Shown: positions 1 through 64,000 of the stretch, in pieces
How the letters are laid out: the number at the start of each line of letters is the position of its first letter
Numbering within the stretch: the first letter of the stretch is position 1
Assembly (NCBI GenBank): GCA_023667045.1
Contig: JAMPAU010000007.1
Span: forward strand, 1 to 64,000
DNA: 64,000 nt
Reading direction: 5' to 3'
Source of the DNA: Ruminococcus flavefaciens
GTDB taxonomy: Bacteria > Bacillota > Clostridia > Oscillospirales > Ruminococcaceae
Notes under the pieces: model-generated
The model's database searches: none
What the model was told of the DNA's origin: nothing
Seen by the model: the letters and a program-made list of their open reading frames with translations, nothing else
Program-made: the position numbers and the translations under genes

Positions 1-1
1 G

Positions 2-29
2 AAAAAAGTCCGAATATTCGGACTTTTTT
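2..29. terminator. Palindromic terminator downstream of tRNA-Gln
   Basis: Perfect inverted repeat, a GTCCGAAT/ATTCGGAC stem flanked by A6 and T6, so it can terminate on either strand. It lies just downstream of the minus-strand tRNA-Gln gene and probably ends that transcript; it may also end a plus-strand gene lying left of the window. Confidence 0.85.
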
Positions 30-58
30 GCGGTGTCATCTATTTTGGTTCACCAATA

Positions 59-134
59 TGGTTGGGGTGCAGGGATTCGAACCCCGGAAGTGACGGAGTC
101 AGAGTCCGTTGCCTTACCGCTTGGCGACACCCCA
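59..134 (-). tRNA. tRNA-Gln (CTG anticodon)
   Basis: Read on the minus strand this folds as a full cloverleaf. The 7-bp acceptor stem TGGGGTG/CACCCCA is perfect, the T arm contains GGTTCGAATCC, and the anticodon stem ACGGA/TCCGT encloses loop CTCTGAC, giving anticodon CTG for glutamine. A discriminator A followed by an encoded CCA is present at positions 62-59. No pseudogene features were seen. Confidence 0.95.
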
Positions 135-237
135 GTGTCTTATGTGTGCTTCATTCAGCTTTTATATTATAGCACGTGTGCAAGCAAATGTCAATAGGTT
201 CAGAAATATTTTTTTCTTTTAATTATATCTGTCGGTA

Positions 238-266
238 TTGAAAAAAATATAAAATCATTATATAAT
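238..266 (+). promoter_or_regulatory. Vegetative promoter of the lipid kinase gene
   Basis: TTGAAA at 238-243 and TATAAT at 261-266 are separated by exactly 17 bases. The expected transcription start is about 16 bases before the AGGAGGA ribosome site and ATG of the following gene. Confidence 0.7.
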
Positions 267-288
267 AAGTATCAGGAGGATTTTTATT

Positions 289-1239
289 ATGATAAAGATA
301 TATCTTATTGTAAACCTTGTTGCCGGAAAAGCCATGATAAGCGAAAATCTCGGCAGTATTATAAATGAGTTCACCAAAATAGGCGGTGAAGTGACCGTAC
401 ACCCCACACAGAGCGGTCAAGACGCTTCTGACTGTGCATACTATGCCTGTGAAAATAATTTCGATATTATCGTATGTGCAGGAGGCGACGGCACTCTTAG
501 CCAGTGTCTGCAAGGCATAATGAAAAGCCAAAACCGCCTTACCGTCGGATATATTCCGGCAGGGTCTACAAACGACTTTGCACAGAGCCTTGACATTCCT
601 AAAAATATCATGGACGCTGTACACTGGATTATTGACGGAAAACCCACTAACTGTGATATAGGACGTTTCAATGACGATTACTTCACATATATCGCCGCTT
701 TCGGAGCATTCACCAATATAACATATGAAACCCCTCAGAGATTCAAAAATACTTTAGGTCATACGGCATATATCCTTAACGGTCTTATGCAACTTACAAG
801 TATACGCTCAAAACGCATGAGAATCGAATACGACGGAAACGTAATTGAAGATGATTTCCTTTTCGGTATGGTCACAAACTCCTCATCTGTTGCCGGACTT
901 CTTTCAATAAATGACTTCATGCTTGACGACGGAGTTTTTGAGGTTGTACTGATTAAAAAGCCTGCTAACCTTGCACAGCTTAACCAGATAGTCCGCTCTC
1001 TCCTCAACATATCAGAAGAAATCGACAGGGACTATATTAAATTCTTCCGGACAGAAAAAATTACTTTTACCTGTCTCGACGACGAACCGGCTACATGGAC
1101 AAGAGACGGCGAATACGGCGGTGATTCCATGCAGTGCGTAATATCAAACTGTCAGAAAGCAGTTTCATTCATGATATGCGACTGCGACGAAACAAAATTC
1201 ATGCATGAGGAAATAGTCATTCCTAAGGAAAAAAATTAA
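289..1239 (+). CDS. Diacylglycerol kinase-family lipid kinase (YegS/DgkB/BmrU type)
   Basis: Likely cytosolic, membrane-associated lipid kinase that phosphorylates diacylglycerol or a related lipid with ATP. The N-terminal half shows the family nucleotide-binding signatures: a starting VNLVAGK segment, CAGGDGTLSQCL around residues 63-74 (the GGDGT loop), and GYIPAGSTNDFAQSL shortly after. The C-terminal half fits the all-beta lipid-binding domain. Length 316 aa is normal for the family, and the ATG has a good AGGAGGA site. The substrate cannot be read from sequence: B. subtilis DgkB recycles diacylglycerol from lipoteichoic acid synthesis, whereas BmrU has no clear substrate. Family call firm, substrate open. 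Confidence 0.85.
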   Translation: MIKIYLIVNLVAGKAMISENLGSIINEFTKIGGEVTVHPTQSGQDASDCAYYACENNFDIIVCAGGDGTLSQCLQGIMKSQNRLTVGYIPAGSTNDFAQSLDIPKNIMDAVHWIIDGKPTNCDIGRFNDDYFTYIAAFGAFTNITYETPQRFKNTLGHTAYILNGLMQLTSIRSKRMRIEYDGNVIEDDFLFGMVTNSSSVAGLLSINDFMLDDGVFEVVLIKKPANLAQLNQIVRSLLNISEEIDRDYIKFFRTEKITFTCLDDEPATWTRDGEYGGDSMQCVISNCQKAVSFMICDCDETKFMHEEIVIPKEKN

Positions 1240-1321
1240 AAATAATTCAGTAAAAAATGTCCTTTTGTGATACTATTATCCGAATATATTACTGTATAAA
1301 AAAAGAAAGGAAAAATTTTTC

Positions 1322-2830
1322 ATGAAGACAAACAAAAAAATTATGCTGTGTGCTGTCATGACTGCATTCGGTCTTGTTTCAGCAGTACCGACGGCAGTAT
1401 ATGCAGATAGTTCCGCAAAATCAGAATGGTTTACGGACGAAAACGGTCGTATCTTCTATTATGCTGAAGACGGCAGTTATCTTACCGGCGAGCAGGAAAT
1501 AGACGGCGAAAAATACCTTTTTTCTGCTAACGGCGTTCTCAAAACAGGTTGGAGAACTGTAGACGGTCAGAGACGTTATTACGACCAAAAGACAGGAAAA
1601 ACTGTCTCCGGCTGGTTTGAATACTGCGGACAGAAATATTACATCGACAACGAAAACGGAAAAGTTACAGGATTTTTCAAGGACGATAACGGCACATCGC
1701 ACCTCATGTCTGACAAAGGCGTGGAAATCACAGAACAGGGTTTTACAGAATACAGCGGTAAAACCTATTACATAGATGAAGACGGTAAATTTGCCTCTGG
1801 AAAAACCAGCATTGACGGTAACACATACTGCTTTGATGTAAATTTAGGCTATATGCTTACGGACGGTTTTGTTGAGGGAAACGACGAGGTATTCTATTTA
1901 AGCGAAGACGGTAAAGCCGTGACGGGTTGGCAGGATATTGATGACTATACACGTTATTTCAAGGAAGACGGCGTTATGTCACGTGGCATAACAGAAATAG
2001 ACGGAAAAAAATATTTCTTCTCTGAGACAGACGGTGCTATGCGTGTTTCAGCCTGGGCAAAGTCTACATCTGATAATTCCGTATATTACTGCGGAGAAGA
2101 CGGCGTATGTGTCATGGGGTGGCAGGATATAGACGGTCTGCCATACTATTTCAATGAGGACTGCACACGTGCAACAGGTCTTGTTACTATAGACGGCGAC
2201 GGAACATATTTCCTTGACGAAAACGGCGTTATGCTTTCCGGCTGGCAGACTGTAAACAATCACCAGTGCTATTTTCTGCCGGACGGTAAAATGGCTTTTG
2301 GCTGGCTGACCATAGACGGCGATGAATATTTTTTCAATAATTATGGAATAATGGAAACAAACACTACCATAGACGGAAAAGTAATCGGCGAGGACGGAAA
2401 AGTAAAACCACTCTCAGAAGTACAACAGAAAGCTAATTCCGTAATCGCACAGATAGGCACAAGCACAGAGGCTATATTCAATTTCGTAAGAAACAACAAC
2501 AAATACAGCTTTATAGAACAGACAAAAACACAGGCACAAATTGAGTCTATCGGCTGGTCTTATTTCGCAAACTATGCATTCAATAACCGCTTTGTAGTAT
2601 GCTATTACTTTGCCGCTATAACTGACGTTCTTCTGAAACAAGCCGGCTGGGAATCGAGAATAGTTCACGGCACAGGCACAGGCACTGGCGACCACTACTG
2701 GAATGAAATAAATGTAAACGGCACATGGTACTGCATTGATACGTGCAACGGCTACAATATGGTAAGTTTCAGCTATCTGCAATCTAAAAACTATACATTC
2801 TACAATTATGTATATCCTACATATAACTGA
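1322..2830 (+). CDS. Secreted cell-wall-binding repeat protein with C-terminal transglutaminase-like domain
   Basis: 502 aa with an N-terminal signal peptide (cleavage plausible after VYA). Residues about 40-360 are an array of roughly 20-residue aromatic/glycine repeats (G-W-x-x-x-D/G-x-x-Y/F-Y), the choline/glucan-binding CW_binding_1 type that attaches proteins to wall polymers. Residues about 370-500 resemble a transglutaminase/papain-like fold: a cysteine in FVVCYYFAA, a histidine in GDHYWNEI and an aspartate in CIDTCNGY form the expected Cys-His-Asp order. It may be a peptidase or cross-linking enzyme held at the wall. First of a co-directional envelope run (1.3-8.6 kb) without evident terminators. 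Domain calls good; activity inferred. Confidence 0.75.
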   Translation: MKTNKKIMLCAVMTAFGLVSAVPTAVYADSSAKSEWFTDENGRIFYYAEDGSYLTGEQEIDGEKYLFSANGVLKTGWRTVDGQRRYYDQKTGKTVSGWFEYCGQKYYIDNENGKVTGFFKDDNGTSHLMSDKGVEITEQGFTEYSGKTYYIDEDGKFASGKTSIDGNTYCFDVNLGYMLTDGFVEGNDEVFYLSEDGKAVTGWQDIDDYTRYFKEDGVMSRGITEIDGKKYFFSETDGAMRVSAWAKSTSDNSVYYCGEDGVCVMGWQDIDGLPYYFNEDCTRATGLVTIDGDGTYFLDENGVMLSGWQTVNNHQCYFLPDGKMAFGWLTIDGDEYFFNNYGIMETNTTIDGKVIGEDGKVKPLSEVQQKANSVIAQIGTSTEAIFNFVRNNNKYSFIEQTKTQAQIESIGWSYFANYAFNNRFVVCYYFAAITDVLLKQAGWESRIVHGTGTGTGDHYWNEINVNGTWYCIDTCNGYNMVSFSYLQSKNYTFYNYVYPTYN

Positions 2831-2879
2831 TTATAAATTATATGAATATATCTATTTAAAATAACGGAGGAAAATTATT

Positions 2880-3704
2880 ATGAATACAAAAGCTTTACTG
2901 GTTGCAACCGCTACACTGCTTGCACTTTCGGCAGTATCGTGCGGAAAAGACGATACTGAAGATTCTTCTGTAAGCATTTCACTCAGCGAAGAACAGACAG
3001 CTACCAAAGAAACTTCCGAAGAAGCTACAACACAGACGGAAACTACTACTACAGAAACTTCCACTGATACTACTACTACTTCAGCAGTGTCCGGAACTGA
3101 AACCACTACTGTTACAACTGTATCAGATTCAGCAACAACAACCGATACGGCTATCTCTGCAACAACCGCAACCGCTGAAACGTCTCAGACAGAAGAAACA
3201 ACTCAATCCGAACAACAGGAACAGCCCACCGAAAACAATACTCCTACAGAAGAAACACCTCAAGAAACTCAGCAACCCGAAACTACCTCTCCTGCCGAAG
3301 ATTCACCTCAGCCCGAACCTACAGAAGTTAAATTCAGCATTGATAACCTGCTCAGTGACGCTTCCGGCATAATTTCAGCTCTTGGCACTCCCGAATACTC
3401 CGGACAGGGTGCAGCCTGCACAAACAACGGAAATGAGGTTAAAATATACCAGTATAGCGGACTTGAAATACAGTGCTATATCGACGGTGACAAGGAATAT
3501 ATCTTCCAGATTACAATCACAAACGACAAATACCAGACCAGCAACGGCATAACAACCGGCAATACCCGTGCAGATGTTGAATCCGCATACGGCACAGGTG
3601 AAGAAAGCGGTAGCTATACCATTTATTATTCCGGTGACAAAGAAATGGATATACAGTACAGCGATGATACTGTAGTTTCGATTTTATTCTATACACAAGT
3701 ATAA
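2880..3704 (+). CDS. Lipoprotein with Thr/Glu-rich linker and small C-terminal domain
   Basis: 274 aa. The N-terminus carries a signal peptide and lipobox (ALSAVSC), so Cys21 should be lipidated and the protein held on the outer membrane face. Residues about 30-145 are a low-complexity Thr/Glu/Gln/Pro linker. The last 130 residues form a compact domain beginning at FSIDNLLSDASG, with a G-x-T-R-A-D-V-E-S-A-Y-G segment seen in many small Firmicute lipoproteins of unknown function. Strong CGGAGGA ribosome site; 49 bases after the previous gene and 16 before the MBOAT gene, so probably co-transcribed. Function not recognised. Confidence 0.7.
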   Translation: MNTKALLVATATLLALSAVSCGKDDTEDSSVSISLSEEQTATKETSEEATTQTETTTTETSTDTTTTSAVSGTETTTVTTVSDSATTTDTAISATTATAETSQTEETTQSEQQEQPTENNTPTEETPQETQQPETTSPAEDSPQPEPTEVKFSIDNLLSDASGIISALGTPEYSGQGAACTNNGNEVKIYQYSGLEIQCYIDGDKEYIFQITITNDKYQTSNGITTGNTRADVESAYGTGEESGSYTIYYSGDKEMDIQYSDDTVVSILFYTQV

Positions 3705-3720
3705 AAAGGAGGAACTGTCT

Positions 3721-5127
3721 TTGGTATTCAGCAGTCCCGTATTCCTGTTTATATTTTTAACGTCGGTGTATATACTCAGCCGTATAATACCGACAATCAC
3801 GGCTAAAAACATTCTTCTGCTTGTTTTCAGCCTTGCATTCTACACCTACGGAGAACCAAAAGCAATAGTCCTTATGATTATTTCAATAGCCATGAACTAT
3901 ATTTTTGGTCTCTCAATGAAAGAAACAAACAAGTCAAGAAAAGCGGTTCTCGTGGTAAGCGTAACCGCTAATCTGCTTATGCTCGGAATTTTCAAGTATG
4001 CCGGATTCGGTGCGGAAATGCTCGACCGACTGCCATTCCTCAGTATGAGTATTCCGGATATAGCACTGCCTATAGGAATATCTTTCTATACATTTCAGGC
4101 TATGTCATATGTCATTGACGCTTACAAAGAACCACGATACATTCAGAAAAACCCATACAAGCTTGCACTGTATATAACTTTTTTCCCACAGCTTGTGGCA
4201 GGTCCTATTGTAAAGTACTATGACTTTGCAGACCAGATAGACCACAGAACAATCACCCCCGAAAAGACAGCTCAGGGCATAAGGCGTTTTATAACCGGAC
4301 TTTCAAAAAAACTTTTAATTGCCAACACTATGGCTATTACCGCTGACTTTGTTTACGGACTTGAAACAGACAGTCTTTCCGCACCGCTTGCATGGCTTGG
4401 GGCTGTATCATATATGATGCAGATTTTCTTTGATTTCAGCGGTTACAGCGATATGGCGATAGGTCTCGGAAAGATGTTTGGCTTTGATTTCCGTGAAAAC
4501 TTCAACTATCCTTACATATCGGGAAGTATGCAGGAATTTTGGCGTAGGTGGCATATTTCCGTATCTACATGGTTTAAGGAGTATTTATATATTCCTCTCG
4601 GCGGAAACAGAAAAGGCAAAGTCCGCACGGCATTCAACAAGCTTTTTGTTTTCTTCTGTACTGGACTATGGCATGGTGCAAGCCTTAACTTCATTGTATG
4701 GGGACTTATAAACGGTGCTTTTATGATGCTTGAATCCTACAAAATCATAAACACTGAAAAATGGTTAAGACCTTTCAGACACATATATACACTCCTTGTA
4801 ACTCTGCTTGCGTTTGTATTTTTCAGAGCGGAAAATATCTCAACCGCCTGTGGATATATCGGCAGAATGTTCAGTCTGTCTGGCAATACCTCTGAGAATA
4901 AGTCGCTTTTCCTAATACAGCTTACGCCCATGTATGTTATAATGTTAGTACTTGCCTGTGTATTTTCAGTACCAGTGTGGCAGAAAGTACGGAGCAGAAT
5001 AAAATCTGAAAAGATAATATCAGCCGGAGAGGTATGTTCTTACGGCGTATCGCTTATACTGCTTGTTGTCTGTATATTCACACTTTCGTCGTCGTCGTAT
5101 AATCCGTTTATTTACTTCAGATTCTGA
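3721..5127 (+). CDS. MBOAT-family O-acyltransferase (AlgI/DltB-like)
   Basis: 468-aa polytopic membrane protein that would move acetyl groups across the membrane for O-acetylation of an extracellular polysaccharide. Conserved MBOAT segments are visible: PIGISFYTFQAMSYV, the FFPQLVAGPI motif, SMQEFWRRWHISVSTW and TGLWHGASLNFIVWG, which carries the invariant histidine. The start is TTG at 3721, chosen because AAAGGAGG ends eight bases upstream and no ATG fits. The next gene is a DHHW/AlgJ-like partner, the usual pair in alginate- and cellulose-type acetylation systems. The acceptor polymer is unknown; no glycan synthase sits beside it. Confidence 0.9.
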   Translation: MVFSSPVFLFIFLTSVYILSRIIPTITAKNILLLVFSLAFYTYGEPKAIVLMIISIAMNYIFGLSMKETNKSRKAVLVVSVTANLLMLGIFKYAGFGAEMLDRLPFLSMSIPDIALPIGISFYTFQAMSYVIDAYKEPRYIQKNPYKLALYITFFPQLVAGPIVKYYDFADQIDHRTITPEKTAQGIRRFITGLSKKLLIANTMAITADFVYGLETDSLSAPLAWLGAVSYMMQIFFDFSGYSDMAIGLGKMFGFDFRENFNYPYISGSMQEFWRRWHISVSTWFKEYLYIPLGGNRKGKVRTAFNKLFVFFCTGLWHGASLNFIVWGLINGAFMMLESYKIINTEKWLRPFRHIYTLLVTLLAFVFFRAENISTACGYIGRMFSLSGNTSENKSLFLIQLTPMYVIMLVLACVFSVPVWQKVRSRIKSEKIISAGEVCSYGVSLILLVVCIFTLSSSSYNPFIYFRF

Positions 5128-5138
5128 CGGAGGTGCTT

Positions 5139-6533
5139 ATGAAAAAAAATATTCTATATAAAATTTATTCAGCGGTATTTGTCGGTATATGCCTTGTGCC
5201 GTCTGTTTTAATGCCTTTCGTCAAGTCAGATACTTCCGGCGAAAAACGCAAGCTATCGGAAATTCCGGAAATAAAAAATGAAGACGGCAGTATAAACTTT
5301 GAATACTTTGACGAATTTGAAACATATTTTTCAGAGCATTTCGCATTCCGCCAACAGCTTGTAACTCTTGATGGTTTGCTGAAATCAAAACTTTTCGGGA
5401 CTTCTCCTAACAAAGATGTTATTGTGGGCAAAGACGGCTGGTTATATTACGGCGAAACTATAAACGATTTTCTGAATATAAATTCCCTCAGCGACAGGGG
5501 CATAAACAACATAAAAAACAACCTCGAAATCATAAACGACTACTGCACAGAAAATGATGTACAGTTTGTATTTACAATAGCACCTAATAAAAATTCCGTC
5601 TATCCGGAGCATATGCCGTCCAACTACTCCCCTGCCGGAAATGCCAACAACTATGAAAGACTTTCAGCACTGCTTGATGAAGACTTCCCGTACTGCGACA
5701 TGAAAGAAGTTATTCTGAATACAGATGCAAGCATTCCGCTGTATCACAAAAAGGACACCCACTGGAATAATTTAGGGGCATATGCCGGTCATGCACGTCT
5801 CATGGAAATGCTCGGCAAAGAAAAATGTCCCTCTGGAAACTGGACTGTAAGAAACGACCGCAAGGGCGATTTGGCGGAAATGATTTACCCCTCTGCCAAA
5901 GCCAACGACACACAGGCATACAGCGACTATAATTTCAGATACCAGTACCTCGGACGTTTCAAATCCTTTGATGATATGTCAATAAAGACTTTCTGTGATG
6001 GCAAAAACGGCAGTCTCCTTATGTTCCGTGATTCTTACGGCGAAGCGATACTTCCATTTATAGCTGAATGTTTCGGACAGGCTGAATTTACACGTACAGT
6101 CCCCTATCGTCTCGACAATATCGGAAACGGCGGTGCGGATAACGTTATACTTGAAATAGTCGAAAGAAATATACCCAATCTACAGAAATATGCTCCGTTA
6201 ATGCCTGCTCCGGTTGTCAACAGTCTGAATTTCAAGAATCTTGAGGTATGCGAAGATATTACTGTAAAATACCAGGAAAACGGAAACTATATGCATATTT
6301 TCGGCGAACTCGGCGACGGTTTCTTTAAATCGGACAGCACGGAAATATACGTCACTGCAAATGGCGTTACCTACAGGGCTTTCAATGCCTTTGAAGACAA
6401 GCTACTTGAACGTGACGGCGAAACAAGCGATAACGGCTTTTCACTGTATATCCCAAAGGATTCCGGAGTTTCGCCGGAAAATATAACAGTCATATCCATA
6501 AGTGACGACGGCACAGCAGTATCGTCGCAATAA
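5139..6533 (+). CDS. DHHW-family (AlgJ/AlgX-like) SGNH acetylation partner
   Basis: 464 aa with one N-terminal membrane anchor and an extracellular SGNH-hydrolase-like domain. The hallmark is KKDTHWNNLGAYAGH (catalytic D-x-H-W) around residue 210; the LMFRDSYGEA segment near residue 290 supplies the serine block. These proteins accept acetyl groups from the MBOAT partner and place them on a polysaccharide. The start is ATG 5139: an in-frame GTG at 5133 overlaps the GGAGG ribosome site (5129-5133) and cannot be used efficiently. Twelve bases separate it from the MBOAT stop, so the two are translationally close. Confidence 0.85.
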   Translation: MKKNILYKIYSAVFVGICLVPSVLMPFVKSDTSGEKRKLSEIPEIKNEDGSINFEYFDEFETYFSEHFAFRQQLVTLDGLLKSKLFGTSPNKDVIVGKDGWLYYGETINDFLNINSLSDRGINNIKNNLEIINDYCTENDVQFVFTIAPNKNSVYPEHMPSNYSPAGNANNYERLSALLDEDFPYCDMKEVILNTDASIPLYHKKDTHWNNLGAYAGHARLMEMLGKEKCPSGNWTVRNDRKGDLAEMIYPSAKANDTQAYSDYNFRYQYLGRFKSFDDMSIKTFCDGKNGSLLMFRDSYGEAILPFIAECFGQAEFTRTVPYRLDNIGNGGADNVILEIVERNIPNLQKYAPLMPAPVVNSLNFKNLEVCEDITVKYQENGNYMHIFGELGDGFFKSDSTEIYVTANGVTYRAFNAFEDKLLERDGETSDNGFSLYIPKDSGVSPENITVISISDDGTAVSSQ

Positions 6534-6548
6534 GAAAGGATTATTTTT

Positions 6549-8627
6549 ATGAAAAAAACAAAAATCATGGCAGTTGTTTCTGCTTTGGCACTCTCGTCAA
6601 CGTCTGTATTCTGCGTATCGCTGAATGCATTGGCTGAAAACTCCTCAGTATATGAAGATTTCAATGCAAATGACGTTAACGGCACAGTTACTGTAAATAT
6701 TCCGGACAGCATGACGGCAGAAATAAAAATAAATTTTACTTCTCCAGAAGTTCTTGACGAACCTTATTATATCACAAATGCTGTCGGCGGTAAATCATAC
6801 TCATTCGATATAGAGGGCAGAGACTCAACTGAAGAAGATTACAGAAACTATACCCTCGTTGTTGCACTTAAAAGCACAGAATATGACAATACTGTTGTTT
6901 ATACCGATACTTTCAATGTACCGGACGGTAACGACCACCCAGACAGTTTTATGAAATGTACATATAATTTTTCAATTGATGAAAACCTGTCCGGCAACGA
7001 ATGGGATATTATTTCAGAAAGCAAAACTGAAAAAAATATAGCTGTGAATTTCAGTTCATTCAAAACAGGCGACCTAAACGATGACGGCATTGTTGACGCT
7101 GTTGACGCTTCTATAGTTCTTACAGAATATGCCATACTCTCTACCGACGGAGAAGGAACTTTCACCGACAGACAAAAGCTTGCCGGAGACGTAAACAAAG
7201 ATAACATAATTGACGCTGTTGACGCTTCTCAGATACAAGTATATTATGCAGAAATGTCAACAGGCGGTAATCCCTCATGGGATATTGCAGAACCCCCGAA
7301 AACAACCACCTCTGTATCATCTTCCTCTACATCAACTACCACAACAAGCACAACCGCCCCTACTGAAAGTACTACGTCCACAACTACAACAAGTACCACT
7401 ACTGTTCCGGCAGTTGACTACTCATCATATATGGAATCTATACAGATACTTCAGGGCAGTTATGACGATACAATCGTATACCATGACTATTTTATATATG
7501 ACTTAAACAGCGACGGCGTTTATGAACTTATAACCGAAATGGGTACTTGCGAGGCTGATAATAAATATTCAGTTTACAGCATGAAAGGCAGTGAAATGAT
7601 ATTTGCCGGAGACATCAGTGCGGCACACAGCCAGTTATGCGAAAAAGACGGAACACTCTATAAAAATGAAGCATTTATGAGCCACCAAACTATCGACCTC
7701 ATATCCCTCGAAGACGACAAGATAATTACTGAAACAATATATGACAAGCAAACTGACGATTATATCAGCTATGGCACTCCCATTAAATCTTACGACTGGA
7801 GCGATATGTCCGGACTTGACAGCATAATGAATAATCCTCCTCAAACTACTACCTCAAAAAGCACTACAACAAGTACAACAACAAGCACCACCACTACTAC
7901 TTCCACGACAACAACCGCTACTACTGATATTTCACAGGAAAGTCTTGATTCTGCTATGAAAAAAGCTGTTATTAATGATGAAGTCATACGTGACCCTAAA
8001 TACTGTTATGCAGATGTGAACGGCGACAATATACCAGAGCTTTTTATAAACGGCGAGCGTTTATCCGGACAATGTATCAGTATATTCGCTTATAAGGACG
8101 GAGAGTTTACCGACACAGGCAAGTGGGGCAACGAAATATATATCTGTCATGAAAAGAATCTTTTAAAAGTAAAAGCTTATGAGGGAGCAGAAGTTAACCT
8201 TATTTACAGTATGTCAGAAGACGGAAACCTTGAATTAACTGATTCCTTGTCAATATACAACGAAGAATACTATCACGGTGATGAAAAAATAAGCCAGTCA
8301 GAATACAATACAATAATAGCAGAATATGACGCTATGTCATGGACTGAACTTGAATACAGCCAAGTGCCTTTATATGAGGACCGCCCGAATATTGAAAACG
8401 CACCCTCAGATATGGTTTACTATTCCGTGCCAATAAACGCTACAGTAAATGTAGAATCCGGCGGTCTCAATATGCGTACCGGAGCAGGCACAAACTATAG
8501 TGTTATTACAATTCTTCCGGAAAATGCTGATATTAAAATTATTGGTGAGAGCAGTGACTGGTACTATATCATATACAACGACACAAGCTATGGCTATGTA
8601 AGTGCAGATTATGTAAGCATAAATTAA
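6549..8627 (+). CDS. Secreted dockerin protein with C-terminal SH3b domain
   Basis: 692 aa. Signal peptide (VFCVSLNALA), then a beta-rich domain to about residue 170. A dockerin follows (about 175-240) with two calcium-binding repeats, GDLNDDGIVDAVDAS and GDVNKDNIIDAVDAS, ending in YYAEMSTGG. After a Thr/Ser linker comes a domain at 285-425, a second Thr linker, another domain (about 450-615) with the calcium-loop-like segment DVNGDNIPELF, and a bacterial SH3 domain (NVESGGLNMRTGAGTNYSV...) that could bind peptidoglycan. No catalytic domain is recognised. The dockerin resembles the ScaB/CttA dockerins in this window more than the mannanase dockerin. Fifteen bases downstream of the DHHW gene, probably the same transcript. 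Confidence 0.8.
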   Translation: MKKTKIMAVVSALALSSTSVFCVSLNALAENSSVYEDFNANDVNGTVTVNIPDSMTAEIKINFTSPEVLDEPYYITNAVGGKSYSFDIEGRDSTEEDYRNYTLVVALKSTEYDNTVVYTDTFNVPDGNDHPDSFMKCTYNFSIDENLSGNEWDIISESKTEKNIAVNFSSFKTGDLNDDGIVDAVDASIVLTEYAILSTDGEGTFTDRQKLAGDVNKDNIIDAVDASQIQVYYAEMSTGGNPSWDIAEPPKTTTSVSSSSTSTTTTSTTAPTESTTSTTTTSTTTVPAVDYSSYMESIQILQGSYDDTIVYHDYFIYDLNSDGVYELITEMGTCEADNKYSVYSMKGSEMIFAGDISAAHSQLCEKDGTLYKNEAFMSHQTIDLISLEDDKIITETIYDKQTDDYISYGTPIKSYDWSDMSGLDSIMNNPPQTTTSKSTTTSTTTSTTTTTSTTTTATTDISQESLDSAMKKAVINDEVIRDPKYCYADVNGDNIPELFINGERLSGQCISIFAYKDGEFTDTGKWGNEIYICHEKNLLKVKAYEGAEVNLIYSMSEDGNLELTDSLSIYNEEYYHGDEKISQSEYNTIIAEYDAMSWTELEYSQVPLYEDRPNIENAPSDMVYYSVPINATVNVESGGLNMRTGAGTNYSVITILPENADIKIIGESSDWYYIIYNDTSYGYVSADYVSIN

Positions 8628-8637
8628 AAAATCATGT

Positions 8638-8666
8638 TGACTAACTCCGGAAAAGAGAGTATAATA
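8638..8666 (+). promoter_or_regulatory. Promoter of the lipoprotein PBP gene
   Basis: TTGACT at 8638-8643 and TATAAT at 8661-8666 with a 17-base spacer, just downstream of the SH3/dockerin gene stop. It lets the PBP gene be expressed separately from the upstream envelope run. Confidence 0.75.
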
Positions 8667-8712
8667 AATTCATGAACAAATTACAAAGACAGACAAAAGG
8701 CGGTAATTAATT

Positions 8713-10335
8713 ATGAAATTTGGAAAAAAAGAGTTTATTTCGCTATTTCTTGCCGGAATTATAACAGCTACAGCGGTTTCATGCGGTGAGGAAAAGGCAC
8801 TTGAAAGCAGTATATCGGAATCTGAACCCGATGCAGAGCCGGTTATAATGAATGCGAAAAAAGGTTCATTTATGGAAACTCCCGATTTTAGTATAATGAA
8901 AGCTGAAACAAGGAGAGAACAGGGCAGAAATACTGATACTGCCGTTTTTGAAACAACAGCTACTACCTCAAAAACTACCACTACCACAACAACCTTTACT
9001 GCTTACACGGCAAGCGGTTCTACAACCACTACAACCACTGCACTGCCTGTTATTGATGTTTCACAGTCAGAAAGAGGAAATATATATGATACCAACGGCA
9101 TAGTACTCGTAAAAAGCGAACCGGACGGCAACAGAAAATATTCCGTAAAATACGGTACTGCTTTCGGCAACATAATAAGCGAGATTTCCGGTGGCGTTGA
9201 AATGTCATTCAATGATATACTCAGTGCCTCAGATCCCTATTCAGATAATCCCTCCGAACGCCTCGGAAAATCAGTTCAGCTTACCCTTGACGCTGATATA
9301 CAGGACGCTATTTACCAGTATATGCAGAACGTGAACATAGTCGGTTCTGTCGTTGTACTCAGAACTGACGGCTCAGTTATGGCGGACGTTTCATACCCGT
9401 CCTTTGACCCAGAAGAATATTACAGCAATCCCGAATACATAGATATAGTCGGATATGGTGCTTTGGAAAACAAGTCAATGCAGAAACAGCCACCCGGTTC
9501 ATGTTTCAAGATTATGACCGAAATCATAGCAGACAAGCATGAAATATACTCTCTATATGATGACGGCACATGGTACTCCGACGAGGGCGTTATAGTTGAC
9601 TGGGACCACGATAAAAATAATAATTATCCTATGGAAAGAAGTCTGTACTCCGCTTTTGTAAATTCAAGCAACATCTTTTTTGCTAAGGTATTCGACCAGC
9701 TCGGCGAGGAAACTGTAAGAAGCGACTTACAGGAGATTTTCCATTTCGGTGACGGCTGTGATATAGAATGCGATTTCGGCACTATAGAAAGCAGTATGGA
9801 AATAACCTGCATGGACGATTTGAGAAGAAGTGCATTCGGTCAGGCTCATGTACGCACAAGCCCTATGTTCCTTGCCACACTCTGCCGTGAGGCTATTTTC
9901 GGCGATATGGTGAGACCTTTCATGCTGAAAAATGTCATTGATTCAAGCGGTGCAGAGGCGGTGCTTTTAGAGGGTTCAAAGCCTTATGACATTATAACAT
10001 CAGTCCCCGAAAACTGCCGGCAGAATATTCTTGACGGTATGCTGGGAGTTGGTTCTGACTTAGGCATATACGCCGGAGAAAATTATACTTTTTATGCTAA
10101 AACCGGCACGGCTGAGACAGGCGGTTATGATATACTTTACATAACAGGCTGTATGAAAAACGTAAATGACAATTCTGAAAGCTGTCCTGTATACGACGAC
10201 TACAGCAATTATCATGAAAACGGCTCTTATATAGTCGTAATGCAGATGCAGAATCCAAATGACTACGGATTCAATTTTTCAAGCGAATCTGCATATCTCT
10301 ATCAGGGAATTATAAATATCCTTGCAAACCAGTAA
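8713..10335 (+). CDS. Penicillin-binding transpeptidase predicted as a lipoprotein
   Basis: 540 aa. The C-terminal two thirds are a penicillin-binding transpeptidase domain with all three motifs: SxxK in PPGSCFKIMTEI, SxN in FVNSSNIFFAKV and KTG in YAKTGTAETGG. A short N-terminal remnant of the class B PBP region is present (SERGNIYDTNGIVLV). Instead of the usual transmembrane anchor it starts with a signal peptide and probable lipobox (ITATAVSC), followed by a Thr-rich linker, so it is probably lipid-anchored outside. Expected role: peptide cross-linking of peptidoglycan. Shorter than FtsI or PBP2 and not near division genes, so a specialised or conditional transpeptidase is likely. A terminator follows at 10346-10377. 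Confidence 0.85.
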   Translation: MKFGKKEFISLFLAGIITATAVSCGEEKALESSISESEPDAEPVIMNAKKGSFMETPDFSIMKAETRREQGRNTDTAVFETTATTSKTTTTTTTFTAYTASGSTTTTTTALPVIDVSQSERGNIYDTNGIVLVKSEPDGNRKYSVKYGTAFGNIISEISGGVEMSFNDILSASDPYSDNPSERLGKSVQLTLDADIQDAIYQYMQNVNIVGSVVVLRTDGSVMADVSYPSFDPEEYYSNPEYIDIVGYGALENKSMQKQPPGSCFKIMTEIIADKHEIYSLYDDGTWYSDEGVIVDWDHDKNNNYPMERSLYSAFVNSSNIFFAKVFDQLGEETVRSDLQEIFHFGDGCDIECDFGTIESSMEITCMDDLRRSAFGQAHVRTSPMFLATLCREAIFGDMVRPFMLKNVIDSSGAEAVLLEGSKPYDIITSVPENCRQNILDGMLGVGSDLGIYAGENYTFYAKTGTAETGGYDILYITGCMKNVNDNSESCPVYDDYSNYHENGSYIVVMQMQNPNDYGFNFSSESAYLYQGIINILANQ

Positions 10336-10345
10336 TATAATTTAT

Positions 10346-10377
10346 GGGTTCTGAATTTATCAGAACCCTGTTTTTTT
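10346..10377 (+). terminator. Rho-independent terminator after the PBP gene
   Basis: GGGTTCTG-AATTTAT-CAGAACCC stem-loop followed by a T7 run, eleven bases after the stop codon. Confidence 0.9.
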
Positions 10378-10398
10378 AGTTCATACGCTATAATTTAC

Positions 10399-10427
10399 TT
10401 GACAAATCTGATAAAAAACATTATAAT
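10399..10427 (+). promoter_or_regulatory. Consensus promoter of the mannanase gene
   Basis: Exact TTGACA at 10399-10404 and exact TATAAT at 10422-10427, 17-base spacing. It lies inside the longest possible reading frame of the mannanase gene (which opens at 10399), showing that translation must begin further down, at ATG 10480. Confidence 0.9.
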
Positions 10428-10479
10428 ATATACATTAAGTACAACAATTTTTTTAATTTTTTGTAAAGGAGAAGATTTA

Positions 10480-12588
10480 ATGAAAAACAAAATAAAAAAA
10501 GCCATTTCACTTGTATCAGCTGTTGCAATGTCTGCCGTTGCCATATCGTCAGTAATTCCTGCTTACGCTGAAAAAAACACAGACATAAAAGCTACATCAT
10601 TCCCCTACACTATTGAGGGCGAAGATATGGACGACGTTGAAAAAGTCTGGACTTCAATATACGAAACAGAAGTACCCGACTACAGCGGTGAGGGATTCGC
10701 TTATATTACAAGCGTTGCATATAGCTTTAAGGTTAATGTTGAAGAAGACGGTATGTATCAGCTTACTGTAAGAGGTGCACAGATTCTTGACAAGGAAACT
10801 CCACGTCATCAGACTATTGCTATAAACGGCGTTGAGTACTCCAAAGAAGTACCTTACTACAACAAATGGACTGATATTGATTTCGGCGTTGTACGTCTCA
10901 GAAAAGGCGAAAACGAAATTTCTTTCTTGAATAAGTATGGCTATCTTGCTATTGATACTGTAACTATTTCTGAAGCTGTTTTCCCCGACGTTACTCAAGC
11001 TACAGACGTTCCGTGCGACCCCGACGCTACTCCTGAAACAAAGGCGCTTATGAAATACCTCCACAGCGTTTACGGTAAGGGCATTCTCTCCGGTCAGCAG
11101 GAAATATACGGAGGCGGTCACAGCGTTTCAACCGATATACGCTATGATGCCAGTTCCGATAAATGCGTTGACGGCAAGGGCAATGAATACGTAATCGACA
11201 GAGACAGCGAGGGCGTTGACAAGGACGGTAATAAATTCTACTGGCACTGCTCCGACGAAAAAACAGTCTATACTTACGACGAACAAAACCGCAACTACAA
11301 ATACGACTACTATGACCAGGAATTTGATACTTTTAAGGATATTACAGGTTCATACCCTGCTATAAGAGGTTTTGACTTCATGAACTATAACCCACTCTAT
11401 GGTTGGGACGACGGCTCAACAGAAAGAGCTATCGACTGGGTAAAGAACAGAAACGGTATTGCTACTGCCTGCTGGCATATCAATCTCCCCGTTGACTTTG
11501 AAAACTATGAAGTCGGCGAGACTCTTGACTGGTCTAAATGCTCATACAAGAATAACGACCAGTTCAAAATCGCAAACGCTGTAAAAGAGGGTACAAAGGA
11601 AAACGATTACCTCAATCTTGCTATCGAAGACTTAGCTGAACAGTTCCTTATTCTTCAGGAAAACAACGTGCCGATTATGTTCAGACCTTTCCATGAAGCA
11701 GAGGGCAACGGCGGTGTAAACGGCGAGGGTGCATGGTTCTGGTGGTCACAGGACGGTGCAGAAGATTACAAGGCTCTCTGGAAATATCTCTACAATAAAC
11801 TTACAGATGAATATGGTCTCCATAATATTATATGGTTACAGAATCTCTATGCATGGTCTGACGCTTCTGCTGAATGGTACGTCGGCGATGACTATGTTGA
11901 TATTGTAGGCTTTGACAAGTATGACACAGTATACAACCGTCATGACGGAAACACAAGCGGTCCTAACGAAGACTGCAACAGCGATGTTTATTGGGCTCTC
12001 GTAAACTATGTAAAAAATAACAAGATGTCTGCTATAATGGAAAACAGCACAATTCCGAGCCTTGAAAATATGTCAGTTGAAAAGGCTTCATGGCTTTATT
12101 TCTGTACATGGTACGAAAACGGTCAGGATAACTTCCTTACCGGCGAAAATTACAATAACGCAGAAACAATCAAGGAACTTATGGCAAGCGACTATGCAGT
12201 TAACCTTGAAGACCTTCCGGAAAACCTTTATTCATTTACCGGAGAAGATGAACCGCCCAAAACAACCACTACTACCACAGGCTCTGGCACAGGCACAACA
12301 ACACAGACTACTACCACTTCCGGCGACATATCAACTCCCGAATTAATCGGAGATTCAAACGGCGACGGAAAGGTTGCTCTCTCTGACGCTGTACTTATCA
12401 TGCAGTGCCTTTCAAATCCTAATGAATATAAACTTTCAGAAAATGCTATAGAACTCGCAGACGTTGTTGACAAAGGCAACGGCATTACACCAAAGGACGC
12501 TCTCGCTATTCAGCTTATAGATTTAAAAATTCTAGAAGCCTCAGACCTGCCGATAACTTCCGAAGACCTCGAAAAACTCCAGCAATAA
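10480..12588 (+). CDS. Cellulosomal beta-mannanase: CBM35-GH26-dockerin
   Basis: 702-aa secreted enzyme that would cleave beta-1,4-mannan. Order: signal peptide (to about residue 30), CBM35-like mannan-binding module (about 40-165, YTIEGEDMDD through YLAIDTVTIS), GH26 catalytic domain (about 170-560), Thr/Gly linker, dockerin (about 620-702). The catalytic acid/base is in FRPFHEAEGNG (near residue 407) and the nucleophile in AIMENSTIPS (near residue 520). The dockerin has DSNGDGKVALSDAV and a second, degenerate loop DVVDKGNGITPKDAL, and matches the type on the two LRR-dockerin proteins. Start ATG 10480 follows AAAGGAGA and the promoter. GH26 includes some non-mannanases, but CBM35 plus these motifs favour mannanase. 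Confidence 0.93.
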   Translation: MKNKIKKAISLVSAVAMSAVAISSVIPAYAEKNTDIKATSFPYTIEGEDMDDVEKVWTSIYETEVPDYSGEGFAYITSVAYSFKVNVEEDGMYQLTVRGAQILDKETPRHQTIAINGVEYSKEVPYYNKWTDIDFGVVRLRKGENEISFLNKYGYLAIDTVTISEAVFPDVTQATDVPCDPDATPETKALMKYLHSVYGKGILSGQQEIYGGGHSVSTDIRYDASSDKCVDGKGNEYVIDRDSEGVDKDGNKFYWHCSDEKTVYTYDEQNRNYKYDYYDQEFDTFKDITGSYPAIRGFDFMNYNPLYGWDDGSTERAIDWVKNRNGIATACWHINLPVDFENYEVGETLDWSKCSYKNNDQFKIANAVKEGTKENDYLNLAIEDLAEQFLILQENNVPIMFRPFHEAEGNGGVNGEGAWFWWSQDGAEDYKALWKYLYNKLTDEYGLHNIIWLQNLYAWSDASAEWYVGDDYVDIVGFDKYDTVYNRHDGNTSGPNEDCNSDVYWALVNYVKNNKMSAIMENSTIPSLENMSVEKASWLYFCTWYENGQDNFLTGENYNNAETIKELMASDYAVNLEDLPENLYSFTGEDEPPKTTTTTTGSGTGTTTQTTTTSGDISTPELIGDSNGDGKVALSDAVLIMQCLSNPNEYKLSENAIELADVVDKGNGITPKDALAIQLIDLKILEASDLPITSEDLEKLQQ

Positions 12589-12591
12589 AAA

Positions 12592-12627
12592 CAAAACTCT
12601 CCGCCTAAAAAACGGAGAGTTTTTTTG
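12592..12627. terminator. Terminator between the convergent mannanase and rodA-like genes
   Basis: ACTCTCCG-loop-CGGAGAGT with T7 on the plus strand and A-rich sequence on the other side. It ends the mannanase message; the rodA-like stop codon abuts it at 12628, so it can serve both directions. Confidence 0.88.
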
Positions 12628-13782
12628 TCAGTCCTCATCATAAAAGACATTATATGTTACGGCTCTGTGACTGTACGTACTCAGAACTATTCCTATTACA
12701 GCATACATACTCACCATTGCCGTACCGCCTGCACTCATGAAAGGCAACGGCACGCCAATAACCGGAGCGGTTTTCAGAACCATTCCTATATTCATTACAC
12801 AATGAGCAAAAATCATTCCGAATGCTCCCATACATATGAAACGTCCGAGACGGTCACGGGAAATACGGCTGTCCGCAAAAATTTTAAGGCATATATACGC
12901 AAGCACTATCAGAATACCCACTACACCGACAAAACCAAAAACCTGTCCGGCAAAGGTAAAAATAAAGTCGTTGTGTATTTCCGGAACATATATATATTCG
13001 TCGGGGTCGGCAAAAAGACCTTTTCCGAAAACTCCGCCGGATTCAAGGGCAGAAAGTCCCAAATCCTGCTGATATTCGATGTAATCGGGGTCTGTACCAG
13101 GGTGAAATAGTATCAGTATTCTTTTCTTGTGAAAATCGCTCAGTGCAAAAAACCACATAAGTGCTACCGCTCCGGCAACAAGAAACGGTGCTATAACTAA
13201 ATACTTCCACGAAATTCTTGCAGAGCATATCATAAAGGCAAACATAACGGCAAATACAATAGCTGTGCCGTAGTCGCCTTGTTTGCCCACTATGGCAACT
13301 GGTATTCCGGCATGAATACACAGCAGAAGCATATGCAGAGGTTTATTCATATCTTCCTCGTCATGCGAAAGATGATAGGAAAAAGTCAGTATAAATACGA
13401 TTTTGAGGATTTCGGACGGCTGAAACATAAAAGAACCTATCATAAGCCATGCCTTGTCGTCCGCACCCGGTCGCTGATAACCAAGCGATGTGAATGTAAG
13501 TCCCACCAACAGAAGTGCTATTGGTGCATATATAAACCACAGCTTTACGAGCTTACGGTAATCAACAAAAGAAAGAAGTACAGCCGCACCTATTCCCAGT
13601 ACTGCGGAAAAAAGCTGTGTCTGCCAGTAACTGTCCCCTACACCCTCGCCGGCACTTATACCGCTTTTGCTTATCGAATAAATCAGCAGGGTACTTATTA
13701 CCGAGCATATGGTAACGGCAATAAGCAGTCCTATATCAACGCTGTGTCTGCTTTCAGACAAATTTTTAAAAGCTGATTTCAT
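12628..13782 (-). CDS. rodA: RodA/FtsW/SpoVE-family peptidoglycan glycosyltransferase
   Basis: 384 aa with about ten hydrophobic segments, the SEDS architecture. Family motifs: PSEILKIVFIL (the P-S-E-x-x-K motif), QQDLGLSALESGGVFGKG and HNDFIFTFAGQVFGFVG in the large extracellular loop and following helix, then PLPFMSAGGTAMV near the C-terminus. SEDS proteins polymerise lipid II into glycan strands with a class B PBP partner. Sequence favours RodA over FtsW, but these are hard to separate by eye; the lipoprotein PBP 2.3 kb away on the other strand could be a partner only by speculation. ATG 13782 follows AAAAGGAGA. Confidence 0.85.
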   Translation of the reverse strand: MKSAFKNLSESRHSVDIGLLIAVTICSVISTLLIYSISKSGISAGEGVGDSYWQTQLFSAVLGIGAAVLLSFVDYRKLVKLWFIYAPIALLLVGLTFTSLGYQRPGADDKAWLMIGSFMFQPSEILKIVFILTFSYHLSHDEEDMNKPLHMLLLCIHAGIPVAIVGKQGDYGTAIVFAVMFAFMICSARISWKYLVIAPFLVAGAVALMWFFALSDFHKKRILILFHPGTDPDYIEYQQDLGLSALESGGVFGKGLFADPDEYIYVPEIHNDFIFTFAGQVFGFVGVVGILIVLAYICLKIFADSRISRDRLGRFICMGAFGMIFAHCVMNIGMVLKTAPVIGVPLPFMSAGGTAMVSMYAVIGIVLSTYSHRAVTYNVFYDED

Positions 13783-13812
13783 TTTGTTCTCCTTTTTCTT
13801 TTCTAAACTTAT

Positions 13813-15333
13813 TTACAGCGGGTTTCTGTCAAGATTTTTGTAACGTACCGCTGTTGAGATATGTTTTTTCTGTATATTTTCGCATTCGTCAAGGTCTGCG
13901 ATAGTGCGTGAAACTTTCAGAATGCTGTCATAAGACCTTGTACTAAATCCCAGACTATTGAAAACCTTTTCAAGATAGTCTCTTGAATCATCGCCGATTT
14001 TGCAGTATTCGTTTATGGCTTTCTTTGTCATTAAGGCGTTGCATTTTATTGAAGTACCTCTGAAACGTTCTTTTTGTATCTGCCTTGCTCTGATAACTCT
14101 TTTTCTTATATCGGCAGAGGATTCAGAAAATGAATCAGACGACATTTCATGAAAATCAAGCGAGGCTACTTCAATCTGCAAATCAATTCTGTCGATAAGA
14201 GGTCCGGAAAGCTTTGAGCGGTATGCAGTTATCTTTTTAGCACTGCACTTGCATTCTCTCTGAGTACTTCCGTAATATCCGCAAGGGCATGGATTCATAG
14301 CACCTACAAAGATAACATCACACGGATATGTAAATCTTCCGTTTACTCGTGAAACTGTCACAGTGCCGTCTTCCAAAGGCTGACGGAGACATTCAAGAGT
14401 ACGGCGGTCAAATTCTGCCATTTCGTCAAAGAAAAGCACGCCGTTGTGTGCAAGGGAAATTTCACCAGGGTGCGGAACTGTACCACCGCCTATTATTCCT
14501 GCCTCAGAAGTAGTATGGTGCGGAGACCGGAAAGGTCTTTTAGTTATTATCGGCATTTCCGGCGTGACTAATCCCATAACCGAATGAATTTTTGTAGTTT
14601 CCAGTGATTCTTCAAATTCAAGCGGAGGAAGTATCGACGGTATACGTTTTGCGAGCATACTCTTGCCACAGCCGGGATTTCCTATCAGCATTACATTATG
14701 ACCGCCAGCTACTGAGATTTCCAGTGCTTTTTTAGCAGACTGTTGCCCGATTACATCTGAAAAATCAAGCGTTTCAATATATTCAGTGTCAGACGGTATA
14801 TACCTCTCGCATGGCGTAAGCATTTTCTGATGTCGGAAATGCTCTATCAACTCATTGACATTCTTTACGGCATAGACATTTATTCCGTCAATAACCGACG
14901 CTTCACGTGCGTTTTCATAAGGCACAAAAACTGAATGTATATTCTTTTCCCTTGCAAGTATAACCATAGACAAAACACCATTGATTCCTCTTATATCGCC
15001 GTTAAGGGATAACTCGCCTATAAAGGCACAATCCGTCGGTACTTCGTCCACAAGATTAGATGCACAGAGAACTGCCATGAAAATAGCCATGTCATGCACT
15101 GAACCGCTTTTCTTAGTGCCGGCTGGTGCAAGGTTTACCATTACCGAAGCAACAGGAAACTGTATACCACACGCATACAATGCAGAACGTATACGCTCAC
15201 GGCTTTCCTTTACAGCGGTGTCCGGAAGTCCTCCCACGTCAAAGTACGGACTGCCCTTTCTTATATCAACCTCTACGTCTACCAGAAAAGCATTTATACC
15301 GGAAAGTCCAAAACTCGAAACTTTAGCAAACAA
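13813..15333 (-). CDS. comM: YifB/ComM-family AAA+ ATPase (Mg-chelatase-like)
   Basis: 506 aa. N-terminal Lon-like S5 fold (MFAKVSSFGLSGINAFLVDVE...), central AAA+ module with Walker A GNPGCGKSMLAKR and Walker B GVLFFDEMAEF, and the C-terminal Mg-chelatase-like helical domain. A C-x-C cluster (NPCPCGYYGSTQRECKC) is typical. ComM is a helicase that promotes branch migration during integration of transformed DNA. Start is TTG 15333 after AGAGGTGAG; no ATG fits the conserved N-terminus. Thirty bases upstream of the rodA-like gene on the same strand, so co-transcription is possible. Confidence 0.92.
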   Translation of the reverse strand: MFAKVSSFGLSGINAFLVDVEVDIRKGSPYFDVGGLPDTAVKESRERIRSALYACGIQFPVASVMVNLAPAGTKKSGSVHDMAIFMAVLCASNLVDEVPTDCAFIGELSLNGDIRGINGVLSMVILAREKNIHSVFVPYENAREASVIDGINVYAVKNVNELIEHFRHQKMLTPCERYIPSDTEYIETLDFSDVIGQQSAKKALEISVAGGHNVMLIGNPGCGKSMLAKRIPSILPPLEFEESLETTKIHSVMGLVTPEMPIITKRPFRSPHHTTSEAGIIGGGTVPHPGEISLAHNGVLFFDEMAEFDRRTLECLRQPLEDGTVTVSRVNGRFTYPCDVIFVGAMNPCPCGYYGSTQRECKCSAKKITAYRSKLSGPLIDRIDLQIEVASLDFHEMSSDSFSESSADIRKRVIRARQIQKERFRGTSIKCNALMTKKAINEYCKIGDDSRDYLEKVFNSLGFSTRSYDSILKVSRTIADLDECENIQKKHISTAVRYKNLDRNPL

Positions 15334-15440
15334 AAAAACTCACCTCTGTTATTCATTGTTATTCTAAGTATATCACTTTTCGGCAGGAATGTAAACATAA
15401 TCTTAAATCATTGCTTTTTTATTTATTATTTTACAGATAA

Positions 15441-15474
15441 AAAAACTCTGCCGTACAATATACAGCAGAGTTTT
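15441..15474 (-). terminator. Terminator of the first LRR-dockerin gene
   Basis: ACTCTGC-loop-GCAGAGT stem with A and T flanks, directly downstream of the minus-strand stop codon at 15480. Confidence 0.85.
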
Positions 15475-15479
15475 AATTT

Positions 15480-16955
15480 TTAACTGAGCAGATTGTTAAG
15501 TTCTTCTGAGGTTATCGGGAGGTCGGCGGCGGTGATTATTTCAAGGTCTACCATTTGTATGGCGAGAGCGTCTATAGGAGTGAGACCGTTTCCCCTGTCT
15601 ACCACGTCGCCATTGAGAGCCTGTTCTTCGGTGAGTTTGTAGGCAGAGGGATTAGAGAGGCTCTGCATGATAAGTACAGCGTCAGCTATGCTTACTTTGC
15701 CGTCACCGTTAGTGTCGCCGATTAATCCAGTGGGTGTATCTGTGGTTGATTCTTCACCGATGACCTCAAACTTATATCCATATTTTTCGGCATACGCTTG
15801 TGCGGTAGAGTTTTCATAGCCGTATATTGTGCCTTTAAAACCGTCATAATAATCTGAAATCGTAAATTTATCATTATTAATTTCACAATCAGGATTTAGT
15901 ATTTTTATTTCAGTTAAACTATTACAACTGCTAAATGCACTGCTTCCGATACTTTCCACACTTTTGGGAATAACTACCGTTTTTAAAGAACTACAACCCG
16001 AAAATGCTTCGATGTTTATGTTCTTGATTCCCTCAGAAAGAACAACTTCAGACAATGATGAACAGCCGTTAAATGTTCTGTATCCTATATCTGTTACTCC
16101 GCTTGGAATTGTAACAGATACAAGCCCGCTGTCTATGAATGCTTCTCTGCTTATGCTTGTCACACTTTCGGGAATATTTATTTCCTGTAGAACTTTACAG
16201 CTAGAAAATGCTTCTTTACCGATACTTGTAACAGTTGAGGGAATTGAAACAGATTCCAGTTTTGTACAGCCATTAAATGCATGTTCTTCAATGTCTGTAA
16301 TCCCCTCATGAAGTATAGCAGATGTCATACTTTTGCAACCGGAAAATGCATAGCTGCCTATTGAATCGACTTTTTCCGGTATTTCAATTGACGTTAAAGC
16401 CTCACAGCCGGAAAATACACTAACGCCTATAGAAGACAGATTGCTTCCCTCTGCAAACTCTACAGTTGCAAGATTTGAACAGCTCTGAAAAGCCATATCT
16501 CCGATAATTGTAATGCTTGCCGGAAATTTAACCGACTTCAGCTTTTCACAGCTTCGGAATGCTTCACCATAAATAATTTCTATATTCTCCGGAATATTTA
16601 TATTTGTAAGTTTTTTGCAGTAAGCAAATGCATTCATGCCAATACTTGTGACACTGTCGGGAATAGTTACTGATATAAGATTATTAAAAAACTGAAATGC
16701 ATTATTTCCGATACTTGTTACTGGCTTGCCGTCAATTTCCGCCGGAATTTCTATCTTAGTAGCAGATGAATTGCTGTAACCTGTTATTTTTATAGTTTCG
16801 TCTTTATTAGTTGCGTATTTAAAATCACCATATGTGCTGTCCTCTGCACTTGCTGTCATGGACACAGCCGGAGCAATACTTTCCGGAATAACTGCCACAC
16901 CGAACGCAAGGCACACTGCCATGATTCCGGCTACTATTTTTCTTGATTTTTTCAT
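15480..16955 (-). CDS. Secreted BspA-type leucine-rich-repeat protein with C-terminal dockerin (paralogue A)
   Basis: 491 aa. Signal peptide (MKKSRKIVAGIMAVCLAFG...), then about a dozen LRR_5 (BspA/Treponema-type) repeats, each with a form such as F-x-x-C-x-x-L-x-x-V-x-I-P. A short domain follows with the segment GYENSTAQAYAEKYGY, then a dockerin (about 415-491) with DTNGDGKVSIADAV and a degenerate second loop. BspA repeats usually mediate protein-protein or host/biofilm adhesion, so this is likely a cellulosome-borne surface protein, not an enzyme. Signal peptide, dockerin and upstream DNA are near-copies of the gene at 25904-27250, while the repeat region differs. GGAGGA ribosome site before ATG 16955. 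Confidence 0.88.
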   Translation of the reverse strand: MKKSRKIVAGIMAVCLAFGVAVIPESIAPAVSMTASAEDSTYGDFKYATNKDETIKITGYSNSSATKIEIPAEIDGKPVTSIGNNAFQFFNNLISVTIPDSVTSIGMNAFAYCKKLTNINIPENIEIIYGEAFRSCEKLKSVKFPASITIIGDMAFQSCSNLATVEFAEGSNLSSIGVSVFSGCEALTSIEIPEKVDSIGSYAFSGCKSMTSAILHEGITDIEEHAFNGCTKLESVSIPSTVTSIGKEAFSSCKVLQEINIPESVTSISREAFIDSGLVSVTIPSGVTDIGYRTFNGCSSLSEVVLSEGIKNINIEAFSGCSSLKTVVIPKSVESIGSSAFSSCNSLTEIKILNPDCEINNDKFTISDYYDGFKGTIYGYENSTAQAYAEKYGYKFEVIGEESTTDTPTGLIGDTNGDGKVSIADAVLIMQSLSNPSAYKLTEEQALNGDVVDRGNGLTPIDALAIQMVDLEIITAADLPITSEELNNLLS

Positions 16956-16983
16956 AAAAATCCTCCTTAAATTTAAATGTTAT

Positions 16984-17008
16984 CATTTTATCAAAAAAAA
17001 AAAAAAAA
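16984..17008 (-). repeat. A16 homopolymer tract upstream of LRR-dockerin gene A
   Basis: Sixteen consecutive A on the plus strand (T16 in the direction of transcription) lie immediately upstream of GATAAAAT, a plausible -10 box, and about 35 bases before the start codon. The same tract and flanks occur at about 27288-27303. No good -35 hexamer sits 17 bases from that -10 at the present length. Confidence 0.75.
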
Positions 17009-17048
17009 CTACGTGACAGAATGATGAAAGTTTGGTGAAAATTATCAT

Positions 17049-17077
17049 AAAAAAGGCGGAGCAAAAAAACTCCGCAC
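17049..17077 (-). terminator. Terminator after the 17.1-kb lipoprotein gene
   Basis: On the minus strand GCGGAG-T7-CTCCGC is followed by a T run, right after the stop codon at 17082. Confidence 0.85.
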
Positions 17078-17081
17078 ATAA

Positions 17082-17837
17082 TTAATATTCTTCTGTTATT
17101 TCGAGGGTCTGTTGAGCGTCTTCTTCAATTACTTCAACGGTTTCTTCAGCGTTTTCTGTTATCAGGTCAGCGGTTTCTTCTGATTCGGGAACTTCAATGA
17201 CTTCTTCTGCATTCTGTTCCGGAATATCTATAACGTCTTCTGGATTTTCAGTTTCAGATGTAGTTTCCGGCAAAGTCTCTGTAGGTATTGTTTCAGTGGT
17301 CTGAGACTGCTCCGATGAAATTTCTTTCATGTCAGTAAAAACTATTTTCAGCTTGTTGTTTTCCATTTCAAAGGAAACAATTCTGCCGTCCTTGCCGACT
17401 GAAATTATGTAGTCACCGCCTTCAAGACTTCCGCTCACCTCAAGAACGTTATCATTTTCAGAGCCTTTGAGTTCTTCCAGACGGGCGTTAGCGTCCACTG
17501 CCTCGATAAGATTCAGCATCATGGCTTTCACAGGCAGTGCCGACTGTGGCACAGAAAAGTCAAGACCCTTATATGAAGCACTGACGTTTCCACTGTCAAA
17601 GACGAGTTTCACACCGCTAAGGGTATTAGGTGCTGAAAACTCAACGTCCCACATACCGTCGCCGAAACGTTTCAGAATGCCCTCCGCATTCAGCTTGTCA
17701 ATCGTGATATTCACGGAAGACTCAAACGCACAGTTAAGACCGTTTTTCCGTGAAGTCTCACTCTTGATAGGCGAAGAACAGGCAACCATTACCACCGCCG
17801 TCAGAATCATAACCGCAAATGCAATAAGTCTTTTCAT
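17082..17837 (-). CDS. Lipoprotein with acidic repeat tail
   Basis: 251 aa. Signal peptide with lipobox (AVVMVACSS) gives a lipidated, membrane-tethered protein. Residues about 25-180 form one domain with alternating hydrophobic strands (NITIDKLNAEGILKRFGDGMWDVEF), resembling small Gram-positive lipoproteins of unknown role. The final 70 residues are a Glu-rich tail with loose repeats of E-x-x-E-V-I-E/T. GGAG-type ribosome site before ATG 17837, with its own terminator. No function recognised. Confidence 0.65.
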   Translation of the reverse strand: MKRLIAFAVMILTAVVMVACSSPIKSETSRKNGLNCAFESSVNITIDKLNAEGILKRFGDGMWDVEFSAPNTLSGVKLVFDSGNVSASYKGLDFSVPQSALPVKAMMLNLIEAVDANARLEELKGSENDNVLEVSGSLEGGDYIISVGKDGRIVSFEMENNKLKIVFTDMKEISSEQSQTTETIPTETLPETTSETENPEDVIDIPEQNAEEVIEVPESEETADLITENAEETVEVIEEDAQQTLEITEEY

Positions 17838-17921
17838 AATACTTTTTTCTCCAATCTGTGTATTTTTTTAAGACTTTTCACATCTGAGCGGTTGCGTAAA
17901 ATCGCTTGAATTTATATTCTG

Positions 17922-19421
17922 TTATTTTATTTTTCTGAATGAATCAGACAGACAGTTTAAAATATCACGTGGGAGCATAGCCTCATGAGTGAATTTTTCC
18001 GAGGCAATATCTCCGGCAAGTCCGTGCATATAAGCTCCGATATACGCCGACTTAAAAGCACCATAGCCCTGTCCGGCTACAGCACCGATTATTCCGGAAA
18101 GTATATCGCCACTTCCTCCCCTGCTCATACCTGCGTTGCCTGTGGGATTCACAGCGAAATTCTTTCTGTCTGCAATAACCGTGCCTGCACCTTTCAGCAC
18201 AACGGTAACACCGTACTTTTCAGCAAGTTTTCCGGCAGAATCAAAACGGTTTTCAGATACATCACTGATACTGCACTTCAGCAGACGTGACATTTCAGCC
18301 GTATGAGGTGTGAGAATAATATCTGTCTTTTTCTTTAGTAAAATATCTATGTCCGAAGCTATGCAGTTTATTCCGTCTGCGTCGATAATTACCGGAACTT
18401 TAGAATTTTCTATGACAAATTTCGTCAATTTAATTGTTTCCGGAGTAACACCCATTCCGCACCCTATCACAACGGCGTTATATTTTTTTAAGTCAAGCTT
18501 TTCCGGCTCGAAACGCATAAAGCCGTTATCATCATGAGACATCTCAATAAAAGTAGCCTCTGGTGCAAGCACTGAAACAGTATCAATGCACTTTCCGACA
18601 GTAGCAAGCTGAACCAGTCCAGCACCGCTCCTCAATGCTCCCGATACTGCAAAAAATCCTGCTCCCCTCATCAGATTACTTCCGGCAATAATCAGCACTT
18701 TCCCGAAAGTACCTTTGTGGGCTGTGCTTTTGCGTTCCGGCGGAAAATCCCTAAAATTATCACGCTCTGTGAGAATGTAGCTTTTATTTAGTGATTCAAC
18801 TGCTTTTTCGGGAATACCTATATCCGCAACAGTTATCTTTCCGCAAAAATCCCTTGCCGGATACTGAGACATTCCGGTTTTCATAAATCCAAAAGTAATT
18901 GTTTCGTCTGCCTTGAAAGCCCCCTCAGAAACCGTACCGCTGTAGCCGTTCACGCCTGACGGTATATCAACCGCTATCCTGTATGCATTGGGATTTACTT
19001 TAAAAATATCAGATATTTCCTTTCCGAGTTTACCGTGAAAACCCGTCCCGAAAACTCCGTCAATGATTATATCCGCCTGTGGCAGACACTGCCTGTAATC
19101 ATTTGTTATCTTGATAATCCCTTTAATATCACTGAACATTTCTTTTGAGAGTTCAGTTTTCGGCATACCGCATACCATAAGGACAGATATATTTTTATAG
19201 CCTATTTCTTTAAGGAGTTCACTAGCCACAAAACAATCGCCGGCATTATTGCCTGCTCCGGCAATAAAAACTATCTTCTTGTCAATGTTGTTTCCACACT
19301 GATAATTTATGATTCTTGCCAGTTCATATCCTGCTCTCACCATAAGCCGACCCTTTGAGACACCATATTTTTCGGAATTATCCTCAATAATACGCATCTG
19401 TTCCGGCGTAACTATACGCAT
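17922..19421 (-). CDS. nnrDE: Bifunctional NAD(P)H-hydrate repair enzyme (epimerase + dehydratase)
   Basis: 499 aa with two fused modules. Residues 1 to about 210 are the YjeF_N/NnrE epimerase domain (IVFIAGAGNNAGDCFVASELL, then IAVDIPSGVNGYSGTV) that interconverts R- and S-NAD(P)HX. Residues about 225-499 are the ribokinase-like NnrD dehydratase (GTFGKVLIIAGS, then NAGMSRGGSGDILSGIIGAV near the nucleotide site), which restores NAD(P)H. A housekeeping metabolite-repair enzyme. The start codon lies three bases after the stop of the preceding 114-aa gene, so it ends a four-gene transcript running from 20823. Confidence 0.95.
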   Translation of the reverse strand: MRIVTPEQMRIIEDNSEKYGVSKGRLMVRAGYELARIINYQCGNNIDKKIVFIAGAGNNAGDCFVASELLKEIGYKNISVLMVCGMPKTELSKEMFSDIKGIIKITNDYRQCLPQADIIIDGVFGTGFHGKLGKEISDIFKVNPNAYRIAVDIPSGVNGYSGTVSEGAFKADETITFGFMKTGMSQYPARDFCGKITVADIGIPEKAVESLNKSYILTERDNFRDFPPERKSTAHKGTFGKVLIIAGSNLMRGAGFFAVSGALRSGAGLVQLATVGKCIDTVSVLAPEATFIEMSHDDNGFMRFEPEKLDLKKYNAVVIGCGMGVTPETIKLTKFVIENSKVPVIIDADGINCIASDIDILLKKKTDIILTPHTAEMSRLLKCSISDVSENRFDSAGKLAEKYGVTVVLKGAGTVIADRKNFAVNPTGNAGMSRGGSGDILSGIIGAVAGQGYGAFKSAYIGAYMHGLAGDIASEKFTHEAMLPRDILNCLSDSFRKIK

Positions 19422-19424
19422 TTT

Positions 19425-19769
19425 TTACACTTCCCTTTTTAAGTAATTAAAATAATGATTGTAGTCTGTCCAGTATTCGAGGTAATAAAGCACTTCATCT
19501 TTAGACCTTGTTTCAAGTTTTTCAATCGGACTATAAAAAGGACTTTCCAAAGTCGTATCAACCATATAAAGAATATACTGCCCTCTGTCGAAGTCACCGT
19601 ACCAACCCAAATCAACAAGCAGATTGTTATTTTGCAGTTGCAGTAAGTCCTCGCACAATTCCAGACAGTATTCCTCACCGTCTGTTTCGGGGTTGTATTC
19701 GGAAAAGTTATTATATTTAACAGTCCAGCCGGAAGTGATTCTCAACGGTTGCAATTTAAAAGTTTTCAT
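19425..19769 (-). CDS. Small conserved-looking protein of unknown function
   Basis: 114 aa, soluble, acidic, rich in Tyr/Trp (LVDLGWYGDFDRGQYILYMVDT). No signal peptide or membrane segment. The compact aromatic sequence and its place after a DUF4375-like gene recall small immunity-type proteins of polymorphic toxin loci, but no toxin is in the window, so that remains a guess. Nine bases separate it from the gene upstream; AGGAGATA ribosome site. Confidence 0.6.
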   Translation of the reverse strand: MKTFKLQPLRITSGWTVKYNNFSEYNPETDGEEYCLELCEDLLQLQNNNLLVDLGWYGDFDRGQYILYMVDTTLESPFYSPIEKLETRSKDEVLYYLEYWTDYNHYFNYLKREV

Positions 19770-19778
19770 ATTTATCTC

Positions 19779-20273
19779 CTATAATTCAGAAATCCGCCTG
19801 TCCAGATAATCATAAAGCAACTGCCACATATCCAAACCGGTATTCAAGTACAACTGACTTTCAAGCCTTTCAATTTCGTCCATAACTTCCTCACTAAGTT
19901 CATTATCGTCAGAAAAAGTCAAAATATAGTATTCGCTATAACCCTTGCTTAAAAACTCCGCTCTCATCAAATTAGGAGAGATAAGACGGCATATTTCCGA
20001 AAGTATTTCAGCGTCTTTATGGTCGCCGATAGTCCGGAATGCCTTTATTATATGAGGTACATAATGACCTGTTGAGTTTTCAAAACAAGTGAATATGCCT
20101 TCCATGACTAATTCTGTGTCAAAATCAATCAGAAACATTGCCGTCTGAATAAAATCATCATATTCAAGCCATTGTGAACGCTCATAGTCCCATAGCTCAT
20201 GCGAGAGTTTTTCACAGAGTTCCGCACCGGAAAATTTCTTTATATCAATGCAACTTCCGTCAATCCATTTCAT
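19779..20273 (-). CDS. DMP19/DUF4375-like protein
   Basis: 164 aa, soluble and acidic. The pattern of LSHELWDYERSQWLEYDDFIQTAMFLIDFDTELVMEGI and the following helix pairs fits the DUF4375 (DMP19) family. Neisseria DMP19 is a DNA mimic that blocks a repressor, but most family members are uncharacterised. Start chosen at ATG 20273, one base after the upstream TGA (20275-20277); a longer in-frame TTG start at 20297 would overlap that gene. The GAGGA site lies inside the upstream coding end, suggesting translational coupling. Confidence 0.6.
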   Translation of the reverse strand: MKWIDGSCIDIKKFSGAELCEKLSHELWDYERSQWLEYDDFIQTAMFLIDFDTELVMEGIFTCFENSTGHYVPHIIKAFRTIGDHKDAEILSEICRLISPNLMRAEFLSKGYSEYYILTFSDDNELSEEVMDEIERLESQLYLNTGLDMWQLLYDYLDRRISEL

Positions 20274-20274
20274 G

Positions 20275-20823
20275 TCAGCTAAGTTCCTCTTTAGCAAACC
20301 TGCTTCTTACATTTGACGGCAGAAAACGCTTTATATTTTCAATCATTCTTTCGTCTGGAGCAAAGACAAGCCTTGTCAGACCGTAATCCTCGTGCTGAAA
20401 GTCCGCATAGTACTCATGAGAAGCTATATTATCCGAACTGATTACAACAGTCATATTTTCCGGCTCGTCAATGTCTTCACTGTACTTACCGAAAGCCGTG
20501 AACTTATTAACCTCAACGCTTATAAGCGATTTACGTTTTTTCTTTGCAATAATCTTATCAACATCAAGCTCGCCGTTAGTAAAAGCGTATTCATACTCCA
20601 CATATGACGACTGAACTTTATTGAAAGTAAGATACCCTGCACCCACAGCAAGAACAAATCCGACAAGCGAAAGTATAGGATTTCCGAGTGTAATAATCCC
20701 GACCGCTATGAATACAAGCGTACTGACTATTCCAAGTACTGTAGTAAGCGTGCGTTTAGTTTTTTCGGAAGCCGTTTCATTTTTCTTAACAAGCTGTTCT
20801 GCAAAATTATCCATCATTTTCAA
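20275..20823 (-). CDS. Two-helix membrane protein of unknown function
   Basis: 182 aa. Cytoplasmic N-terminal 25 residues, two adjacent transmembrane helices (about 26-45 and 49-66: TVLGIVSTLVFIAVGIITLG and ILSLVGFVLAVGAGYLTF), then a soluble domain with alternating strands (VEYEYAFTNGELDVDKIIAKKKRKSL), a PH-like/bPH look seen in Firmicute membrane proteins. First gene of the 20823-to-17922 transcript, with a promoter at 20953-20981. Function unknown. Confidence 0.65.
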   Translation of the reverse strand: MKMMDNFAEQLVKKNETASEKTKRTLTTVLGIVSTLVFIAVGIITLGNPILSLVGFVLAVGAGYLTFNKVQSSYVEYEYAFTNGELDVDKIIAKKKRKSLISVEVNKFTAFGKYSEDIDEPENMTVVISSDNIASHEYYADFQHEDYGLTRLVFAPDERMIENIKRFLPSNVRSRFAKEELS

Positions 20824-20932
20824 TATCTCCGTTTCATTTAAATAATATATATATCATAACATAAAAAAATGCTTATTTCAAGAAACTGTCATGTTTTTAA
20901 AAAAATTTAATAATATTCTTCAAAAACTATGT

Positions 20933-20961
20933 TTGACGAAATCCGTTTAATATGCTATAAT
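20933..20961 (+). promoter_or_regulatory. Promoter for the 145-aa/ArsR/amidohydrolase genes
   Basis: TTGACG at 20933-20938 and TATAAT at 20956-20961, 17-base spacing, 24 bases before the GTG start of the first gene. The ArsR-family gene two cistrons down could act here, but no clear 12-2-12 palindrome was seen. Confidence 0.75.
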
Positions 20962-20981
20962 ATAAGAAAACAGGAGGTATA
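20953..20981 (-). promoter_or_regulatory. Promoter for the 20823-to-17922 gene set
   Basis: On the minus strand TTGAAA (20981-20976) and TATGAT (20958-20953) are 17 bases apart. It overlaps in space with the divergent plus-strand promoter at 20933-20961. Confidence 0.65.
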
Positions 20982-20984
20982 AGG

Positions 20985-21422
20985 GTGGAATTTATACTTG
21001 TTATTGCAGTAATAGCAGTACTGTGTATAATCTTTCAGGTAAGTATGGATTTGATAATTGCAGGAATCGCAATACTTGCCGTACTGATTATCATGGCTAT
21101 GACGATACTTTTTATATATTTTTTTATACGTCTGCTTTTTTCAAAAAAGGTCGAGGCATATTTTTCAGAAATAATCCAGCCAAAAGAAAATAAGTTTCGG
21201 ACAGCCTGCTATATAGTTGACGGCGTAAAGTACTTATGCGTATTTCCGGCAGAGTCTGTACTGCTGAACGGTCTTTACAAAAAAGACAAAAAATACCATG
21301 TATGGCTTAACAGGCGTATGAACCGTGTGTATGACAGGTTCGCTTTCGCAACGTGTGTAACGGGCTTTTCGGTTAGTGTGCTTATTATGACCGCAGTGAT
21401 TTTTATATACCTCACAGTTTAA
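20985..21422 (+). CDS. Small membrane protein, N- and C-terminal helices
   Basis: 145 aa. The first 50 residues are almost wholly hydrophobic (two transmembrane helices), the centre is a basic soluble segment with a YIVDGVKYLCVFPAE hairpin, and the C-terminal 20 residues form another membrane helix. Start is GTG 20985 after CAGGAGG. Fifteen bases precede the ArsR gene, so it is the first cistron of that transcript. No family recognised; a metal-handling role is only suggested by the neighbour. Confidence 0.65.
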   Translation: MEFILVIAVIAVLCIIFQVSMDLIIAGIAILAVLIIMAMTILFIYFFIRLLFSKKVEAYFSEIIQPKENKFRTACYIVDGVKYLCVFPAESVLLNGLYKKDKKYHVWLNRRMNRVYDRFAFATCVTGFSVSVLIMTAVIFIYLTV

Positions 21423-21437
21423 GATAAGGAGAAAAAA

Positions 21438-21788
21438 ATGAATAGAGAAATTAACGGCGTTCATGGAGTAAATAATAATCTGGAAGAAAAAATCTCAAAA
21501 ATCTCTCCTGACGATACTGTACTATATGATACCGCTGAACTGCTTAAAGTATTCGGCGAATCCACAAGAATACGTATAATTTTCGTGCTGTGTCAAGGTG
21601 AATTATGCGTGCGTGACATAGCAGGCAGACTTGAAATGACCCAGTCAGCAATATCTCATCAGTTGCGTGTACTTAAACAGGCTCGCCTTGTCAGCACACG
21701 CCGTGACGGAAAAACTATCTTCTACTCGCTCTGCGACGACCATGTAAAAACTATCTTCTACCACGCTATAGAACACGTAATGGAGTGA
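21438..21788 (+). CDS. ArsR/SmtB-family regulator with an alpha-5 type zinc site
   Basis: 116-aa winged-helix repressor. Recognition helix in MTQSAISHQLRVLKQARLV. The alpha-3 motif reads ELCVRDIA, so the second cysteine of the ELCVCDL soft-metal site is Arg and that site is probably absent. The C-terminal helix DDHVKTIFYHAIEHVME has D-x-H, then 10 residues, H, x2, E, which matches the spacing of the zinc ligands in SmtB/CzrA (D, H, H, E/H). Zinc or cobalt sensing is therefore likelier than arsenic or cadmium sensing. No obvious exporter is next door. Confidence 0.88.
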   Translation: MNREINGVHGVNNNLEEKISKISPDDTVLYDTAELLKVFGESTRIRIIFVLCQGELCVRDIAGRLEMTQSAISHQLRVLKQARLVSTRRDGKTIFYSLCDDHVKTIFYHAIEHVME

Positions 21789-21796
21789 ATTTTTTT

Positions 21797-22607
21797 ATGC
21801 AGTATTTTGATTTTCACACACACATTTACTGAAAGTCTCGCCCAGCGTGCCTTGTCGGGACTTTCAGAAACAAGCGGAAAAATTCCCACAACCGACGGCA
21901 CTGTAAAAGGTCTCCGGAAAATAATGACCGAAAACAATATCAGTGAATTTCTTGTACTTCCGGTGGCTACAAAACCCTCACAGCAGACCGCCATAAACAA
22001 CTGGGCTTCTGAAATAATGGGAAACGGTCTCTATGCCTGCGGAACTATTCACCCCGACGCTGACAACGCTTTTGAAGAAATCGACCGCATAAAATCACTC
22101 GGTCTCTACGGCGTGAAATTCCATTCGGAATATCAGCATTTTTGTCCAGACGAGGAGAGAATGTTTCCGATATATGAAAAAATAGCTGAAAATGGTCTTA
22201 TTGCTGTATTTCACGGAGGCTGGGACCCTTTCGGCGACGGCGAAATAAGATGTACTCCGGAACGCATGGCACGTGCTGTGGCGAGAGTTCCTCAGCTTAC
22301 TTTTGTCACGGCACATCTCGGCGGTATAAATGTATGGGACGACGTTGAAAAATACCTCGCCGGAAAATTTGATAATCTCTATCTTGACGTAAGCGTTATT
22401 GCGAGTTTCGGAATAAGCGACAATCAGCTTTTAAGAATTATCAGAACTCACGGCACAGACAAGATACTTTTCGGGAGCGACTGCCCTTGGGACAACCCCA
22501 CAAATGAACTTAATATGATACACAGACTTCCGCTTGATGAGGAAGACATGGAAAAAATCTTTTTCAGAAATGCACACCGTATTCTGAAACTACCAAAGTA
22601 TATATAA
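21797..22607 (+). pseudogene. Amidohydrolase (COG2159-like) with a frameshift near its N-terminus
   Basis: The expected start is ATG 21797, nine bases after the ArsR stop, reading MQYFDFHTHIY and then TGA (21830-21832). That segment is the first strand of an amidohydrolase with its H-x-H metal pair. The remainder (ESLAQRALSGL onward to 22607) continues in the +1 frame and is intact: GVKFHSEYQHF, AVFHGGWDPFGD, VTAHLGGINVWDD and ILFGSDCPWDNP, carrying further metal ligands. A TTG at 21807 opens the downstream frame but has no ribosome site and loses HxH. So it is a frameshift mutant, a base-call error in the CACACACATTTAC run, or a programmed shift. About 265 aa if restored. Confidence 0.8.
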
Positions 22608-22608
22608 T

Positions 22609-22637
22609 TTGACTGATTAACAGAATATTAGGATAAT
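22609..22637 (+). promoter_or_regulatory. Promoter of the CPBP-like gene
   Basis: TTGACT at 22609-22614 and GATAAT at 22632-22637 with a 17-base spacer, immediately after the amidohydrolase stop codon. Confidence 0.55.
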
Positions 22638-22712
22638 ATAACTAAAATAATAACATTAAGTACCAATAATTATGATAAAATATACTACAGGCGGTATTAG
22701 GGGGTGTATAGT

Positions 22713-23876
22713 ATGAAAACTGCCGACAATAACGAAAAAACTATTATAGATGTTGTAGAAGAATTTGACTACTCAACACAGAACAAAAATTACAGCAATG
22801 CTTTCAGAAAATGGCGGAAAAATAAAAGCAATCCCTTTGCATTCAATTTCTCAGTAAATAAAAAGGAAAGTATTTTCATAGACGGTAAAGGCTTTGTAAG
22901 CAATTCCCCTGCTGAATCGGAACATGAAACGATAAGCAGGATTTTTTTTGTAATCGGCTCTGCAATGCTTTTATGGGTCACTATCGACAATATTATAGGC
23001 AAAATGATTATATATCTTCTTGATATTCTCGGCGTAAACATACATACTGCTTTTTTCAATACATCATGCTACGGTGGAAGTATTGAAATAGTCGCTTCAA
23101 TGATAATAATATCGCTGATTAAAATATACACTCCGGCGTTTTATATACATAAAAAGCTTAAAATGCCTTTTAAGGTTGAATTTATGAGTACAATGAATCA
23201 CCCCAGCGAGCTGATAAATGCAATGGCTATGTCTCTTATTGTATGTACAGTAATAAGCATTCCTGACGCTTATTCAAGCAGTGCAAAAGAAATATACTCA
23301 TATTTCAAAAGCATAGACACGGATATTTCAGTATGGGGACAGGCTGAATATGTAATCTATACTATATTTGATGTTATTATAATGTCAGTATCATCAGAGA
23401 TACTTTTTAGGGGGGCAGTTTTTTCAGCACTCCGTCAGTTCGGGGATATTTTCGCCATTATTGTTACTGCTGTAATGTCAGCACTCCTTACACAAAACTT
23501 TCCGGATATGCTTACAGTTTTTACTATTTCGGTGATAGCTTCAATCGGTATGCTAAAAAGCGGTTCGATTTTCACGGCATTTGCAGTGAGTACAGTATTC
23601 AAGATGTATCAGCTTAGTATTGTTATTATTGAGGCGAGCAACTCTGATAATATGTTTCTCATAAGAAACCTCGTTATGACCGGAATCTTTATCATAGGTA
23701 CTATTGCAGTGATTATCATAAATATTGCTGGAAAACACAAGGGCAGACGTTACCTTGCTGAATATCATTCAGAAATATCTCTGAAAGAACGTCTTATATT
23801 TTCGTTCAAGTCGTTTCCGTTCATGGCAGTTGCAGTAATATGTCTGATTGCATCAGTTATCAAAATAATCTATTAG
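22713..23876 (+). CDS. CPBP/ABI-like polytopic membrane protein with degenerate catalytic motifs
   Basis: 387 aa, about eight hydrophobic helices after a soluble 70-residue N-terminus. The segment SSEILFRGAVFSALRQFG aligns with the EExxxR motif of CPBP intramembrane proteases, but the first Glu is Ser. The next helix (VMSALLTQNFPDM) lacks the usual histidine. It is thus a CPBP homologue that is probably atypical or inactive as a protease. ATG 22713 preferred over GTG 22704 because the AGGGGG site overlaps the GTG. Eleven bases precede tadA, so they may be co-transcribed. Confidence 0.65.
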   Translation: MKTADNNEKTIIDVVEEFDYSTQNKNYSNAFRKWRKNKSNPFAFNFSVNKKESIFIDGKGFVSNSPAESEHETISRIFFVIGSAMLLWVTIDNIIGKMIIYLLDILGVNIHTAFFNTSCYGGSIEIVASMIIISLIKIYTPAFYIHKKLKMPFKVEFMSTMNHPSELINAMAMSLIVCTVISIPDAYSSSAKEIYSYFKSIDTDISVWGQAEYVIYTIFDVIIMSVSSEILFRGAVFSALRQFGDIFAIIVTAVMSALLTQNFPDMLTVFTISVIASIGMLKSGSIFTAFAVSTVFKMYQLSIVIIEASNSDNMFLIRNLVMTGIFIIGTIAVIIINIAGKHKGRRYLAEYHSEISLKERLIFSFKSFPFMAVAVICLIASVIKIIY

Positions 23877-23886
23877 AGGGATTTTT

Positions 23887-24369
23887 ATGGAAAGATACAT
23901 GAAAAGAGCCATTGAACTGGCTGAAATATCCGCAAGTGAGGGAGAAGTTCCGGTGGGAGCGGTTATTGTAAAGAAGACCACAGGCGAAATAGTCGGCGAG
24001 GGGCGGAATATGCGTGAGAGCAGTAAAAACGCCCTCGCCCATGCTGAAATAATAGCCATAGATATGGCTTGCCGTACTCTCGGCGGTTGGAGACTGCCAG
24101 AATGCGAAATGTATATCACTCTCGAACCCTGCCCCATGTGTTGCGGTGCTATAATAAATGCCCGTATTGACAATGTGATTTTCGGGGCTTACGACGTGAA
24201 AAGCGGTTCTGCCGTATCTGTGCAGAAAATATTTGAACTGCCATATAATTACCGTCCGGAAGTGACAGGCGGTGTAATGGAAAAGGAATGTGCAGATATT
24301 TTATCCCTGTTTTTCCGGCAATTACGTGAGAAGAAAAAATTTTCAAAAAAATTTTCAAAAAACTCTTGA
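23887..24369 (+). CDS. tadA: tRNA adenosine(34) deaminase
   Basis: 160 aa. Converts A34 to inosine in tRNA-Arg(ACG). Zinc site HAE in ALAHAEIIAID and P-C-x-x-C in LEPCPMCCGAII, with the catalytic Glu in HAE; GEVPVGAVIV at the N-terminus is typical. Normal length; the C-terminus ends in a basic Lys/Phe tail. Follows the CPBP-like gene closely and precedes tRNA-Leu, which has its own promoter. Confidence 0.95.
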   Translation: MERYMKRAIELAEISASEGEVPVGAVIVKKTTGEIVGEGRNMRESSKNALAHAEIIAIDMACRTLGGWRLPECEMYITLEPCPMCCGAIINARIDNVIFGAYDVKSGSAVSVQKIFELPYNYRPEVTGGVMEKECADILSLFFRQLREKKKFSKKFSKNS

Positions 24370-24394
24370 CAAATCGTTTTTTATGTGCTATAAT
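24366..24394 (+). promoter_or_regulatory. Consensus promoter for tRNA-Leu
   Basis: TTGACA at 24366-24371 (overlapping the tadA stop codon) and TATAAT at 24389-24394, 17-base spacing. The 51-base stretch before the tRNA contains GCAGT...ACTGC, a possible leader stem removed during processing. Confidence 0.88.
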
Positions 24395-24445
24395 ATTAAA
24401 GCAGTCGGGTGATAAGCCCCTTGTAAAACCTAATTGTACTGCAAT

Positions 24446-24530
24446 GCGAGTGTGCTGGAATAGGCAGACAGGCACGTTTGAGGGGCGTGTGTCGAAGGAC
24501 GTATGGGTTCAAGTCCCATTACTCGCACCA
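24446..24530 (+). tRNA. tRNA-Leu (GAG anticodon)
   Basis: 85-nt class II tRNA with a long variable arm. Acceptor GCGAGTG pairs with TACTCGC (one G-U), the T arm contains GGTTCAAGTCC, and CCA is encoded at the end. The anticodon loop TTGAGGG gives GAG, leucine. Confidence 0.94.
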
Positions 24531-24534
24531 TAAA

Positions 24535-24566
24535 AAGACTTCTCTTTCTGAGAGGTCTTTTTTATT
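24535..24566 (+). terminator. Terminator after tRNA-Leu
   Basis: AAGACTTCTC-TTTCT-GAGAGGTCTT hairpin (one mismatch/GU) with a T-rich tail directly after the tRNA. Confidence 0.82.
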
Positions 24567-24575
24567 TTCTATAGA

Positions 24576-24615
24576 TAAAAAAATCCCTGCCGGAATTTGT
24601 ACCGACAGGGAAATT
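24576..24615 (-). terminator. Terminator after the CAP-dockerin gene
   Basis: TCCCTGCCGG and CCGACAGGGA form a stem flanked by A and T runs, just downstream of the minus-strand stop codon at 24619. Confidence 0.82.
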
Positions 24616-24618
24616 TAT

Positions 24619-25770
24619 TTATACATTATCTTTCAGAAATTCTTCAAATGAAAGTGTACCGCCTGTTGATACTTCCGCATAATAGCTTAAAATCAGCGAG
24701 GAATCAACGGCATTTACCTGTCCGTCAGCATTTACATCAGCAAATTTACTCTGTTCTTCATTAAGGGTTGAGGGGTTATTAACGGACAACTCTGCATATT
24801 CAGTAAGCACAATTGTAGCGTCAACTGCATCTATATACTCATCGCCGTTGATATTGCCGAGTGAATAAGACGGTTTTTCTAAAGTCTTGAAAGTCCTGTT
24901 ATATTTTTCGGCATAAGCCTGTGCTGTGGAGTTTTCATATCCATAGATAACGGCGTTTGAGTCAATCGTAAACGCACTGTCGTCTATCTCGCATTCGGGA
25001 TTCATGAAAGTTATTTCCTCAAGAGATGTACACTCATAGAATGCATAACTTGAAACTTTCTTTATATGCTCCGGAACTGTCACCTTTTTCAGATTCGACA
25101 TCTTACAGAATGTCCATGTGCCTATGCTTTGTACGTCACTGCCGAAATAAATTTCTGTAATGTTATCGCATTCGGACACCCACGGACGACCGCCGGAAAC
25201 AAAGTCGCACATATTTCCGAAACATTCTACTGTCAGCACACTGTTGGAAACATTCCACTTTAAAGCGTCTTTTGCAAAATTCTGCACACAGTAATAATAA
25301 CCGTCAGCATAAGCAACCCCCACGCCTATATCTGTGAACCACTCCCTCAGAATATTTTCACGGTGTCCAGTGGAGTTCATCCAGCCATTCATAGCCTCCT
25401 GCGGAACATCATCATATCCAGACATCTTTAATATATTTTCGCCGTTGCCGGAAGCGTATATATTATTCTCGTCAAGAATAGTATTCCACAATGTGCCGTC
25501 GGGTCTATAATGCGAATACTCTGTTATAATCTCCTCTGCTCTTTTTTGAGCCACAGCATTCAAGTAGGGGTTAAACGTAAGCGGTTCAAGACCCTCTTTA
25601 GCTCTTTCCTCGTTTACCATTTCAAAGATACTCTCAGCATATCCGGCAAGCGTTTCATCTTCGGCGGAAGAAACTGCCGAGACGTTCATTACACTGCCCG
25701 ACCTCTGCGAAATACCTGCTCCCGTCACAGCCATTAATACCGCTGTGATACCTGCTATTATTTTTTTCAT
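24619..25770 (-). CDS. Secreted CAP-domain (SCP/PR1-like) protein with LRR segment and dockerin
   Basis: 383 aa. Signal peptide, then a CAP domain (about 45-170): MVNEERAKEGLEPLTFNPYL, SHYRPDGTLW, GENI and MNSTGHRENIL, with the His and Glu of the CAP cavity. Next come two or three BspA-type LRR units and the segment GYENSTAQAYAEKYNR shared with the LRR proteins. The C-terminal dockerin (about 305-383) has GNINGDEYIDAVDAT and DVNADGQVNAVDSS repeats ending YYAEVSTGG. This DAVDxx type resembles the ScaB/CttA dockerin here. Bacterial CAP proteins have no agreed activity; surface attachment through the dockerin is the firm inference. Confidence 0.87.
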   Translation of the reverse strand: MKKIIAGITAVLMAVTGAGISQRSGSVMNVSAVSSAEDETLAGYAESIFEMVNEERAKEGLEPLTFNPYLNAVAQKRAEEIITEYSHYRPDGTLWNTILDENNIYASGNGENILKMSGYDDVPQEAMNGWMNSTGHRENILREWFTDIGVGVAYADGYYYCVQNFAKDALKWNVSNSVLTVECFGNMCDFVSGGRPWVSECDNITEIYFGSDVQSIGTWTFCKMSNLKKVTVPEHIKKVSSYAFYECTSLEEITFMNPECEIDDSAFTIDSNAVIYGYENSTAQAYAEKYNRTFKTLEKPSYSLGNINGDEYIDAVDATIVLTEYAELSVNNPSTLNEEQSKFADVNADGQVNAVDSSLILSYYAEVSTGGTLSFEEFLKDNV

Positions 25771-25866
25771 ATAAAACTCCCTTTCATAAAGTTGTATAAT
25801 TATTATACATTACATATTATAATATGTCAAGTAATTATAAAACGCCATATAAAAGGAGTTTTTCAT

Positions 25867-25898
25867 GAAAAAACTGCCGATATATTACCGGCAGTTTT
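25867..25898 (-). terminator. Terminator after LRR-dockerin gene B
   Basis: AAACTGCCG-loop-CGGCAGTTT hairpin with T/A flanks, six bases beyond the minus-strand stop codon. Confidence 0.85.
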
Positions 25899-25903
25899 AT
25901 TTT

Positions 25904-27250
25904 TTAACTAAGCAGATTGTTAAGTTCTTCTGAGGTTATCGGGAGGTCGTCGGCGGTGATTATTTCAAGGTCTACCATTTGTATGGCGAGAGCGTCTATA
26001 GGAGTGAGACCGTTTCCCCTGTCTACTACATCACCATTGAGAGCCTGTTCTTCAGTGAGTTTGTAGTTAGAGGGATTAGAGAGGCTCTGCATGATAAGTA
26101 CAGCGTCAGCTATGCTTACCTTGCCGTCGCAGTTAGTGTCGCCGAGTAATCCAGCGGTTGTATCTGTGGTTGATTCTTCGTCGAGTGCCACAAACTGATA
26201 ATTATATTTTTCGGCATATGTCTGTGCAGTAGAGCCGGTATAACCATATATTACAGTTTTTTCTTTATTACCGCCTAAAGATGTGCTAAACTCACATTCG
26301 GGATTTAATACGACTATTTTTTCAAGGCTTGAACATTTAAGAAAAGTGTTAGAACTTAAACTCATAACATTTTTTGGTATTGTTACTTCTTTAAGTGATT
26401 CACATTCAGAAAATGCATTAAATGGCACTTCTCTTAATTTATTAGAAAGCTTAACAGTTTCAAGATTTGAACATCTTAAGAATGTATTGTTTCCTAATGT
26501 CTTAACACTATCCGGCATATTAAAGTTAACAAAAGCTTGACAGTACTGGAATGCTCCCTCTTCAATGGTAGTTAAAGTATTCGGAAGTGTTATATCGGGA
26601 AGCTTTTCGCAACGACTGAATGCATAAGGTTTTATCTCTGTTATGCCGTCTGAAATTGATACATTTTCAAGATTGCTACAATTTGCAAATAAATAATCTG
26701 GTATTGAAGTTAAAGATGACGGAAATGATGCAGTTGTAAGTGAACTACAGCCACTAAAAGCTCCATATTCGACAGATTTAAGAGTTTCCGGAAATATCAT
26801 AGGAGTTGTAAGGTCTGTACAGTTTTCAAATGATTTTCTGCCTACTGTTTCAAGATTAGCAGGAATATTTATAGAAGTAAGTTTAGCACAGCCATTAAAT
26901 GCTTCATTTTCTATAGAAGTCACACTATTAGGGAGCGTTACTTTTTTCAGATATTTACAATTTTTAAATGAATTTGCACTAACATTTGTAATGCCGTCTT
27001 CAATAACGATTTCTGTTATAAAGTCTTTATCGTCTTTCCATGGTGCTCCAGACCAGCTATTAATCTCCATCATTTTGCCTGTACCGCTTATTGTAAGTAT
27101 ACCTGTTTCATCATCAAGCGACCATGTAGCCGGATTTTCTGTACTTTCTGCCATAGATACCACAGGAGCGACACTTTCCGGAATGACTGTCACACCAAAC
27201 GCAAGGCACACTGCCATGATTCCGGCTACTATTTTTCTTGATTTTTTCAT
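25904..27250 (-). CDS. Secreted BspA-type leucine-rich-repeat protein with C-terminal dockerin (paralogue B)
   Basis: 448 aa. Same design as the protein at 15480-16955: signal peptide differing in only a few residues, an N-terminal WSLDDETGILTISGTGKM module (the start of many BspA proteins), about nine LRR_5 units, GYTGSTAQTYAEKYNY, and an almost identical dockerin (DTNCDGKVSIADAV). The repeat regions of the two differ, so termini and upstream DNA look duplicated or converted while the presumed binding surface diverged. Likely a cellulosome-attached adhesion or scaffold accessory. GGAGGA ribosome site before ATG 27250; A16 tract upstream. Confidence 0.88.
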   Translation of the reverse strand: MKKSRKIVAGIMAVCLAFGVTVIPESVAPVVSMAESTENPATWSLDDETGILTISGTGKMMEINSWSGAPWKDDKDFITEIVIEDGITNVSANSFKNCKYLKKVTLPNSVTSIENEAFNGCAKLTSINIPANLETVGRKSFENCTDLTTPMIFPETLKSVEYGAFSGCSSLTTASFPSSLTSIPDYLFANCSNLENVSISDGITEIKPYAFSRCEKLPDITLPNTLTTIEEGAFQYCQAFVNFNMPDSVKTLGNNTFLRCSNLETVKLSNKLREVPFNAFSECESLKEVTIPKNVMSLSSNTFLKCSSLEKIVVLNPECEFSTSLGGNKEKTVIYGYTGSTAQTYAEKYNYQFVALDEESTTDTTAGLLGDTNCDGKVSIADAVLIMQSLSNPSNYKLTEEQALNGDVVDRGNGLTPIDALAIQMVDLEIITADDLPITSEELNNLLS

Positions 27251-27287
27251 GAAAATCCTCCTTAAATTTAAATGTTATCATTTTATC

Positions 27288-27303
27288 AAAAAAAAAAAAA
27301 AAA
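27288..27303 (-). repeat. A16 homopolymer tract upstream of LRR-dockerin gene B
   Basis: Sixteen A on the plus strand, with the same flanks as the tract before paralogue A (TTATCATTTTATC on one side, CTGCGTGACAGAATGATGAA on the other). It sits at the same place relative to GATAAAAT and the start codon. Confidence 0.75.
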
Positions 27304-27461
27304 CTGCGTGACAGAATGATGAAAACTGTGTGAAAATTTTCTTTTAACAGAATATATGCAGTCCATGAAATTAATTCCTTATAAAACACGTGACAAATCA
27401 GTAAAAATATAGTATAATAAGATTGCACAACTGCAAATATATAAGATTGGAGCGATTTATA

Positions 27462-29426
27462 ATGTCAAAGAAACCGTTTTACATTACCACACCGATATAT
27501 TACCCGTCCGGCAATCCGCATATCGGTCACTGCTATACTACAGTGGCGTGCGACTCTATAGCACGTTACAAGAGAATGCAGGGCTATGATGTGAAATTCC
27601 TCACAGGCACGGACGAACACGGTCTTAAAATCGAACAGAAAGCCGAAGAAAAAGGCGTTACTCCCAAAGAGTACGTTGACGAAATCGTTGACACTTTCAA
27701 AAAACTCTGGAAGTACATGAACATTGATTACGACCACTTTATAAGAACTACCGACGATTACCACGTTGAGACAGTACAGAATATCTTCAAGGAACTCTAT
27801 GACAAGGGCTATATCTACAAGGGCGAATATTCCGGCAAATACTGTACTCCGTGTGAGAGTTTCTGGACAGACTCACAGCTTGACGAAAACGGCTGTTGTC
27901 CGGAATGTCACAGACCGGTTGCTTTCGCAAAGGAGGAGGCTTATTTCTTTAAGATGTCGCCTTTTGCCGACAGAATAGAAAAACTCCTCACGGAAACAGA
28001 CTATCTTCAGCCTAAAACCCGTGCCGTTGAGCTTGTAAACAACTTCATAAAACCCGGTCTTGAGGACTTGTGCGTTTCAAGAACAACTTTCAAGTGGGGC
28101 ATTCCTGTTACTTTTGACGAAAAACACGTTGTATACGTATGGATTGACGCACTCTCAAACTATATATCTGCTCTCGGCTATAAAAACTCACGTCCGAATG
28201 AGTTTGATAAATACTGGTCTGCGGATATTCATATGGTCGCAAAGGATATTATGCGTTTCCATGCTATCATATGGCCCGCAATGCTCATGGCTCTTGATTT
28301 GCCGTTGCCTAAACACCTTGCCGTACACGGCTGGATTACTTTCAACGGTGAAAAGATGTCCAAATCACTCGGCAACGTCGTTGACCCGTTTGTACTCGGC
28401 GAACGTTACGGCTGTGACGCTATCAGATACCATATTCTTAGGGAAATGGCTCTCGGTGCTGACAGCTCATTCTCAAACGAAATCATGATTAACCGCATAA
28501 ATTCCGACCTCGCTAACGGTTTCGGCAATCTCGTTTCACGTACTGTAGCTATGGCGGACAAGTATTTCGGCGGTACGCTTCCGGCAGACCGTGAAGAAAC
28601 TGAACTTGATACGGAATTTAAAAACGTCGTAATTCAGACAGTAGCCGACGTTGACAGTGCTATGTCCGAGACTAAAATAAAACAGGCTCTTGAAAGTATT
28701 TTCAAGACAGTAGACCGTGCAAACAAGTATATCGACGAGACAGAACCTTGGAAACTCGGCAAGAGCGACGAAAACAAGCCACGTCTTGCAACTGTCCTTT
28801 ATAATCTGCTTGAAGCAATAAGAGTTGTTTCGGGACTTCTTTCACCTTTCATGCCGTCCACTATGCCTAAGGTATGGGAGCAGATTGGTGCTACCCCCGA
28901 CGACGTGACCTATGATAAACTCTCTGTTTTTGGAGTACTTCCGGAAAATGTAACCGTCCATAAGGGTGAAATACTTTTCCCACGTATAGACGTTGACAAG
29001 GAAATCGAAGAACTCAACAGCATTATCAAGGATAATATGGAAAAAGCACAGGCTAATCTCTCAGAATCCGAAAAGCCGGCTGAAAAAATCGAACTTCTGC
29101 CGGAAATTTCAATAGACGATTTCGCTAAAGTTGAAATCCGTGTAGCTAAAGTAATCTCATGCGAAAAAGTAAAGAAATCCAAGAAACTTCTCTGCTTACA
29201 GCTTGACGACGGCATGGGAGGCAGACAGGTTGTTTCCGGTATCGCCCAGTATTACAAGCCGGAAGACCTCATAGGCAAGAAAATTCAGCTTATAGCTAAC
29301 CTCAAACCTGCTAAACTCTGTGGCGTTGAGAGCAACGGCATGATTTGTGCGGCAGACCTCGCTGACGGTGGTTGTAAAGTACTTTTCGTTGACGACGACG
29401 TGCCGGTAGGTGCAAAAATAAGATAA
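27462..29426 (+). CDS. metG: Methionyl-tRNA synthetase
   Basis: 654 aa class I synthetase. HIGH motif as NPHIGHCYT near the N-terminus, zinc-knuckle CTPCESFW...CCPECHRP, KMSKS in GEKMSKSLGN, and a C-terminal EMAP/Trbp111-like tRNA-binding domain (about 545-654, IDDFAKVEIRVAKVISCEKV). Start ATG 27462 follows GGAG; an upstream in-frame ATG at 27423 lies right after a likely -10 (TATAAT at about 27413) and gives a non-conserved extension. Monocistronic, with a terminator at 29432-29460. Confidence 0.96.
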   Translation: MSKKPFYITTPIYYPSGNPHIGHCYTTVACDSIARYKRMQGYDVKFLTGTDEHGLKIEQKAEEKGVTPKEYVDEIVDTFKKLWKYMNIDYDHFIRTTDDYHVETVQNIFKELYDKGYIYKGEYSGKYCTPCESFWTDSQLDENGCCPECHRPVAFAKEEAYFFKMSPFADRIEKLLTETDYLQPKTRAVELVNNFIKPGLEDLCVSRTTFKWGIPVTFDEKHVVYVWIDALSNYISALGYKNSRPNEFDKYWSADIHMVAKDIMRFHAIIWPAMLMALDLPLPKHLAVHGWITFNGEKMSKSLGNVVDPFVLGERYGCDAIRYHILREMALGADSSFSNEIMINRINSDLANGFGNLVSRTVAMADKYFGGTLPADREETELDTEFKNVVIQTVADVDSAMSETKIKQALESIFKTVDRANKYIDETEPWKLGKSDENKPRLATVLYNLLEAIRVVSGLLSPFMPSTMPKVWEQIGATPDDVTYDKLSVFGVLPENVTVHKGEILFPRIDVDKEIEELNSIIKDNMEKAQANLSESEKPAEKIELLPEISIDDFAKVEIRVAKVISCEKVKKSKKLLCLQLDDGMGGRQVVSGIAQYYKPEDLIGKKIQLIANLKPAKLCGVESNGMICAADLADGGCKVLFVDDDVPVGAKIR

Positions 29427-29431
29427 AAAAT

Positions 29432-29460
29432 AAAGGGACGGCTTATACCGTCCCTTTTTC
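29432..29460. terminator. Bidirectional terminator between metG and the LRR lipoprotein gene
   Basis: GGGACGG (29435-29441), loop CTTATA, CCGTCCC (29448-29454) with A and T runs outside. The stop codon of the convergent LRR gene (29443-29445) lies in the loop, so the last codons of that gene form one arm of the hairpin. Confidence 0.9.
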
Positions 29461-30414
29461 AATAATCAGAGGAGAAACCATATTCAATTCCGAACATTTG
29501 AATACATCATCACCAATATATTCAACACTTTCTGGCAACGTAAGTTTATCTTTAAGTTTTTTACACTGAAAAAACGCATAATCATCAATAGTTTTAAGAT
29601 TTTCCGGAATATTTATTCTTTCCAGATTCGGACAACATGAAAATGCACATACGCCGATACTCTCAACGCTTTCGAGAAGTGTCACCGAAATAAGTCCCTC
29701 ATTGTCATCAACAAACCTGTCAAATGCACTGTCGCCGATTTTCGTCACGCCGTCCGGCACTACTACATCACCAGTACATTTAGAACCGTCAATTAAAATG
29801 TTATTGATAATCAAAGGTTCATTTTGTTTCATTTTTTCTTCTGACAGTGCAGTATCTTTAAAAGGATTCTGACCGAAATCAGTTAAATTTTCCGGAACAG
29901 TCACGTCTTTAAGACTTACACAGCCGTCAAAAGCGAGTGTTTCAATAGTCTGTACGCTGTCGGGGATTACTATGTCTCTAAGACCCGTACAGCCACTGAA
30001 CGTAGCATAACGAATAACTGTTACATTTTCAGGTATATTGACTTTCGTCAATGAACCGCAGAAACAAAACGCACTCTTTCCTATATCTGTCACACTGTCC
30101 GGAATAACAACTTCTGTTATATGTGAACAGCTATTAAATGCCTGCTCACCTATATTTGTCACGCCGTCCTCAATAACCACTCTTTCAATATTATTTCTAT
30201 AATCAAACCATTCAGCAGGATTACCGAGAACATTGTTATAAGATGCCATTTCACCTGTACCGCTTATTGTAAGTGTTCCGTCGTCGTCAAGTTTCCATTT
30301 GACATTATGTTTATTTTCCTCAGCACCGCAGTAACCGGAGTTTGCACACGACACAAGGCTTAAAACACATAAACCCATAAATGCACATAACAGAATTTTC
30401 TTTATTATTTTCAT
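29443..30414 (-). CDS. LRR (BspA-type) lipoprotein without dockerin
   Basis: 323 aa. Lipobox CVLSLVSCANSG gives a membrane-anchored protein. It begins with the same WKLDDDGTLTISGTGEM module as LRR paralogue B, followed by about nine LRR_5 repeats (AFNSCSHITEVVIPDSVTDI pattern). There is no dockerin; the protein stops at EKGTV inside the terminator hairpin. It may be a lipid-anchored cousin of the dockerin-bearing LRR proteins. Promoter at 30440-30468. Confidence 0.82.
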   Translation of the reverse strand: MKIIKKILLCAFMGLCVLSLVSCANSGYCGAEENKHNVKWKLDDDGTLTISGTGEMASYNNVLGNPAEWFDYRNNIERVVIEDGVTNIGEQAFNSCSHITEVVIPDSVTDIGKSAFCFCGSLTKVNIPENVTVIRYATFSGCTGLRDIVIPDSVQTIETLAFDGCVSLKDVTVPENLTDFGQNPFKDTALSEEKMKQNEPLIINNILIDGSKCTGDVVVPDGVTKIGDSAFDRFVDDNEGLISVTLLESVESIGVCAFSCCPNLERINIPENLKTIDDYAFFQCKKLKDKLTLPESVEYIGDDVFKCSELNMVSPLIIEKGTV

Positions 30415-30439
30415 ACAAAAACCCCTTTCTTTATATACA

Positions 30440-30468
30440 ATTATAGCATTGTTTTATTTTCGTGTCAA
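30440..30468 (-). promoter_or_regulatory. Promoter of the LRR lipoprotein gene
   Basis: Minus strand: exact TTGACA (30468-30463) and exact TATAAT (30445-30440), 17-base spacing, downstream of the htpG terminator. Confidence 0.85.
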
Positions 30469-30471
30469 TAA

Positions 30472-30500
30472 AAATCCGCCGTACAGTGTACAGCGGATTT
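30472..30500 (-). terminator. Terminator after htpG
   Basis: AAATCCGC-loop-GCGGATTT hairpin just beyond the htpG stop codon (30507-30509). Confidence 0.82.
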
Positions 30501-30506
30501 ATAATA

Positions 30507-32411
30507 TTACATAAGTTCGCAGATGAGGTTGGAGAACTCAACAGGGTTTTCGATGTCCATACCCTCAATGAGCAGTGCCTGACTGTAAAGGAGCTTTGCA
30601 TACTTGCCGAGCTTGTCCTTGTCGCCGGAAGTGCTTATTGACTGGAGCTTGCCGAAAATCTCATGCTCCGGATTTATTTCAAGCACACGCTGTGCAGAAA
30701 TTTTCTGACCGTTTGGCATTGAGTTAAGGACTTTTTCCATTTCAAGTGAAATTTCGCCCTCGCTTGTAAGGCATACAGGGTGAGACTTAAGTCTCTGTGA
30801 GAGTATAACCTTTGCAACCTTGCCGTCAAGAGCCTCTGCCAGTTCTTTGAGGAGGTCGGCGTTTTCTTCTTCCTTAGCCTTGATTTCCTCCTGCTTTTCG
30901 GTATTTTCAAGACCTAAATCGTCAGCGGAAACTGACTTAAATTCCTTGTCCTTGTACTTGATAAGAGTTTTTACAGCGAACTCATCAATATTGTCTGTAA
31001 GGTAAAGAATTTCATAGCCGTTATCCTTGACAAGTTCAGTCTGCGGTAACTGTTCGATTCTTTCTATGCTCTCGCCTGTTGCATAGTAAATGAATTTCTG
31101 TTCCTCACGCATACCGGAAACGTATTCTTCGAGAGTTACAAGTTTCTTTTCCTTTGAGGACGTGAACATAAGCAAATCCTGTAATTTTTCCTTGTTCATG
31201 CCGTAATCGCTGTAAATGCCGTATTTAAGCTGTAAGCCGAATGCTTTCCAGAACTCCTCATATTTTTCACGGTCGTTTCTGAGCATTTTTTTGAGTTCAG
31301 AGCTGATAGTCTTTTCAATGCTCTTTGCAATAACTTTAAGCTGTCTGTCGTGCTGGAGCATCTCACGGGAAATATTCAGCGAGAGGTCTTCCGAATCAAC
31401 AAGACCCTTTACAAAGCTGAAATAATCCGGCAGTAAGTCTGCACACTTGTCCATGATGAGAACTCCATTGGAATAAAGCTGTAAACCCTTTTCGTATTCC
31501 TTTGAATAGAAGTCGAAAGGAGCTTTTGCCGGAATATAAAGCAGTGCATTGTAGTTAGCGTTGCCCTCGTTCTTTACGTGTGCATAGCGGAGTGGCTCGC
31601 TGTAATCATAGAACTTTTCTGTATAGAAATGTTTATAGTCTTCTTCTTTGAGTTCAGACTTGTTTTTCTTCCAGAGAGGTGTCATGCTGTTGAGAGTTTC
31701 AACCTCAATATATTCTTCATATTCGGGTGTTTTTCCTGCCTCTTTGTCCTCGTCGGACATCTCAACAGGTCTGCTGTGTTGCATTTCCATTTTTACAGGG
31801 AAACGTATATAATCAGAATATTTCTTTATCAGTGACTTGATTCTGTACTGGTCAAGGAAATCTGAATAGTTTTCATCTTCTGTATCTTCAAGAAGTTCAA
31901 GGATAATTTCAGTACCTGCACTTTCCTTGTCGGCTTCTGTAATTGTGTAGCCGTCCACGCCCTCGGACTCCCACTGATAAGCCTTGTCACTGCCGTAAGC
32001 CTTAGAGATTACGGTAACTTTCTTTGCAACCATGAAAGCCGAATAGAAACCAACGCCGAACTGTCCGATAATCTGACTTTCCTCGTCGAGCTTGTTTTCT
32101 GACTTGAATTTAAAAGAACCGCTGTTAGCGATAGTACCGAGATTATTTTCAAGTTCTTCTTCGGTCATGCCTATGCCGTTGTCGATAATTTTAATAGTGC
32201 GTGAATCCTTGTCGGCTGAAATCCATATAGCGAAATCTTCCTTGCTGAGACCTACTTTATCGTCCGTAAGCGACTTGAAATAAAGCTTGTCAATAGCGTC
32301 GCTTGCATTGGAGATAAGCTCTCTGAGGAAAATTTCCTTGTGCGTATAAATTGAATGAATCATCATTTCAAGCAGTCTCTTAGATTCTGCTTTAAATTGT
32401 TTAGTTTCCAT
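30507..32411 (-). CDS. htpG: Molecular chaperone HtpG (Hsp90)
   Basis: 634 aa, the normal length. N-terminal GHKL ATPase domain with [27 protein letters not shown] and [13 protein letters not shown]; middle domain with [14 protein letters not shown]-terminal dimerisation domain. Start ATG 32411 ([20 protein letters not shown]) is set by homology and a GGGAG site. The longer in-frame extension to 32546 would run through the CIRCE operator and promoter and is not coding. Heat-shock expression through HrcA is predicted. Confidence 0.96.
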
Positions 32412-32434
32412 AAAAAACATCTCCCGATAATATT

Positions 32435-32461
32435 TTAGCACTCTCCCTCTCTGAGTGCTAA
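32435..32461. promoter_or_regulatory. CIRCE operator (HrcA site) of htpG
   Basis: TTAGCACTC (32435-32443), nine-base spacer, GAGTGCTAA (32453-32461): a perfect match to the CIRCE inverted repeat. It sits between the htpG promoter and ribosome site, so HrcA would block initiation until heat shock. Confidence 0.97.
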
Positions 32462-32465
32462 AAAC

Positions 32466-32495
32466 AGTATATAACTTTTTCATATTCAAAGTCAA
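32466..32495 (-). promoter_or_regulatory. Promoter of htpG
   Basis: Minus strand TTGACT (32495-32490) and TATACT (32471-32466), 18-base spacer. Its start point would fall at the edge of the CIRCE element. Confidence 0.78.
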
Positions 32496-32556
32496 GTATT
32501 CTGAGAAAATATTTACAATTTGTTCATAATTACATAAATTATTCACTAAAAACCTA

Positions 32557-32585
32557 TTGACATAAAGTCAGAAAAAGTATATAAT
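32557..32585 (+). promoter_or_regulatory. Consensus promoter of rny
   Basis: TTGACA (32557-32562) and TATAAT (32580-32585), 17-base spacing, about 305 bases before the RNase Y start codon. Confidence 0.8.
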
Positions 32586-32591
32586 TATTAT

Positions 32592-32896
32592 GTTGTATTT
32601 ATTTGCAGAATATTACTTCAGGCAGTATGTGCAGCTTTGTTTTAAATCATTACTGACAGCGGTTATTTCCATAAAGATATAAAGGAATTTTTCCGTGCCG
32701 GTACTTTTGCTATTATGTACAGAGAGTTATTTTCTGTACGGTTATGTTTTTCGGGTCTGAATATTTATATTTAGGCTCTTAGTAAATATATTTTGACAAA
32801 TGAATAAAATAATGCGGCATTTACCGCCTTTAAGTAGTAATCAGATTTATGATACAAGATTATTAATCAATTTATTTAAAGGAGGTAATGCACTGT
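32592..32896 (+). other. Long untranslated leader of rny
   Basis: No open frame of note and no neighbour accounts for this 305-base stretch. Visible structure: a TGTACAGA...TCTGTACG inverted repeat at about 32717-32741 and a small GCGG-CATTTA-CCGC hairpin at about 32813-32826. A second TTGACA at 32793-32798 has no convincing -10, so a shorter leader is possible. No known riboswitch was recognised. Confidence 0.5.
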
Positions 32897-34486
32897 ATGA
32901 ACTTGACTCTTTCTATTGTCCTTATTATTGTAGCACTCGCTGTGGGTGCTGTTGTTGCTGGTGTTATCGTAAACAGCAAGGCTTACCAGAAGGGCGTTAA
33001 CGCAGGTATCGAACAGCGTAAACAACAAGCAGAATCTATAACGGGGTCAGCCGAAAAACAGGCAGAACGCATAATAGAAGACGCTGAAAAAGACGCTGAA
33101 AATAAAAAGAAAAGTGCGTTAGTTGAGGCTAAGGACGAAATACACAAGCTCCGCAATGAAGCGGATAAAGAAATCAAGGAACGCAGAGCAGAGCTGTCCC
33201 GTCAGGAAAGACGTGTACAGCAAAAAGAGGAAAATCTTGACAGGAAAACCGATAACCTTGAAAAGAAAGAAGATACTCTTAATCAAAAGATAAAGTCCGC
33301 TGACGAAAAACTTAAAGAAGCTGAAACTATCAAGAAAAGTCAGATGGACGTGCTTGAAAGAATCTCTGAATTTACAAGGGAACAGGCTAAGGAATACATA
33401 ATTTCTAAACTTGAAGATGACCTCATTCACGAAAAAGCCGTAAAGGTTGCCGCCTATGAACAGCAAATCAAAGACGAATGTCAGGAAAAGGCAAGAAGCT
33501 ACATCTCCCTTGCAATCGCTAAAGTTGCCTCAGACCAAGTCTCTGAAACTGCTGTATCTGTTGTACCGCTCCCCAATGACGAAATGAAAGGCAGAATCAT
33601 CGGACGTGAGGGACGTAATATACGTACTCTTGAAACTCTCACTGGAGTTGACCTCATTATAGATGATACCCCAGAGGCTATCACTCTCTCGTGCTTTGAC
33701 CAAGTACGCCGTGAAGTCGCAAGAATAGCCCTTGAAAAGCTTATCGCCGACGGTCGTATACACCCCACCCGCATTGAAGAAATGGTAGACAAGGCAAGGC
33801 GTGAAGTTGAATACCGCATAAAGCAGGAGGGCGAACGTGCGGTTATTGAAACTAACGTACACGGCATAAACCACGAACTTATAAAGCTCATCGGAAGACT
33901 TAAATTCCGCACAAGCTACAGGCAGAATGTTCTTGACCACTCAATTGAAGTTGCAAAACTCTGTGGAGTTCTCGCATCTGAACTCGGAGTAGACGCTAAT
34001 ATGGCAAGGCGTGCCGGTCTTCTCCACGATATAGGCAAGGCTCTTACCGCTGAAATCGAAGGCTCGCACGTTCAGATAGGCGTTGACGTTTGTAAAAAAT
34101 ACAATGAAAGCCCTGTCGTTATTCATGCTGTAGAGGCTCACCACAATGACGTTGAACCTAAAACAGTAATAGCCTGTATCGTACAGGCAGCCGACGCTAT
34201 CTCAGCCGCAAGACCTGCCGCAAGAAGCGAAAATTACGAAAGTTATATTAAGAGACTTCAGAAACTTGAAGAAATCTGCACATCTTATAACGGTGTTGAA
34301 AAATGCTTTGCTGTTCAGGCAGGACGTGAAGTCAGAATTATGGTTGTTCCGGAAGTCATCAACGATGAAAAAATGGTACTCGTTGCAAGACAGATTGCCC
34401 AGAGGATTGAATCTGAAATGGATTATCCCGGTCAAATCAAGGTCAATCTCATTCGTGAAAGCAGAGTTACTGATTACGCCAAATAA
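32897..34486 (+). CDS. rny: Ribonuclease Y
   Basis: 529-aa membrane-anchored endoribonuclease that starts mRNA decay. N-terminal transmembrane helix ([21 protein letters not shown]), long Lys/Glu coiled coil (about 35-200), KH domain with [15 protein letters not shown], then an HD domain with [12 protein letters not shown] and HAVEAHHND as metal ligands, and a C-terminal conserved tail. Start taken at ATG 32897, eleven bases after GGAGG; ATG 32888 is only two bases from it. A terminator follows at 34492-34522. Confidence 0.95.
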
Positions 34487-34491
34487 TCCAG

Positions 34492-34522
34492 TGCGGACGG
34501 TATTCCCCCGTCCGCATTTTTC
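34492..34522 (+). terminator. Terminator after rny
   Basis: TGCGGACGG-TATTCCC-CCGTCCGCA stem-loop plus a T-rich tail, six bases after the stop. Confidence 0.92.
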
Positions 34523-34564
34523 ATAATCAGAATATCATATATTTATACAAAAGGAGATGTTAAC

Positions 34565-36277
34565 ATGAAAAAGAAATCATTCAAAAGCAGACTGACAGCA
34601 CTTACAGCAGTTCTTTCAATTTCTTGCTGTGCAGTGACAATGCCTGTAATTGCCGACTGGGAACAGATAGGGTGTATGGGCGACCTCAACAACGACTCAG
34701 AAGTAAATGTTGCCGACCTGCTCCTGCTCTCAAAGTATATGCTCGGCAGTATCTCTCTTACAACCGAAAACGCTTATCATATAGACGGAAGCTATTACTC
34801 AGTAAACGGCAGTGAGGCAGATAATTCAGTTGAATATCTCCAGACAGCCGACATAAACCAAGACGGCAGAATAGATATTTTTGACCTGATTATGATGCGT
34901 AAGTACGTTATAAACAAATGGGCTGACCCTGTATACATATGGAAAGATGATACTGAAACTTCTACGTCATCTTCCTCAACTACCACAACAACTACTATAG
35001 CTACAGCGGTTTCCTCAGATACAGAAACAACTACCTCGACAACTTCCGCACCTGCATTCATTGAAGCACCAGTAAAAAATCTTTACGGCTCTATGCCCTC
35101 TCAGAATAACGCCGAAATGGTTATATTTTATGTGGATTTTCCGGACTGTCCATATAAATATGAACCGTCTGTATCAGAAATAGAAAAAATAGCATTTGGC
35201 ACAGAAGATACTGAAAACAAAAACTATCCCTTTGAGAGTATGTCGGCATTCTATAACCGTTCTTCAAAAGGCAGTATGAAACTTAACGGTAAGGTATTCC
35301 GCTATACCACCAAAGAAAACAAATCCGCATACGAGGGCGACATATACCACGTAAACCTTATAAATGAGGTTTTCGAGACATTCAAGGACAGTGCAGACTT
35401 CACGGAATTTGATGGCAACAAAGACAGCATTATTGATACAACGCTGATTTCTGTTCCGGAAGACGCAGGCGATGACAACTGGTGGCCAGCAGCCGGACAG
35501 TACGGCGGTAACACAGACCTTAAAGTTGACGGTATGTCAGTAGGTCACGTTATAGTAGGAAATGCCCAGATTGAAAGCAAGACAGACTACAAAAACTTCA
35601 CAAGCAGTTATCTGCACGAAATGGGTCACTGCATGGGACTGCCCGATTACTACCTTTACAACGGCGAAAAGGACTTTGAGGGTCTGCACGGTTCGGCAGG
35701 CTATGAGATGATGGACGAGACAAACGCTGACTTCTCTGCTGTCTCAAAGCTCATGCTTGGCTGGTTCAAAAAAGAACAGGTTACAGTATACGACCCCACT
35801 GTGAAAAATCAGACTTTCACACTCTCAAACGCTCAGAAAGAAAACGGCAACTGTGTTATCATACCGTGCGGAAAACTCGAAGATAACTATTATTCGGAGT
35901 TTCTGATAGTCGAATACGCCACCCTTGACGTAAACAACAGCCGTCTTAAAAAAGACTACTGGTGGAAAACTACCGGCTCAGGCGTAAGGGTATTCCATGT
36001 TGAAGGCACTGTAAATGATAATATAGGTTGGAAATACTGGAAATATGCAAGCGGTGACAATGAGGCTACCAACAATGACACCGGAAAGCGTTTTATCCGT
36101 ATTATAGATGATACCGACACAGACAACCTCTACCGCACAGGCGACGTAATAGACGGAAGTATTTCCGGTTTCAAGTGGTACGCTGAGGACGGCACACAAT
36201 CAGTTGATGTGGGGCTGAAAATAACTGTCGGCGATATGACTGACGATTCATGCGTAATTACCATTTCAGAAAAATAA
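34565..36277 (+). CDS. Secreted M6-like metalloprotease with N-terminal dockerin
   Basis: 570 aa. Signal peptide (to about residue 30), then an N-terminal dockerin (about 37-122) with calcium loops DLNNDSEVNVADLL and DINQDGRIDIFDLI separated by an unusually long 50-residue stretch. After a Ser/Thr linker comes a peptidase domain (about 165-570) with the zinc motif HEMGHCMGLPD, HExxH plus the downstream Gly and Asp of M6/immune-inhibitor-A-type proteases, and a methionine-turn candidate GYEMMDE. It would degrade protein on or near the cellulosome. Dockerins are mostly C-terminal, so this placement is unusual. The next gene starts 15 bases after its stop. Confidence 0.85.
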   Translation: MKKKSFKSRLTALTAVLSISCCAVTMPVIADWEQIGCMGDLNNDSEVNVADLLLLSKYMLGSISLTTENAYHIDGSYYSVNGSEADNSVEYLQTADINQDGRIDIFDLIMMRKYVINKWADPVYIWKDDTETSTSSSSTTTTTTIATAVSSDTETTTSTTSAPAFIEAPVKNLYGSMPSQNNAEMVIFYVDFPDCPYKYEPSVSEIEKIAFGTEDTENKNYPFESMSAFYNRSSKGSMKLNGKVFRYTTKENKSAYEGDIYHVNLINEVFETFKDSADFTEFDGNKDSIIDTTLISVPEDAGDDNWWPAAGQYGGNTDLKVDGMSVGHVIVGNAQIESKTDYKNFTSSYLHEMGHCMGLPDYYLYNGEKDFEGLHGSAGYEMMDETNADFSAVSKLMLGWFKKEQVTVYDPTVKNQTFTLSNAQKENGNCVIIPCGKLEDNYYSEFLIVEYATLDVNNSRLKKDYWWKTTGSGVRVFHVEGTVNDNIGWKYWKYASGDNEATNNDTGKRFIRIIDDTDTDNLYRTGDVIDGSISGFKWYAEDGTQSVDVGLKITVGDMTDDSCVITISEK

Positions 36278-36292
36278 CGAAAGGTCAATACA

Positions 36293-37711
36293 ATGTCAAA
36301 GCAATTATTCAATACAACGGAAAAATCAAACTTTATCCTCAATATGACAGAAGAAAAATACTCACAGCTTGCATCTTATGGACTTTCACTTGCCTGTTTC
36401 ACAACGGCTATCTTTGCGATTATACCGGAATTTGTCGATAAGCTCTCATATTCCATAGTATCTGGCGGACTGGCAGTTTCCGGCGTAATATGTATGGTGC
36501 TTGCACTTATCGCCATAATGAAAAAATACATAGACCGCAAAAAAATTTTTTCCGTGTGTGCATTCGGATTCATGATTATATGGGGAGTTATTTCGCTGAT
36601 AAACTCCTATTCCGTCAGCGTGTCATTCTATGGATTTTCCGGACGTGGCGAGGGACTTTTAGCTATTATATTCTATTGCGGATTCTTTATAACAGCTATG
36701 TCCGTAAAGCGTGAAAAAGCCGTCAGCATAATAATAAACTCACTGATAGTCTCTGGACTTCTGCACAGCGTAATCGGACTTATTCAGGTATTTACCGGTA
36801 AACTCAGTCACTATCGGTTTGCATCTCTTTCAATGAAAATAAACGCCTCAAGCGGACTGGCACAATCGCCGATTTTTCTGGCAATGGTTCTCAGCCTTGC
36901 ACTCACTGCTTCGCTCGTAACGGCGATTCTGACAGACAACAAAAAACGCCGTATTTTCTGTATTGTGAGTTCGTGTCTGTTTTCATTTGTGATGATGTTT
37001 ACGTATTCACTTATGGGCATTGCCGGAATTATTATAGCTATGATTTCTGCCGGAGTGAGCATATTTATAAAAAAAGCCCCTAAGATAAGGCTTACGGCTT
37101 TATTTGCCGGAATACTCCCTGCTATACTGTCGGTTATTATAGTAAACGCCGGACTTGTCGGGGAAATCTCCTCATATAAGCTTTACGACGGCTACACGCT
37201 TTGGTGGGCTGATTCGTATATGAGACTATCTGCAAGCGGTATCTGTGACTATGACGAACTTGACTTCTCCGATACAAAAGAAGTTTATAAATACCTCAAC
37301 AGCAAAACCTGTGAAATAATCAAAAAATATCCGCTCACCGGCACGGGCGAAGACCAGCTTGTCTACCCTCAGCTTTACACCAGTGGCGGTCTTGACACTG
37401 AAAATACTGATATAAACACTATAATATCTCTGAACAAAGGTACTTTTGACAAGGTATACAATGAATATCTCTATACCGCCTCTACACGTGGCATACCCTC
37501 GCTTATCGCACTTGTTTTGATTCTCGGCTCTGTGCTTGTTGGCGGTATCGGAAAAATAAAAAAATCTCCGTCCGAGAGTACCGTCTGTACTTTTATGATG
37601 TTTATATGCGGAATCATAATATTCTTCATAGGGTGCAGTAATATAACCTTTTCGCCGATATTCTGGACAGTTTCCGGTCTGCTGATGTGTTCGTGCAAAG
37701 AAAATAAGTAA
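36293..37711 (+). CDS. O-antigen ligase/Wzy-like polytopic membrane protein
   Basis: 472 aa, about twelve hydrophobic segments and one large external loop (about 290-385). The loop begins with YKLYDGYTLWWADSYMRLSA, contains GTGEDQLVYPQ, and is followed by NEYLYTASTRGIPSLIALV, the Wzy_C/O-antigen-ligase pattern. Such proteins polymerise or ligate undecaprenyl-linked glycans. Fifteen bases after the metalloprotease gene, with a weak AACGAAAGG ribosome site; no glycosyltransferase genes are adjacent, so the substrate is unknown. Confidence 0.75.
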   Translation: MSKQLFNTTEKSNFILNMTEEKYSQLASYGLSLACFTTAIFAIIPEFVDKLSYSIVSGGLAVSGVICMVLALIAIMKKYIDRKKIFSVCAFGFMIIWGVISLINSYSVSVSFYGFSGRGEGLLAIIFYCGFFITAMSVKREKAVSIIINSLIVSGLLHSVIGLIQVFTGKLSHYRFASLSMKINASSGLAQSPIFLAMVLSLALTASLVTAILTDNKKRRIFCIVSSCLFSFVMMFTYSLMGIAGIIIAMISAGVSIFIKKAPKIRLTALFAGILPAILSVIIVNAGLVGEISSYKLYDGYTLWWADSYMRLSASGICDYDELDFSDTKEVYKYLNSKTCEIIKKYPLTGTGEDQLVYPQLYTSGGLDTENTDINTIISLNKGTFDKVYNEYLYTASTRGIPSLIALVLILGSVLVGGIGKIKKSPSESTVCTFMMFICGIIIFFIGCSNITFSPIFWTVSGLLMCSCKENK

Positions 37712-37732
37712 GCATATGCTAACAAAAAAATA

Positions 37733-37761
37733 TTGATTTTTTTCTGTCAATGTGATAGAAT
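37733..37761 (+). promoter_or_regulatory. Promoter of the ferredoxin gene
   Basis: TTGATT (37733-37738) and TAGAAT (37756-37761), 17-base spacing, 32 bases before the ferredoxin ATG. Confidence 0.6.
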
Positions 37762-37793
37762 ATAAATAACAAATTTTACGGAGGTGCTTTATT

Positions 37794-37964
37794 ATGGCAT
37801 ATATTATAAGCGATGACTGCATCAGCTGTGGTGCTTGTGCAGGTGAGTGTCCTGTAGACGCTATTTCAGAGGGCGATGGAAAGTACGTTATCGACGCTGA
37901 TACTTGCGTTGAATGCGGTGCTTGTGCAGGTGTTTGTCCTGTTGCTGCTCCTTCAGCTGAATAA
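37794..37964 (+). CDS. 2x[4Fe-4S] ferredoxin
   Basis: 56-aa bacterial ferredoxin, too short for a usual length cutoff. It reads MAYIISDDCISCGACAGECP at the start. Two cluster motifs are complete: CISCGACAGECP and CVECGACAGVCP, each C-x2-C-x2-C-x3-C-P, separated by 25 residues as in the clostridial type. It would carry low-potential electrons, for example for hydrogenase or pyruvate:ferredoxin oxidoreductase. ATG 37794 follows CGGAGG by about ten bases. Own promoter and terminator make it monocistronic. Confidence 0.96.
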   Translation: MAYIISDDCISCGACAGECPVDAISEGDGKYVIDADTCVECGACAGVCPVAAPSAE

Positions 37965-37984
37965 TTTTACATTATCGGCATTTT

Positions 37985-38018
37985 AAACAGTCTCATTCGT
38001 GGGACTGTTTATTTTTTT
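37985..38018 (+). terminator. Terminator after the ferredoxin gene
   Basis: AAACAGTC-TCATTCGTGG-GACTGTTT followed by T7. Confidence 0.92.
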
Positions 38019-38019
38019 C

Positions 38020-38049
38020 TTGACAATCAGCCCAGATATATGTTATACT
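38020..38049 (+). promoter_or_regulatory. Promoter of the DUF4352-like lipoprotein gene
   Basis: TTGACA (38020-38025) and TATACT (38044-38049), 18-base spacing, immediately after the ferredoxin terminator. Confidence 0.75.
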
Positions 38050-38105
38050 ATATCTACTAAATATAAAACATAGATTTCAAAAAAATTAATATATGGAGGA
38101 TTATC

Positions 38106-38729
38106 ATGAACAAATCAAGAATTTCTGCACTTATGCTTGCTCTTGCACTTTCTGCTGTATCAGCTTTTTCATGTGCTGATGAAACTACCTCAACCCCCTC
38201 TGAGCCGACCGTCTCATTGACTGAACCTGTAACAACAGCTCCGCAAGTGCCTAACCAGTACTCAAAAGACTCAAACAAAAACAATACTGCTGTAGGACAG
38301 GAAATAGAAGTCAACAGCACTGTCTTTACCCTTAACGACGTAGTAAATATAGGCTCTCCGAATAATGACGGAAACGAATACGTATATATCAATGTAACAA
38401 TCCAAAACAACACCGATATAGAATATGAAATCAGTTCGCTTAACAACTTCTTTGTCGTTCTTCCCGATGATACAGAATCCCTTATAGATATACGCACTAC
38501 AATGTATGCTATAAATAACTACCCTAAATGCGTGGAAGATACTATCACAATACCTGCAAACGGAGAATTTACAGGTTTTCTTGCCGGAGGATTCATTGTA
38601 CCTGCCGGAACTGATTCATTTACTATAGGATTCTTCCCCACTCTCGATGACGACAAATACATCGAAAATGTAATACTCTCGCCTGTCAATGCAGAGGATA
38701 TAAGCCATGACGATTCAGTTATGAAATAA
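38106..38729 (+). CDS. Lipoprotein with DUF4352-like domain
   Basis: 207 aa. Signal peptide with lipobox-like SAFSCADE. After a short Thr/Pro linker, the domain AVGQEIEVNSTVFTLNDVVN...NEYVYINVTIQNNTD matches the telokin/DUF4352 immunoglobulin-like fold common in Firmicute lipoproteins. No enzymatic motif. Strong TGGAGGA ribosome site. Function unknown. Confidence 0.78.
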   Translation: MNKSRISALMLALALSAVSAFSCADETTSTPSEPTVSLTEPVTTAPQVPNQYSKDSNKNNTAVGQEIEVNSTVFTLNDVVNIGSPNNDGNEYVYINVTIQNNTDIEYEISSLNNFFVVLPDDTESLIDIRTTMYAINNYPKCVEDTITIPANGEFTGFLAGGFIVPAGTDSFTIGFFPTLDDDKYIENVILSPVNAEDISHDDSVMK

Positions 38730-38740
38730 CTACAATTACT

Positions 38741-38769
38741 TCCCCGTCCTAAAGGGCGGGGATTTTTTT
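38741..38769. terminator. Terminator between the lipoprotein and spoVB-like genes
   Basis: CCCCGTCC-TAAA-GGGCGGGG followed by T7 on the plus strand; the convergent spoVB-like stop codon touches it, so it may act both ways. Confidence 0.88.
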
Positions 38770-40360
38770 ATTCTGCAACAGGTCTTTTTATGCGTTTAAG
38801 GCATGAACCACATACGGCAATTACTAACATATAAACAAGTCCGCCCACAGCAACCGATACGGCAAGCACCCCGAATCTACCCAGTCCGTAACGCCGTGCC
38901 ATATCACAAGCAAGATATGCCGACCCTGCACACATCGCTCCGGCATAGAATATAACGGCAAAAGGCATTAGTTTCATACTTATACCCGAATACTTGACAT
39001 AAAGCTTTACTGATACTGCAAGTATTACCGCATAGCACAGCGACGTTGACAATGACGCTCCGTCAACACTCATTAGCGGTATAAGCGTAATATTCCCTGC
39101 AAACTTTATGACTGTTCCGAAAAGCATTATTTTCAGCGGTAACGAGGCTTTGCCTATAGCCTGTAGCATACTGAAAAGCGGAAATGATATACACAGACAT
39201 ACCATTCCGGGCATAAGCAGACGGAGCGAATTTATACATATGCTTACTTCGTCGGGCTGTTTAGGGAAAAGAAAACCCAGTATCTCCGGTGCAAGCACGG
39301 CTATCCCGAACGCTGACGGCACTGCTATTACCGCCGACGTGATAAGTGCCTGCATGGTATTCTCAGAAAGCGACTTTATATCATGACTTTCCCATGCCTC
39401 AGTGATACACGGCAATACACCCTTGCCGAGCATATTTGTCACGGACGGTACAAGATTAAATACAGTAAGTGCTATTCCTGCAAATGACCCGTAAATAAAA
39501 TGTGGTATTTCATTTTCCGCTATGCTGTCCGGTATGCTAACCCTGCTCCCGAAATACGATATACAGCCTATAACCGTCCACATATCTATTAACGCCGTAA
39601 GGTTAGTAACAACAGCACTTATTCCGGCAGGCACGGCGTTTACCATAAGCTCACGTGAAATATCTTTACGGCTCATAACAGTCTGTTCGCCGTCCGCATG
39701 AAATTTCTTTCCGAATATCCGCATAAATATAAAAAACACAACTGCTCCGGCAGACGATAACGTTACGCCCAGCACTCCGGCAGATGCAGAAACTGCTCTG
39801 GGGTCTATGTCCGGAAAATATACAGTTATTTCATTTATATGCTCCGTGACGTATCCGCAAAGCATAAGTCCTGCCACAACCTTGACTATACCCTCTATCA
39901 CCTGCGAAACTGCTGTAGGGTACATATTGCTCATACCCTCATAATAACCACGCTCCACCGACATTATACATCCGAAAAATACAGACGGTGCTATCATTGT
40001 GACAGATAAAGACGATTCCGGACTACTTCCGGTAATTACCGACAAAACAAACGTGATAATACTTCCGGCAAGTCCCACCGCCGAAAATATCATAAGTGCC
40101 GTACTGCGTACTTTTTTGGCGTTGGTGTACATTCCGAGTGCTATACTCTGTGCCGTCATTCTCGCAACAGCCGACGACAAACCCGTTACAGTAAGAGCAT
40201 AAACCGGCATGAAAATACTATATGCACAGCTGAAATAACTCATTCCTACACCGCCGAGCAGGTTTGTCAGCGGTATCTTGAATAATGCCCCCAGTGCCTT
40301 TGCAGTGACAGCCGACATCATAAGTATCAGTGAACCTTTAAGAAAATTCTGTTTTTTCAA
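38768..40360 (-). CDS. SpoVB/MurJ-like lipid flippase (MATE/MVF-type)
   Basis: 530 aa, about fourteen transmembrane helices. The N-terminus KKQNFLKGSLILMMSAVTAKALGALFKIPL is the SpoVB/YabM-type polysaccharide-biosynthesis signature; such proteins flip lipid-linked wall or glycan precursors. Start is set at TTG 40360 after AAAGGGTGA. The alternative ATG 40387 would coincide with the predicted transcription start from the promoter at 40395-40423 and has no ribosome site. In B. subtilis a SpoVB-like gene lies beside yabN (mazG) and yabO (rqcP); here those lie 3-4 kb away on the other strand. Confidence 0.85.
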   Translation of the reverse strand: MKKQNFLKGSLILMMSAVTAKALGALFKIPLTNLLGGVGMSYFSCAYSIFMPVYALTVTGLSSAVARMTAQSIALGMYTNAKKVRSTALMIFSAVGLAGSIITFVLSVITGSSPESSLSVTMIAPSVFFGCIMSVERGYYEGMSNMYPTAVSQVIEGIVKVVAGLMLCGYVTEHINEITVYFPDIDPRAVSASAGVLGVTLSSAGAVVFFIFMRIFGKKFHADGEQTVMSRKDISRELMVNAVPAGISAVVTNLTALIDMWTVIGCISYFGSRVSIPDSIAENEIPHFIYGSFAGIALTVFNLVPSVTNMLGKGVLPCITEAWESHDIKSLSENTMQALITSAVIAVPSAFGIAVLAPEILGFLFPKQPDEVSICINSLRLLMPGMVCLCISFPLFSMLQAIGKASLPLKIMLFGTVIKFAGNITLIPLMSVDGASLSTSLCYAVILAVSVKLYVKYSGISMKLMPFAVIFYAGAMCAGSAYLACDMARRYGLGRFGVLAVSVAVGGLVYMLVIAVCGSCLKRIKRPVAE

Positions 40361-40394
40361 AAAATCACCCTTTACAATTACAGTCATCAGGAAA

Positions 40395-40423
40395 ATTATA
40401 ATCCAATTTTCTTGTTTTCACAA
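40395..40423 (-). promoter_or_regulatory. Promoter of the spoVB-like gene
   Basis: Minus strand TTGTGA (40423-40418) and exact TATAAT (40400-40395), 17-base spacing. Confidence 0.65.
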
Positions 40424-40432
40424 AAATATATG

Positions 40433-40461
40433 TTGCAGAATTTAAAAATATGTGGTATAAT
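40433..40461 (+). promoter_or_regulatory. Promoter of the aminotransferase gene
   Basis: TTGCAG (40433-40438) and TATAAT (40456-40461), 17-base spacing; the -10 is followed by a 67-base leader. Confidence 0.7.
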
Positions 40462-40528
40462 ATAAAATAAGCTGTCTGGAGCTTATAAATTCACACAAAC
40501 GACACAAACTGAAAGGCTGGTTTTTAAA

Positions 40529-41722
40529 ATGGACTATAAATTTTCTGATAAAGTAACCAAACTTCAGGCTTCTGCTATCAGAGAAATTCTCAAATTCACA
40601 TCAGTACCCGACGTTATCTCCTTTGCGGCAGGAAATCCCGCACCGGAGGCTTTCCCGACTGAAAGAATCGCCGAAATCTCCGCTGAACTTCTCAGCAAAG
40701 ACCCTATACTTGCTTTGCAGTATAATATCACTGAGGGCTATCCACCTCTCCGTGACTTTCTGAAAGAATGGCTTACAAAAAAAGGATGTTATCATGCAGA
40801 ATTTGACGACGTAATAGTAACTTCCGGCGGTCAGCAGGCTAATGAACTCTCATGCAAGGTACTGCTCAATGAGGGCGATACTCTCCTTTGTGAATCGCCA
40901 TGCTTTATAGGCTCGCTGAATGCTTTCCGCTCCTATAACGTCAATCTCTGCGGTATTGATATGGACGACGACGGAATAAACCTTGAAAAGCTCGAAAACG
41001 CTCTGAAAACTCAGAAAAACGTAAAAATGCTTTATCTTATCCCGAATTTCCAGAACCCTACCGGACGCACTATGTCGCTTGAAAAACGCAAGGCTGTCTA
41101 TGAAATGGCTTGCAAGTATGATTTTATCATTCTTGAGGACGACCCGTACGGCGAGTTGCGTTTTGCCGGCGAGAATATCCCAACAATAAAAAGCCTTGAC
41201 ACTGAAGGACGTGTTATTTATTCAAGCACTTTTTCAAAGATTCTTTCCTCCGGTTTCAGAACAGGCTTTGTTTCCGCACCTGCTCCGGTTATACAGAAAA
41301 TCGTTGTCTGCAAACAGGTATCAGACGTTCACTCAAATATATGGGCTCAGGTTGTTGCACACAGATTCATGACTTCTGTGAACCTCGACGAGCATTTCAA
41401 AGGCTTGCGTGAAATATACCGCAAAAAGTGCGACCTTATGTGTTCATACATTGATAACGGATTCTCGGAAAAAATCTCATACATCAGACCACAGGGCGGA
41501 CTATTTGTATGGTGTACGCTCCCCGACGACTGCGATATGAATGACTTCTGCAAAAAGGCTATTCAAGATTACAAGATTGCTGTTGTACCGGGTAATGCGT
41601 TCAGCATTGACGAAAGCGAAAAGAGCCATTCTTTCCGTCTGAATTACTCCACACCCACTGATGAGCAGATTATCAAGGGTATGGAAACTCTCTCAAAAAT
41701 GACTAAGGATATACTCGGCTGA
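40529..41722 (+). CDS. PLP-dependent aminotransferase, class I/II (COG1167-like)
   Basis: 397 aa, fold type I. Visible features: VISFAAGNPAPEAFP at the N-terminus, substrate-loop YNITEGYPPLRDFL, VTSGGQQANEL, NFQNPTGRTMS, the PLP-phosphate-linked DDPYGELRF and the Schiff-base lysine in SSTFSKILSSGFRTGF. The family includes 2-aminoadipate/LysN, aromatic and branched-chain aminotransferases; specificity cannot be told here. No GntR domain, so it is not MocR-type. GAAAGG ribosome site; no terminator before the next gene. Confidence 0.88.
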   Translation: MDYKFSDKVTKLQASAIREILKFTSVPDVISFAAGNPAPEAFPTERIAEISAELLSKDPILALQYNITEGYPPLRDFLKEWLTKKGCYHAEFDDVIVTSGGQQANELSCKVLLNEGDTLLCESPCFIGSLNAFRSYNVNLCGIDMDDDGINLEKLENALKTQKNVKMLYLIPNFQNPTGRTMSLEKRKAVYEMACKYDFIILEDDPYGELRFAGENIPTIKSLDTEGRVIYSSTFSKILSSGFRTGFVSAPAPVIQKIVVCKQVSDVHSNIWAQVVAHRFMTSVNLDEHFKGLREIYRKKCDLMCSYIDNGFSEKISYIRPQGGLFVWCTLPDDCDMNDFCKKAIQDYKIAVVPGNAFSIDESEKSHSFRLNYSTPTDEQIIKGMETLSKMTKDILG

Positions 41723-41768
41723 TTTCGGGTATATTGCAAATATTCTATTATGAAAGGAATTTTTTACT

Positions 41769-42287
41769 ATGCCAAACAAAATGACCGAAAGATACACGGT
41801 AACTCAGAAGTATCTTATGACAAGAGGACAGGCTATCAACTTCCCTGCACGTTTCTTCAACACCAACTTCAAGAAAAACGAGGTATTCGGCGTTGTTATT
41901 GACATTCCGATGTCTCCCACAGTGCTTACCTCTATGGTATGCTTTATAAACGGTGCTGCCAACCTCTACTTCAACAACGGCGGTGAGTACACAGGAGCTT
42001 CACAGAAATACAGAAATCTTGTACAGGCTACTCACACTCTCGTTGCAAATGCCGGACAGCTTATACCAAAATGTCAGAAAACCAAAACTTACGACCTCCC
42101 CAAAGGAAAAACTCATAACATATTCCTGCTTACAAAAAATGCTATATATAAGACCGAAATAAAACCCGGTATAATCCCCGAAGACCAGCCTGAACTCCGT
42201 TCATTCTATGTACTCTATCAGCGTGTTCTCAATGAACTGAGAAGCTGTCAGCTTAAAGATGACGCTGAAAAACGCAGACAGGCATAA
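41769..42287 (+). CDS. Conserved-looking cytosolic protein of unknown function
   Basis: 172 aa, basic, no signal or membrane segment. Begins MPNKMTERYTVTQKYLMTRG; contains FFNTNFKKNEVFGVVIDIPM and LVANAGQLIPKCQKTKTYDL. Family not recognised. Good GAAAGGA ribosome site, and it sits between an aminotransferase and trpS with tight spacing, so it is probably part of that transcript. Confidence 0.65.
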   Translation: MPNKMTERYTVTQKYLMTRGQAINFPARFFNTNFKKNEVFGVVIDIPMSPTVLTSMVCFINGAANLYFNNGGEYTGASQKYRNLVQATHTLVANAGQLIPKCQKTKTYDLPKGKTHNIFLLTKNAIYKTEIKPGIIPEDQPELRSFYVLYQRVLNELRSCQLKDDAEKRRQA

Positions 42288-42305
42288 AAGGAGATGTTTT
42301 AGAAA

Positions 42306-43304
42306 ATGGATAATAAAAAGCTGATTTTCAGCGGTATCCAGCCAACCGGTACTTTTACTCTTGGTAACTACATCGGTGCAGTAAGAAACTGGGGTCCTCT
42401 ACAGGACGAATACAACTGTATCTACTGTGTTGTTGATATGCACGCAATCACAGTAAGGCAAGACCCAGTAAAGCTCAGACAGAATACCATGAACTCATAT
42501 GCACTGCTCATGGCTTGCGGTATTGATGTGGAAAAGTCAATACTTTTCATACAGAGCCACGTCAAGACCCACGCTGAATTAAGCTGGGTACTCGGCTGTA
42601 ATACACAGTTCGGCGAACTCTCACGCATGACGCAGTTTAAGGATAAGAGCCAGAAACACGCCGATGACGTAAACTCAGGACTTTTCACCTATCCGGTTCT
42701 TATGGCGGCTGATATTCTCGCTTACAATGCTGACCTCGTACCCGTAGGCGTTGACCAGAAACAACACCTTGAACTTGCAAGAAACATTGCACAGCGTTTC
42801 AATCAGAGATACGGAGATTTCTTTACACTTCCAGAGCCGTATATTCCGGAAGTAGGTGCTAAGGTAATGTCACTGCAAGACCCCACAAAGAAAATGTCCA
42901 AATCTGACGAAAACCCGAATGCAGTTATCCTCATTCTTGACGATAAGGACACTATCATAAGAAAATTCAAGCGTGCTGTTACCGACAGCGAGGCGGAAGT
43001 CTGCTACCGTGAGGGTAAAGACGGCATAAATAACCTTATGACTATCTATTCAAGCGTTACCGGAAAAGACTTCGCATCTATTGAATCTGAATTTTCCGGC
43101 AAGGGCTACGGCGATTTCAAGCTTGCTGTAGGCGAGGCTGTAGCTGACCACCTTGAACCAGTAAGAAACGAATTTGCAAGGCTTTCTGCCGACAAGGCTT
43201 ATCTGAAAAAATGCTATACTGAAGGTGCTGAAAAGGCTCTGAGATATTCACAGAGAATTGTATCAAAAGTATACAGAAAAGTCGGATTCGTTGACAAAAC
43301 ATAA
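42306..43304 (+). CDS. trpS: Tryptophanyl-tRNA synthetase
   Basis: 332 aa class Ic synthetase. HIGH equivalent TLGNYIGAVRNW after GIQPTGTF, PVLMAADIL and GVDQKQHLELARNIAQRFN for tryptophan/ATP binding, and KMSKSDENPNAVI as KMSKS loop. Full length. Nineteen bases after the preceding gene with an AAAGGAGA site; no T-box element fits in that gap. Terminator at 43310-43344. Confidence 0.96.
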   Translation: MDNKKLIFSGIQPTGTFTLGNYIGAVRNWGPLQDEYNCIYCVVDMHAITVRQDPVKLRQNTMNSYALLMACGIDVEKSILFIQSHVKTHAELSWVLGCNTQFGELSRMTQFKDKSQKHADDVNSGLFTYPVLMAADILAYNADLVPVGVDQKQHLELARNIAQRFNQRYGDFFTLPEPYIPEVGAKVMSLQDPTKKMSKSDENPNAVILILDDKDTIIRKFKRAVTDSEAEVCYREGKDGINNLMTIYSSVTGKDFASIESEFSGKGYGDFKLAVGEAVADHLEPVRNEFARLSADKAYLKKCYTEGAEKALRYSQRIVSKVYRKVGFVDKT

Positions 43305-43309
43305 TATCA

Positions 43310-43344
43310 TTACGGACGGATATTTATTTTCCGTCCGTATTTAT
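43310..43344 (+). terminator. Terminator after trpS
   Basis: ACGGACGGA-TATTTATT-TTCCGTCCGT with T-rich tail, just upstream of the mazG ribosome site. Confidence 0.85.
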
Positions 43345-43363
43345 GAAACAAGGAGGTTTTTAT

Positions 43364-44185
43364 ATGGTAGACTATCAGCAGAAAGAAAACTACAATATCA
43401 ATGACCTGATTGACATTGTGCGTTTACTGCGTGGCGAGGGCGGTTGTCCTTGGGACAGAGAACAAACCCACGAATCTATCAAAAGCGATTTCATTGAGGA
43501 AACCTGCGAGGCTATCGAGGCTATCGACCTCAAAGATACCGACCTGCTCCGTGAAGAACTCGGCGACGTTCTTTTACAGGTGGTTTTTCACTGCCGTATT
43601 GAAGAAGAAAACAAATCTTTTACTTTTGACGACATATGTGACGGAATCTGCAAAAAACTTATAATACGTCACCCGCACGTTTTCGGAGAAGTGACCATTA
43701 ATTCTACCGGCGACGTACTCGAAAACTGGGACAGCATAAAAATGCAGACCAAAGGTCAAGAAACATACACTGAAACTCTCCAAAGCGTTGCAAAGTCGCT
43801 CCCTGCACTTATGAGGGCTCAGAAAGTCGGCAAACGTGCCATGCGTGCCGGTATGGATTTCAGATGTGCAGAAGACGCTATAGCCTGCATTTCTGCCGAA
43901 AAAACAGAACTCGACGAGGCTATTTTATCGGGCGACCAAGCTCACATTGAAGAAGAAATGGGCGATTTGCTCTTTTCTTGCGTTAATGCCTCACGTCATC
44001 TCGGCATAGACTCAGAACAGGCTCTTAAAAACGCTACTGAAAAATTCATAAAACGATTTTCAGTAACTGAAAAACTTGTCCGTGAAGAAAACAAGGACAT
44101 GAAAACGCTCCCCATTGAAGAACTCGATACTTACTGGGACAAGGCTAAAAATATTATTAATCCGGAGGAATACAACCATGACTAA
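43364..44185 (+). CDS. mazG: MazG-family nucleoside triphosphate pyrophosphohydrolase
   Basis: 273 aa with two MazG modules: LRGEGGCPWDREQTHESI and EETCEAIEAID...EELGDVLLQVVFH (the EExxE...ExxD metal motif) in the first, and EMGDLLFSCVNASRHLG in the second. It hydrolyses non-canonical NTPs to NMP and PPi. Start ATG 43364 follows AGGAGG; the in-frame ATG at 43343 precedes that site. Its last eight bases overlap the HU start. B. subtilis yabN carries the same module next to yabO. Confidence 0.93.
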   Translation: MVDYQQKENYNINDLIDIVRLLRGEGGCPWDREQTHESIKSDFIEETCEAIEAIDLKDTDLLREELGDVLLQVVFHCRIEEENKSFTFDDICDGICKKLIIRHPHVFGEVTINSTGDVLENWDSIKMQTKGQETYTETLQSVAKSLPALMRAQKVGKRAMRAGMDFRCAEDAIACISAEKTELDEAILSGDQAHIEEEMGDLLFSCVNASRHLGIDSEQALKNATEKFIKRFSVTEKLVREENKDMKTLPIEELDTYWDKAKNIINPEEYNHD

Positions 44186-44453
44186 ATCTGAACTTATATC
44201 ATCACTCGCAAAAAGCATGAACTGCACAAAGGCAGACGCTACAGCCGTTATTGACGCTACTTTTGCTGTAATTCAGGAAACTCTCGAAAAAGGCGAAAAA
44301 GTTTCAGTTACCGGATTCGGTACATTTGAAATCCGTGCAAGAGGTGAAAAAATCTGCATAAATCCCAGAACTAAAACAAAAATGGTTTGCCCGCCGTGCA
44401 AGTTCCCTACTTTCAAGGCTGGCAGAGACCTCAAAAGAAAAATCAACAAGTAA
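44178..44453 (+). CDS. hup: HU-type DNA-binding protein
   Basis: 91 aa. Classic HU/IHF fold: MTKSELISSLAKSMNCTKAD, then VSVTGFGTFEIRAR and a C-terminal FKAGRDLKRKIN. The arm reads GEKICINPRTKTKMVCP, containing the conserved NPRT. Nucleoid-associated protein. Start ATG 44178 uses GGAGG (44164-44168) inside mazG and overlaps its stop by eight bases, indicating coupled translation. Longer in-frame starts are shadows of mazG. Confidence 0.95.
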   Translation: MTKSELISSLAKSMNCTKADATAVIDATFAVIQETLEKGEKVSVTGFGTFEIRARGEKICINPRTKTKMVCPPCKFPTFKAGRDLKRKINK

Positions 44454-44459
44454 AATATC

Positions 44460-44489
44460 AGGGAACAGATATACACACCTGTTCCCTGC
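44460..44489 (+). terminator. Hairpin between hup and rqcP (attenuator or weak terminator)
   Basis: CAGGGAACAG-ATATACACAC-CTGTTCCCTG stem-loop, but only a short T tract follows (CTTTAAAAAGG), so partial read-through into rqcP is likely. Confidence 0.6.
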
Positions 44490-44507
44490 TTTAAAAAGGA
44501 GATAACT

Positions 44508-44750
44508 ATGAGACTGGACAAATATTTAAAAGTAACACGTCTTATAAAGAGAAGAACCGTTGCCAATGATGCCTGCGACGCTGAAAAAATATCAGTAAAC
44601 GGAAAAATAGCACGTGCTTCCTATGATGTAAAAGTCGGCGACATAATAGAAATAAATATGGGTACACGACCGCTTAAAGTAAAGGTTCTGAATGTTACCG
44701 AACACGCTACTAAAGAGACGGCTTCCGACAACTACACGGTAATAGAATAA
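44508..44750 (+). CDS. rqcP: RqcP/YabO-like S4-domain RNA-binding protein
   Basis: 80-aa S4 domain: MRLDKYLKVTRLIKRRTVAND, then ISVNGKIARASYDVKVGDII. RqcP stabilises the peptidyl-tRNA in the ribosome quality control complex with RqcH during Ala-tailing. Length and sequence match YabO/RqcP more than Hsp15. The mazG neighbourhood agrees with the yabN-yabO pair of Bacillus, here with hup inserted between. AAAGGAGA ribosome site. Confidence 0.92.
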   Translation: MRLDKYLKVTRLIKRRTVANDACDAEKISVNGKIARASYDVKVGDIIEINMGTRPLKVKVLNVTEHATKETASDNYTVIE

Positions 44751-44754
44751 CAAA

Positions 44755-44790
44755 AAATACGGGGAATTGCACAATTCCCCGCTTTTTTTA
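44755..44790. terminator. Terminator after rqcP
   Basis: CGGGGAATTG-CA-CAATTCCCCG with T7; the convergent minus-strand stop codon is at 44788, so the site can serve both strands. Confidence 0.9.
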
Positions 44791-45228
44791 ACTTCTGTCA
44801 TAATAATTATTGTCATCGTAATAATCTGAATTATAATCAATATTCTGATTTCTTGGAATACCAATTTTGCTTGCCACATCTTCAGATTTCTGAATATAAT
44901 CGTTGCCTGTCTGTTTATACTGTTTTGCCGAGTTAACACTTGCCTTAGCACTGTCAATTATGTTATTGCCCTGTTTACAATTCTGCATAAATGGAATAAC
45001 AAAAGCAACAACTCCAAATATTTCATCAACACACGGCAACATATCCGGTGCTATGAAATTAGTTATTACCAGTGCTATGCCGAGACCAGAGTGTCCTTTT
45101 TTAGTAAATATATACGCTCCTACAGCAAGCACTATACAACCTACAGTATCAAGCAATGTCAATACCGCAATAATGAATACAGCCATACCAAACGAATATG
45201 GAATAGGCTTGTTATTTTGATTTCCCAT
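44788..45228 (-). CDS. Small membrane protein, function unknown
   Basis: 146 aa. Three hydrophobic segments in the first 85 residues (AVFIIAVLTLLDTVGCIVLAV; LGIALVITNFIAPDML; GVVAFVIPFM) and a polar, Asp/Asn/Tyr-rich tail (YNSDYYDDNNYYDRS). Six bases after the 212-aa gene, with GAGAGGA, so co-transcribed with it. No family recognised. Confidence 0.6.
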   Translation of the reverse strand: MGNQNNKPIPYSFGMAVFIIAVLTLLDTVGCIVLAVGAYIFTKKGHSGLGIALVITNFIAPDMLPCVDEIFGVVAFVIPFMQNCKQGNNIIDSAKASVNSAKQYKQTGNDYIQKSEDVASKIGIPRNQNIDYNSDYYDDNNYYDRS

Positions 45229-45234
45229 AATTTT

Positions 45235-45873
45235 TTATCCTCTCTTATTAGGATTATATCCCCATGCTCCTTCATATACCGCAGCCATTGCATTCATAGA
45301 ATACCATTTGCCTTTATATTTGAAACTGAATAATATATATTCTTCCGTTGTTTTTTCGCCGTCTTTTTTGTAGGTTACATCAACTATAGTCGCATATCCC
45401 TCATCGCAGTCGGTTATATCTTTCCACATAGCTTGTATACCGTTATACATCCCCTTAAAACTTGCCGCTTCTATGTCGGTTAACCCTGAGCCTGCCAAAT
45501 CATTAAGGTCTATCTTGAAACTTTCCTTGAATTTTATTTTTTTAACTTTACCAAGTCCGTCAAATTTTTTAGATGTTGCTTGCTTTACAGCTTCTCTAAG
45601 CTGTTTTTTGTTCTTTACATAGTCATCATAATAATCCATAACGTTGTCTTCGTAACCTTTTGGCATCATGGCGAGTATTTTTTTCGGATTCTGTTTCAGC
45701 AATTTTTTCATAGCCTCTTTGTTTACGGATTTACCGCTTCCGCCTCCGAAACAAGCAGTGATTATCACCAGCAGTACAACCACTACCGCAACAACCGGAA
45801 GTATCTTCTTGATTTTGCCCTTTGCTCCCTGTGCCGATACGGGACTTTCTGTGATATTTGTGTTTTCTGACAT
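45235..45873 (-). CDS. Membrane-anchored extracytoplasmic protein, function unknown
   Basis: 212 aa. Short cytoplasmic N-terminus, one transmembrane helix (ILPVVAVVVVLLVIITACFG; the Cys there could be a lipobox), then an extracellular domain with a Lys-rich helical part (KKLLKQNPKKILAMMPKGYE) and a beta-rich part ending FSFKYKGKWYSMNAMA, a DUF4878-like pattern. Start ATG 45873 follows GGAGGA; the frame opens further up without a ribosome site. Confidence 0.62.
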   Translation of the reverse strand: MSENTNITESPVSAQGAKGKIKKILPVVAVVVVLLVIITACFGGGSGKSVNKEAMKKLLKQNPKKILAMMPKGYEDNVMDYYDDYVKNKKQLREAVKQATSKKFDGLGKVKKIKFKESFKIDLNDLAGSGLTDIEAASFKGMYNGIQAMWKDITDCDEGYATIVDVTYKKDGEKTTEEYILFSFKYKGKWYSMNAMAAVYEGAWGYNPNKRG

Positions 45874-46001
45874 AAATTTTTCCTCCATATGTATTATTGC
45901 AGACCAACGTAATTTTAGGTCTGTAACTATATTATACATATCGTACCGGACACACGGCTGTTCGTTCAAAAAAAATTTACAATCACATACAAAAAATTAC
46001 C

Positions 46002-46037
46002 AAAACAAAAGCCACTCCCTAAGGAATGGCTTATTTT
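46002..46037 (-). terminator. Terminator after the 158-aa secreted protein gene
   Basis: AAGCCACTCC-CTAA-GGAATGGCTT hairpin with flanking A/T runs, downstream of the minus-strand stop at 46043. Confidence 0.8.
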
Positions 46038-46042
46038 TTATA

Positions 46043-46519
46043 TTATTCTGATACTGTTTCCGTAAATGTATCAATAACGGTTACGCCGTCGGATTCATAG
46101 ACATCAATGACTACAGGTACATAAGTGCCGTTGGCTATAGCCTCCATCTGTGCTACTGCTTCTTCGGGGTTTTTAGCTGCACCCTTATAGAGTAAATCTT
46201 CAGTATAGGCATAGCCTTTTATACCATTATCACCTATAACAGGCTGTAAATCTGGAAAATCTTCAGCATAGTTTCCAACAGCTACACCGTAGGTCTGACC
46301 ATTTTCGTTGACTTCATAATTACCTTCGATATGCGGAACAGGTGTTAATGTTCCGTCTTCATTGCAGGTATAAAGTACTCCCTCTGCCATTTCTTCCTCA
46401 GAAATACAAATTACTTCATCTTCAGCATTTTTGTCCGCATAGACAAGCGGTATCGATACAGCAGAAACACCGGCTATCAGTGAAAGTGCCATAGCAGCCA
46501 GCTTAAAAGATTTTTTCAT
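46043..46519 (-). CDS. Secreted protein of unknown function
   Basis: 158 aa. Signal peptide (MKKSFKLAAMALSLIAGVSA...VYA), then a mostly acidic domain (EDEVICISEEEMAEGVLYTC) ending TVIDTFTETVSE. No dockerin or anchor, so it is released or noncovalently held. ATG 46519 is preferred: an ATG at 46525 directly abuts the AGGAGGA site. Confidence 0.65.
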   Translation of the reverse strand: MKKSFKLAAMALSLIAGVSAVSIPLVYADKNAEDEVICISEEEMAEGVLYTCNEDGTLTPVPHIEGNYEVNENGQTYGVAVGNYAEDFPDLQPVIGDNGIKGYAYTEDLLYKGAAKNPEEAVAQMEAIANGTYVPVVIDVYESDGVTVIDTFTETVSE

Positions 46520-46630
46520 AGTCATTCCTCCTATATTTTTTTATAATTATAACATAGTATTTTAAAAAAGTCAATAGTAATAATTATATTTATTTGACAA
46601 ACATATATCACTATACAAATTAATATATAA

Positions 46631-46664
46631 AAAACAGGTACAGTTATGTGTACCTGTTTTATTT
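46631..46664 (-). terminator. Terminator overlapping the epimerase stop codon
   Basis: AAACAGGTACA-GTTA-TGTACCTGTTT with T-run in the minus direction. The epimerase stop codon (46659-46661) lies at the edge of the stem. Confidence 0.85.
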
Positions 46665-47612
46665 GGTATTGTTTATATCCCAACGAAATACGACAATTTT
46701 TGCAGCCTTAGTGCAGTCAAGCATATTATTGTGTTCAAGCTTTGTCATATCAAGGTAGCGGTAATTTACTTTTTCGTCGGTATTCTTTGAAAAAATCCCC
46801 TTAATCTTTGAAAGAGTACCTCCGGCAGACCGTGAAATTACTGTACCTAAATGATAATGTTCACGCATAAATGCGATAATCTCAGAGGCGGTAGTTATAT
46901 GCTTGTCGCATACATTATATGTGCCGGAATAAGAAGTATCTTCCGCACTCTTAACATAACATAATATAAAGTCAACCAGATTATGCAGACAACACAACTG
47001 AAAACCATACTGTCCAGTACCGGAAACAAATTTAACATTGTCTTTAGGGTCGGTAATCTTTGCTGTGAGATTTTCAATGAATTTGAGCGTATATATAGGT
47101 GAATGCCTTATGATACAGGCTATTACGTCCTTATGCCCCTGCAACTGCCTTACAAAAGCCTTTTCAGATTCAAACTTCAGAATCGCATAATTCGTAACCG
47201 GTTTTAGCTTATTTTCCTCTCTAAGCGGTTCACGGCTTTTTGTAAATTCATACACTTGGTCAGTGCTGAGAAGAATAAATTTCTTTACACCGTTATTCAG
47301 AGCGTACTCATATATGAACTTGTCACACTCTGCGGAAATAGCAACCTGTGTATCAGTAACCATTGCCGGAAAGTCATTATCAACTGTACAGGAAGCATGA
47401 ACAACTATATCAATCTTATTCTGCTTGAAAATATCAGCATATGTTTCCTTATCGTCCGGAGCAGACTGAATAAAAGAATAGTGAAGTTTTCCGGTATTAT
47501 AATTATTTTCTTTTTCGTCAACGGCAATGACTGCATTTCCCTTTTTAAGAAGTCCGGAGCAGACATACTGCCCGATAAGCCCGCAACCGCCCGTTACAAG
47601 AATTGTATTCAT
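46659..47612 (-). CDS. NAD-dependent epimerase/dehydratase (extended SDR)
   Basis: 317 aa. Rossmann motif VTGGCGLIGQYVCSGLLKKG at the N-terminus, an acidic residue after the second strand (AVDEKEN), LLSTDQVYEF and the YxxxK catalytic pair in TNYAILKFESEKA. Likely acts on a nucleotide sugar; the exact reaction is not readable. The last third (HLGTVISRSAGGTLSKIKGI) is typical of substrate-binding regions. Start ATG 47612 follows AAAGGA; the in-frame TTG upstream overlaps that site. Confidence 0.8.
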   Translation of the reverse strand: MNTILVTGGCGLIGQYVCSGLLKKGNAVIAVDEKENNYNTGKLHYSFIQSAPDDKETYADIFKQNKIDIVVHASCTVDNDFPAMVTDTQVAISAECDKFIYEYALNNGVKKFILLSTDQVYEFTKSREPLREENKLKPVTNYAILKFESEKAFVRQLQGHKDVIACIIRHSPIYTLKFIENLTAKITDPKDNVKFVSGTGQYGFQLCCLHNLVDFILCYVKSAEDTSYSGTYNVCDKHITTASEIIAFMREHYHLGTVISRSAGGTLSKIKGIFSKNTDEKVNYRYLDMTKLEHNNMLDCTKAAKIVVFRWDINNTK

Positions 47613-47686
47613 AGCCACATTTCCTTTCAAATTAAAATACTTTTACATTATATCACATTTTAAAATTTTTTGCAAGCTATATTATA

Positions 47687-49078
47687 TTATTCAGACTGAC
47701 TATTGCTGTTTACTTCATCAATGTATTTATCCACCACTGAATTTATAGAATCGTATGTTTCGCTCCACGGAGTACCACGTGCAGTAAGTCTGAGACTGTT
47801 GTCAAGAAGTTCACCGCAGTCTTCTGAAACGCCCTTTGATATGTCAATAACGGGGTTATCCTCAGCGAGTGCCTGCATACTTTCTTTCATATCAAACATC
47901 TCATCTGTCCAGCCGTAATCATCTTTCATCTGCTTATCAGCTATTTTAAGTATTTCCTCGTCATCAAACACAAATCTCTTACACTCAAGGAATTTAGCGA
48001 CACCCTCCGGATTATGACCGCCCTTTACAAAGGCATAAGCCTCCATGCCCACAGGAATATAATACTCGTCTGATTCGGGGTCTTTAGGCATGGGAACAAA
48101 AAAAGCGTCGTCGCCGAAAGTGCTTTTCCAGTCTGATTCTTTTTTATAAAACTGATACAGTCCGCACGGATAGAAAAGAGTTTTTCCCTCGCCTATGTAA
48201 GCAGGTTTTGCATTCCAGCCGTATTCTTCTGAACCAATCGCTATGTAGTTTTTTTGATAAAGCTCATATATCCAGTTCTGGACAAGCTCAATAGCAGGAT
48301 TTGAAAGGTTATTGACAAGTTTTCCGTCATCTATGCTTACCGCCGGAATACCTGTTGTAGCAGTAAGTCCGAACTCAAACCACCAGCCGTCTATACCGTA
48401 CCGCTGATTCTGAGGGTCGGAAAACTTGCTTAACATTTCCTCAAAAGTATTCCAATTCCATTCACCTTTTGCGTAAAGTTCGGCAGGGTCTTGCAAACCC
48501 GATTCAAGAATAGTCTTTCGGTTGTATATGACACCGCAGTTATCTCCGGCAATGCGTGTTGAAATGATATAGTGACTGCCGTTCCATATGAAACTGTCGT
48601 TAAGTTCACGCACATCGTCCCACAGCGGAGAACTGAAATCAATGTAGTCATCTGCCGGAATAAACATTGAACGCACCGCACCTTTAGGGAAAGCGTCAAG
48701 GTCGCCGGCATAAAAGAAGTCAATGCCCTCATCGCCGTTGATAGCCTTTGCAAGCTGTTCATAACGTTCCTCGTATGTACACTGATACCATTCAATACTA
48801 CCGCCGTAACGTTCTTGAAAAGCCACCAGAAAAGCAGGAGTACTTTTACCGTCATTGTCGCTTGAATTTATATCCCATGACGAGAGCCATTTTATTTTTT
48901 TGTTTTCAAGCTCTCCGGTAAGAAGTTCAGAATTTTTGGCATTTTTGGATATAGCCTTTCGTAAAGCAGGGTCAACATCATTTATATCCGACTTGTCATT
49001 ATTTTCACCGCACGCCGTAAAAGTCAGCGACATTGAGGCAATAACCAATGAAGATATAAAAATTTTCAGTTTATTCAT
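47687..49078 (-). CDS. Extracellular solute-binding lipoprotein (family 1, sugar type)
   Basis: 463 aa. Lipobox TFTACGEN; mature protein has the periplasmic-binding fold of family 1 (maltose/oligosaccharide type): FQERYGGSIEWYQCTYEERY, GVIYNRKTILESGL, GEWNWNTFEEMLSKF. It would feed a sugar ABC importer, but no permease or ATPase gene lies nearby. GGAGGG site six bases before ATG 49078; the preceding gene stops at 49080, so the two are contiguous and probably one transcript with metF. Confidence 0.85.
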   Translation of the reverse strand: MNKLKIFISSLVIASMSLTFTACGENNDKSDINDVDPALRKAISKNAKNSELLTGELENKKIKWLSSWDINSSDNDGKSTPAFLVAFQERYGGSIEWYQCTYEERYEQLAKAINGDEGIDFFYAGDLDAFPKGAVRSMFIPADDYIDFSSPLWDDVRELNDSFIWNGSHYIISTRIAGDNCGVIYNRKTILESGLQDPAELYAKGEWNWNTFEEMLSKFSDPQNQRYGIDGWWFEFGLTATTGIPAVSIDDGKLVNNLSNPAIELVQNWIYELYQKNYIAIGSEEYGWNAKPAYIGEGKTLFYPCGLYQFYKKESDWKSTFGDDAFFVPMPKDPESDEYYIPVGMEAYAFVKGGHNPEGVAKFLECKRFVFDDEEILKIADKQMKDDYGWTDEMFDMKESMQALAEDNPVIDISKGVSEDCGELLDNSLRLTARGTPWSETYDSINSVVDKYIDEVNSNSQSE

Positions 49079-49079
49079 T

Positions 49080-49754
49080 TTATCCCTCCGAACACGTTTT
49101 ACCGCTTGCCGAAAATGCACAGCTTTCTTTCATTCTGCATGATTCACAGCCCTTTTTCCCTCTTTTTATTGGAGTTTCAGATATACCTATAATAGCCGTC
49201 ACGGACTTTGAGGGTATAAGCAGAGAGTTTTCTGTGACAGTAAGACCTATACGGCGTTGGGCGTTCAGAAACAACAACAGGTCTTTCTGTATATCAAGCG
49301 GAAAATCTCCGTATCCGGCACTGAAACGCCATGTCCTGTAGGGAGCTTTAATGACAGAAAAAATCTCTCTTTCTGCATTGTTGCAGACCTGCTCAACCCC
49401 TGCACTGCAAAGACAATCCACAGCGAGTGCCTCTGCCATGTCTGTGACAGCGGTCTGCCGGATAAGCTTATCAGCCTCAGCCGAAAGAGTTACAGCAAGT
49501 ACAACCGCCTCAGTACAGCCGGAAAGATGTTTCTTTATGTCGTTTCCAGCAAGGGTAGTACTCAGACCGCCGAGATATACGCCGTCTTCCGTAAAGCTGA
49601 CAGAGGTTTTGCGATATACGTATTTAGGGCGTATACGCTCACGCACAACAGGCTCAAGACGGTCAAGCATTTCCTTTACCCGACCGTCCGGCACACCCTT
49701 TACGCCCATATAACGTGCTGATTCTTCCTTTGAAATTGTTTCAAGGGTCATCAT
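49080..49754 (-). CDS. MetH reactivation-domain protein (B12-dependent methionine synthase activation)
   Basis: 224 aa. The stretch ALAVDCLCSAGVEQVCNNAE and RFSAGYGDFPLDIQKDLLLF match the AdoMet-binding activation domain found at the C-terminus of MetH. In many Clostridia it is a separate gene, serving a MetH that lacks it. The C-terminus carries a CxxC cluster (GCESCRMKESCAF). ATGA overlap with the metF stop (49754-49751) shows coupling: metF makes methyl-THF, and this protein keeps cobalamin methionine synthase active. metH itself is not in the window. Confidence 0.87.
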   Translation of the reverse strand: MMTLETISKEESARYMGVKGVPDGRVKEMLDRLEPVVRERIRPKYVYRKTSVSFTEDGVYLGGLSTTLAGNDIKKHLSGCTEAVVLAVTLSAEADKLIRQTAVTDMAEALAVDCLCSAGVEQVCNNAEREIFSVIKAPYRTWRFSAGYGDFPLDIQKDLLLFLNAQRRIGLTVTENSLLIPSKSVTAIIGISETPIKRGKKGCESCRMKESCAFSASGKTCSEG

Positions 49755-50611
49755 GCGTTTATTATTCCGGAAACAGCCTCGCTGATTTTCCTTGCAACAT
49801 AGGCGTTGTTCATTGTATAGAGGTGTATGCCGTCCACTCCGCTTGCTATAAGGTCTACTATCTGATTTATCGCATAGGCTATTCCTGCATCTCTCAAAGC
49901 CTCCGGATTGTTTTCATATTTCTGCATGATACGCACAAACTTACGGGGCAGACTTGCACCGCACGTTGTAACCATGCGTTCAATCTGATTTTTATTGACA
50001 ACAGGCATGATTCCGGCTTCAATGGGTACATCTATACCGGCAAGCACGGTCTTTTCACGGAACTCATAAAAAGCGTCGTTATCAAAGAAAAGCTGACTGA
50101 TGAGATGTGTTGCACCTGCTTCAACTTTCTTTTTAAGGTTGATTATATCGTCTATGATTGTGTCAGAATCAGGGTGGCACTCCGGATAGCAAGCACCAGC
50201 AATATCAAAATCACCATGAGACTTTATGTATGTTACAAGGTCGCTGGCATGAGGAAAGTCATTTTTCGGCTCAATGTCGGGGTTCTTGTCACCTCTCAGT
50301 GCAAGGATATTTTCAATGCCCCTTTTCTTTATCTCGTCCAGAGTAGCAGAGATTTCTTCCTTTGTGTAGTTTATACTCGGAAGATGTATCATTGGTGTTA
50401 TGCCGTTTTCCTTTATTCTTGAGGCAACGTCACACGCAAATGTATTGTTACTGCTACCGCCTGCTCCGAAAGTCACGCTGATAAAATCGGGTTTAAGGTC
50501 GTGAAGTTCGTCAAGTGTTTTATAGATAACCTCAACTGAACTTGTTTTTTTAGGCGGGAAAACCTCAAAAGAAAAAACTGTTTTTTTGTCAAATAAATCT
50601 CTTATTTTCAT
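49751..50611 (-). CDS. metF: 5,10-methylenetetrahydrofolate reductase
   Basis: 286 aa TIM-barrel flavoprotein. FSFEVFPPKKTSS (catalytic Glu), SVTFGAGGSSNN, IENILALRGDKNPD and HLISQLFFDNDAFYEF are all hallmarks. Reduces methylene-THF to methyl-THF for methionine synthesis. Sixteen bases after ung and overlapping the MetH-activation gene, so part of one minus-strand transcript. No SAM riboswitch or T-box precedes it. Confidence 0.96.
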   Translation of the reverse strand: MKIRDLFDKKTVFSFEVFPPKKTSSVEVIYKTLDELHDLKPDFISVTFGAGGSSNNTFACDVASRIKENGITPMIHLPSINYTKEEISATLDEIKKRGIENILALRGDKNPDIEPKNDFPHASDLVTYIKSHGDFDIAGACYPECHPDSDTIIDDIINLKKKVEAGATHLISQLFFDNDAFYEFREKTVLAGIDVPIEAGIMPVVNKNQIERMVTTCGASLPRKFVRIMQKYENNPEALRDAGIAYAINQIVDLIASGVDGIHLYTMNNAYVARKISEAVSGIINA

Positions 50612-50627
50612 AATACCCTCCGGAATT

Positions 50628-51299
50628 TTACTCTATGCTCCAGTCAATTTCGCCCTGTCCGACAGCACGCAGAAACTCATTAGCCTGTGAAAAATGTTTA
50701 CAGCCAAAGAATCCATTATAGGCGGACAGCGGACTGGGATGGGCAGATTTCAGCACAAGATGTGCAGGATTTGTTATAAACTTCTCCTTTGATTTAGCGT
50801 CACCGCCCCATAGCATGAAAACCATAGGCTTTTCACGTTCATTAAGGATTTTTATAACGTCTGTGGTGAAAGTTTCCCAGCCTATGCCATGATGACTTCT
50901 TGCTTTGTTCGCACGGACTGTCAGAACCGAATTAAGCAGTAATACGCCGTTTTCAGCCCACTTTGTAAGCTCGCCGTGCTTGCCAAGATTGTTTATACCA
51001 ATATCGTCTCTTATTTCCTTGAATATATTAACAAGAGACGGCGGAGGTGCTATGCCTTTCTTTACTGAAAAACTCAGTCCGTGAGCCTGTCCCTCGCCAT
51101 GATATGGGTCTTGTCCTATTATAACGCACCTTACATCATTATATGAAGTAAGTTTCATAGCATTGTAAATGTCATACATATCTGGAAAAATCCGCTGTGT
51201 TTTATATTCATCTATGAGTTTCTGACGGAGATTTATGTAATATTCCTTTTCAAACTCATCTTTGAGAATTTCGTCCCAGTCATTGCCAAAATTAACCAT
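50628..51299 (-). CDS. ung: Uracil-DNA glycosylase
   Basis: 223 aa, family 1 UDG. Water-activating motif IGQDPYHGEGQAHGLSFSV and the leucine/DNA-intercalation motif HPSPLSAYNGFFGCKHF are complete. Removes uracil from DNA. ATG 51299 after AGGAGAC; eleven bases after the DUF2500-like gene. Confidence 0.97.
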   Translation of the reverse strand: MVNFGNDWDEILKDEFEKEYYINLRQKLIDEYKTQRIFPDMYDIYNAMKLTSYNDVRCVIIGQDPYHGEGQAHGLSFSVKKGIAPPPSLVNIFKEIRDDIGINNLGKHGELTKWAENGVLLLNSVLTVRANKARSHHGIGWETFTTDVIKILNEREKPMVFMLWGGDAKSKEKFITNPAHLVLKSAHPSPLSAYNGFFGCKHFSQANEFLRAVGQGEIDWSIE

Positions 51300-51310
51300 A
51301 CAGTCTCCTT

Positions 51311-51739
51311 TCAGTTATTTTCGTAAACAGTGTCGTCATAATACTTGAACTTCACAAGCTTATTTTTTCTGTATGTAAGCGACCCCTGCTGATTAAAGGG
51401 GATTTTTTCATAAGCGTCAACGGAGCATTCTATCTTCACTGTCTGCCCCTTGCGTGTCACGAAAGTAAGTTCATAGTATTCGTCAATTAGTTTAACATCG
51501 CCGTTGCTCTCTATTACTCTTAGACGGTCATCGCTTTTTCTTATAAGAGTTGCCATTTCCACAACAGGTGAGGAAAAAGTCTTCTGTGAGTTCTGTTCTT
51601 CTTCGTCGTCTTCTTCTTCAAGAAAAAGAGATATGAACCTCTGCCACGGATTGTCTCCGCCAAAAGTCACAATTATAAGAATCAAGGCTACGGCAATCGC
51701 ACCGAACATAATAAGCATATTTCTTATCTCCGGTGACAT
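51311..51739 (-). CDS. DUF2500-like membrane-anchored protein
   Basis: 142 aa. One N-terminal membrane helix (MLIMFGAIAVALILIIVTFG), an acidic linker (EEEDDEEEQ), and a C-terminal beta domain with VVEMATLIRKSDDRLRV, YYELTFVTRKGQTVKIECSV and GSLTYRKNKLVKF that fits DUF2500. Function unknown; probably the same transcript as ung. Confidence 0.65.
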   Translation of the reverse strand: MSPEIRNMLIMFGAIAVALILIIVTFGGDNPWQRFISLFLEEEDDEEEQNSQKTFSSPVVEMATLIRKSDDRLRVIESNGDVKLIDEYYELTFVTRKGQTVKIECSVDAYEKIPFNQQGSLTYRKNKLVKFKYYDDTVYENN

Positions 51740-51783
51740 TGTTATCAGTCCTTTCTTTTTTGTGTTGTCTTTATTTTTATCTT

Positions 51784-52797
51784 TTATTCAATGCCATTGG
51801 GATTTAGCTTTGTGAAGTTCCAACTGTCAGCACACATCTGCTCAATGTCAGACTTTGCTTCCCAGCCGAAAAGCTCCTTTGCCCTTGATGCGTCTGCATA
51901 GCAGGTTGCAATATCTCCGGCACGTCTGGAAGCTATCTTTTTAGGAATAGGCTTTCCACAGGCTTTTCCGTAAGCCTCTACAACTTCCAGTACGCTTGAA
52001 CCTTTTCCAGTGCCGAGATTTACAGGTATAAAGCCCTTATTTTTCATTGCATAGTCTATTGCACATACGTGACCGGCAGATAAGTCCATAACATGTATAT
52101 AATCTCTTACGCCTGTGCCGTCGGGCGTGTCATAGTCGTCGCCGTAAACGCTGAGTTGTTCCAGTCTGCCGGAAGCAACCTGTGCAATGTACGGAACAAG
52201 GTTATTTGGTATGCCGTTGGGGTCTTCTCCTATTAGACCACTGCTGTGTGCTCCGATAGGATTGAAGTAACGGAGTGCAACCGCACTGAAGTCCTCGTCT
52301 GCAACGCACACGTCACGGAGAATCTGTTCTATCATTACTTTGGTGTAGCCGTACGGATTAGTTGCGGAAGTAGGCATATCCTCAGTGTAGGGAGCTTTGT
52401 TGTTCATGCCGTAAACTGTAGCCGACGATGAGAAGACTATTCTCTTGCAGTTGTTTTCACGCATAACTCTGAGAAGAACAAGAGTACCATGAATATTATT
52501 TGTGTAGTATTCAAGCGGTTTGCGGACAGACTCGCCGACAGCCTTAAGACCTGCAAAATGTATCACAGCGTCTATTTTGTTCTCTCTGAATACTCCGGAA
52601 AGAGCCTCATAGTCGCATATATCAACCTTGAAAAATGCAACTTTTTTGCCTGTGATTTTTTCGATTCTGTCAACGACTGTCTCCTTTGAGTTGCTGAGGT
52701 TGTCCACTATAACTATCTCATGACCGTTTGAAAGAAGTTCAACACAGGTGTGGCTTCCGATAAAACCAGTGCCACCTGTTACAAGAATTTTACCCAT
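51784..52797 (-). CDS. galE: UDP-glucose 4-epimerase
   Basis: 337 aa. ILVTGGTGFIGSHTCVELL Rossmann motif, VIHFAGLKAVGES, the S...YxxxK active site (FSSSATVYG, NPYGYTKVMIEQIL) and the GTPDGTGVRDYIHVMDLS-like segment seen as YDTPDGTGVRDYIHV. Interconverts UDP-glucose and UDP-galactose. Start ATG 52797 after AGGAGG; the open frame upstream has no ribosome site. Confidence 0.96.
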   Translation of the reverse strand: MGKILVTGGTGFIGSHTCVELLSNGHEIVIVDNLSNSKETVVDRIEKITGKKVAFFKVDICDYEALSGVFRENKIDAVIHFAGLKAVGESVRKPLEYYTNNIHGTLVLLRVMRENNCKRIVFSSSATVYGMNNKAPYTEDMPTSATNPYGYTKVMIEQILRDVCVADEDFSAVALRYFNPIGAHSSGLIGEDPNGIPNNLVPYIAQVASGRLEQLSVYGDDYDTPDGTGVRDYIHVMDLSAGHVCAIDYAMKNKGFIPVNLGTGKGSSVLEVVEAYGKACGKPIPKKIASRRAGDIATCYADASRAKELFGWEAKSDIEQMCADSWNFTKLNPNGIE

Positions 52798-52867
52798 AAA
52801 AAAACCTCCTAAAAAATTTTCTATACTTCTTATTATATTATATTTCCACGTTTTTTGCAAGATATAA

Positions 52868-52896
52868 TTGAAAATTTCTTGCAAATATGTTATAAT
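52868..52896 (+). promoter_or_regulatory. Promoter of the TtcA-like gene
   Basis: TTGAAA (52868-52873) and TATAAT (52891-52896), 17-base spacing, within the maximal reading frame, so translation starts later at 52925. Confidence 0.75.
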
Positions 52897-52924
52897 CATC
52901 TTAATAAATTTTATGGAGGAAAAT

Positions 52925-53638
52925 ATGCAGAAAATTCTTGGTCATATGCGAAAAGCCATTCAGGACTATCACCTTATAAGCGACGGAGACCGTATATGTG
53001 TTGGCGTTTCCGGCGGTAAGGACAGTTTAGTTATGCTTAAAGGGCTTGTCCTGTTAAAACGTTTTATTGGTATTGAATACGAAATTACCGCCCTTACAAT
53101 AGACCCGAAATTCAACGGAAAAGAGGGCGATTATTCAGCGGTGGCGGAATTTTGTGAAAAACTCGGTGTTGAATATCATATTTTAAGAACGCAAATCGGC
53201 GAAATTGTCTTTGATGTCCGCAAAGAACCGAATCCGTGCAGTTTATGTGCAAGAATGAGGCGTGGTGCTGTTTACAACTCGGCAAAGGAACTGAAATGCA
53301 ATAAAATTGCACTTGGGCATAATTACGACGATGTTGTTGAAACTTTTATAATGAATCTCTTTACTGAGGGACGTATAGGGTGCTTTTCGCCGGCAACCTA
53401 CCTTGAAGACAGAGACATACATATTATACGTCCGCTTGTCCTTGCTACAGAGCGTGAAATCAGAAAAGTTGCAAAAAGTCTTCCGGTTGTGAAGTCTCAG
53501 TGCAAAGCGGACGGTCACACAAACCGTCAGAAAACCAAAGAATTTATCGCCGAAATGGAACGCAAAGAACATGGTTTCAAAGGCAGAATTTTTGGTGCAA
53601 TGCAACGTGCCGACATTGACGGCTGGGGTATAAAATAA
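52925..53638 (+). CDS. TtcA/TilS-like PP-loop tRNA-thiolation protein
   Basis: 237 aa. PP-loop ATPase motif GVSGGKDSLVMLKG, the C-x-x-C pair in PNPCSLCARMRRGAVY, and GHNYDDVVETFIMNL. This is the TtcA family (2-thiocytidine at tRNA position 32); the Firmicute homologues often lack direct proof. A cysteine near residue 193 (KSQCKADGHTNR) may be the third cluster ligand. Start ATG 52925 is four bases after GGAGG; ATG 52913 lies upstream of that site. Promoter at 52868 and terminator at 53639 make it a single gene. Confidence 0.85.
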   Translation: MQKILGHMRKAIQDYHLISDGDRICVGVSGGKDSLVMLKGLVLLKRFIGIEYEITALTIDPKFNGKEGDYSAVAEFCEKLGVEYHILRTQIGEIVFDVRKEPNPCSLCARMRRGAVYNSAKELKCNKIALGHNYDDVVETFIMNLFTEGRIGCFSPATYLEDRDIHIIRPLVLATEREIRKVAKSLPVVKSQCKADGHTNRQKTKEFIAEMERKEHGFKGRIFGAMQRADIDGWGIK

Positions 53639-53670
53639 AAAAGGCTCTCCCGAAGGAGAGTCTTTTTATT
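53639..53670 (+). terminator. Terminator after the TtcA-like gene
   Basis: GGCTCTCC-CGAA-GGAGAGTC with A and T5 runs, also facing the convergent scaE end, so possibly bidirectional. Confidence 0.88.
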
Positions 53671-53689
53671 ATCGTATGAACATTTTTAA

Positions 53690-54787
53690 TTAGTCATTCT
53701 TCTTTCTGAGAACGAATGCAGTACCGATTGCAACTGCGAGACCAGCAGCAGCTACGCCTACGCCAGCAACACCAGTCTTTGGTGATTCCTTACCAGCAGC
53801 AGTTGTTGTCTTAGCTGTAGTTGTTTTAGCTGTAGTTGTCTTAGCTGTTGTTTCAGACTGTGTAGCAGAATCAGATGTTGATGCAGAAGCAGATGTTGAT
53901 GCAGAAGCAGATGTTGTTGCAGATGATGTAGTAGCAGTAGGTGTTGTAGAAGTTGTAGATGTAGGAGTTGTAGATGTAGGAGTTGTAGATGTAGTAGTAG
54001 TTGTTGTTGTTGTAGGTGTTGTAGAAGTTGTAGTAGTTGTTGTGGTTGTAGGTGTTGTAGAAGTTGTAGTAGTTGTTGTAGTTGTTGTAGTTGTTGTAGT
54101 TGTTGTTGTAGTTGTTGTAGTTGTAGTAGTTGTTGTTGTGCCAGCTTCAATCTGAATGTAACCCTGTGTTATACCCTGAGTGAATGCATAAGCCTGCATG
54201 AGCTTACCTGTTTCATTGTTTGTCTTGTTAGTGAAAAGGTCCTTAGCATTGGCAGTGCTCTGGTAGTCAATCTGAATCGGGAAGAGTTCACCGCCCTCAA
54301 CAGAATCGGGGAGCTTGAAGTTAATTGTATATGCAACACCAGTAAAACCAGCATCGCCGTTACCAGATGTTGTAAGGAATACGCCTGTATCGCCGTTGTC
54401 CTTAATCTGCTGAGCAAGACGTTTAACAGCAGGACCAGCTTCAATATTGTAGTAGCCCCAATCATCAATGTCAAACTTTATATTCTTGCCGTTTTCACTT
54501 GGGTAGCAGTTTACATGGAGACCAGTTGATGAATAAACCTGGTCTACGTTACCGCCTATTGTAATTGTAACCGGAACAGTGCCGTCATTTGCAATAATTT
54601 CCTGTGCCTCTGCCAGTGAAAGAGTTACCTGTTCAACTGTAAGTGTAGGCTTGTACTCAGAGCCTGCAATTGTAGTAGCATCAAAACCATTATCGGGAGT
54701 AGCAAAAGCAGAAATTGAAGTAGCAGATACTGCAACAGCGGAAACTGCAAGTGCAGTAAAAGCTTTCTTTAAAGAATTAGTCTTCAT
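53690..54787 (-). CDS. scaE: ScaE-like cell-wall-anchored cohesin protein
   Basis: 365 aa. Signal peptide (to about residue 29), one cohesin domain (about 35-215: SEYKPTLTVEQVTLSLAEAQ ... PIQIDYQSTANAKDLF), a Thr-rich linker of about 100 residues, then a sorting signal: SPKTG (an LPxTG variant), hydrophobic helix GVAGVGVAAAGLAVAIGTAF and basic end RKKND. Sortase would link it to peptidoglycan. In R. flavefaciens the single ScaE cohesin binds the X-dockerins of ScaB and CttA and so fixes the whole cellulosome to the cell. Last gene of the cluster in the known order. AAAGGAAAT ribosome site. Confidence 0.93.
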   Translation of the reverse strand: MKTNSLKKAFTALAVSAVAVSATSISAFATPDNGFDATTIAGSEYKPTLTVEQVTLSLAEAQEIIANDGTVPVTITIGGNVDQVYSSTGLHVNCYPSENGKNIKFDIDDWGYYNIEAGPAVKRLAQQIKDNGDTGVFLTTSGNGDAGFTGVAYTINFKLPDSVEGGELFPIQIDYQSTANAKDLFTNKTNNETGKLMQAYAFTQGITQGYIQIEAGTTTTTTTTTTTTTTTTTTTTTTTTTTSTTPTTTTTTTTSTTPTTTTTTTTSTTPTSTTPTSTTSTTPTATTSSATTSASASTSASASTSDSATQSETTAKTTTAKTTTAKTTTAAGKESPKTGVAGVGVAAAGLAVAIGTAFVLRKKND

Positions 54788-54828
54788 TTTGATTTATTTC
54801 CTTTCAGATTAAATTAAAATTATTTATA

Positions 54829-54855
54829 TTTATCTGCCGCCACCCGACGGCAGAT
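54829..54855 (-). terminator. Hairpin between cttA and scaE
   Basis: TCTGCCG-CCACCCG-ACGGCAGA hairpin (54831-54853) downstream of cttA; the following T-content is modest, so it may be an attenuator or RNA-processing/stability element rather than a full stop. It could set the cttA to scaE ratio. Confidence 0.55.
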
Positions 54856-54870
54856 TTCACACATTATAGA

Positions 54871-57369
54871 TTAACTGTTAAAAATTTCGTCCCAACCGTC
54901 TCTGTCACCAATTGTAAACTCATCTTCTGTTGCAAGAAGAGAATAGTACATCTGGATAGCTGTTGCATCATTAGCATCAACCATTCTATCTGCCTTAGTT
55001 GCCTTCCAGTTGTCCTTTACTTCTCCAACATCAGACTGGTTCGGGTCGCCAAGGAATGCAGCGAAGTCATCATAAATTGATGTAGGACCATCAATTAAGT
55101 CAGAATATCCAAGTTGAGCTGTATCTACAGTACCGCCGGTTGAAAGTACAGCATAGTAAGTAAGTACCTGTGTGCCGTCAACTGCGTCAACATAATAGTC
55201 AAGGTTTACGTCACCTAAGTAACCGATATAAACTTCTACTGAAGCATCACTGCCGTCAGCAGTCTTGAGTGCGTCGCCCTCTGTGAGAACTACCTTACCT
55301 GTTGAATCGCTGACTGTAGGACCTGCATAAGTAAGAACTGCATCATACTTGAAGTCTTCGTCGCCAACTGTAAACATTTCATTAGGAGTTGAAGCAAATC
55401 CAAAATCAATTGTCTTGTCTTCGTCTGCGAGGTCTTCGTCTACATAAGTAATGTGAAGAACGAGATTATCGCCGACCTGGTCTTTATGGAATTCTTCTTC
55501 ATAGCTGTAGTAGAAACCATAGCTTGCAGTTTCAACTGATACTGTTAAGCTTTCTACTTCGCCAGCAAGTACAAGACCAGAGCCTGAACCTGTTGTAGTT
55601 GTTTCTGTGCCTGTTTCAGAACCTGTAGCACTTGTTTCTGTTGTAACTGTTCCTGTGCCTGTCTCAGAACCTGTAGCACTTGTTTCTGTTGTAACTGTTC
55701 CTGTGCCTGTCTCAGAACCTGTAGCGCTTGTTTCTGTTGTAACTGTTCCTGTGCCTGTCTCAGAACCTGTAGCGCTTGTTTCTGTTGTAACTGTTTCTGT
55801 GCCTGTCTCAGAACCTGTAGCACTTGTTTCTGTTGTAACTGTTTCTGTACCTGTCTCAGAACCTGTAGCACTTGTTTCTGTTGTAGTTGTTTCTGTGCCT
55901 GTCTCAGAACCTGTAGCACTTGTTTCTGTTGTAGTTGTTTCTGTGCCTGTCTCTGTTTCGCTTGTTACTGTAGTAGTTGTAGTTGTTTCAGTTTCGCTGT
56001 CTGTTGAAACTGTAGTAGTTGTTGTAGTAGTGGAATCAGTTGTAGTAGTAGATGATGTTGTTGAAGTTGTTGTAACAGGGTCTCTGTAAATTCTTAAACC
56101 TACTGTAGCAAGAATATCGTCTGCATTGTAGATGTCGCCGACTTCAACAGTAGCAACCATATGCTTTACAGAATCTGCCACTTCGTCATCTGGGAAATCG
56201 CCAGTGAGTGTGTAAGTACCCTGTTTTGCTGTTGCTGTAAGACCGTAGAGGTCATTATCAGCAAATGAAGCAATATCTGCTGTAGTAATATCTATATTGT
56301 AATTAACGGAAATCTTATTGATTTCGTTCATTACAACATCGTAGAGGTCAGCCACATAAGAGTTATTCATAATATCTGTTACAGTTGCAGGGATATTAAT
56401 TTCTCTGTTGAACTTATCTTCTACCTTGTCAATCTTGTCGCTGTACTTGCCGTTGTCAATGTAGTCGTTGATAGTCTCGATAAGGCTCTTCATATTAGGA
56501 CTGCTTGCACTGCGTTCAACAGTGTAAACCTTATCCTTATTATTGTTAGCCTTGTTAATCCATCCTTCATACTTTGAGAATTTGCTGTCGAAATCAGCCT
56601 TAGCCTTAGCTGTTACATCAGCAGGAAGATTAGCACTGTCAATTGAAGCATAAGCTATAGCCTTGATTTCATTGAACTTAGCAAGAGCAAAGTCACCAGC
56701 ATCGCCGGCTGCAAATACTGTCTTGCCGTTAACAGCTGTGTTAGCAGTATACTTAGCCTTTACGTCCATTGTGTAGCCGTTTGCAAGGTCACTGCCCTCG
56801 ATTACAACTTCATATGTACCGGAGAAATCAACTGAGCTGAAATCTGCCTCTGCAATTTCCGGAGCGCCATACTTTTCAGCAAGTTCTTTCATTGAATCGT
56901 CAAGAGAAATTACCTTACCAGCATCCATGAAAGCGGACAGGTCAGGATTTACAATTTTTCCGGTAACAGTAATATCGCCATTGTTGGAAATTGTGTACTG
57001 TACGCCGTCTTCACTGAGCATATCAATAACGAGCTGTGCTTTTCCGGAATACTTTCCAGAATGATTAAGGATAGCATTCGCTATAGTTTCCTTTGCAATT
57101 GTGTTTGCCTTGTTGTTGTTTTTGTTGCCTATTGCAACGAGTTCAGCATAGAAAGCAGAATACCATGTAGATTCTGTCTGACCGGGAGCAATATAAAGAA
57201 GATTATCTTTAAGAGTATAAACTTCCTTTTCAGATGATTCTGTATTTTCTGCCGTTGACTGAACTGAATCATTTGTTACAGCGTAAGACGTATAAGTCAG
57301 ACACTGAGAGAGAGCAAGCGGAACAGAAGCTACTGTTGCAAAAACTCTCTTAAATAATGAATTCTTCAT
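54871..57369 (-). CDS. cttA: CttA-like cellulose-adhesion protein with C-terminal X-dockerin
   Basis: 832 aa. Signal peptide (MKNSLFKRVFATVASVPLAL), a large N-terminal region (about 50-440) with no recognised enzyme motif where CttA has its carbohydrate-binding modules, then a Thr/Glu/Gly linker (about 445-600) containing seven 16-residue repeats. The X module (about 605-715) is followed by a dockerin (about 715-800) with GDVNLDYYVDAVDGTQ and DANDATAIQ. The X-dockerin shares YDDFAAFLGD and DGPTS with ScaB, so both should dock on ScaE. CttA assignment rests on X-dockerin plus gene order. Start ATG 57369 has GAGAGG; 138 further in-frame bases upstream contain no start signal. Confidence 0.85.
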   Translation of the reverse strand: MKNSLFKRVFATVASVPLALSQCLTYTSYAVTNDSVQSTAENTESSEKEVYTLKDNLLYIAPGQTESTWYSAFYAELVAIGNKNNNKANTIAKETIANAILNHSGKYSGKAQLVIDMLSEDGVQYTISNNGDITVTGKIVNPDLSAFMDAGKVISLDDSMKELAEKYGAPEIAEADFSSVDFSGTYEVVIEGSDLANGYTMDVKAKYTANTAVNGKTVFAAGDAGDFALAKFNEIKAIAYASIDSANLPADVTAKAKADFDSKFSKYEGWINKANNNKDKVYTVERSASSPNMKSLIETINDYIDNGKYSDKIDKVEDKFNREINIPATVTDIMNNSYVADLYDVVMNEINKISVNYNIDITTADIASFADNDLYGLTATAKQGTYTLTGDFPDDEVADSVKHMVATVEVGDIYNADDILATVGLRIYRDPVTTTSTTSSTTTTDSTTTTTTTVSTDSETETTTTTTVTSETETGTETTTTETSATGSETGTETTTTETSATGSETGTETVTTETSATGSETGTETVTTETSATGSETGTGTVTTETSATGSETGTGTVTTETSATGSETGTGTVTTETSATGSETGTETTTTGSGSGLVLAGEVESLTVSVETASYGFYYSYEEEFHKDQVGDNLVLHITYVDEDLADEDKTIDFGFASTPNEMFTVGDEDFKYDAVLTYAGPTVSDSTGKVVLTEGDALKTADGSDASVEVYIGYLGDVNLDYYVDAVDGTQVLTYYAVLSTGGTVDTAQLGYSDLIDGPTSIYDDFAAFLGDPNQSDVGEVKDNWKATKADRMVDANDATAIQMYYSLLATEDEFTIGDRDGWDEIFNS
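55610..55945 (-). repeat. 48-bp minisatellite in cttA (7 units)
   Basis: Seven tandem units of 48 bp (reading CCTGTCTCAGAACCTGTAGC on the plus strand at each start) encode a 16-residue Thr/Glu/Ser/Gly repeat containing ATGSETGT. Units differ by only a few bases, and adjacent units are most alike. Confidence 0.92.
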
Positions 57370-57497
57370 TGTTTTATACCTCTCTAATATATTTTTTCCA
57401 GAACTGACAAATATTTGATATAAGTCATTATATCCGGAGTTAAATTTCAGCGGGGTAAACATAAACCTATAACTAACCCCCAGAAATTCATAACTAC

Positions 57498-57526
57498 ATT
57501 TTATCACACAAAACGCAATAAGTCAA
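57498..57526 (-). promoter_or_regulatory. Promoter of cttA
   Basis: Minus strand TTGACT (57526-57521) and TAAAAT (57503-57498), 17-base spacing, giving a leader of about 120 bases before the cttA ATG. The 57370-57791 gap otherwise holds only AT-rich DNA and the scaB terminator. Confidence 0.7.
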
Positions 57527-57741
57527 GCGGTACTGTAGAATTTTTTTAAAAATTATTCACGATTAAAAGCTTTGTTTTTTGTACTTATTTCACAATTTCA
57601 ACATCAAAAACCGCCTAAAATTACATTTTTAAGAATTTAATGTAAAATTTTATTTTTTTATAAATAATAATACAGCGAGAATCCTCTTGTAATATTATCA
57701 TATCACTTTAAATTCCATTTGTCAAGATGTAGTTTTTTCCG

Positions 57742-57775
57742 AAAAAAAAGCAGACCGGAGAGGTCTGCTTTTTTA
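57742..57775 (-). terminator. Terminator after scaB
   Basis: AGCAGACC-GGAG-AGGTCTGCT hairpin with A8 and T6 flanks, just beyond the scaB stop codon at 57792. It separates scaA-scaB from cttA-scaE. Confidence 0.92.
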
Positions 57776-57791
57776 ATTGTTTTAGTGGTGA

Positions 57792-60700
57792 TTATGCCTG
57801 TTTGCCATACTTATCAAGTGTAGCCTGTACATAGGATGCATCGCCGAATCTGAACGGTGATGAAATATCCCATGCTTCCTGAACAGTCATCTCGCCGAGA
57901 GGCTCAACTTCTGTTGAGGCATATGAATAGAATACCTGAATTGCAGTAGCGTCTGTAGCCATAATCTCTCTGCCAGCCTTCTTTAGCTTCCAGTTGTCAG
58001 GGTCCCACTCATTTACGTCAACGTCGCCAAGGAATGCAGCGAAATCGTCGTAAACTGATGTAGGTCCGTCAACTAACTCAGAATCTGAAAGTTTAACATC
58101 ATTTGGTGTTGTACCATTTGTTGAAACTTCAGCATAGTAGGTCAGTGCCTGTGAGCCGTCAATTGCGTCAGCAGCATTGTCAAGGTTTATATCGCCCTTT
58201 ACGCCGATATATACAGTAATTACTACCTGTTCTTTATCGGGATTGAGGAGAGGACGAATATCGTCTTCACCGTCTGTACCGAAGTTGTAGTATACAGGAA
58301 CTTCATACTTGAATGTATCGTTATTGATGTCGTATACGCTTGCAGGAGTTGCACCATTGAATGTGATGTTTGCAGGGTCAAAGCTTACTTCTTCAGGTTC
58401 AGCACCTTCATAGTCAACCTTGAACATCTTAGCAATTGTAATCTGGTCTTTGCTGAATCCGCCTTCCTTAGTACCGCCTTCACGTGTACCGTCGTCATGG
58501 CTGAAGTAGAAACCGATTTCAGTTGTAAGGTCTGCATAGTAGTGAGGATATGTGAGAGTTGTAGTAGTTGTTGTTTCAGTTGTTGTTGTAGTTGTTGTCT
58601 GTGTAGTAGACTGTGTCTGACTTGCGTTAGAAACGTTTGTAGACGCACTAGTTCTTGTATTTGAAGCATCAGTGTTGTCAATAGAACCAGTTGTAGTTGT
58701 AGTTACAGTAGTAACTGTAGTTGTTTCAGTAGTAGTTGTTTCAGTAGTTGTTGTTGTAGATTCTGTTGTTGAAGCAGATGTTGTAGCGGAAGATGTTGTT
58801 GAAGCGGAAGTTGTAGCAGAAGATGTTGTTGAAGCTGATGTTGTAGCGGAAGCACTTGTTGAAGCTGATGTTGTAGCAGAAGATGTTGTTGAAGCTGATG
58901 TTGTAGCGGAAGCTGTAGTAGTTGTTGTAGTTGTAGTAGTTGTTGTTGTAGAAGTTGTAGTAGTTGATGTAGTCTTAGCCTTAACGATGATAGCACCGTC
59001 AATTGTCATGATATTCTTTGTAATATCATTGCCGTTTGTGTCGCTTGCAAAGAGGTCAGTAATTGTTACAGGGTAAGTACCGTCTGCACAGTCTTCCGGA
59101 ACAGTGTAAGTAAGTGTAATTACAACGTCGCCGTCTGCAGCAGCAGTGCCAGCACCCTTTGAGTTAGCGAATGCATACTCGTTTGTCTTGTCATTTGCAA
59201 CAAGTGTATTGCCGTAAGGTGTACCTGCGGACTTGTCGTAAATAATCGGGTCTGTACCATTGATAACAAACTGTGCACCGCCTACAGGAAGCTTAGAGTC
59301 GTTTGTATCCTTAACAACCATGTTTACAGTAACTGTTTCGCCGGGTTCAGCTGTAACAGTATCAATCTGCCAGATGATAGCACCGGAAGCAGCTGTAACT
59401 GTAGTAGTTGTGGTTGTTGTTGTAGTAGTGGTTGTTGTTGTAGTTGTAGTTGTTGTAGTTGTTGTAGTTGTAGTAGGTGCAGAAGTTGTAGTAGTGGACT
59501 TAGCCTCTACGATGATAGCACCGTCAACAACGAGGATATTCTTTGTAATGTCAGTACCGTTAGTATCGCTTACAAAGAGGTCTGTAAGAGTTACAGGGTA
59601 TCTGCCGGGTTCGCAGTCGTCCGGAATATCAAATGTAAGTGTAACTACATTTGACTTATCTGGAGCGATAACAGAACTGCCGATTTCATGAGCAAATGCT
59701 ACTTCCTTTTCGTTAGCTACAACGTCAGCACCATAGCCCTCTGAACCAGTTACACCCTTATATGTTACACCGGTAGCAGAATCAATGATGAACTGAGCAC
59801 CGGAAACAGGGAGCTTAGCATCTTTCTGGTCGTTAACAACAACGTTAACCTTTACGTTTGTATCGCCAGGGTTAACAGTTACAGTATCAACTACCCACAT
59901 GATGTTTCCATCGGGAGCAGTAACTGTAGTAGTTGTTGTAGTCGGAGTAGTTGTAGTAGTTGTGGTTGTAGTAGTAGTTGTTGTTGTTGTAGTTGTGGTT
60001 GTTGTAGTAGAAGCAGAAGTTGTAGTAGTAGTCTTTGCCTTAACAATGATAGCACCGTCAATTGTCATGATATTCTTTGTAATATCAAGACCGTTTGTGT
60101 CACTTGCAAAGAGGTCAGTAATTGTTACGGGATAAGTACCGTCTGCACAGTCTTCCGGAACAGTGTAAGTAAGTGTAATTACAACGTCGCCGTCTGCAGC
60201 AGCAGTGCCAGCACCCTTTGAGTTAGCGAATGCATACTCGTTTGTCTTGTCATTTGCAACAAGTGTATTGCCGTAAGGTGTACCTGCGGACTTGTCGTAA
60301 ATAATCGGGTCTGTACCATTGATAACAAACTGTGCACCGCCTACAGGAAGCTTAGAGTCGTTTGTATCCTTAACAACCATGTTTACAGTAACTGTTTCGC
60401 CGGGTTCAGCTGTAACAGTATCAATCTGCCAGATGATAGCACCAGAAGCAGCTGTAACTGTAGTAGTTGTGGTTGTTGTTGTAGTTGTGGTGGTGGTAGT
60501 TGTTGTTGTGGTGGTAGTTGTGGTAGAAGCAGAAGTTGTAGTAGTAGTCTTTGCCTTGATATTGATAGCACCGTCAACGAGCTTTACCTTTGAGGTAATG
60601 TCCTTGCCGTTTGTATCAGAAATGAAAGCATCTGACCACTTAACCGGATATTTGCCGTCTGCACAGTCATCCGGAACTGTGAATGTAAGAACAAGAACAT

Positions 60701-62591
60701 TGTCTTTGTCCTTTGCTGCAACGCCTGAGCCAATGCCCTGAGCGAAAGCAAATTCATTAGTCTTAGCGTTTTCAACTACTGTTGCGTCGTAAGCTTCAGA
60801 ACCTGTTGACTTTTCATATACGATAGGTGAATCAGCCTTAATAACAAACTGAGCGCCAGCTACAGCAAGAGCAGGGTCTGAACTTCCGTCAACGTAAACT
60901 TCCATAGTAACTGTGTCACCGGGTTCAGCGTCAACTTCTGGAATTACCCATGAAACTTCACCTTCAGCAGCTTCAACATCTTCAACGGTAATTGAACCGT
61001 CAAGAAGTTTAATGTTATCTGTGATTTCATTACCGTTTGTATCAGAGATAAATGCCTCAGACCATGTTACAGGATATGTGCCGGGAGCTGTAGGAGCTGT
61101 ATAAGTAAGTGTAAGAACCTTAGCACCGTTATCAGCAGCAATTCCCTTGCCTATGCCCTGTCCGAATGCAAATTCATCTGTTTCCTTGTTGTTTACAACT
61201 GTAGAATCGTAAGCAGATGAGCCGTCAACTGAAACAAATTCAGCTGTATCAGCAGTAATCTTGAACTGCGCACCAGCTACAGGAACAGCAGCGTTTGCAG
61301 TATCATTTACTATTACGTCCATAGTAACAGTTTCGCCGGGCTTAGCTGTTACTTCGGGAATATCCCATTCAATTACGCCTTCAACTGATTCATCAATGAT
61401 GATAGCACCGTCAAGCTTTTCAATCTTGTCAGTAATGTCGAGACCATTTGTATCACTTACAAAGAGGTCGCTCCATGTAACAGGATATGTACCTGCCTTA
61501 GCGTCAGCCGGAACAGCGTACTCAACTGTGAGAATAACCGCACCGTCCTTAGCAACAGTACCCTTGCCTATGCTCTGTCCGAATGCATATTCATTTCTAT
61601 CAGCATTGTAAACAAGTGAAGAATCATAAGCATTTGAACCGCTTGCAGTAGGCTTGCCGAACATACCGTCAGCAATTACCTTAAACTCTGCACCTGCTAC
61701 TGCAAGGTCAGAATCACCGCTTACAACTACATCGAGAGTAGCCTTTCCGCCCTTCTGAGCGTGAACTGTCGGGATAACCCATGCAGCATTTCCGTCAGCC
61801 GGCTTGTAGGTAGTAGTTGTAGTTGTTGTTGCTGAACTTGAAGAAGCGGTTGTCTGAGAGGCAGTTGTAGTAGCCTTAGTTGTGCCGTCCTTAGTAGTTG
61901 CAGTGGTAGTAGTTGTTGTTGTAGCCTTGGTAGTAGTAGCAGAAGAAGCAGTTGTTGTGCTTGATGTGCTACCAATATCACCAATAGCAATGTAGCCGTC
62001 AATTACGTCAGAAGTGTAGAATGTTTCAGGCGATGATGTCTTCATAAATGCTGCTTTGCTTGCAGAAATTTTATAAAGACCGTCTGGTGTACCGTCTGGA
62101 ACTGTGAAAGTAAGGTACGCAAGGATATTATTACTATTATCAACAGGAATACCCTCACCCTTTACCTGTGTGATAGAAGAGAAGTTAGGAAGTTTTTTAT
62201 TGGCGGTTATGCCGGCATTAGCAAATGCTGGTGAAACAGTGTCAACTTCAAAACCAAAATCACCTTCGTAGTCAATTACCATTGAGAATGATATAGGAAG
62301 TATTGTATCATTCTTTGAAGTAACGTGAGCATCAACATAAACTACGCCGTTGTCCTCTGGGTCTACTCTCCAGTAACCGTCATCTGAATTAGGATTTGTG
62401 AAGTCAACAACAACGTCTGCATCTGATGCCATTTTATTTGCAGCTATGTCTTTTACTCCACCCATACTAACATTAGGCTGCACGGCAGGAACACTGCCGG
62501 CAGCACTAACTACGATAGATGAGGTAAATGCACTTGACACGAACGTTGCCGCCATGACAAGAGACGTAACTGCGGAAAGCAGTTTCTTCAT
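57792..62591 (-). CDS. scaB: ScaB-like scaffoldin: seven cohesins and C-terminal X-dockerin
   Basis: 1599 aa. Signal peptide, then seven cohesins at about residues 58-205, 268-400, 404-537, 542-680, 716-853, 896-1033 and 1073-1211, separated by Thr tracts, and an X-dockerin at about 1355-1599 (GDINLDNAADAIDGSQ, YDDFAAFLGD, MATDATAIQVF). Cohesin 1 is nearly the same as the ScaA cohesin, while cohesins 2-7 are another type (PVTWSDLFVSDTNG pattern). Cohesins 5 and 7 differ by about one residue. R. flavefaciens ScaB receives ScaA and binds ScaE. Fifty-two bases after scaA, so co-transcribed with it. AAAGGAAAT ribosome site. Confidence 0.95.
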   Translation of the reverse strand: MKKLLSAVTSLVMAATFVSSAFTSSIVVSAAGSVPAVQPNVSMGGVKDIAANKMASDADVVVDFTNPNSDDGYWRVDPEDNGVVYVDAHVTSKNDTILPISFSMVIDYEGDFGFEVDTVSPAFANAGITANKKLPNFSSITQVKGEGIPVDNSNNILAYLTFTVPDGTPDGLYKISASKAAFMKTSSPETFYTSDVIDGYIAIGDIGSTSSTTTASSATTTKATTTTTTTATTKDGTTKATTTASQTTASSSSATTTTTTTYKPADGNAAWVIPTVHAQKGGKATLDVVVSGDSDLAVAGAEFKVIADGMFGKPTASGSNAYDSSLVYNADRNEYAFGQSIGKGTVAKDGAVILTVEYAVPADAKAGTYPVTWSDLFVSDTNGLDITDKIEKLDGAIIIDESVEGVIEWDIPEVTAKPGETVTMDVIVNDTANAAVPVAGAQFKITADTAEFVSVDGSSAYDSTVVNNKETDEFAFGQGIGKGIAADNGAKVLTLTYTAPTAPGTYPVTWSEAFISDTNGNEITDNIKLLDGSITVEDVEAAEGEVSWVIPEVDAEPGDTVTMEVYVDGSSDPALAVAGAQFVIKADSPIVYEKSTGSEAYDATVVENAKTNEFAFAQGIGSGVAAKDKDNVLVLTFTVPDDCADGKYPVKWSDAFISDTNGKDITSKVKLVDGAINIKAKTTTTTSASTTTTTTTTTTTTTTTTTTTTTTVTAASGAIIWQIDTVTAEPGETVTVNMVVKDTNDSKLPVGGAQFVINGTDPIIYDKSAGTPYGNTLVANDKTNEYAFANSKGAGTAAADGDVVITLTYTVPEDCADGTYPVTITDLFASDTNGLDITKNIMTIDGAIIVKAKTTTTTSASTTTTTTTTTTTTTTTTTTTTTPTTTTTTVTAPDGNIMWVVDTVTVNPGDTNVKVNVVVNDQKDAKLPVSGAQFIIDSATGVTYKGVTGSEGYGADVVANEKEVAFAHEIGSSVIAPDKSNVVTLTFDIPDDCEPGRYPVTLTDLFVSDTNGTDITKNILVVDGAIIVEAKSTTTTSAPTTTTTTTTTTTTTTTTTTTTTTTTTVTAASGAIIWQIDTVTAEPGETVTVNMVVKDTNDSKLPVGGAQFVINGTDPIIYDKSAGTPYGNTLVANDKTNEYAFANSKGAGTAAADGDVVITLTYTVPEDCADGTYPVTITDLFASDTNGNDITKNIMTIDGAIIVKAKTTSTTTTSTTTTTTTTTTTTASATTSASTTSSATTSASTSASATTSASTTSSATTSASTTSSATTSASTTESTTTTTETTTTETTTVTTVTTTTTGSIDNTDASNTRTSASTNVSNASQTQSTTQTTTTTTTETTTTTTLTYPHYYADLTTEIGFYFSHDDGTREGGTKEGGFSKDQITIAKMFKVDYEGAEPEEVSFDPANITFNGATPASVYDINNDTFKYEVPVYYNFGTDGEDDIRPLLNPDKEQVVITVYIGVKGDINLDNAADAIDGSQALTYYAEVSTNGTTPNDVKLSDSELVDGPTSVYDDFAAFLGDVDVNEWDPDNWKLKKAGREIMATDATAIQVFYSYASTEVEPLGEMTVQEAWDISSPFRFGDASYVQATLDKYGKQA
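58970..59400 (-). repeat. Cohesin direct repeat, copy 2 (cohesin 7 of scaB)
   Basis: About 430 bp nearly identical to 60030-60463, encoding cohesin 7; only scattered single-base changes are visible. Confidence 0.9.
60030..60463 (-). repeat. Cohesin direct repeat, copy 1 (cohesin 5 of scaB)
   Basis: Partner of 58970-59400. The encoded cohesins differ at about one position (NGLDITK versus NGNDITK). Cohesin 6, lying between, is clearly different. Confidence 0.9.
61968..62400 (-). repeat. ScaA-type cohesin repeat in scaB (cohesin 1)
   Basis: Highly similar over about 430 bp to 63003-63440 in scaA, including the segments for SFSMVIDYEGDFGFEVD and KLPNFSSITQVKGEGIPVD. Confidence 0.88.
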
Positions 62592-62643
62592 CTGTGCATT
62601 TCCTTTCCGGGCAATTGCCCTTTTATATTAATTATAAGAGATA

Positions 62644-64000
62644 TTACTGATTAACAGGAAGTTCTACAAGATGAACAATGCTCTTGATGATAGCATCAGA
62701 GTCTTCAGCTGTAAGTTCCTTGCCATCCTTCGGGTTGTAGCAGTCAGCGTTAATCTTACCCTGGTCAGAGATAGCATATGACTTATTGTCATTGAGGTAC
62801 TTGTTGAGAAGAACAACGTCGTTAATCTTTACAGAACCGTCGCAGTTTGTATCACCGTAAAGCTTTGTGACAGGCTTTCCTGTTGTTGAAGCTGTAGTAG
62901 CAGAAGATGTTGTCTTGTCACCTGTATTAGCTGTAGTAGCTGTTGTAGTTGTTGTTGTTGTTGAACCAGTTGTTGAGCCAGCAGTTGTTGTTGTAGATGT
63001 GCCAGGGTCAACATCACCGATAGCAATATAACCATCAATTACGCCAGAAGTGTAGAATGTTTCAGGTGATGATGTCTTCATAAATGCTGCTTTGCTTGCA
63101 GAAATCTTGTAAAGACCGTCAGGTGTGCCGTCCGGAACTGTGAAAGTAAGGTATGCAAGGATATTATTGTCCTTATCAACAGGAATACCCTCACCCTTTA
63201 CCTGTGTGATAGAAGAGAAGTTAGGAAGCTTCTTATTGGCAGTTATACCGGAATTAGCAAATGCTGGTGAAACAGAGTCAACTTCAAAACCAAAATCACC
63301 TTCATAGTCAATTACCATTGAGAATGATATAGGAAGTATTGTATCGTCCTTTGAAGTAACGTGAGCATCAACATAAACTACGCTGCTATCATCTTCGTCT
63401 ACTCTCCAGTAGCCGTCCTCTGAATTAGGATTTGTGAAGTCAACTATTACGTCGCCGTCAACAGAAGGCTTAGCGCTTGAAGTTGTTGTTGTAGTTGTTG
63501 AGCCTGCACCGCTTGTAGATGCTGTTGTAGCTGTTGTAGCAGTAGATGCTGTTGTGCTTGAGCTGCCAGCATCGCCAACCTTAATAGTAAGTGAATTGAG
63601 GTCGAGGTTCTTGTTTGTGTATGTTTCGTAAGCTTCATTTGTTTCAAGAACGCATGATGCATTACCTGAGAATGTAAGATAGTTACAGAAATCAATTACA
63701 TAATCGCCCTCAGCAATGCCCTTAGGAAGTGTTACATCAAAAACAACACACGGGAAATCACTTGACTTTGCACCGTACCAGCTCTGTAATTTTTCACCAC
63801 CGCTTAACCATACACAACCAACGAAAGCATTGTCTGTGCCAGCATCTGTCTGTGATTCATCACAAGCTACATTGTACATACCGTGTGGCTTATAGCCTGA
63901 CCTCTTATTGTATGAACCAGCAAAAGCAACAACCTTAGTTGTTGTGATTTCACTGCCGTCAGCTATTTTGAAAGAATGTGCTTCAGCGAAGTAATCTTCA
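62644..64000 (-). CDS. scaA: ScaA-like scaffoldin, 5' end beyond the window
   Basis: Open from the right window edge, so the N-terminus is missing; about 451 codons are visible. It starts within a module resembling the end of a cohesin (FDVTLPKGIAEGDYVIDFCN...LTIKVGD), then Thr linker, a full cohesin (about 62990-63470) nearly identical to ScaB cohesin 1, a second Thr linker, and a C-terminal dockerin (DTNCDGSVKINDVV, then a divergent second loop NADCYNPKDGKEL). In R. flavefaciens ScaA carries two or three cohesins that hold enzymes, and its dockerin binds ScaB. An ATG inside (63879) is not the start, as reading frame and homology continue upstream. Confidence 0.9.
   Translation of the reverse strand, partial: EDYFAEAHSFKIADGSEITTTKVVAFAGSYNKRSGYKPHGMYNVACDESQTDAGTDNAFVGCVWLSGGEKLQSWYGAKSSDFPCVVFDVTLPKGIAEGDYVIDFCNYLTFSGNASCVLETNEAYETYTNKNLDLNSLTIKVGDAGSSSTTASTATTATTASTSGAGSTTTTTTSSAKPSVDGDVIVDFTNPNSEDGYWRVDEDDSSVVYVDAHVTSKDDTILPISFSMVIDYEGDFGFEVDSVSPAFANSGITANKKLPNFSSITQVKGEGIPVDKDNNILAYLTFTVPDGTPDGLYKISASKAAFMKTSSPETFYTSGVIDGYIAIGDVDPGTSTTTTAGSTTGSTTTTTTTATTANTGDKTTSSATTASTTGKPVTKLYGDTNCDGSVKINDVVLLNKYLNDNKSYAISDQGKINADCYNPKDGKELTAEDSDAIIKSIVHLVELPVNQ
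63003..63440 (-). repeat. ScaA-type cohesin repeat in scaA
   Basis: Partner of 61968-62400; the two cohesins differ at only a few residues (for example AFANSG versus AFANAG). Confidence 0.88.

Follow-up and report, generated by a model that had tools for sequence, protein, structure and literature searches.

A Ruminococcus flavefaciens-type core cellulosome scaffoldin locus in which A-type cohesins and group-1 dockerins probably co-diverge between genomes

The window (the whole stretch of DNA analysed, 64,000 nucleotides) carries at its right-hand end, at 53690-64000, four successive open reading frames on the minus strand. An earlier note had named these as scaA-scaB-cttA-scaE of R. flavefaciens, and gene order, domain make-up and module identities all correspond to that sca cluster. 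The scaC gene that it expected to the right of the window is present just past the edge (C90:64452-65282), and the five genes scaC-scaA-scaB-cttA-scaE lie on one strand and are all intact in this genome. As a system, the cluster extends the known sca system to another Ruminococcus genome. scaE (53690-54787, minus strand) encodes 365 aa comprising a signal peptide, a type III cohesin (about residues 28-218), a Thr-rich spacer and an NPXTG-type sortase signal. cttA (54871-57369, minus strand) encodes a two-part N-terminal region, an adhesin part by analogy, followed by a Thr-rich spacer and an X-dockerin; its reading frame is open from a GTG at 57507 (54871-57507, 878 aa), but the ATG at 57369 behind GAGAGG, giving 832 aa, is the likelier start. 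scaB (57792-62591, minus strand) encodes 1599 aa with a signal peptide, an A-type cohesin (residues 76-204), six B-type cohesins and an X-dockerin (1342-1576), and a part of it at 61894-62417 on the same strand (scaB nucleotides 175-698) appears homogenised with scaA, the two aligning over 527 columns at 87.7%, a stretch that takes in the A-type cohesin and its borders. scaA (62644-64000, minus strand) is cut by the window, where its frame spans 62644-63999 (451 aa) and is open at the edge; it is whole in the contig at C90:62644-64332 (562 aa) and comprises an N-terminal domain predicted to fold as a cohesin, an A-type cohesin and a group-5-type dockerin.

Consensus scanning placed a terminator-like hairpin downstream of scaE (53645-53660, minus strand), which is weak when taken alone given that 7 such hairpins were seen in the region and 7.8 expected. 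A symmetrical 13-pair hairpin with a T tract (57744-57774, no strand assigned) lies immediately past the scaB stop, and a promoter-like site (TTGACA-17-TATGAT with TG ahead; 57697-57725, minus strand) lies upstream of cttA. The terminator-like and promoter-like sites together suggest two units, scaC-scaA-scaB and cttA-scaE.

The modules were identified through their similarity to R. flavefaciens modules of solved structure. In comparisons with the sequences of solved structures, the ScaA dockerin matched 5n5p_B (6e-23), the ScaA cohesin 5m2s_A (1e-5), the ScaB cohesins 5n5p_A (4e-36), the C-terminal X-dockerin of ScaB the CttA structures 4wkz (3e-27) and 4iu2 (1e-26), and the X-dockerin of CttA 4wkz_A (2e-20). 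ScaE matched ScaE 2zf9 (3e-23) and its anchor the NPXTG model NF033846 (30.9 bits, cut-off 23.5), as the proposed cohesin with sortase signal would have it. In ScaC (276 aa), the cohesin matched the solved structure 5lxv_A of a ScaC cohesin (3e-50), and the dockerin, of group-1 type, matched 5m2o_B (3e-13). Domain calls found all seven ScaB cohesins that had been read from the sequence, the first being of the enzyme type (A) and the other six of type B, together with the X-dockerin. The profile check proposed for the four window proteins was borne out in part: Pfam alone gave six ScaB cohesins, the X module PF18244 (28 bits, cut-off 25), a sub-threshold ScaA dockerin and nothing else, so that the cohesins of ScaE and ScaA were without a Pfam match, and both were recovered with solved-structure sequences. 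The description of ScaA as cohesin-dockerin held for both modules but was incomplete: some 230 aa at the N-terminus form an additional domain, for which a model of the relative in L079 predicts a cohesin fold. The X-dockerin of the proposed CttA adhesin likewise stood, while its N-terminal region matched nothing in Pfam, NCBIfam or PDB sequence searches. A CttA of the R. flavefaciens type is expected to carry two cellulose-binding modules; the two-part region seen here is conserved in relatives. An AlphaFold2 model of it from seven sequences was poor (pLDDT 56.6), and Foldseek with that model returned nothing with an E-value of 0.001 or lower.

Elsewhere in the genome, a group-1 dockerin profile gave 33 matches, of which 23 scored at least 80 bits, the next being the ScaA dockerin at 49 bits. 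Pfam was run on 21 of the 23 high-scoring carriers, in most cases on fragments of some 580 aa, and named six GH9, one GH48, one GH10, two GH5 and two GH26 proteins, one pectate lyase and two LRR proteins; a GH48 with a dockerin is present. Pfam dockerin matches exceeded the cut-off in 86 of 108 cases (three of the 86 only with neighbours), a count to be read beside the 2 of 14 control genomes that also had matches over the cut-off. Seven sortase matches were found, six of them over the cut-off.

In R. flavefaciens FD-1, according to the part of PMC5301203 available, A-type cohesins are the partners of the GH48 and ScaC dockerins, both of which belong to group 1, the ScaA dockerin pairs with ScaB cohesins 5-9, and the X-dockerins of ScaB and CttA pair with ScaE. 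As described in the available parts of PMC5301203, PMC5934362 and PMC5429695, FD-1 has the five genes in common with this genome, as well as two cohesin subtypes on one ScaB, a ScaA listed as UNK-Coh-Coh-Doc (with an N-terminal unknown part in both), X-dockerins on ScaB and CttA, and a sortase-anchored ScaE. By the same accounts it differs in having four A-type and five B-type cohesins on ScaB, against one and six here, and two A-type cohesins on ScaA, against one here. The available text of PMC4081043 gives R. flavefaciens strains 17 and 007c the same gene order and ScaE anchoring; ScaB of strain 17 carries seven cohesins, as here, but there all are of one subtype, whereas here the first is A-type. 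At residue level, the A-type cohesin has only a weak match to its solved counterpart from FD-1 (8e-6), and the Gly-Arg pair present in both loops of the FD-1 X-dockerins 4wkz and 4iu2 is replaced, by Ala-Ile/Ala-Thr in ScaB and Ala-Val/Ala-Asn in CttA; with these replacements and a divergent ScaE cohesin, pairing with ScaE is proposed by analogy. The cellulosome of the human gut species R. champanellensis is sortase-anchored and ScaC-bearing, as here, a likeness drawn by description only. It is mentioned in the part of PMC11557425 available.

The five-gene order recurs in 9 of 20 regions around ScaE relatives, and scaC-scaA-scaB in all 13 loci of a second set, four of which are the same places as four of the nine. 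ScaB falls in two ORFs in L085, L098, L099 and L101, and ScaA is also divided in L098. By domain calls, an A-type cohesin was absent from ScaB in L098, L099, L100, L101, L103, L104 and L108, with L098, L099 and L101 being split ORFs, and ScaB of L102 has two.

Within a genome, the group-1 dockerins of ScaC and of the enzymes agree in residues peculiar to that genome, which lie in the contact helices or next to them, with positions 38-40, 48-50, 53-54, 76 and 86-87 shifting together; contact numbering of the cohesins comes from an alignment with little identity, and no pairs of residues are proposed from it. Top hits of Pfam Dockerin_1 were discarded as a source of these dockerins, having passed the filter once in G000, once in G092 and never in G133, and were replaced by a search profile (A3) built without these three genomes. 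Some 21-24 group-1 dockerins per genome were found at scattered loci, in addition to that of ScaC. Specificity columns were picked on three genomes and then tested on seven others, giving agreement of 0.65 within and 0.28 between genomes (0 of 5000 shuffles as high), with the own genome best, ties counted, in 5 of 7. For all other columns the values were 0.72 and 0.67 (50 of 5000). Taken singly, dockerins ranked well short of perfectly by own genome: the own ScaC dockerin was the nearest of 14 for 11 of 21 dockerins in G000, 13 of 24 in G092 and 6 of 16 in G133, counts that leave aside the ScaC dockerins themselves and the matches without the search motif (one in G000, five in G133), and the ranks in G133 may be affected by close relatives whose ScaC dockerins are similar. 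That the matching residues mainly reflect copying of dockerin DNA among loci, and not separate substitutions under selection, is a serious if less favoured alternative. Recent copies do occur: the dockerins of the GH48 and of a GH9 (L195, L196) share 205 of 207 bases, against only 39 of the 90 that lie upstream, and G092 (L235, L236) and G133 (L261, L273) contain similar pairs. In most within-genome pairs, however, roughly every second codon for an unchanged residue is different (medians 0.50-0.54), and synonymous difference between ScaC and GH48 dockerins is hardly lower in the own genome (0.63) than in others (0.67), in a comparison that omits L081 and L083 (no GH48 found), L085 and L091 (dockerin missing on the piece) and L103 (dockerin cut). 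For most pairs, then, the matching residues would have arisen without recent DNA exchange. Copying of old date followed by saturation would also fit the codon differences.

Among 14 clade genomes, the A-type cohesins of ScaA and ScaB share on average 88.9% identity within a genome and 37.0% between genomes, and the own-genome partner was best in all 14; the all-genome set of 15 was set aside because its L098 entry is an artefact, both ORFs there coming from a single divided scaA. Own-genome preference was absent in the clade set for the control pairs, namely ScaC/ScaE cohesins, the ScaA N-terminal domain with the first B-type cohesin, ScaC/ScaA dockerins, ScaA/GH48 dockerins, and A-type/B-type cohesins (1086 to 4073 of 5000 shuffles as high). 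Change between genomes is slower in the N-terminal domain and dockerin of ScaA, the first B-type cohesin, and the cohesin and dockerin of ScaC. The low synonymous divergence of the A-type cohesins within a genome (0.24, against 0.65 to others) points to DNA exchange, by which the modules of scaA and scaB would be kept alike within species while diverging fast between them. A fresh duplication of the module between scaA and scaB in each species would leave an identical sequence trace, and the variable number of ScaB A-type cohesins (two in clade genomes L081, L086 and L088) agrees with it. We nevertheless consider duplication rather unlikely, since the module stands at the ScaB N-terminus in 14 of 14 clade genomes, a constant place that fits an old module overwritten in place, and the alike tract is confined to the module and short edges in the 13 genomes compared with the right ORFs (the ScaB ORF taken for L085 lacks the A-type cohesin; in L084, cut by a contig end, 162 bases remain). 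In a cohesin tree, the A-labelled cohesins do not form one group: the 31 of the clade stand apart and 12 from L098, L099, L101, L102 and L103 fall on the B-type side, so that descent does not establish one A-type class spanning these genomes and FD-1. The tree has few columns, long branches and a bootstrap that had not settled; support for the own-genome pair of L092 is 93/65, and ScaB of L084 covers 30% of the columns.

Taken as a whole, we are highly confident in reading the locus as an R. flavefaciens-type core cellulosome scaffoldin locus with FD-1-like pairings, in which A-type cohesins and group-1 dockerins co-diverge. Who would bind whom is drawn from the biochemistry of FD-1. The single cohesin of ScaE, anchored by sortase, would hold the X-dockerins of the scaffold ScaB and the putative adhesin CttA, and modules and sortase signal favour the ScaE-anchored cellulosome of the earlier note. 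The six B-type cohesins of ScaB would hold ScaA through its special dockerin, and the A-type cohesins, one each in ScaA and ScaB, would load the ScaC adaptor and the group-1 cargo, that is GH48, GH9, GH5, GH10, GH26 and other enzymes. By analogy with FD-1 alone, the ScaC cohesin is expected to recruit enzymes whose dockerins belong to other groups. Exchange of DNA within the species would keep the two A-type cohesins alike, and the group-1 dockerins would follow.

What was unexpected in this otherwise familiar system is the evolutionary pattern of its A-type cohesins and group-1 dockerins. These may represent a fast-changing, species-specific lock and many keys that shift together, each scaffold loading the enzymes of its own species, a proposal for and against which we judge the chances to be evenly balanced. 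In clostridia, few contact residues decide which species' dockerins fit (Pages 1997 and others, via the available part of PMC12484212). The specificity proposed here is of the same few-residue kind, but the clostridial work, as described there, was biochemistry on distant species pairs, whereas ours is a sequence pattern among 14 related genomes, in which two scaffoldin genes have had their cohesins homogenised and, in three genomes, dockerins have shifted at many loci. If the proposal holds, the likely effect would be a scaffold that excludes the enzymes of neighbouring species in the same habitat. Close relatives would then provide a natural series of orthogonal cohesin-dockerin pairs, how a one-to-many binding interface changes without breaking would become a directly testable question, and the pattern would be relevant to whether gut bacteria keep the enzymes of their cellulosomes as private goods or share them. 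If its N-terminal domain folds as predicted, ScaA would add another socket to a model system.

Mucin- or protein-directed use has been proposed for other dockerin/cohesin systems. That this locus is a decayed or non-cellulosomal remnant, its scaffoldins serving some such surface complex, is highly improbable: several dockerin proteins encoded in the window are something other than plant-polymer enzymes (LRR_5, CAP and SH3_3 proteins and one with no other named domain), but the five genes are intact and 13 of the 21 group-1 carriers are GH9, GH48, GH5, GH10, GH26 or pectate lyase proteins.

The X-dockerins of ScaB and CttA were considered as a second co-changing pair and rejected, the own partner being best in 2 of 5 clade genomes (705 of 5000 shuffles as high); over 14 genomes a weak own preference was seen (own best in 3 of 14, 0 of 5000). 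Their loops look alike within L102 (Gly-Arg), within L098, L099 and L101 (Ser first in most loops) and within L089, L091, L092 and L103 (Ala-Val), and are less regular in L100, L104, L105 and L108.

The earlier note had proposed that four consecutive minus-strand genes, scaA, scaB, cttA and scaE, form a sca cluster, and their order and modules have both been borne out. It had also placed scaC just right of the window, and on the extended contig (C90, 80,618 bases; the genome has 3.64 Mb in 112 contigs) scaC was found at C90:64452-65282, next after scaA, the far end of which lies past the window edge at C90:64332 (minus strand). Past scaC come a CapA-like gene and housekeeping-looking genes (names from reading translations), and the cluster therefore seems to end there. 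Modules were identified by sequence comparison with solved structures in PDB. The ScaC cohesin matches 5lxv_A (3e-50) and the ScaC dockerin 5m2o_B, a group-1 dockerin (3e-13); the ScaA dockerin matches 5n5p_B, the FD-1 ScaA dockerin (6e-23), and the ScaA cohesin 5m2s_A (1e-5); the ScaB cohesins match 5n5p_A, ScaB cohesin 5 (4e-36). The X-dockerins of ScaB (3e-27) and CttA (2e-20) both match CttA 4wkz_A, and ScaE matches 2zf9_A (3e-23); its end is an NPXTG-type anchor, recognised by NCBIfam NF033846 at 30.9 bits (cut-off 23.5). Profile search with Pfam alone missed the ScaA and ScaE cohesins, and that standard profiles miss type III cohesins of Ruminococcus is already reported in the available text of PMC11557425. 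As a whole the system is, by its modules, a putative ScaE-anchored cellulosome, the ordinary part of the finding; strains FD-1 and 17 entered the comparison through solved modules and papers rather than their genomes.

Typed with profiles built from the window's own modules, ScaB carries one A-type (ScaA-like) cohesin at its N-terminus and six of B-type, cohesins 5 and 7 being 99% alike. According to the portions seen of PMC4081043 and PMC5934362, FD-1 ScaB has four A-type and five B-type cohesins, whereas the seven of strain 17 are all of one subtype. By the same profiles, ScaA has a single A-type cohesin in the window and in 13 other genomes found by their ScaC, which together are here termed the clade (L076, L077, L078 and L082 lie on the same contigs as L094, L091, L092 and L089, respectively, and were counted once). 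Among further relatives, ScaA has two or three A-type cohesins in L099, L101 and L103; both cohesins of L100 ScaA score as B-type.

ScaA and ScaB appear to change in concert in their A-type cohesins. A tree was built from 172 cohesins of the A and B types. In it, those of A-type from ScaA and ScaB of one genome fall together in 14/14 clade genomes, while window ScaB cohesins 2, 3, 4 and 6 each join B-type cohesins from other genomes and cohesins 5 and 7 pair with each other. Inside one clade genome the A-type cohesins of the two proteins share 76-96% identity (dS 0.09-1.11; in L084 over 47 residues only), against a median of 36% (22-77) between genomes. Between-genome medians are 79 for the ScaA dockerin, 68 for the ScaC cohesin, 62 for the first B-type cohesin (12 genomes), 58 for the ScaA N-terminal domain and 55 for the ScaC dockerin. 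When own and other pairs were compared (for a ScaB with two A-type cohesins, the last was used), identity was 88.9 versus 37.0% and synonymous differences 0.24 versus 0.65; the own pair was best in 14/14 clade genomes, and 0/5000 shuffles, which keep no phylogeny, scored as high. In the window genome the alike DNA spans 527 columns at 87.7% (scaA 880-1400, scaB 175-698) and encloses the module limits (scaA 931-1317, scaB 226-612); outside it, all matches are weaker, 88-121 columns long, and lie in or close to repeat-rich spacers. A tract of this kind would be expected from gene conversion or recurrent copying between the neighbours scaA and scaB.

In the accessible part of PMC5301203, a table lists FD-1 ScaC and GH48 both with group-1 dockerins that bind A-type cohesins. 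The ScaC dockerin is nearest the GH48 dockerin of its own genome in 9 (one alignment) or 8 (the other) of the 10 clade genomes with both. Identity is 70.9% for own versus 58.1% for other pairs (0/5000 shuffles, again keeping no phylogeny), with synonymous differences about equal (0.63 versus 0.67); control module pairs in the clade had no own-genome preference in the same shuffle test. In three genomes, 61/67 non-ScaC group-1 dockerins could be aligned and have residues specific to their genome; at helix 1 the most frequent reading is L-A-D-A-V-L-I-M-Q-A-L-S-N-P-N in the window genome, I-S-D-A-V-L-I-M-Q-S-I-S-N-P-S in G092 and I-N-D-A-V-L-I-M-Q-S-I-A-N-P-D in G133. Information on the genome peaks at positions 53, 87, 40, 38, 76 and 86 (1.0-1.4 bits; shuffled values at most 0.26 anywhere), and positions 43-47, 55 and 83 are invariant or almost so. 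Numbering comes from aligning the motif to residues named in the section seen of PMC5429695, which, of the six peak positions, names 40, 86 and 87 as contacts. On seven genomes outside the choice of columns, these specificity columns gave 0.65 for own versus 0.28 for other (0/5000). Single dockerins are nearest their own ScaC dockerin in only 11/21, 13/24 and 6/16 cases in the three genomes.

Composition or old copying could add part of this own-genome likeness. Recent copying would explain a few dockerins, though not most: those of a GH48 and a GH9 protein (L195 and L196, G000:C24:842155 and 944345, about 100 kb apart) are identical over 69 compared residues and agree at 205/207 bases, while the upstream 90 bases match at 39 only, and G092 has a like pair (L235, L236). 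The pattern is not readily explained by shared ancestry alone, since the own-versus-other comparison is between different genes. What stands out is that, of the modules compared, the enzyme socket changes fastest and stays uniform within a species, with the keys apparently following. We give even chances to a species-specific lock, A-type cohesins kept alike by DNA exchange between scaA and scaB, with group-1 dockerin keys shifting together; we go no higher because A-labelled cohesins do not form one group in the tree, those of L098, L099, L101, L102 and L103 being placed with the B-type and away from the clade's 31. Species specificity of cohesin-dockerin pairs is already known (PMC12484212, in the text available); no description of concerted change in these modules was found among the papers listed by searches of the open-licence literature.

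A group-1 dockerin profile built without the window genome gave 33 matches there, 23 at 80 bits or more; the next one down, at 49, is the ScaA dockerin. Besides ScaC and L215, which fell outside the Pfam scan, these comprise L212, scanned as window ORF 15480-16955, and 20 others, most of which entered the scan as fragments of about 580 aa truncated at the locus edge. The 21 scanned carriers include GH9 (six), GH48 (one), GH10 (one), GH5 (two), GH26 (two), a pectate lyase and two LRR proteins (L208, L212); the remaining six had other matches or none at E up to 1e-10. Genome-wide, Pfam gave 12 cohesin matches (10 over cut-off, seven of them in the sca cluster) and, with E up to 1, 108 dockerin matches, of which 86 are marked over cut-off; the genome also has one GH48 and seven sortase matches (six over cut-off). 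In the window, a GH26 enzyme with a group-1 dockerin lies at 10399-12588 (+), and the BspA-type LRR proteins L212 (15480-16955, -) and L208 (25904-27250, -) have nearly identical group-1 dockerins (94% DNA likeness at helix 1); of the LRR-borne dockerins in FD-1, most are reported in the portion seen of PMC5301203 to bind none of the microarray-tested cohesins. Other dockerin proteins in the window carry a CAP domain and LRR (24619-25770, -), an SH3_3 domain (6549-8627, +) or, at E up to 1e-4, no further named domain (34565-36277, +), and a choline-binding-repeat protein with a transglutaminase-like domain lies at 1322-2830 (+). Outside the cluster, a 2341-aa protein (L013:3490-10515, -, on C101) combines a cohesin match with a dockerin match in a single chain, alongside RCC1-type and LRR repeats by appearance (named from reading the sequence), and would be a further scaffoldin-like protein. 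On C61, a 901-aa protein with an N-terminal cohesin (L012:4262-6967, +) adjoins a 1383-aa dockerin protein.

Residues 28-255 of ScaA had no PDB sequence match with E of 1 or below. The corresponding domain of relative L079 was modelled with AlphaFold2 (13 sequences; pLDDT 79.9, pTM 0.82), and the model was compared with PDB by Foldseek; the first 18 matches were all cohesins, among them 2zf9_A (E 1.5e-5, probability 1.00), and 12 matches had E up to 0.001. Over those 18, TM-scores were 0.37 to 0.64 (target-normalised) and 0.32 to 0.47 (query-normalised), with rmsd 5.7 to 11.0. With scores this moderate, we read the domain as a putative divergent cohesin. It is likely the UNK part of FD-1 ScaA, judging from the domain listing UNK-Coh-Coh-Doc in the table seen of PMC5301203 rather than from sequence. 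Strain 007c ScaA is reported with four cohesins, one in no family (PMC11557425, available text); this may be the same domain, and the idea is therefore probably not wholly new.

Directly after the scaB stop comes a symmetrical hairpin (13 pairs, T tract; 57744-57774), a strong promoter-like site (11/12 with extended -10; 57725-57697) lies between it and cttA, and another hairpin follows scaE (53660-53645), suggesting two putative transcription units, scaC-scaA-scaB and cttA-scaE. Scans gave 27 promoters against 20.5 expected and seven terminators against 7.8, so that single sites weigh little and the argument rests on position.

The ScaE cohesin has a match in 107/125 genomes of the genus, though many of these matches are to more distantly related cohesins. 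The full five-gene order is present in 9/20 fetched regions (L089, L091, L092, L094, L098-L101, L103); the rest either break off at a contig or region end or, in the case of L096 and L107, have a ScaE-like cohesin elsewhere. The 13 named clade loci are MAGs labelled Ruminococcus, bar one, and for some of them a name such as water deer colon or 'Lapin' suggests animal gut. The exception, L082 (JAMPEF010000025.1), titled Alistipes senegalensis, carries a Ruminococcus sca cluster and is probably a mislabelled MAG. A ScaE relative at L090:17423-19018 (-; G111:C15) has two tandem ScaE-type cohesins, and extra ScaE-type cohesin proteins apart from the sca cluster (L105:309-1265, L106:2202-3131, L107:15157-16131) end in weak X-dockerin-like pieces.
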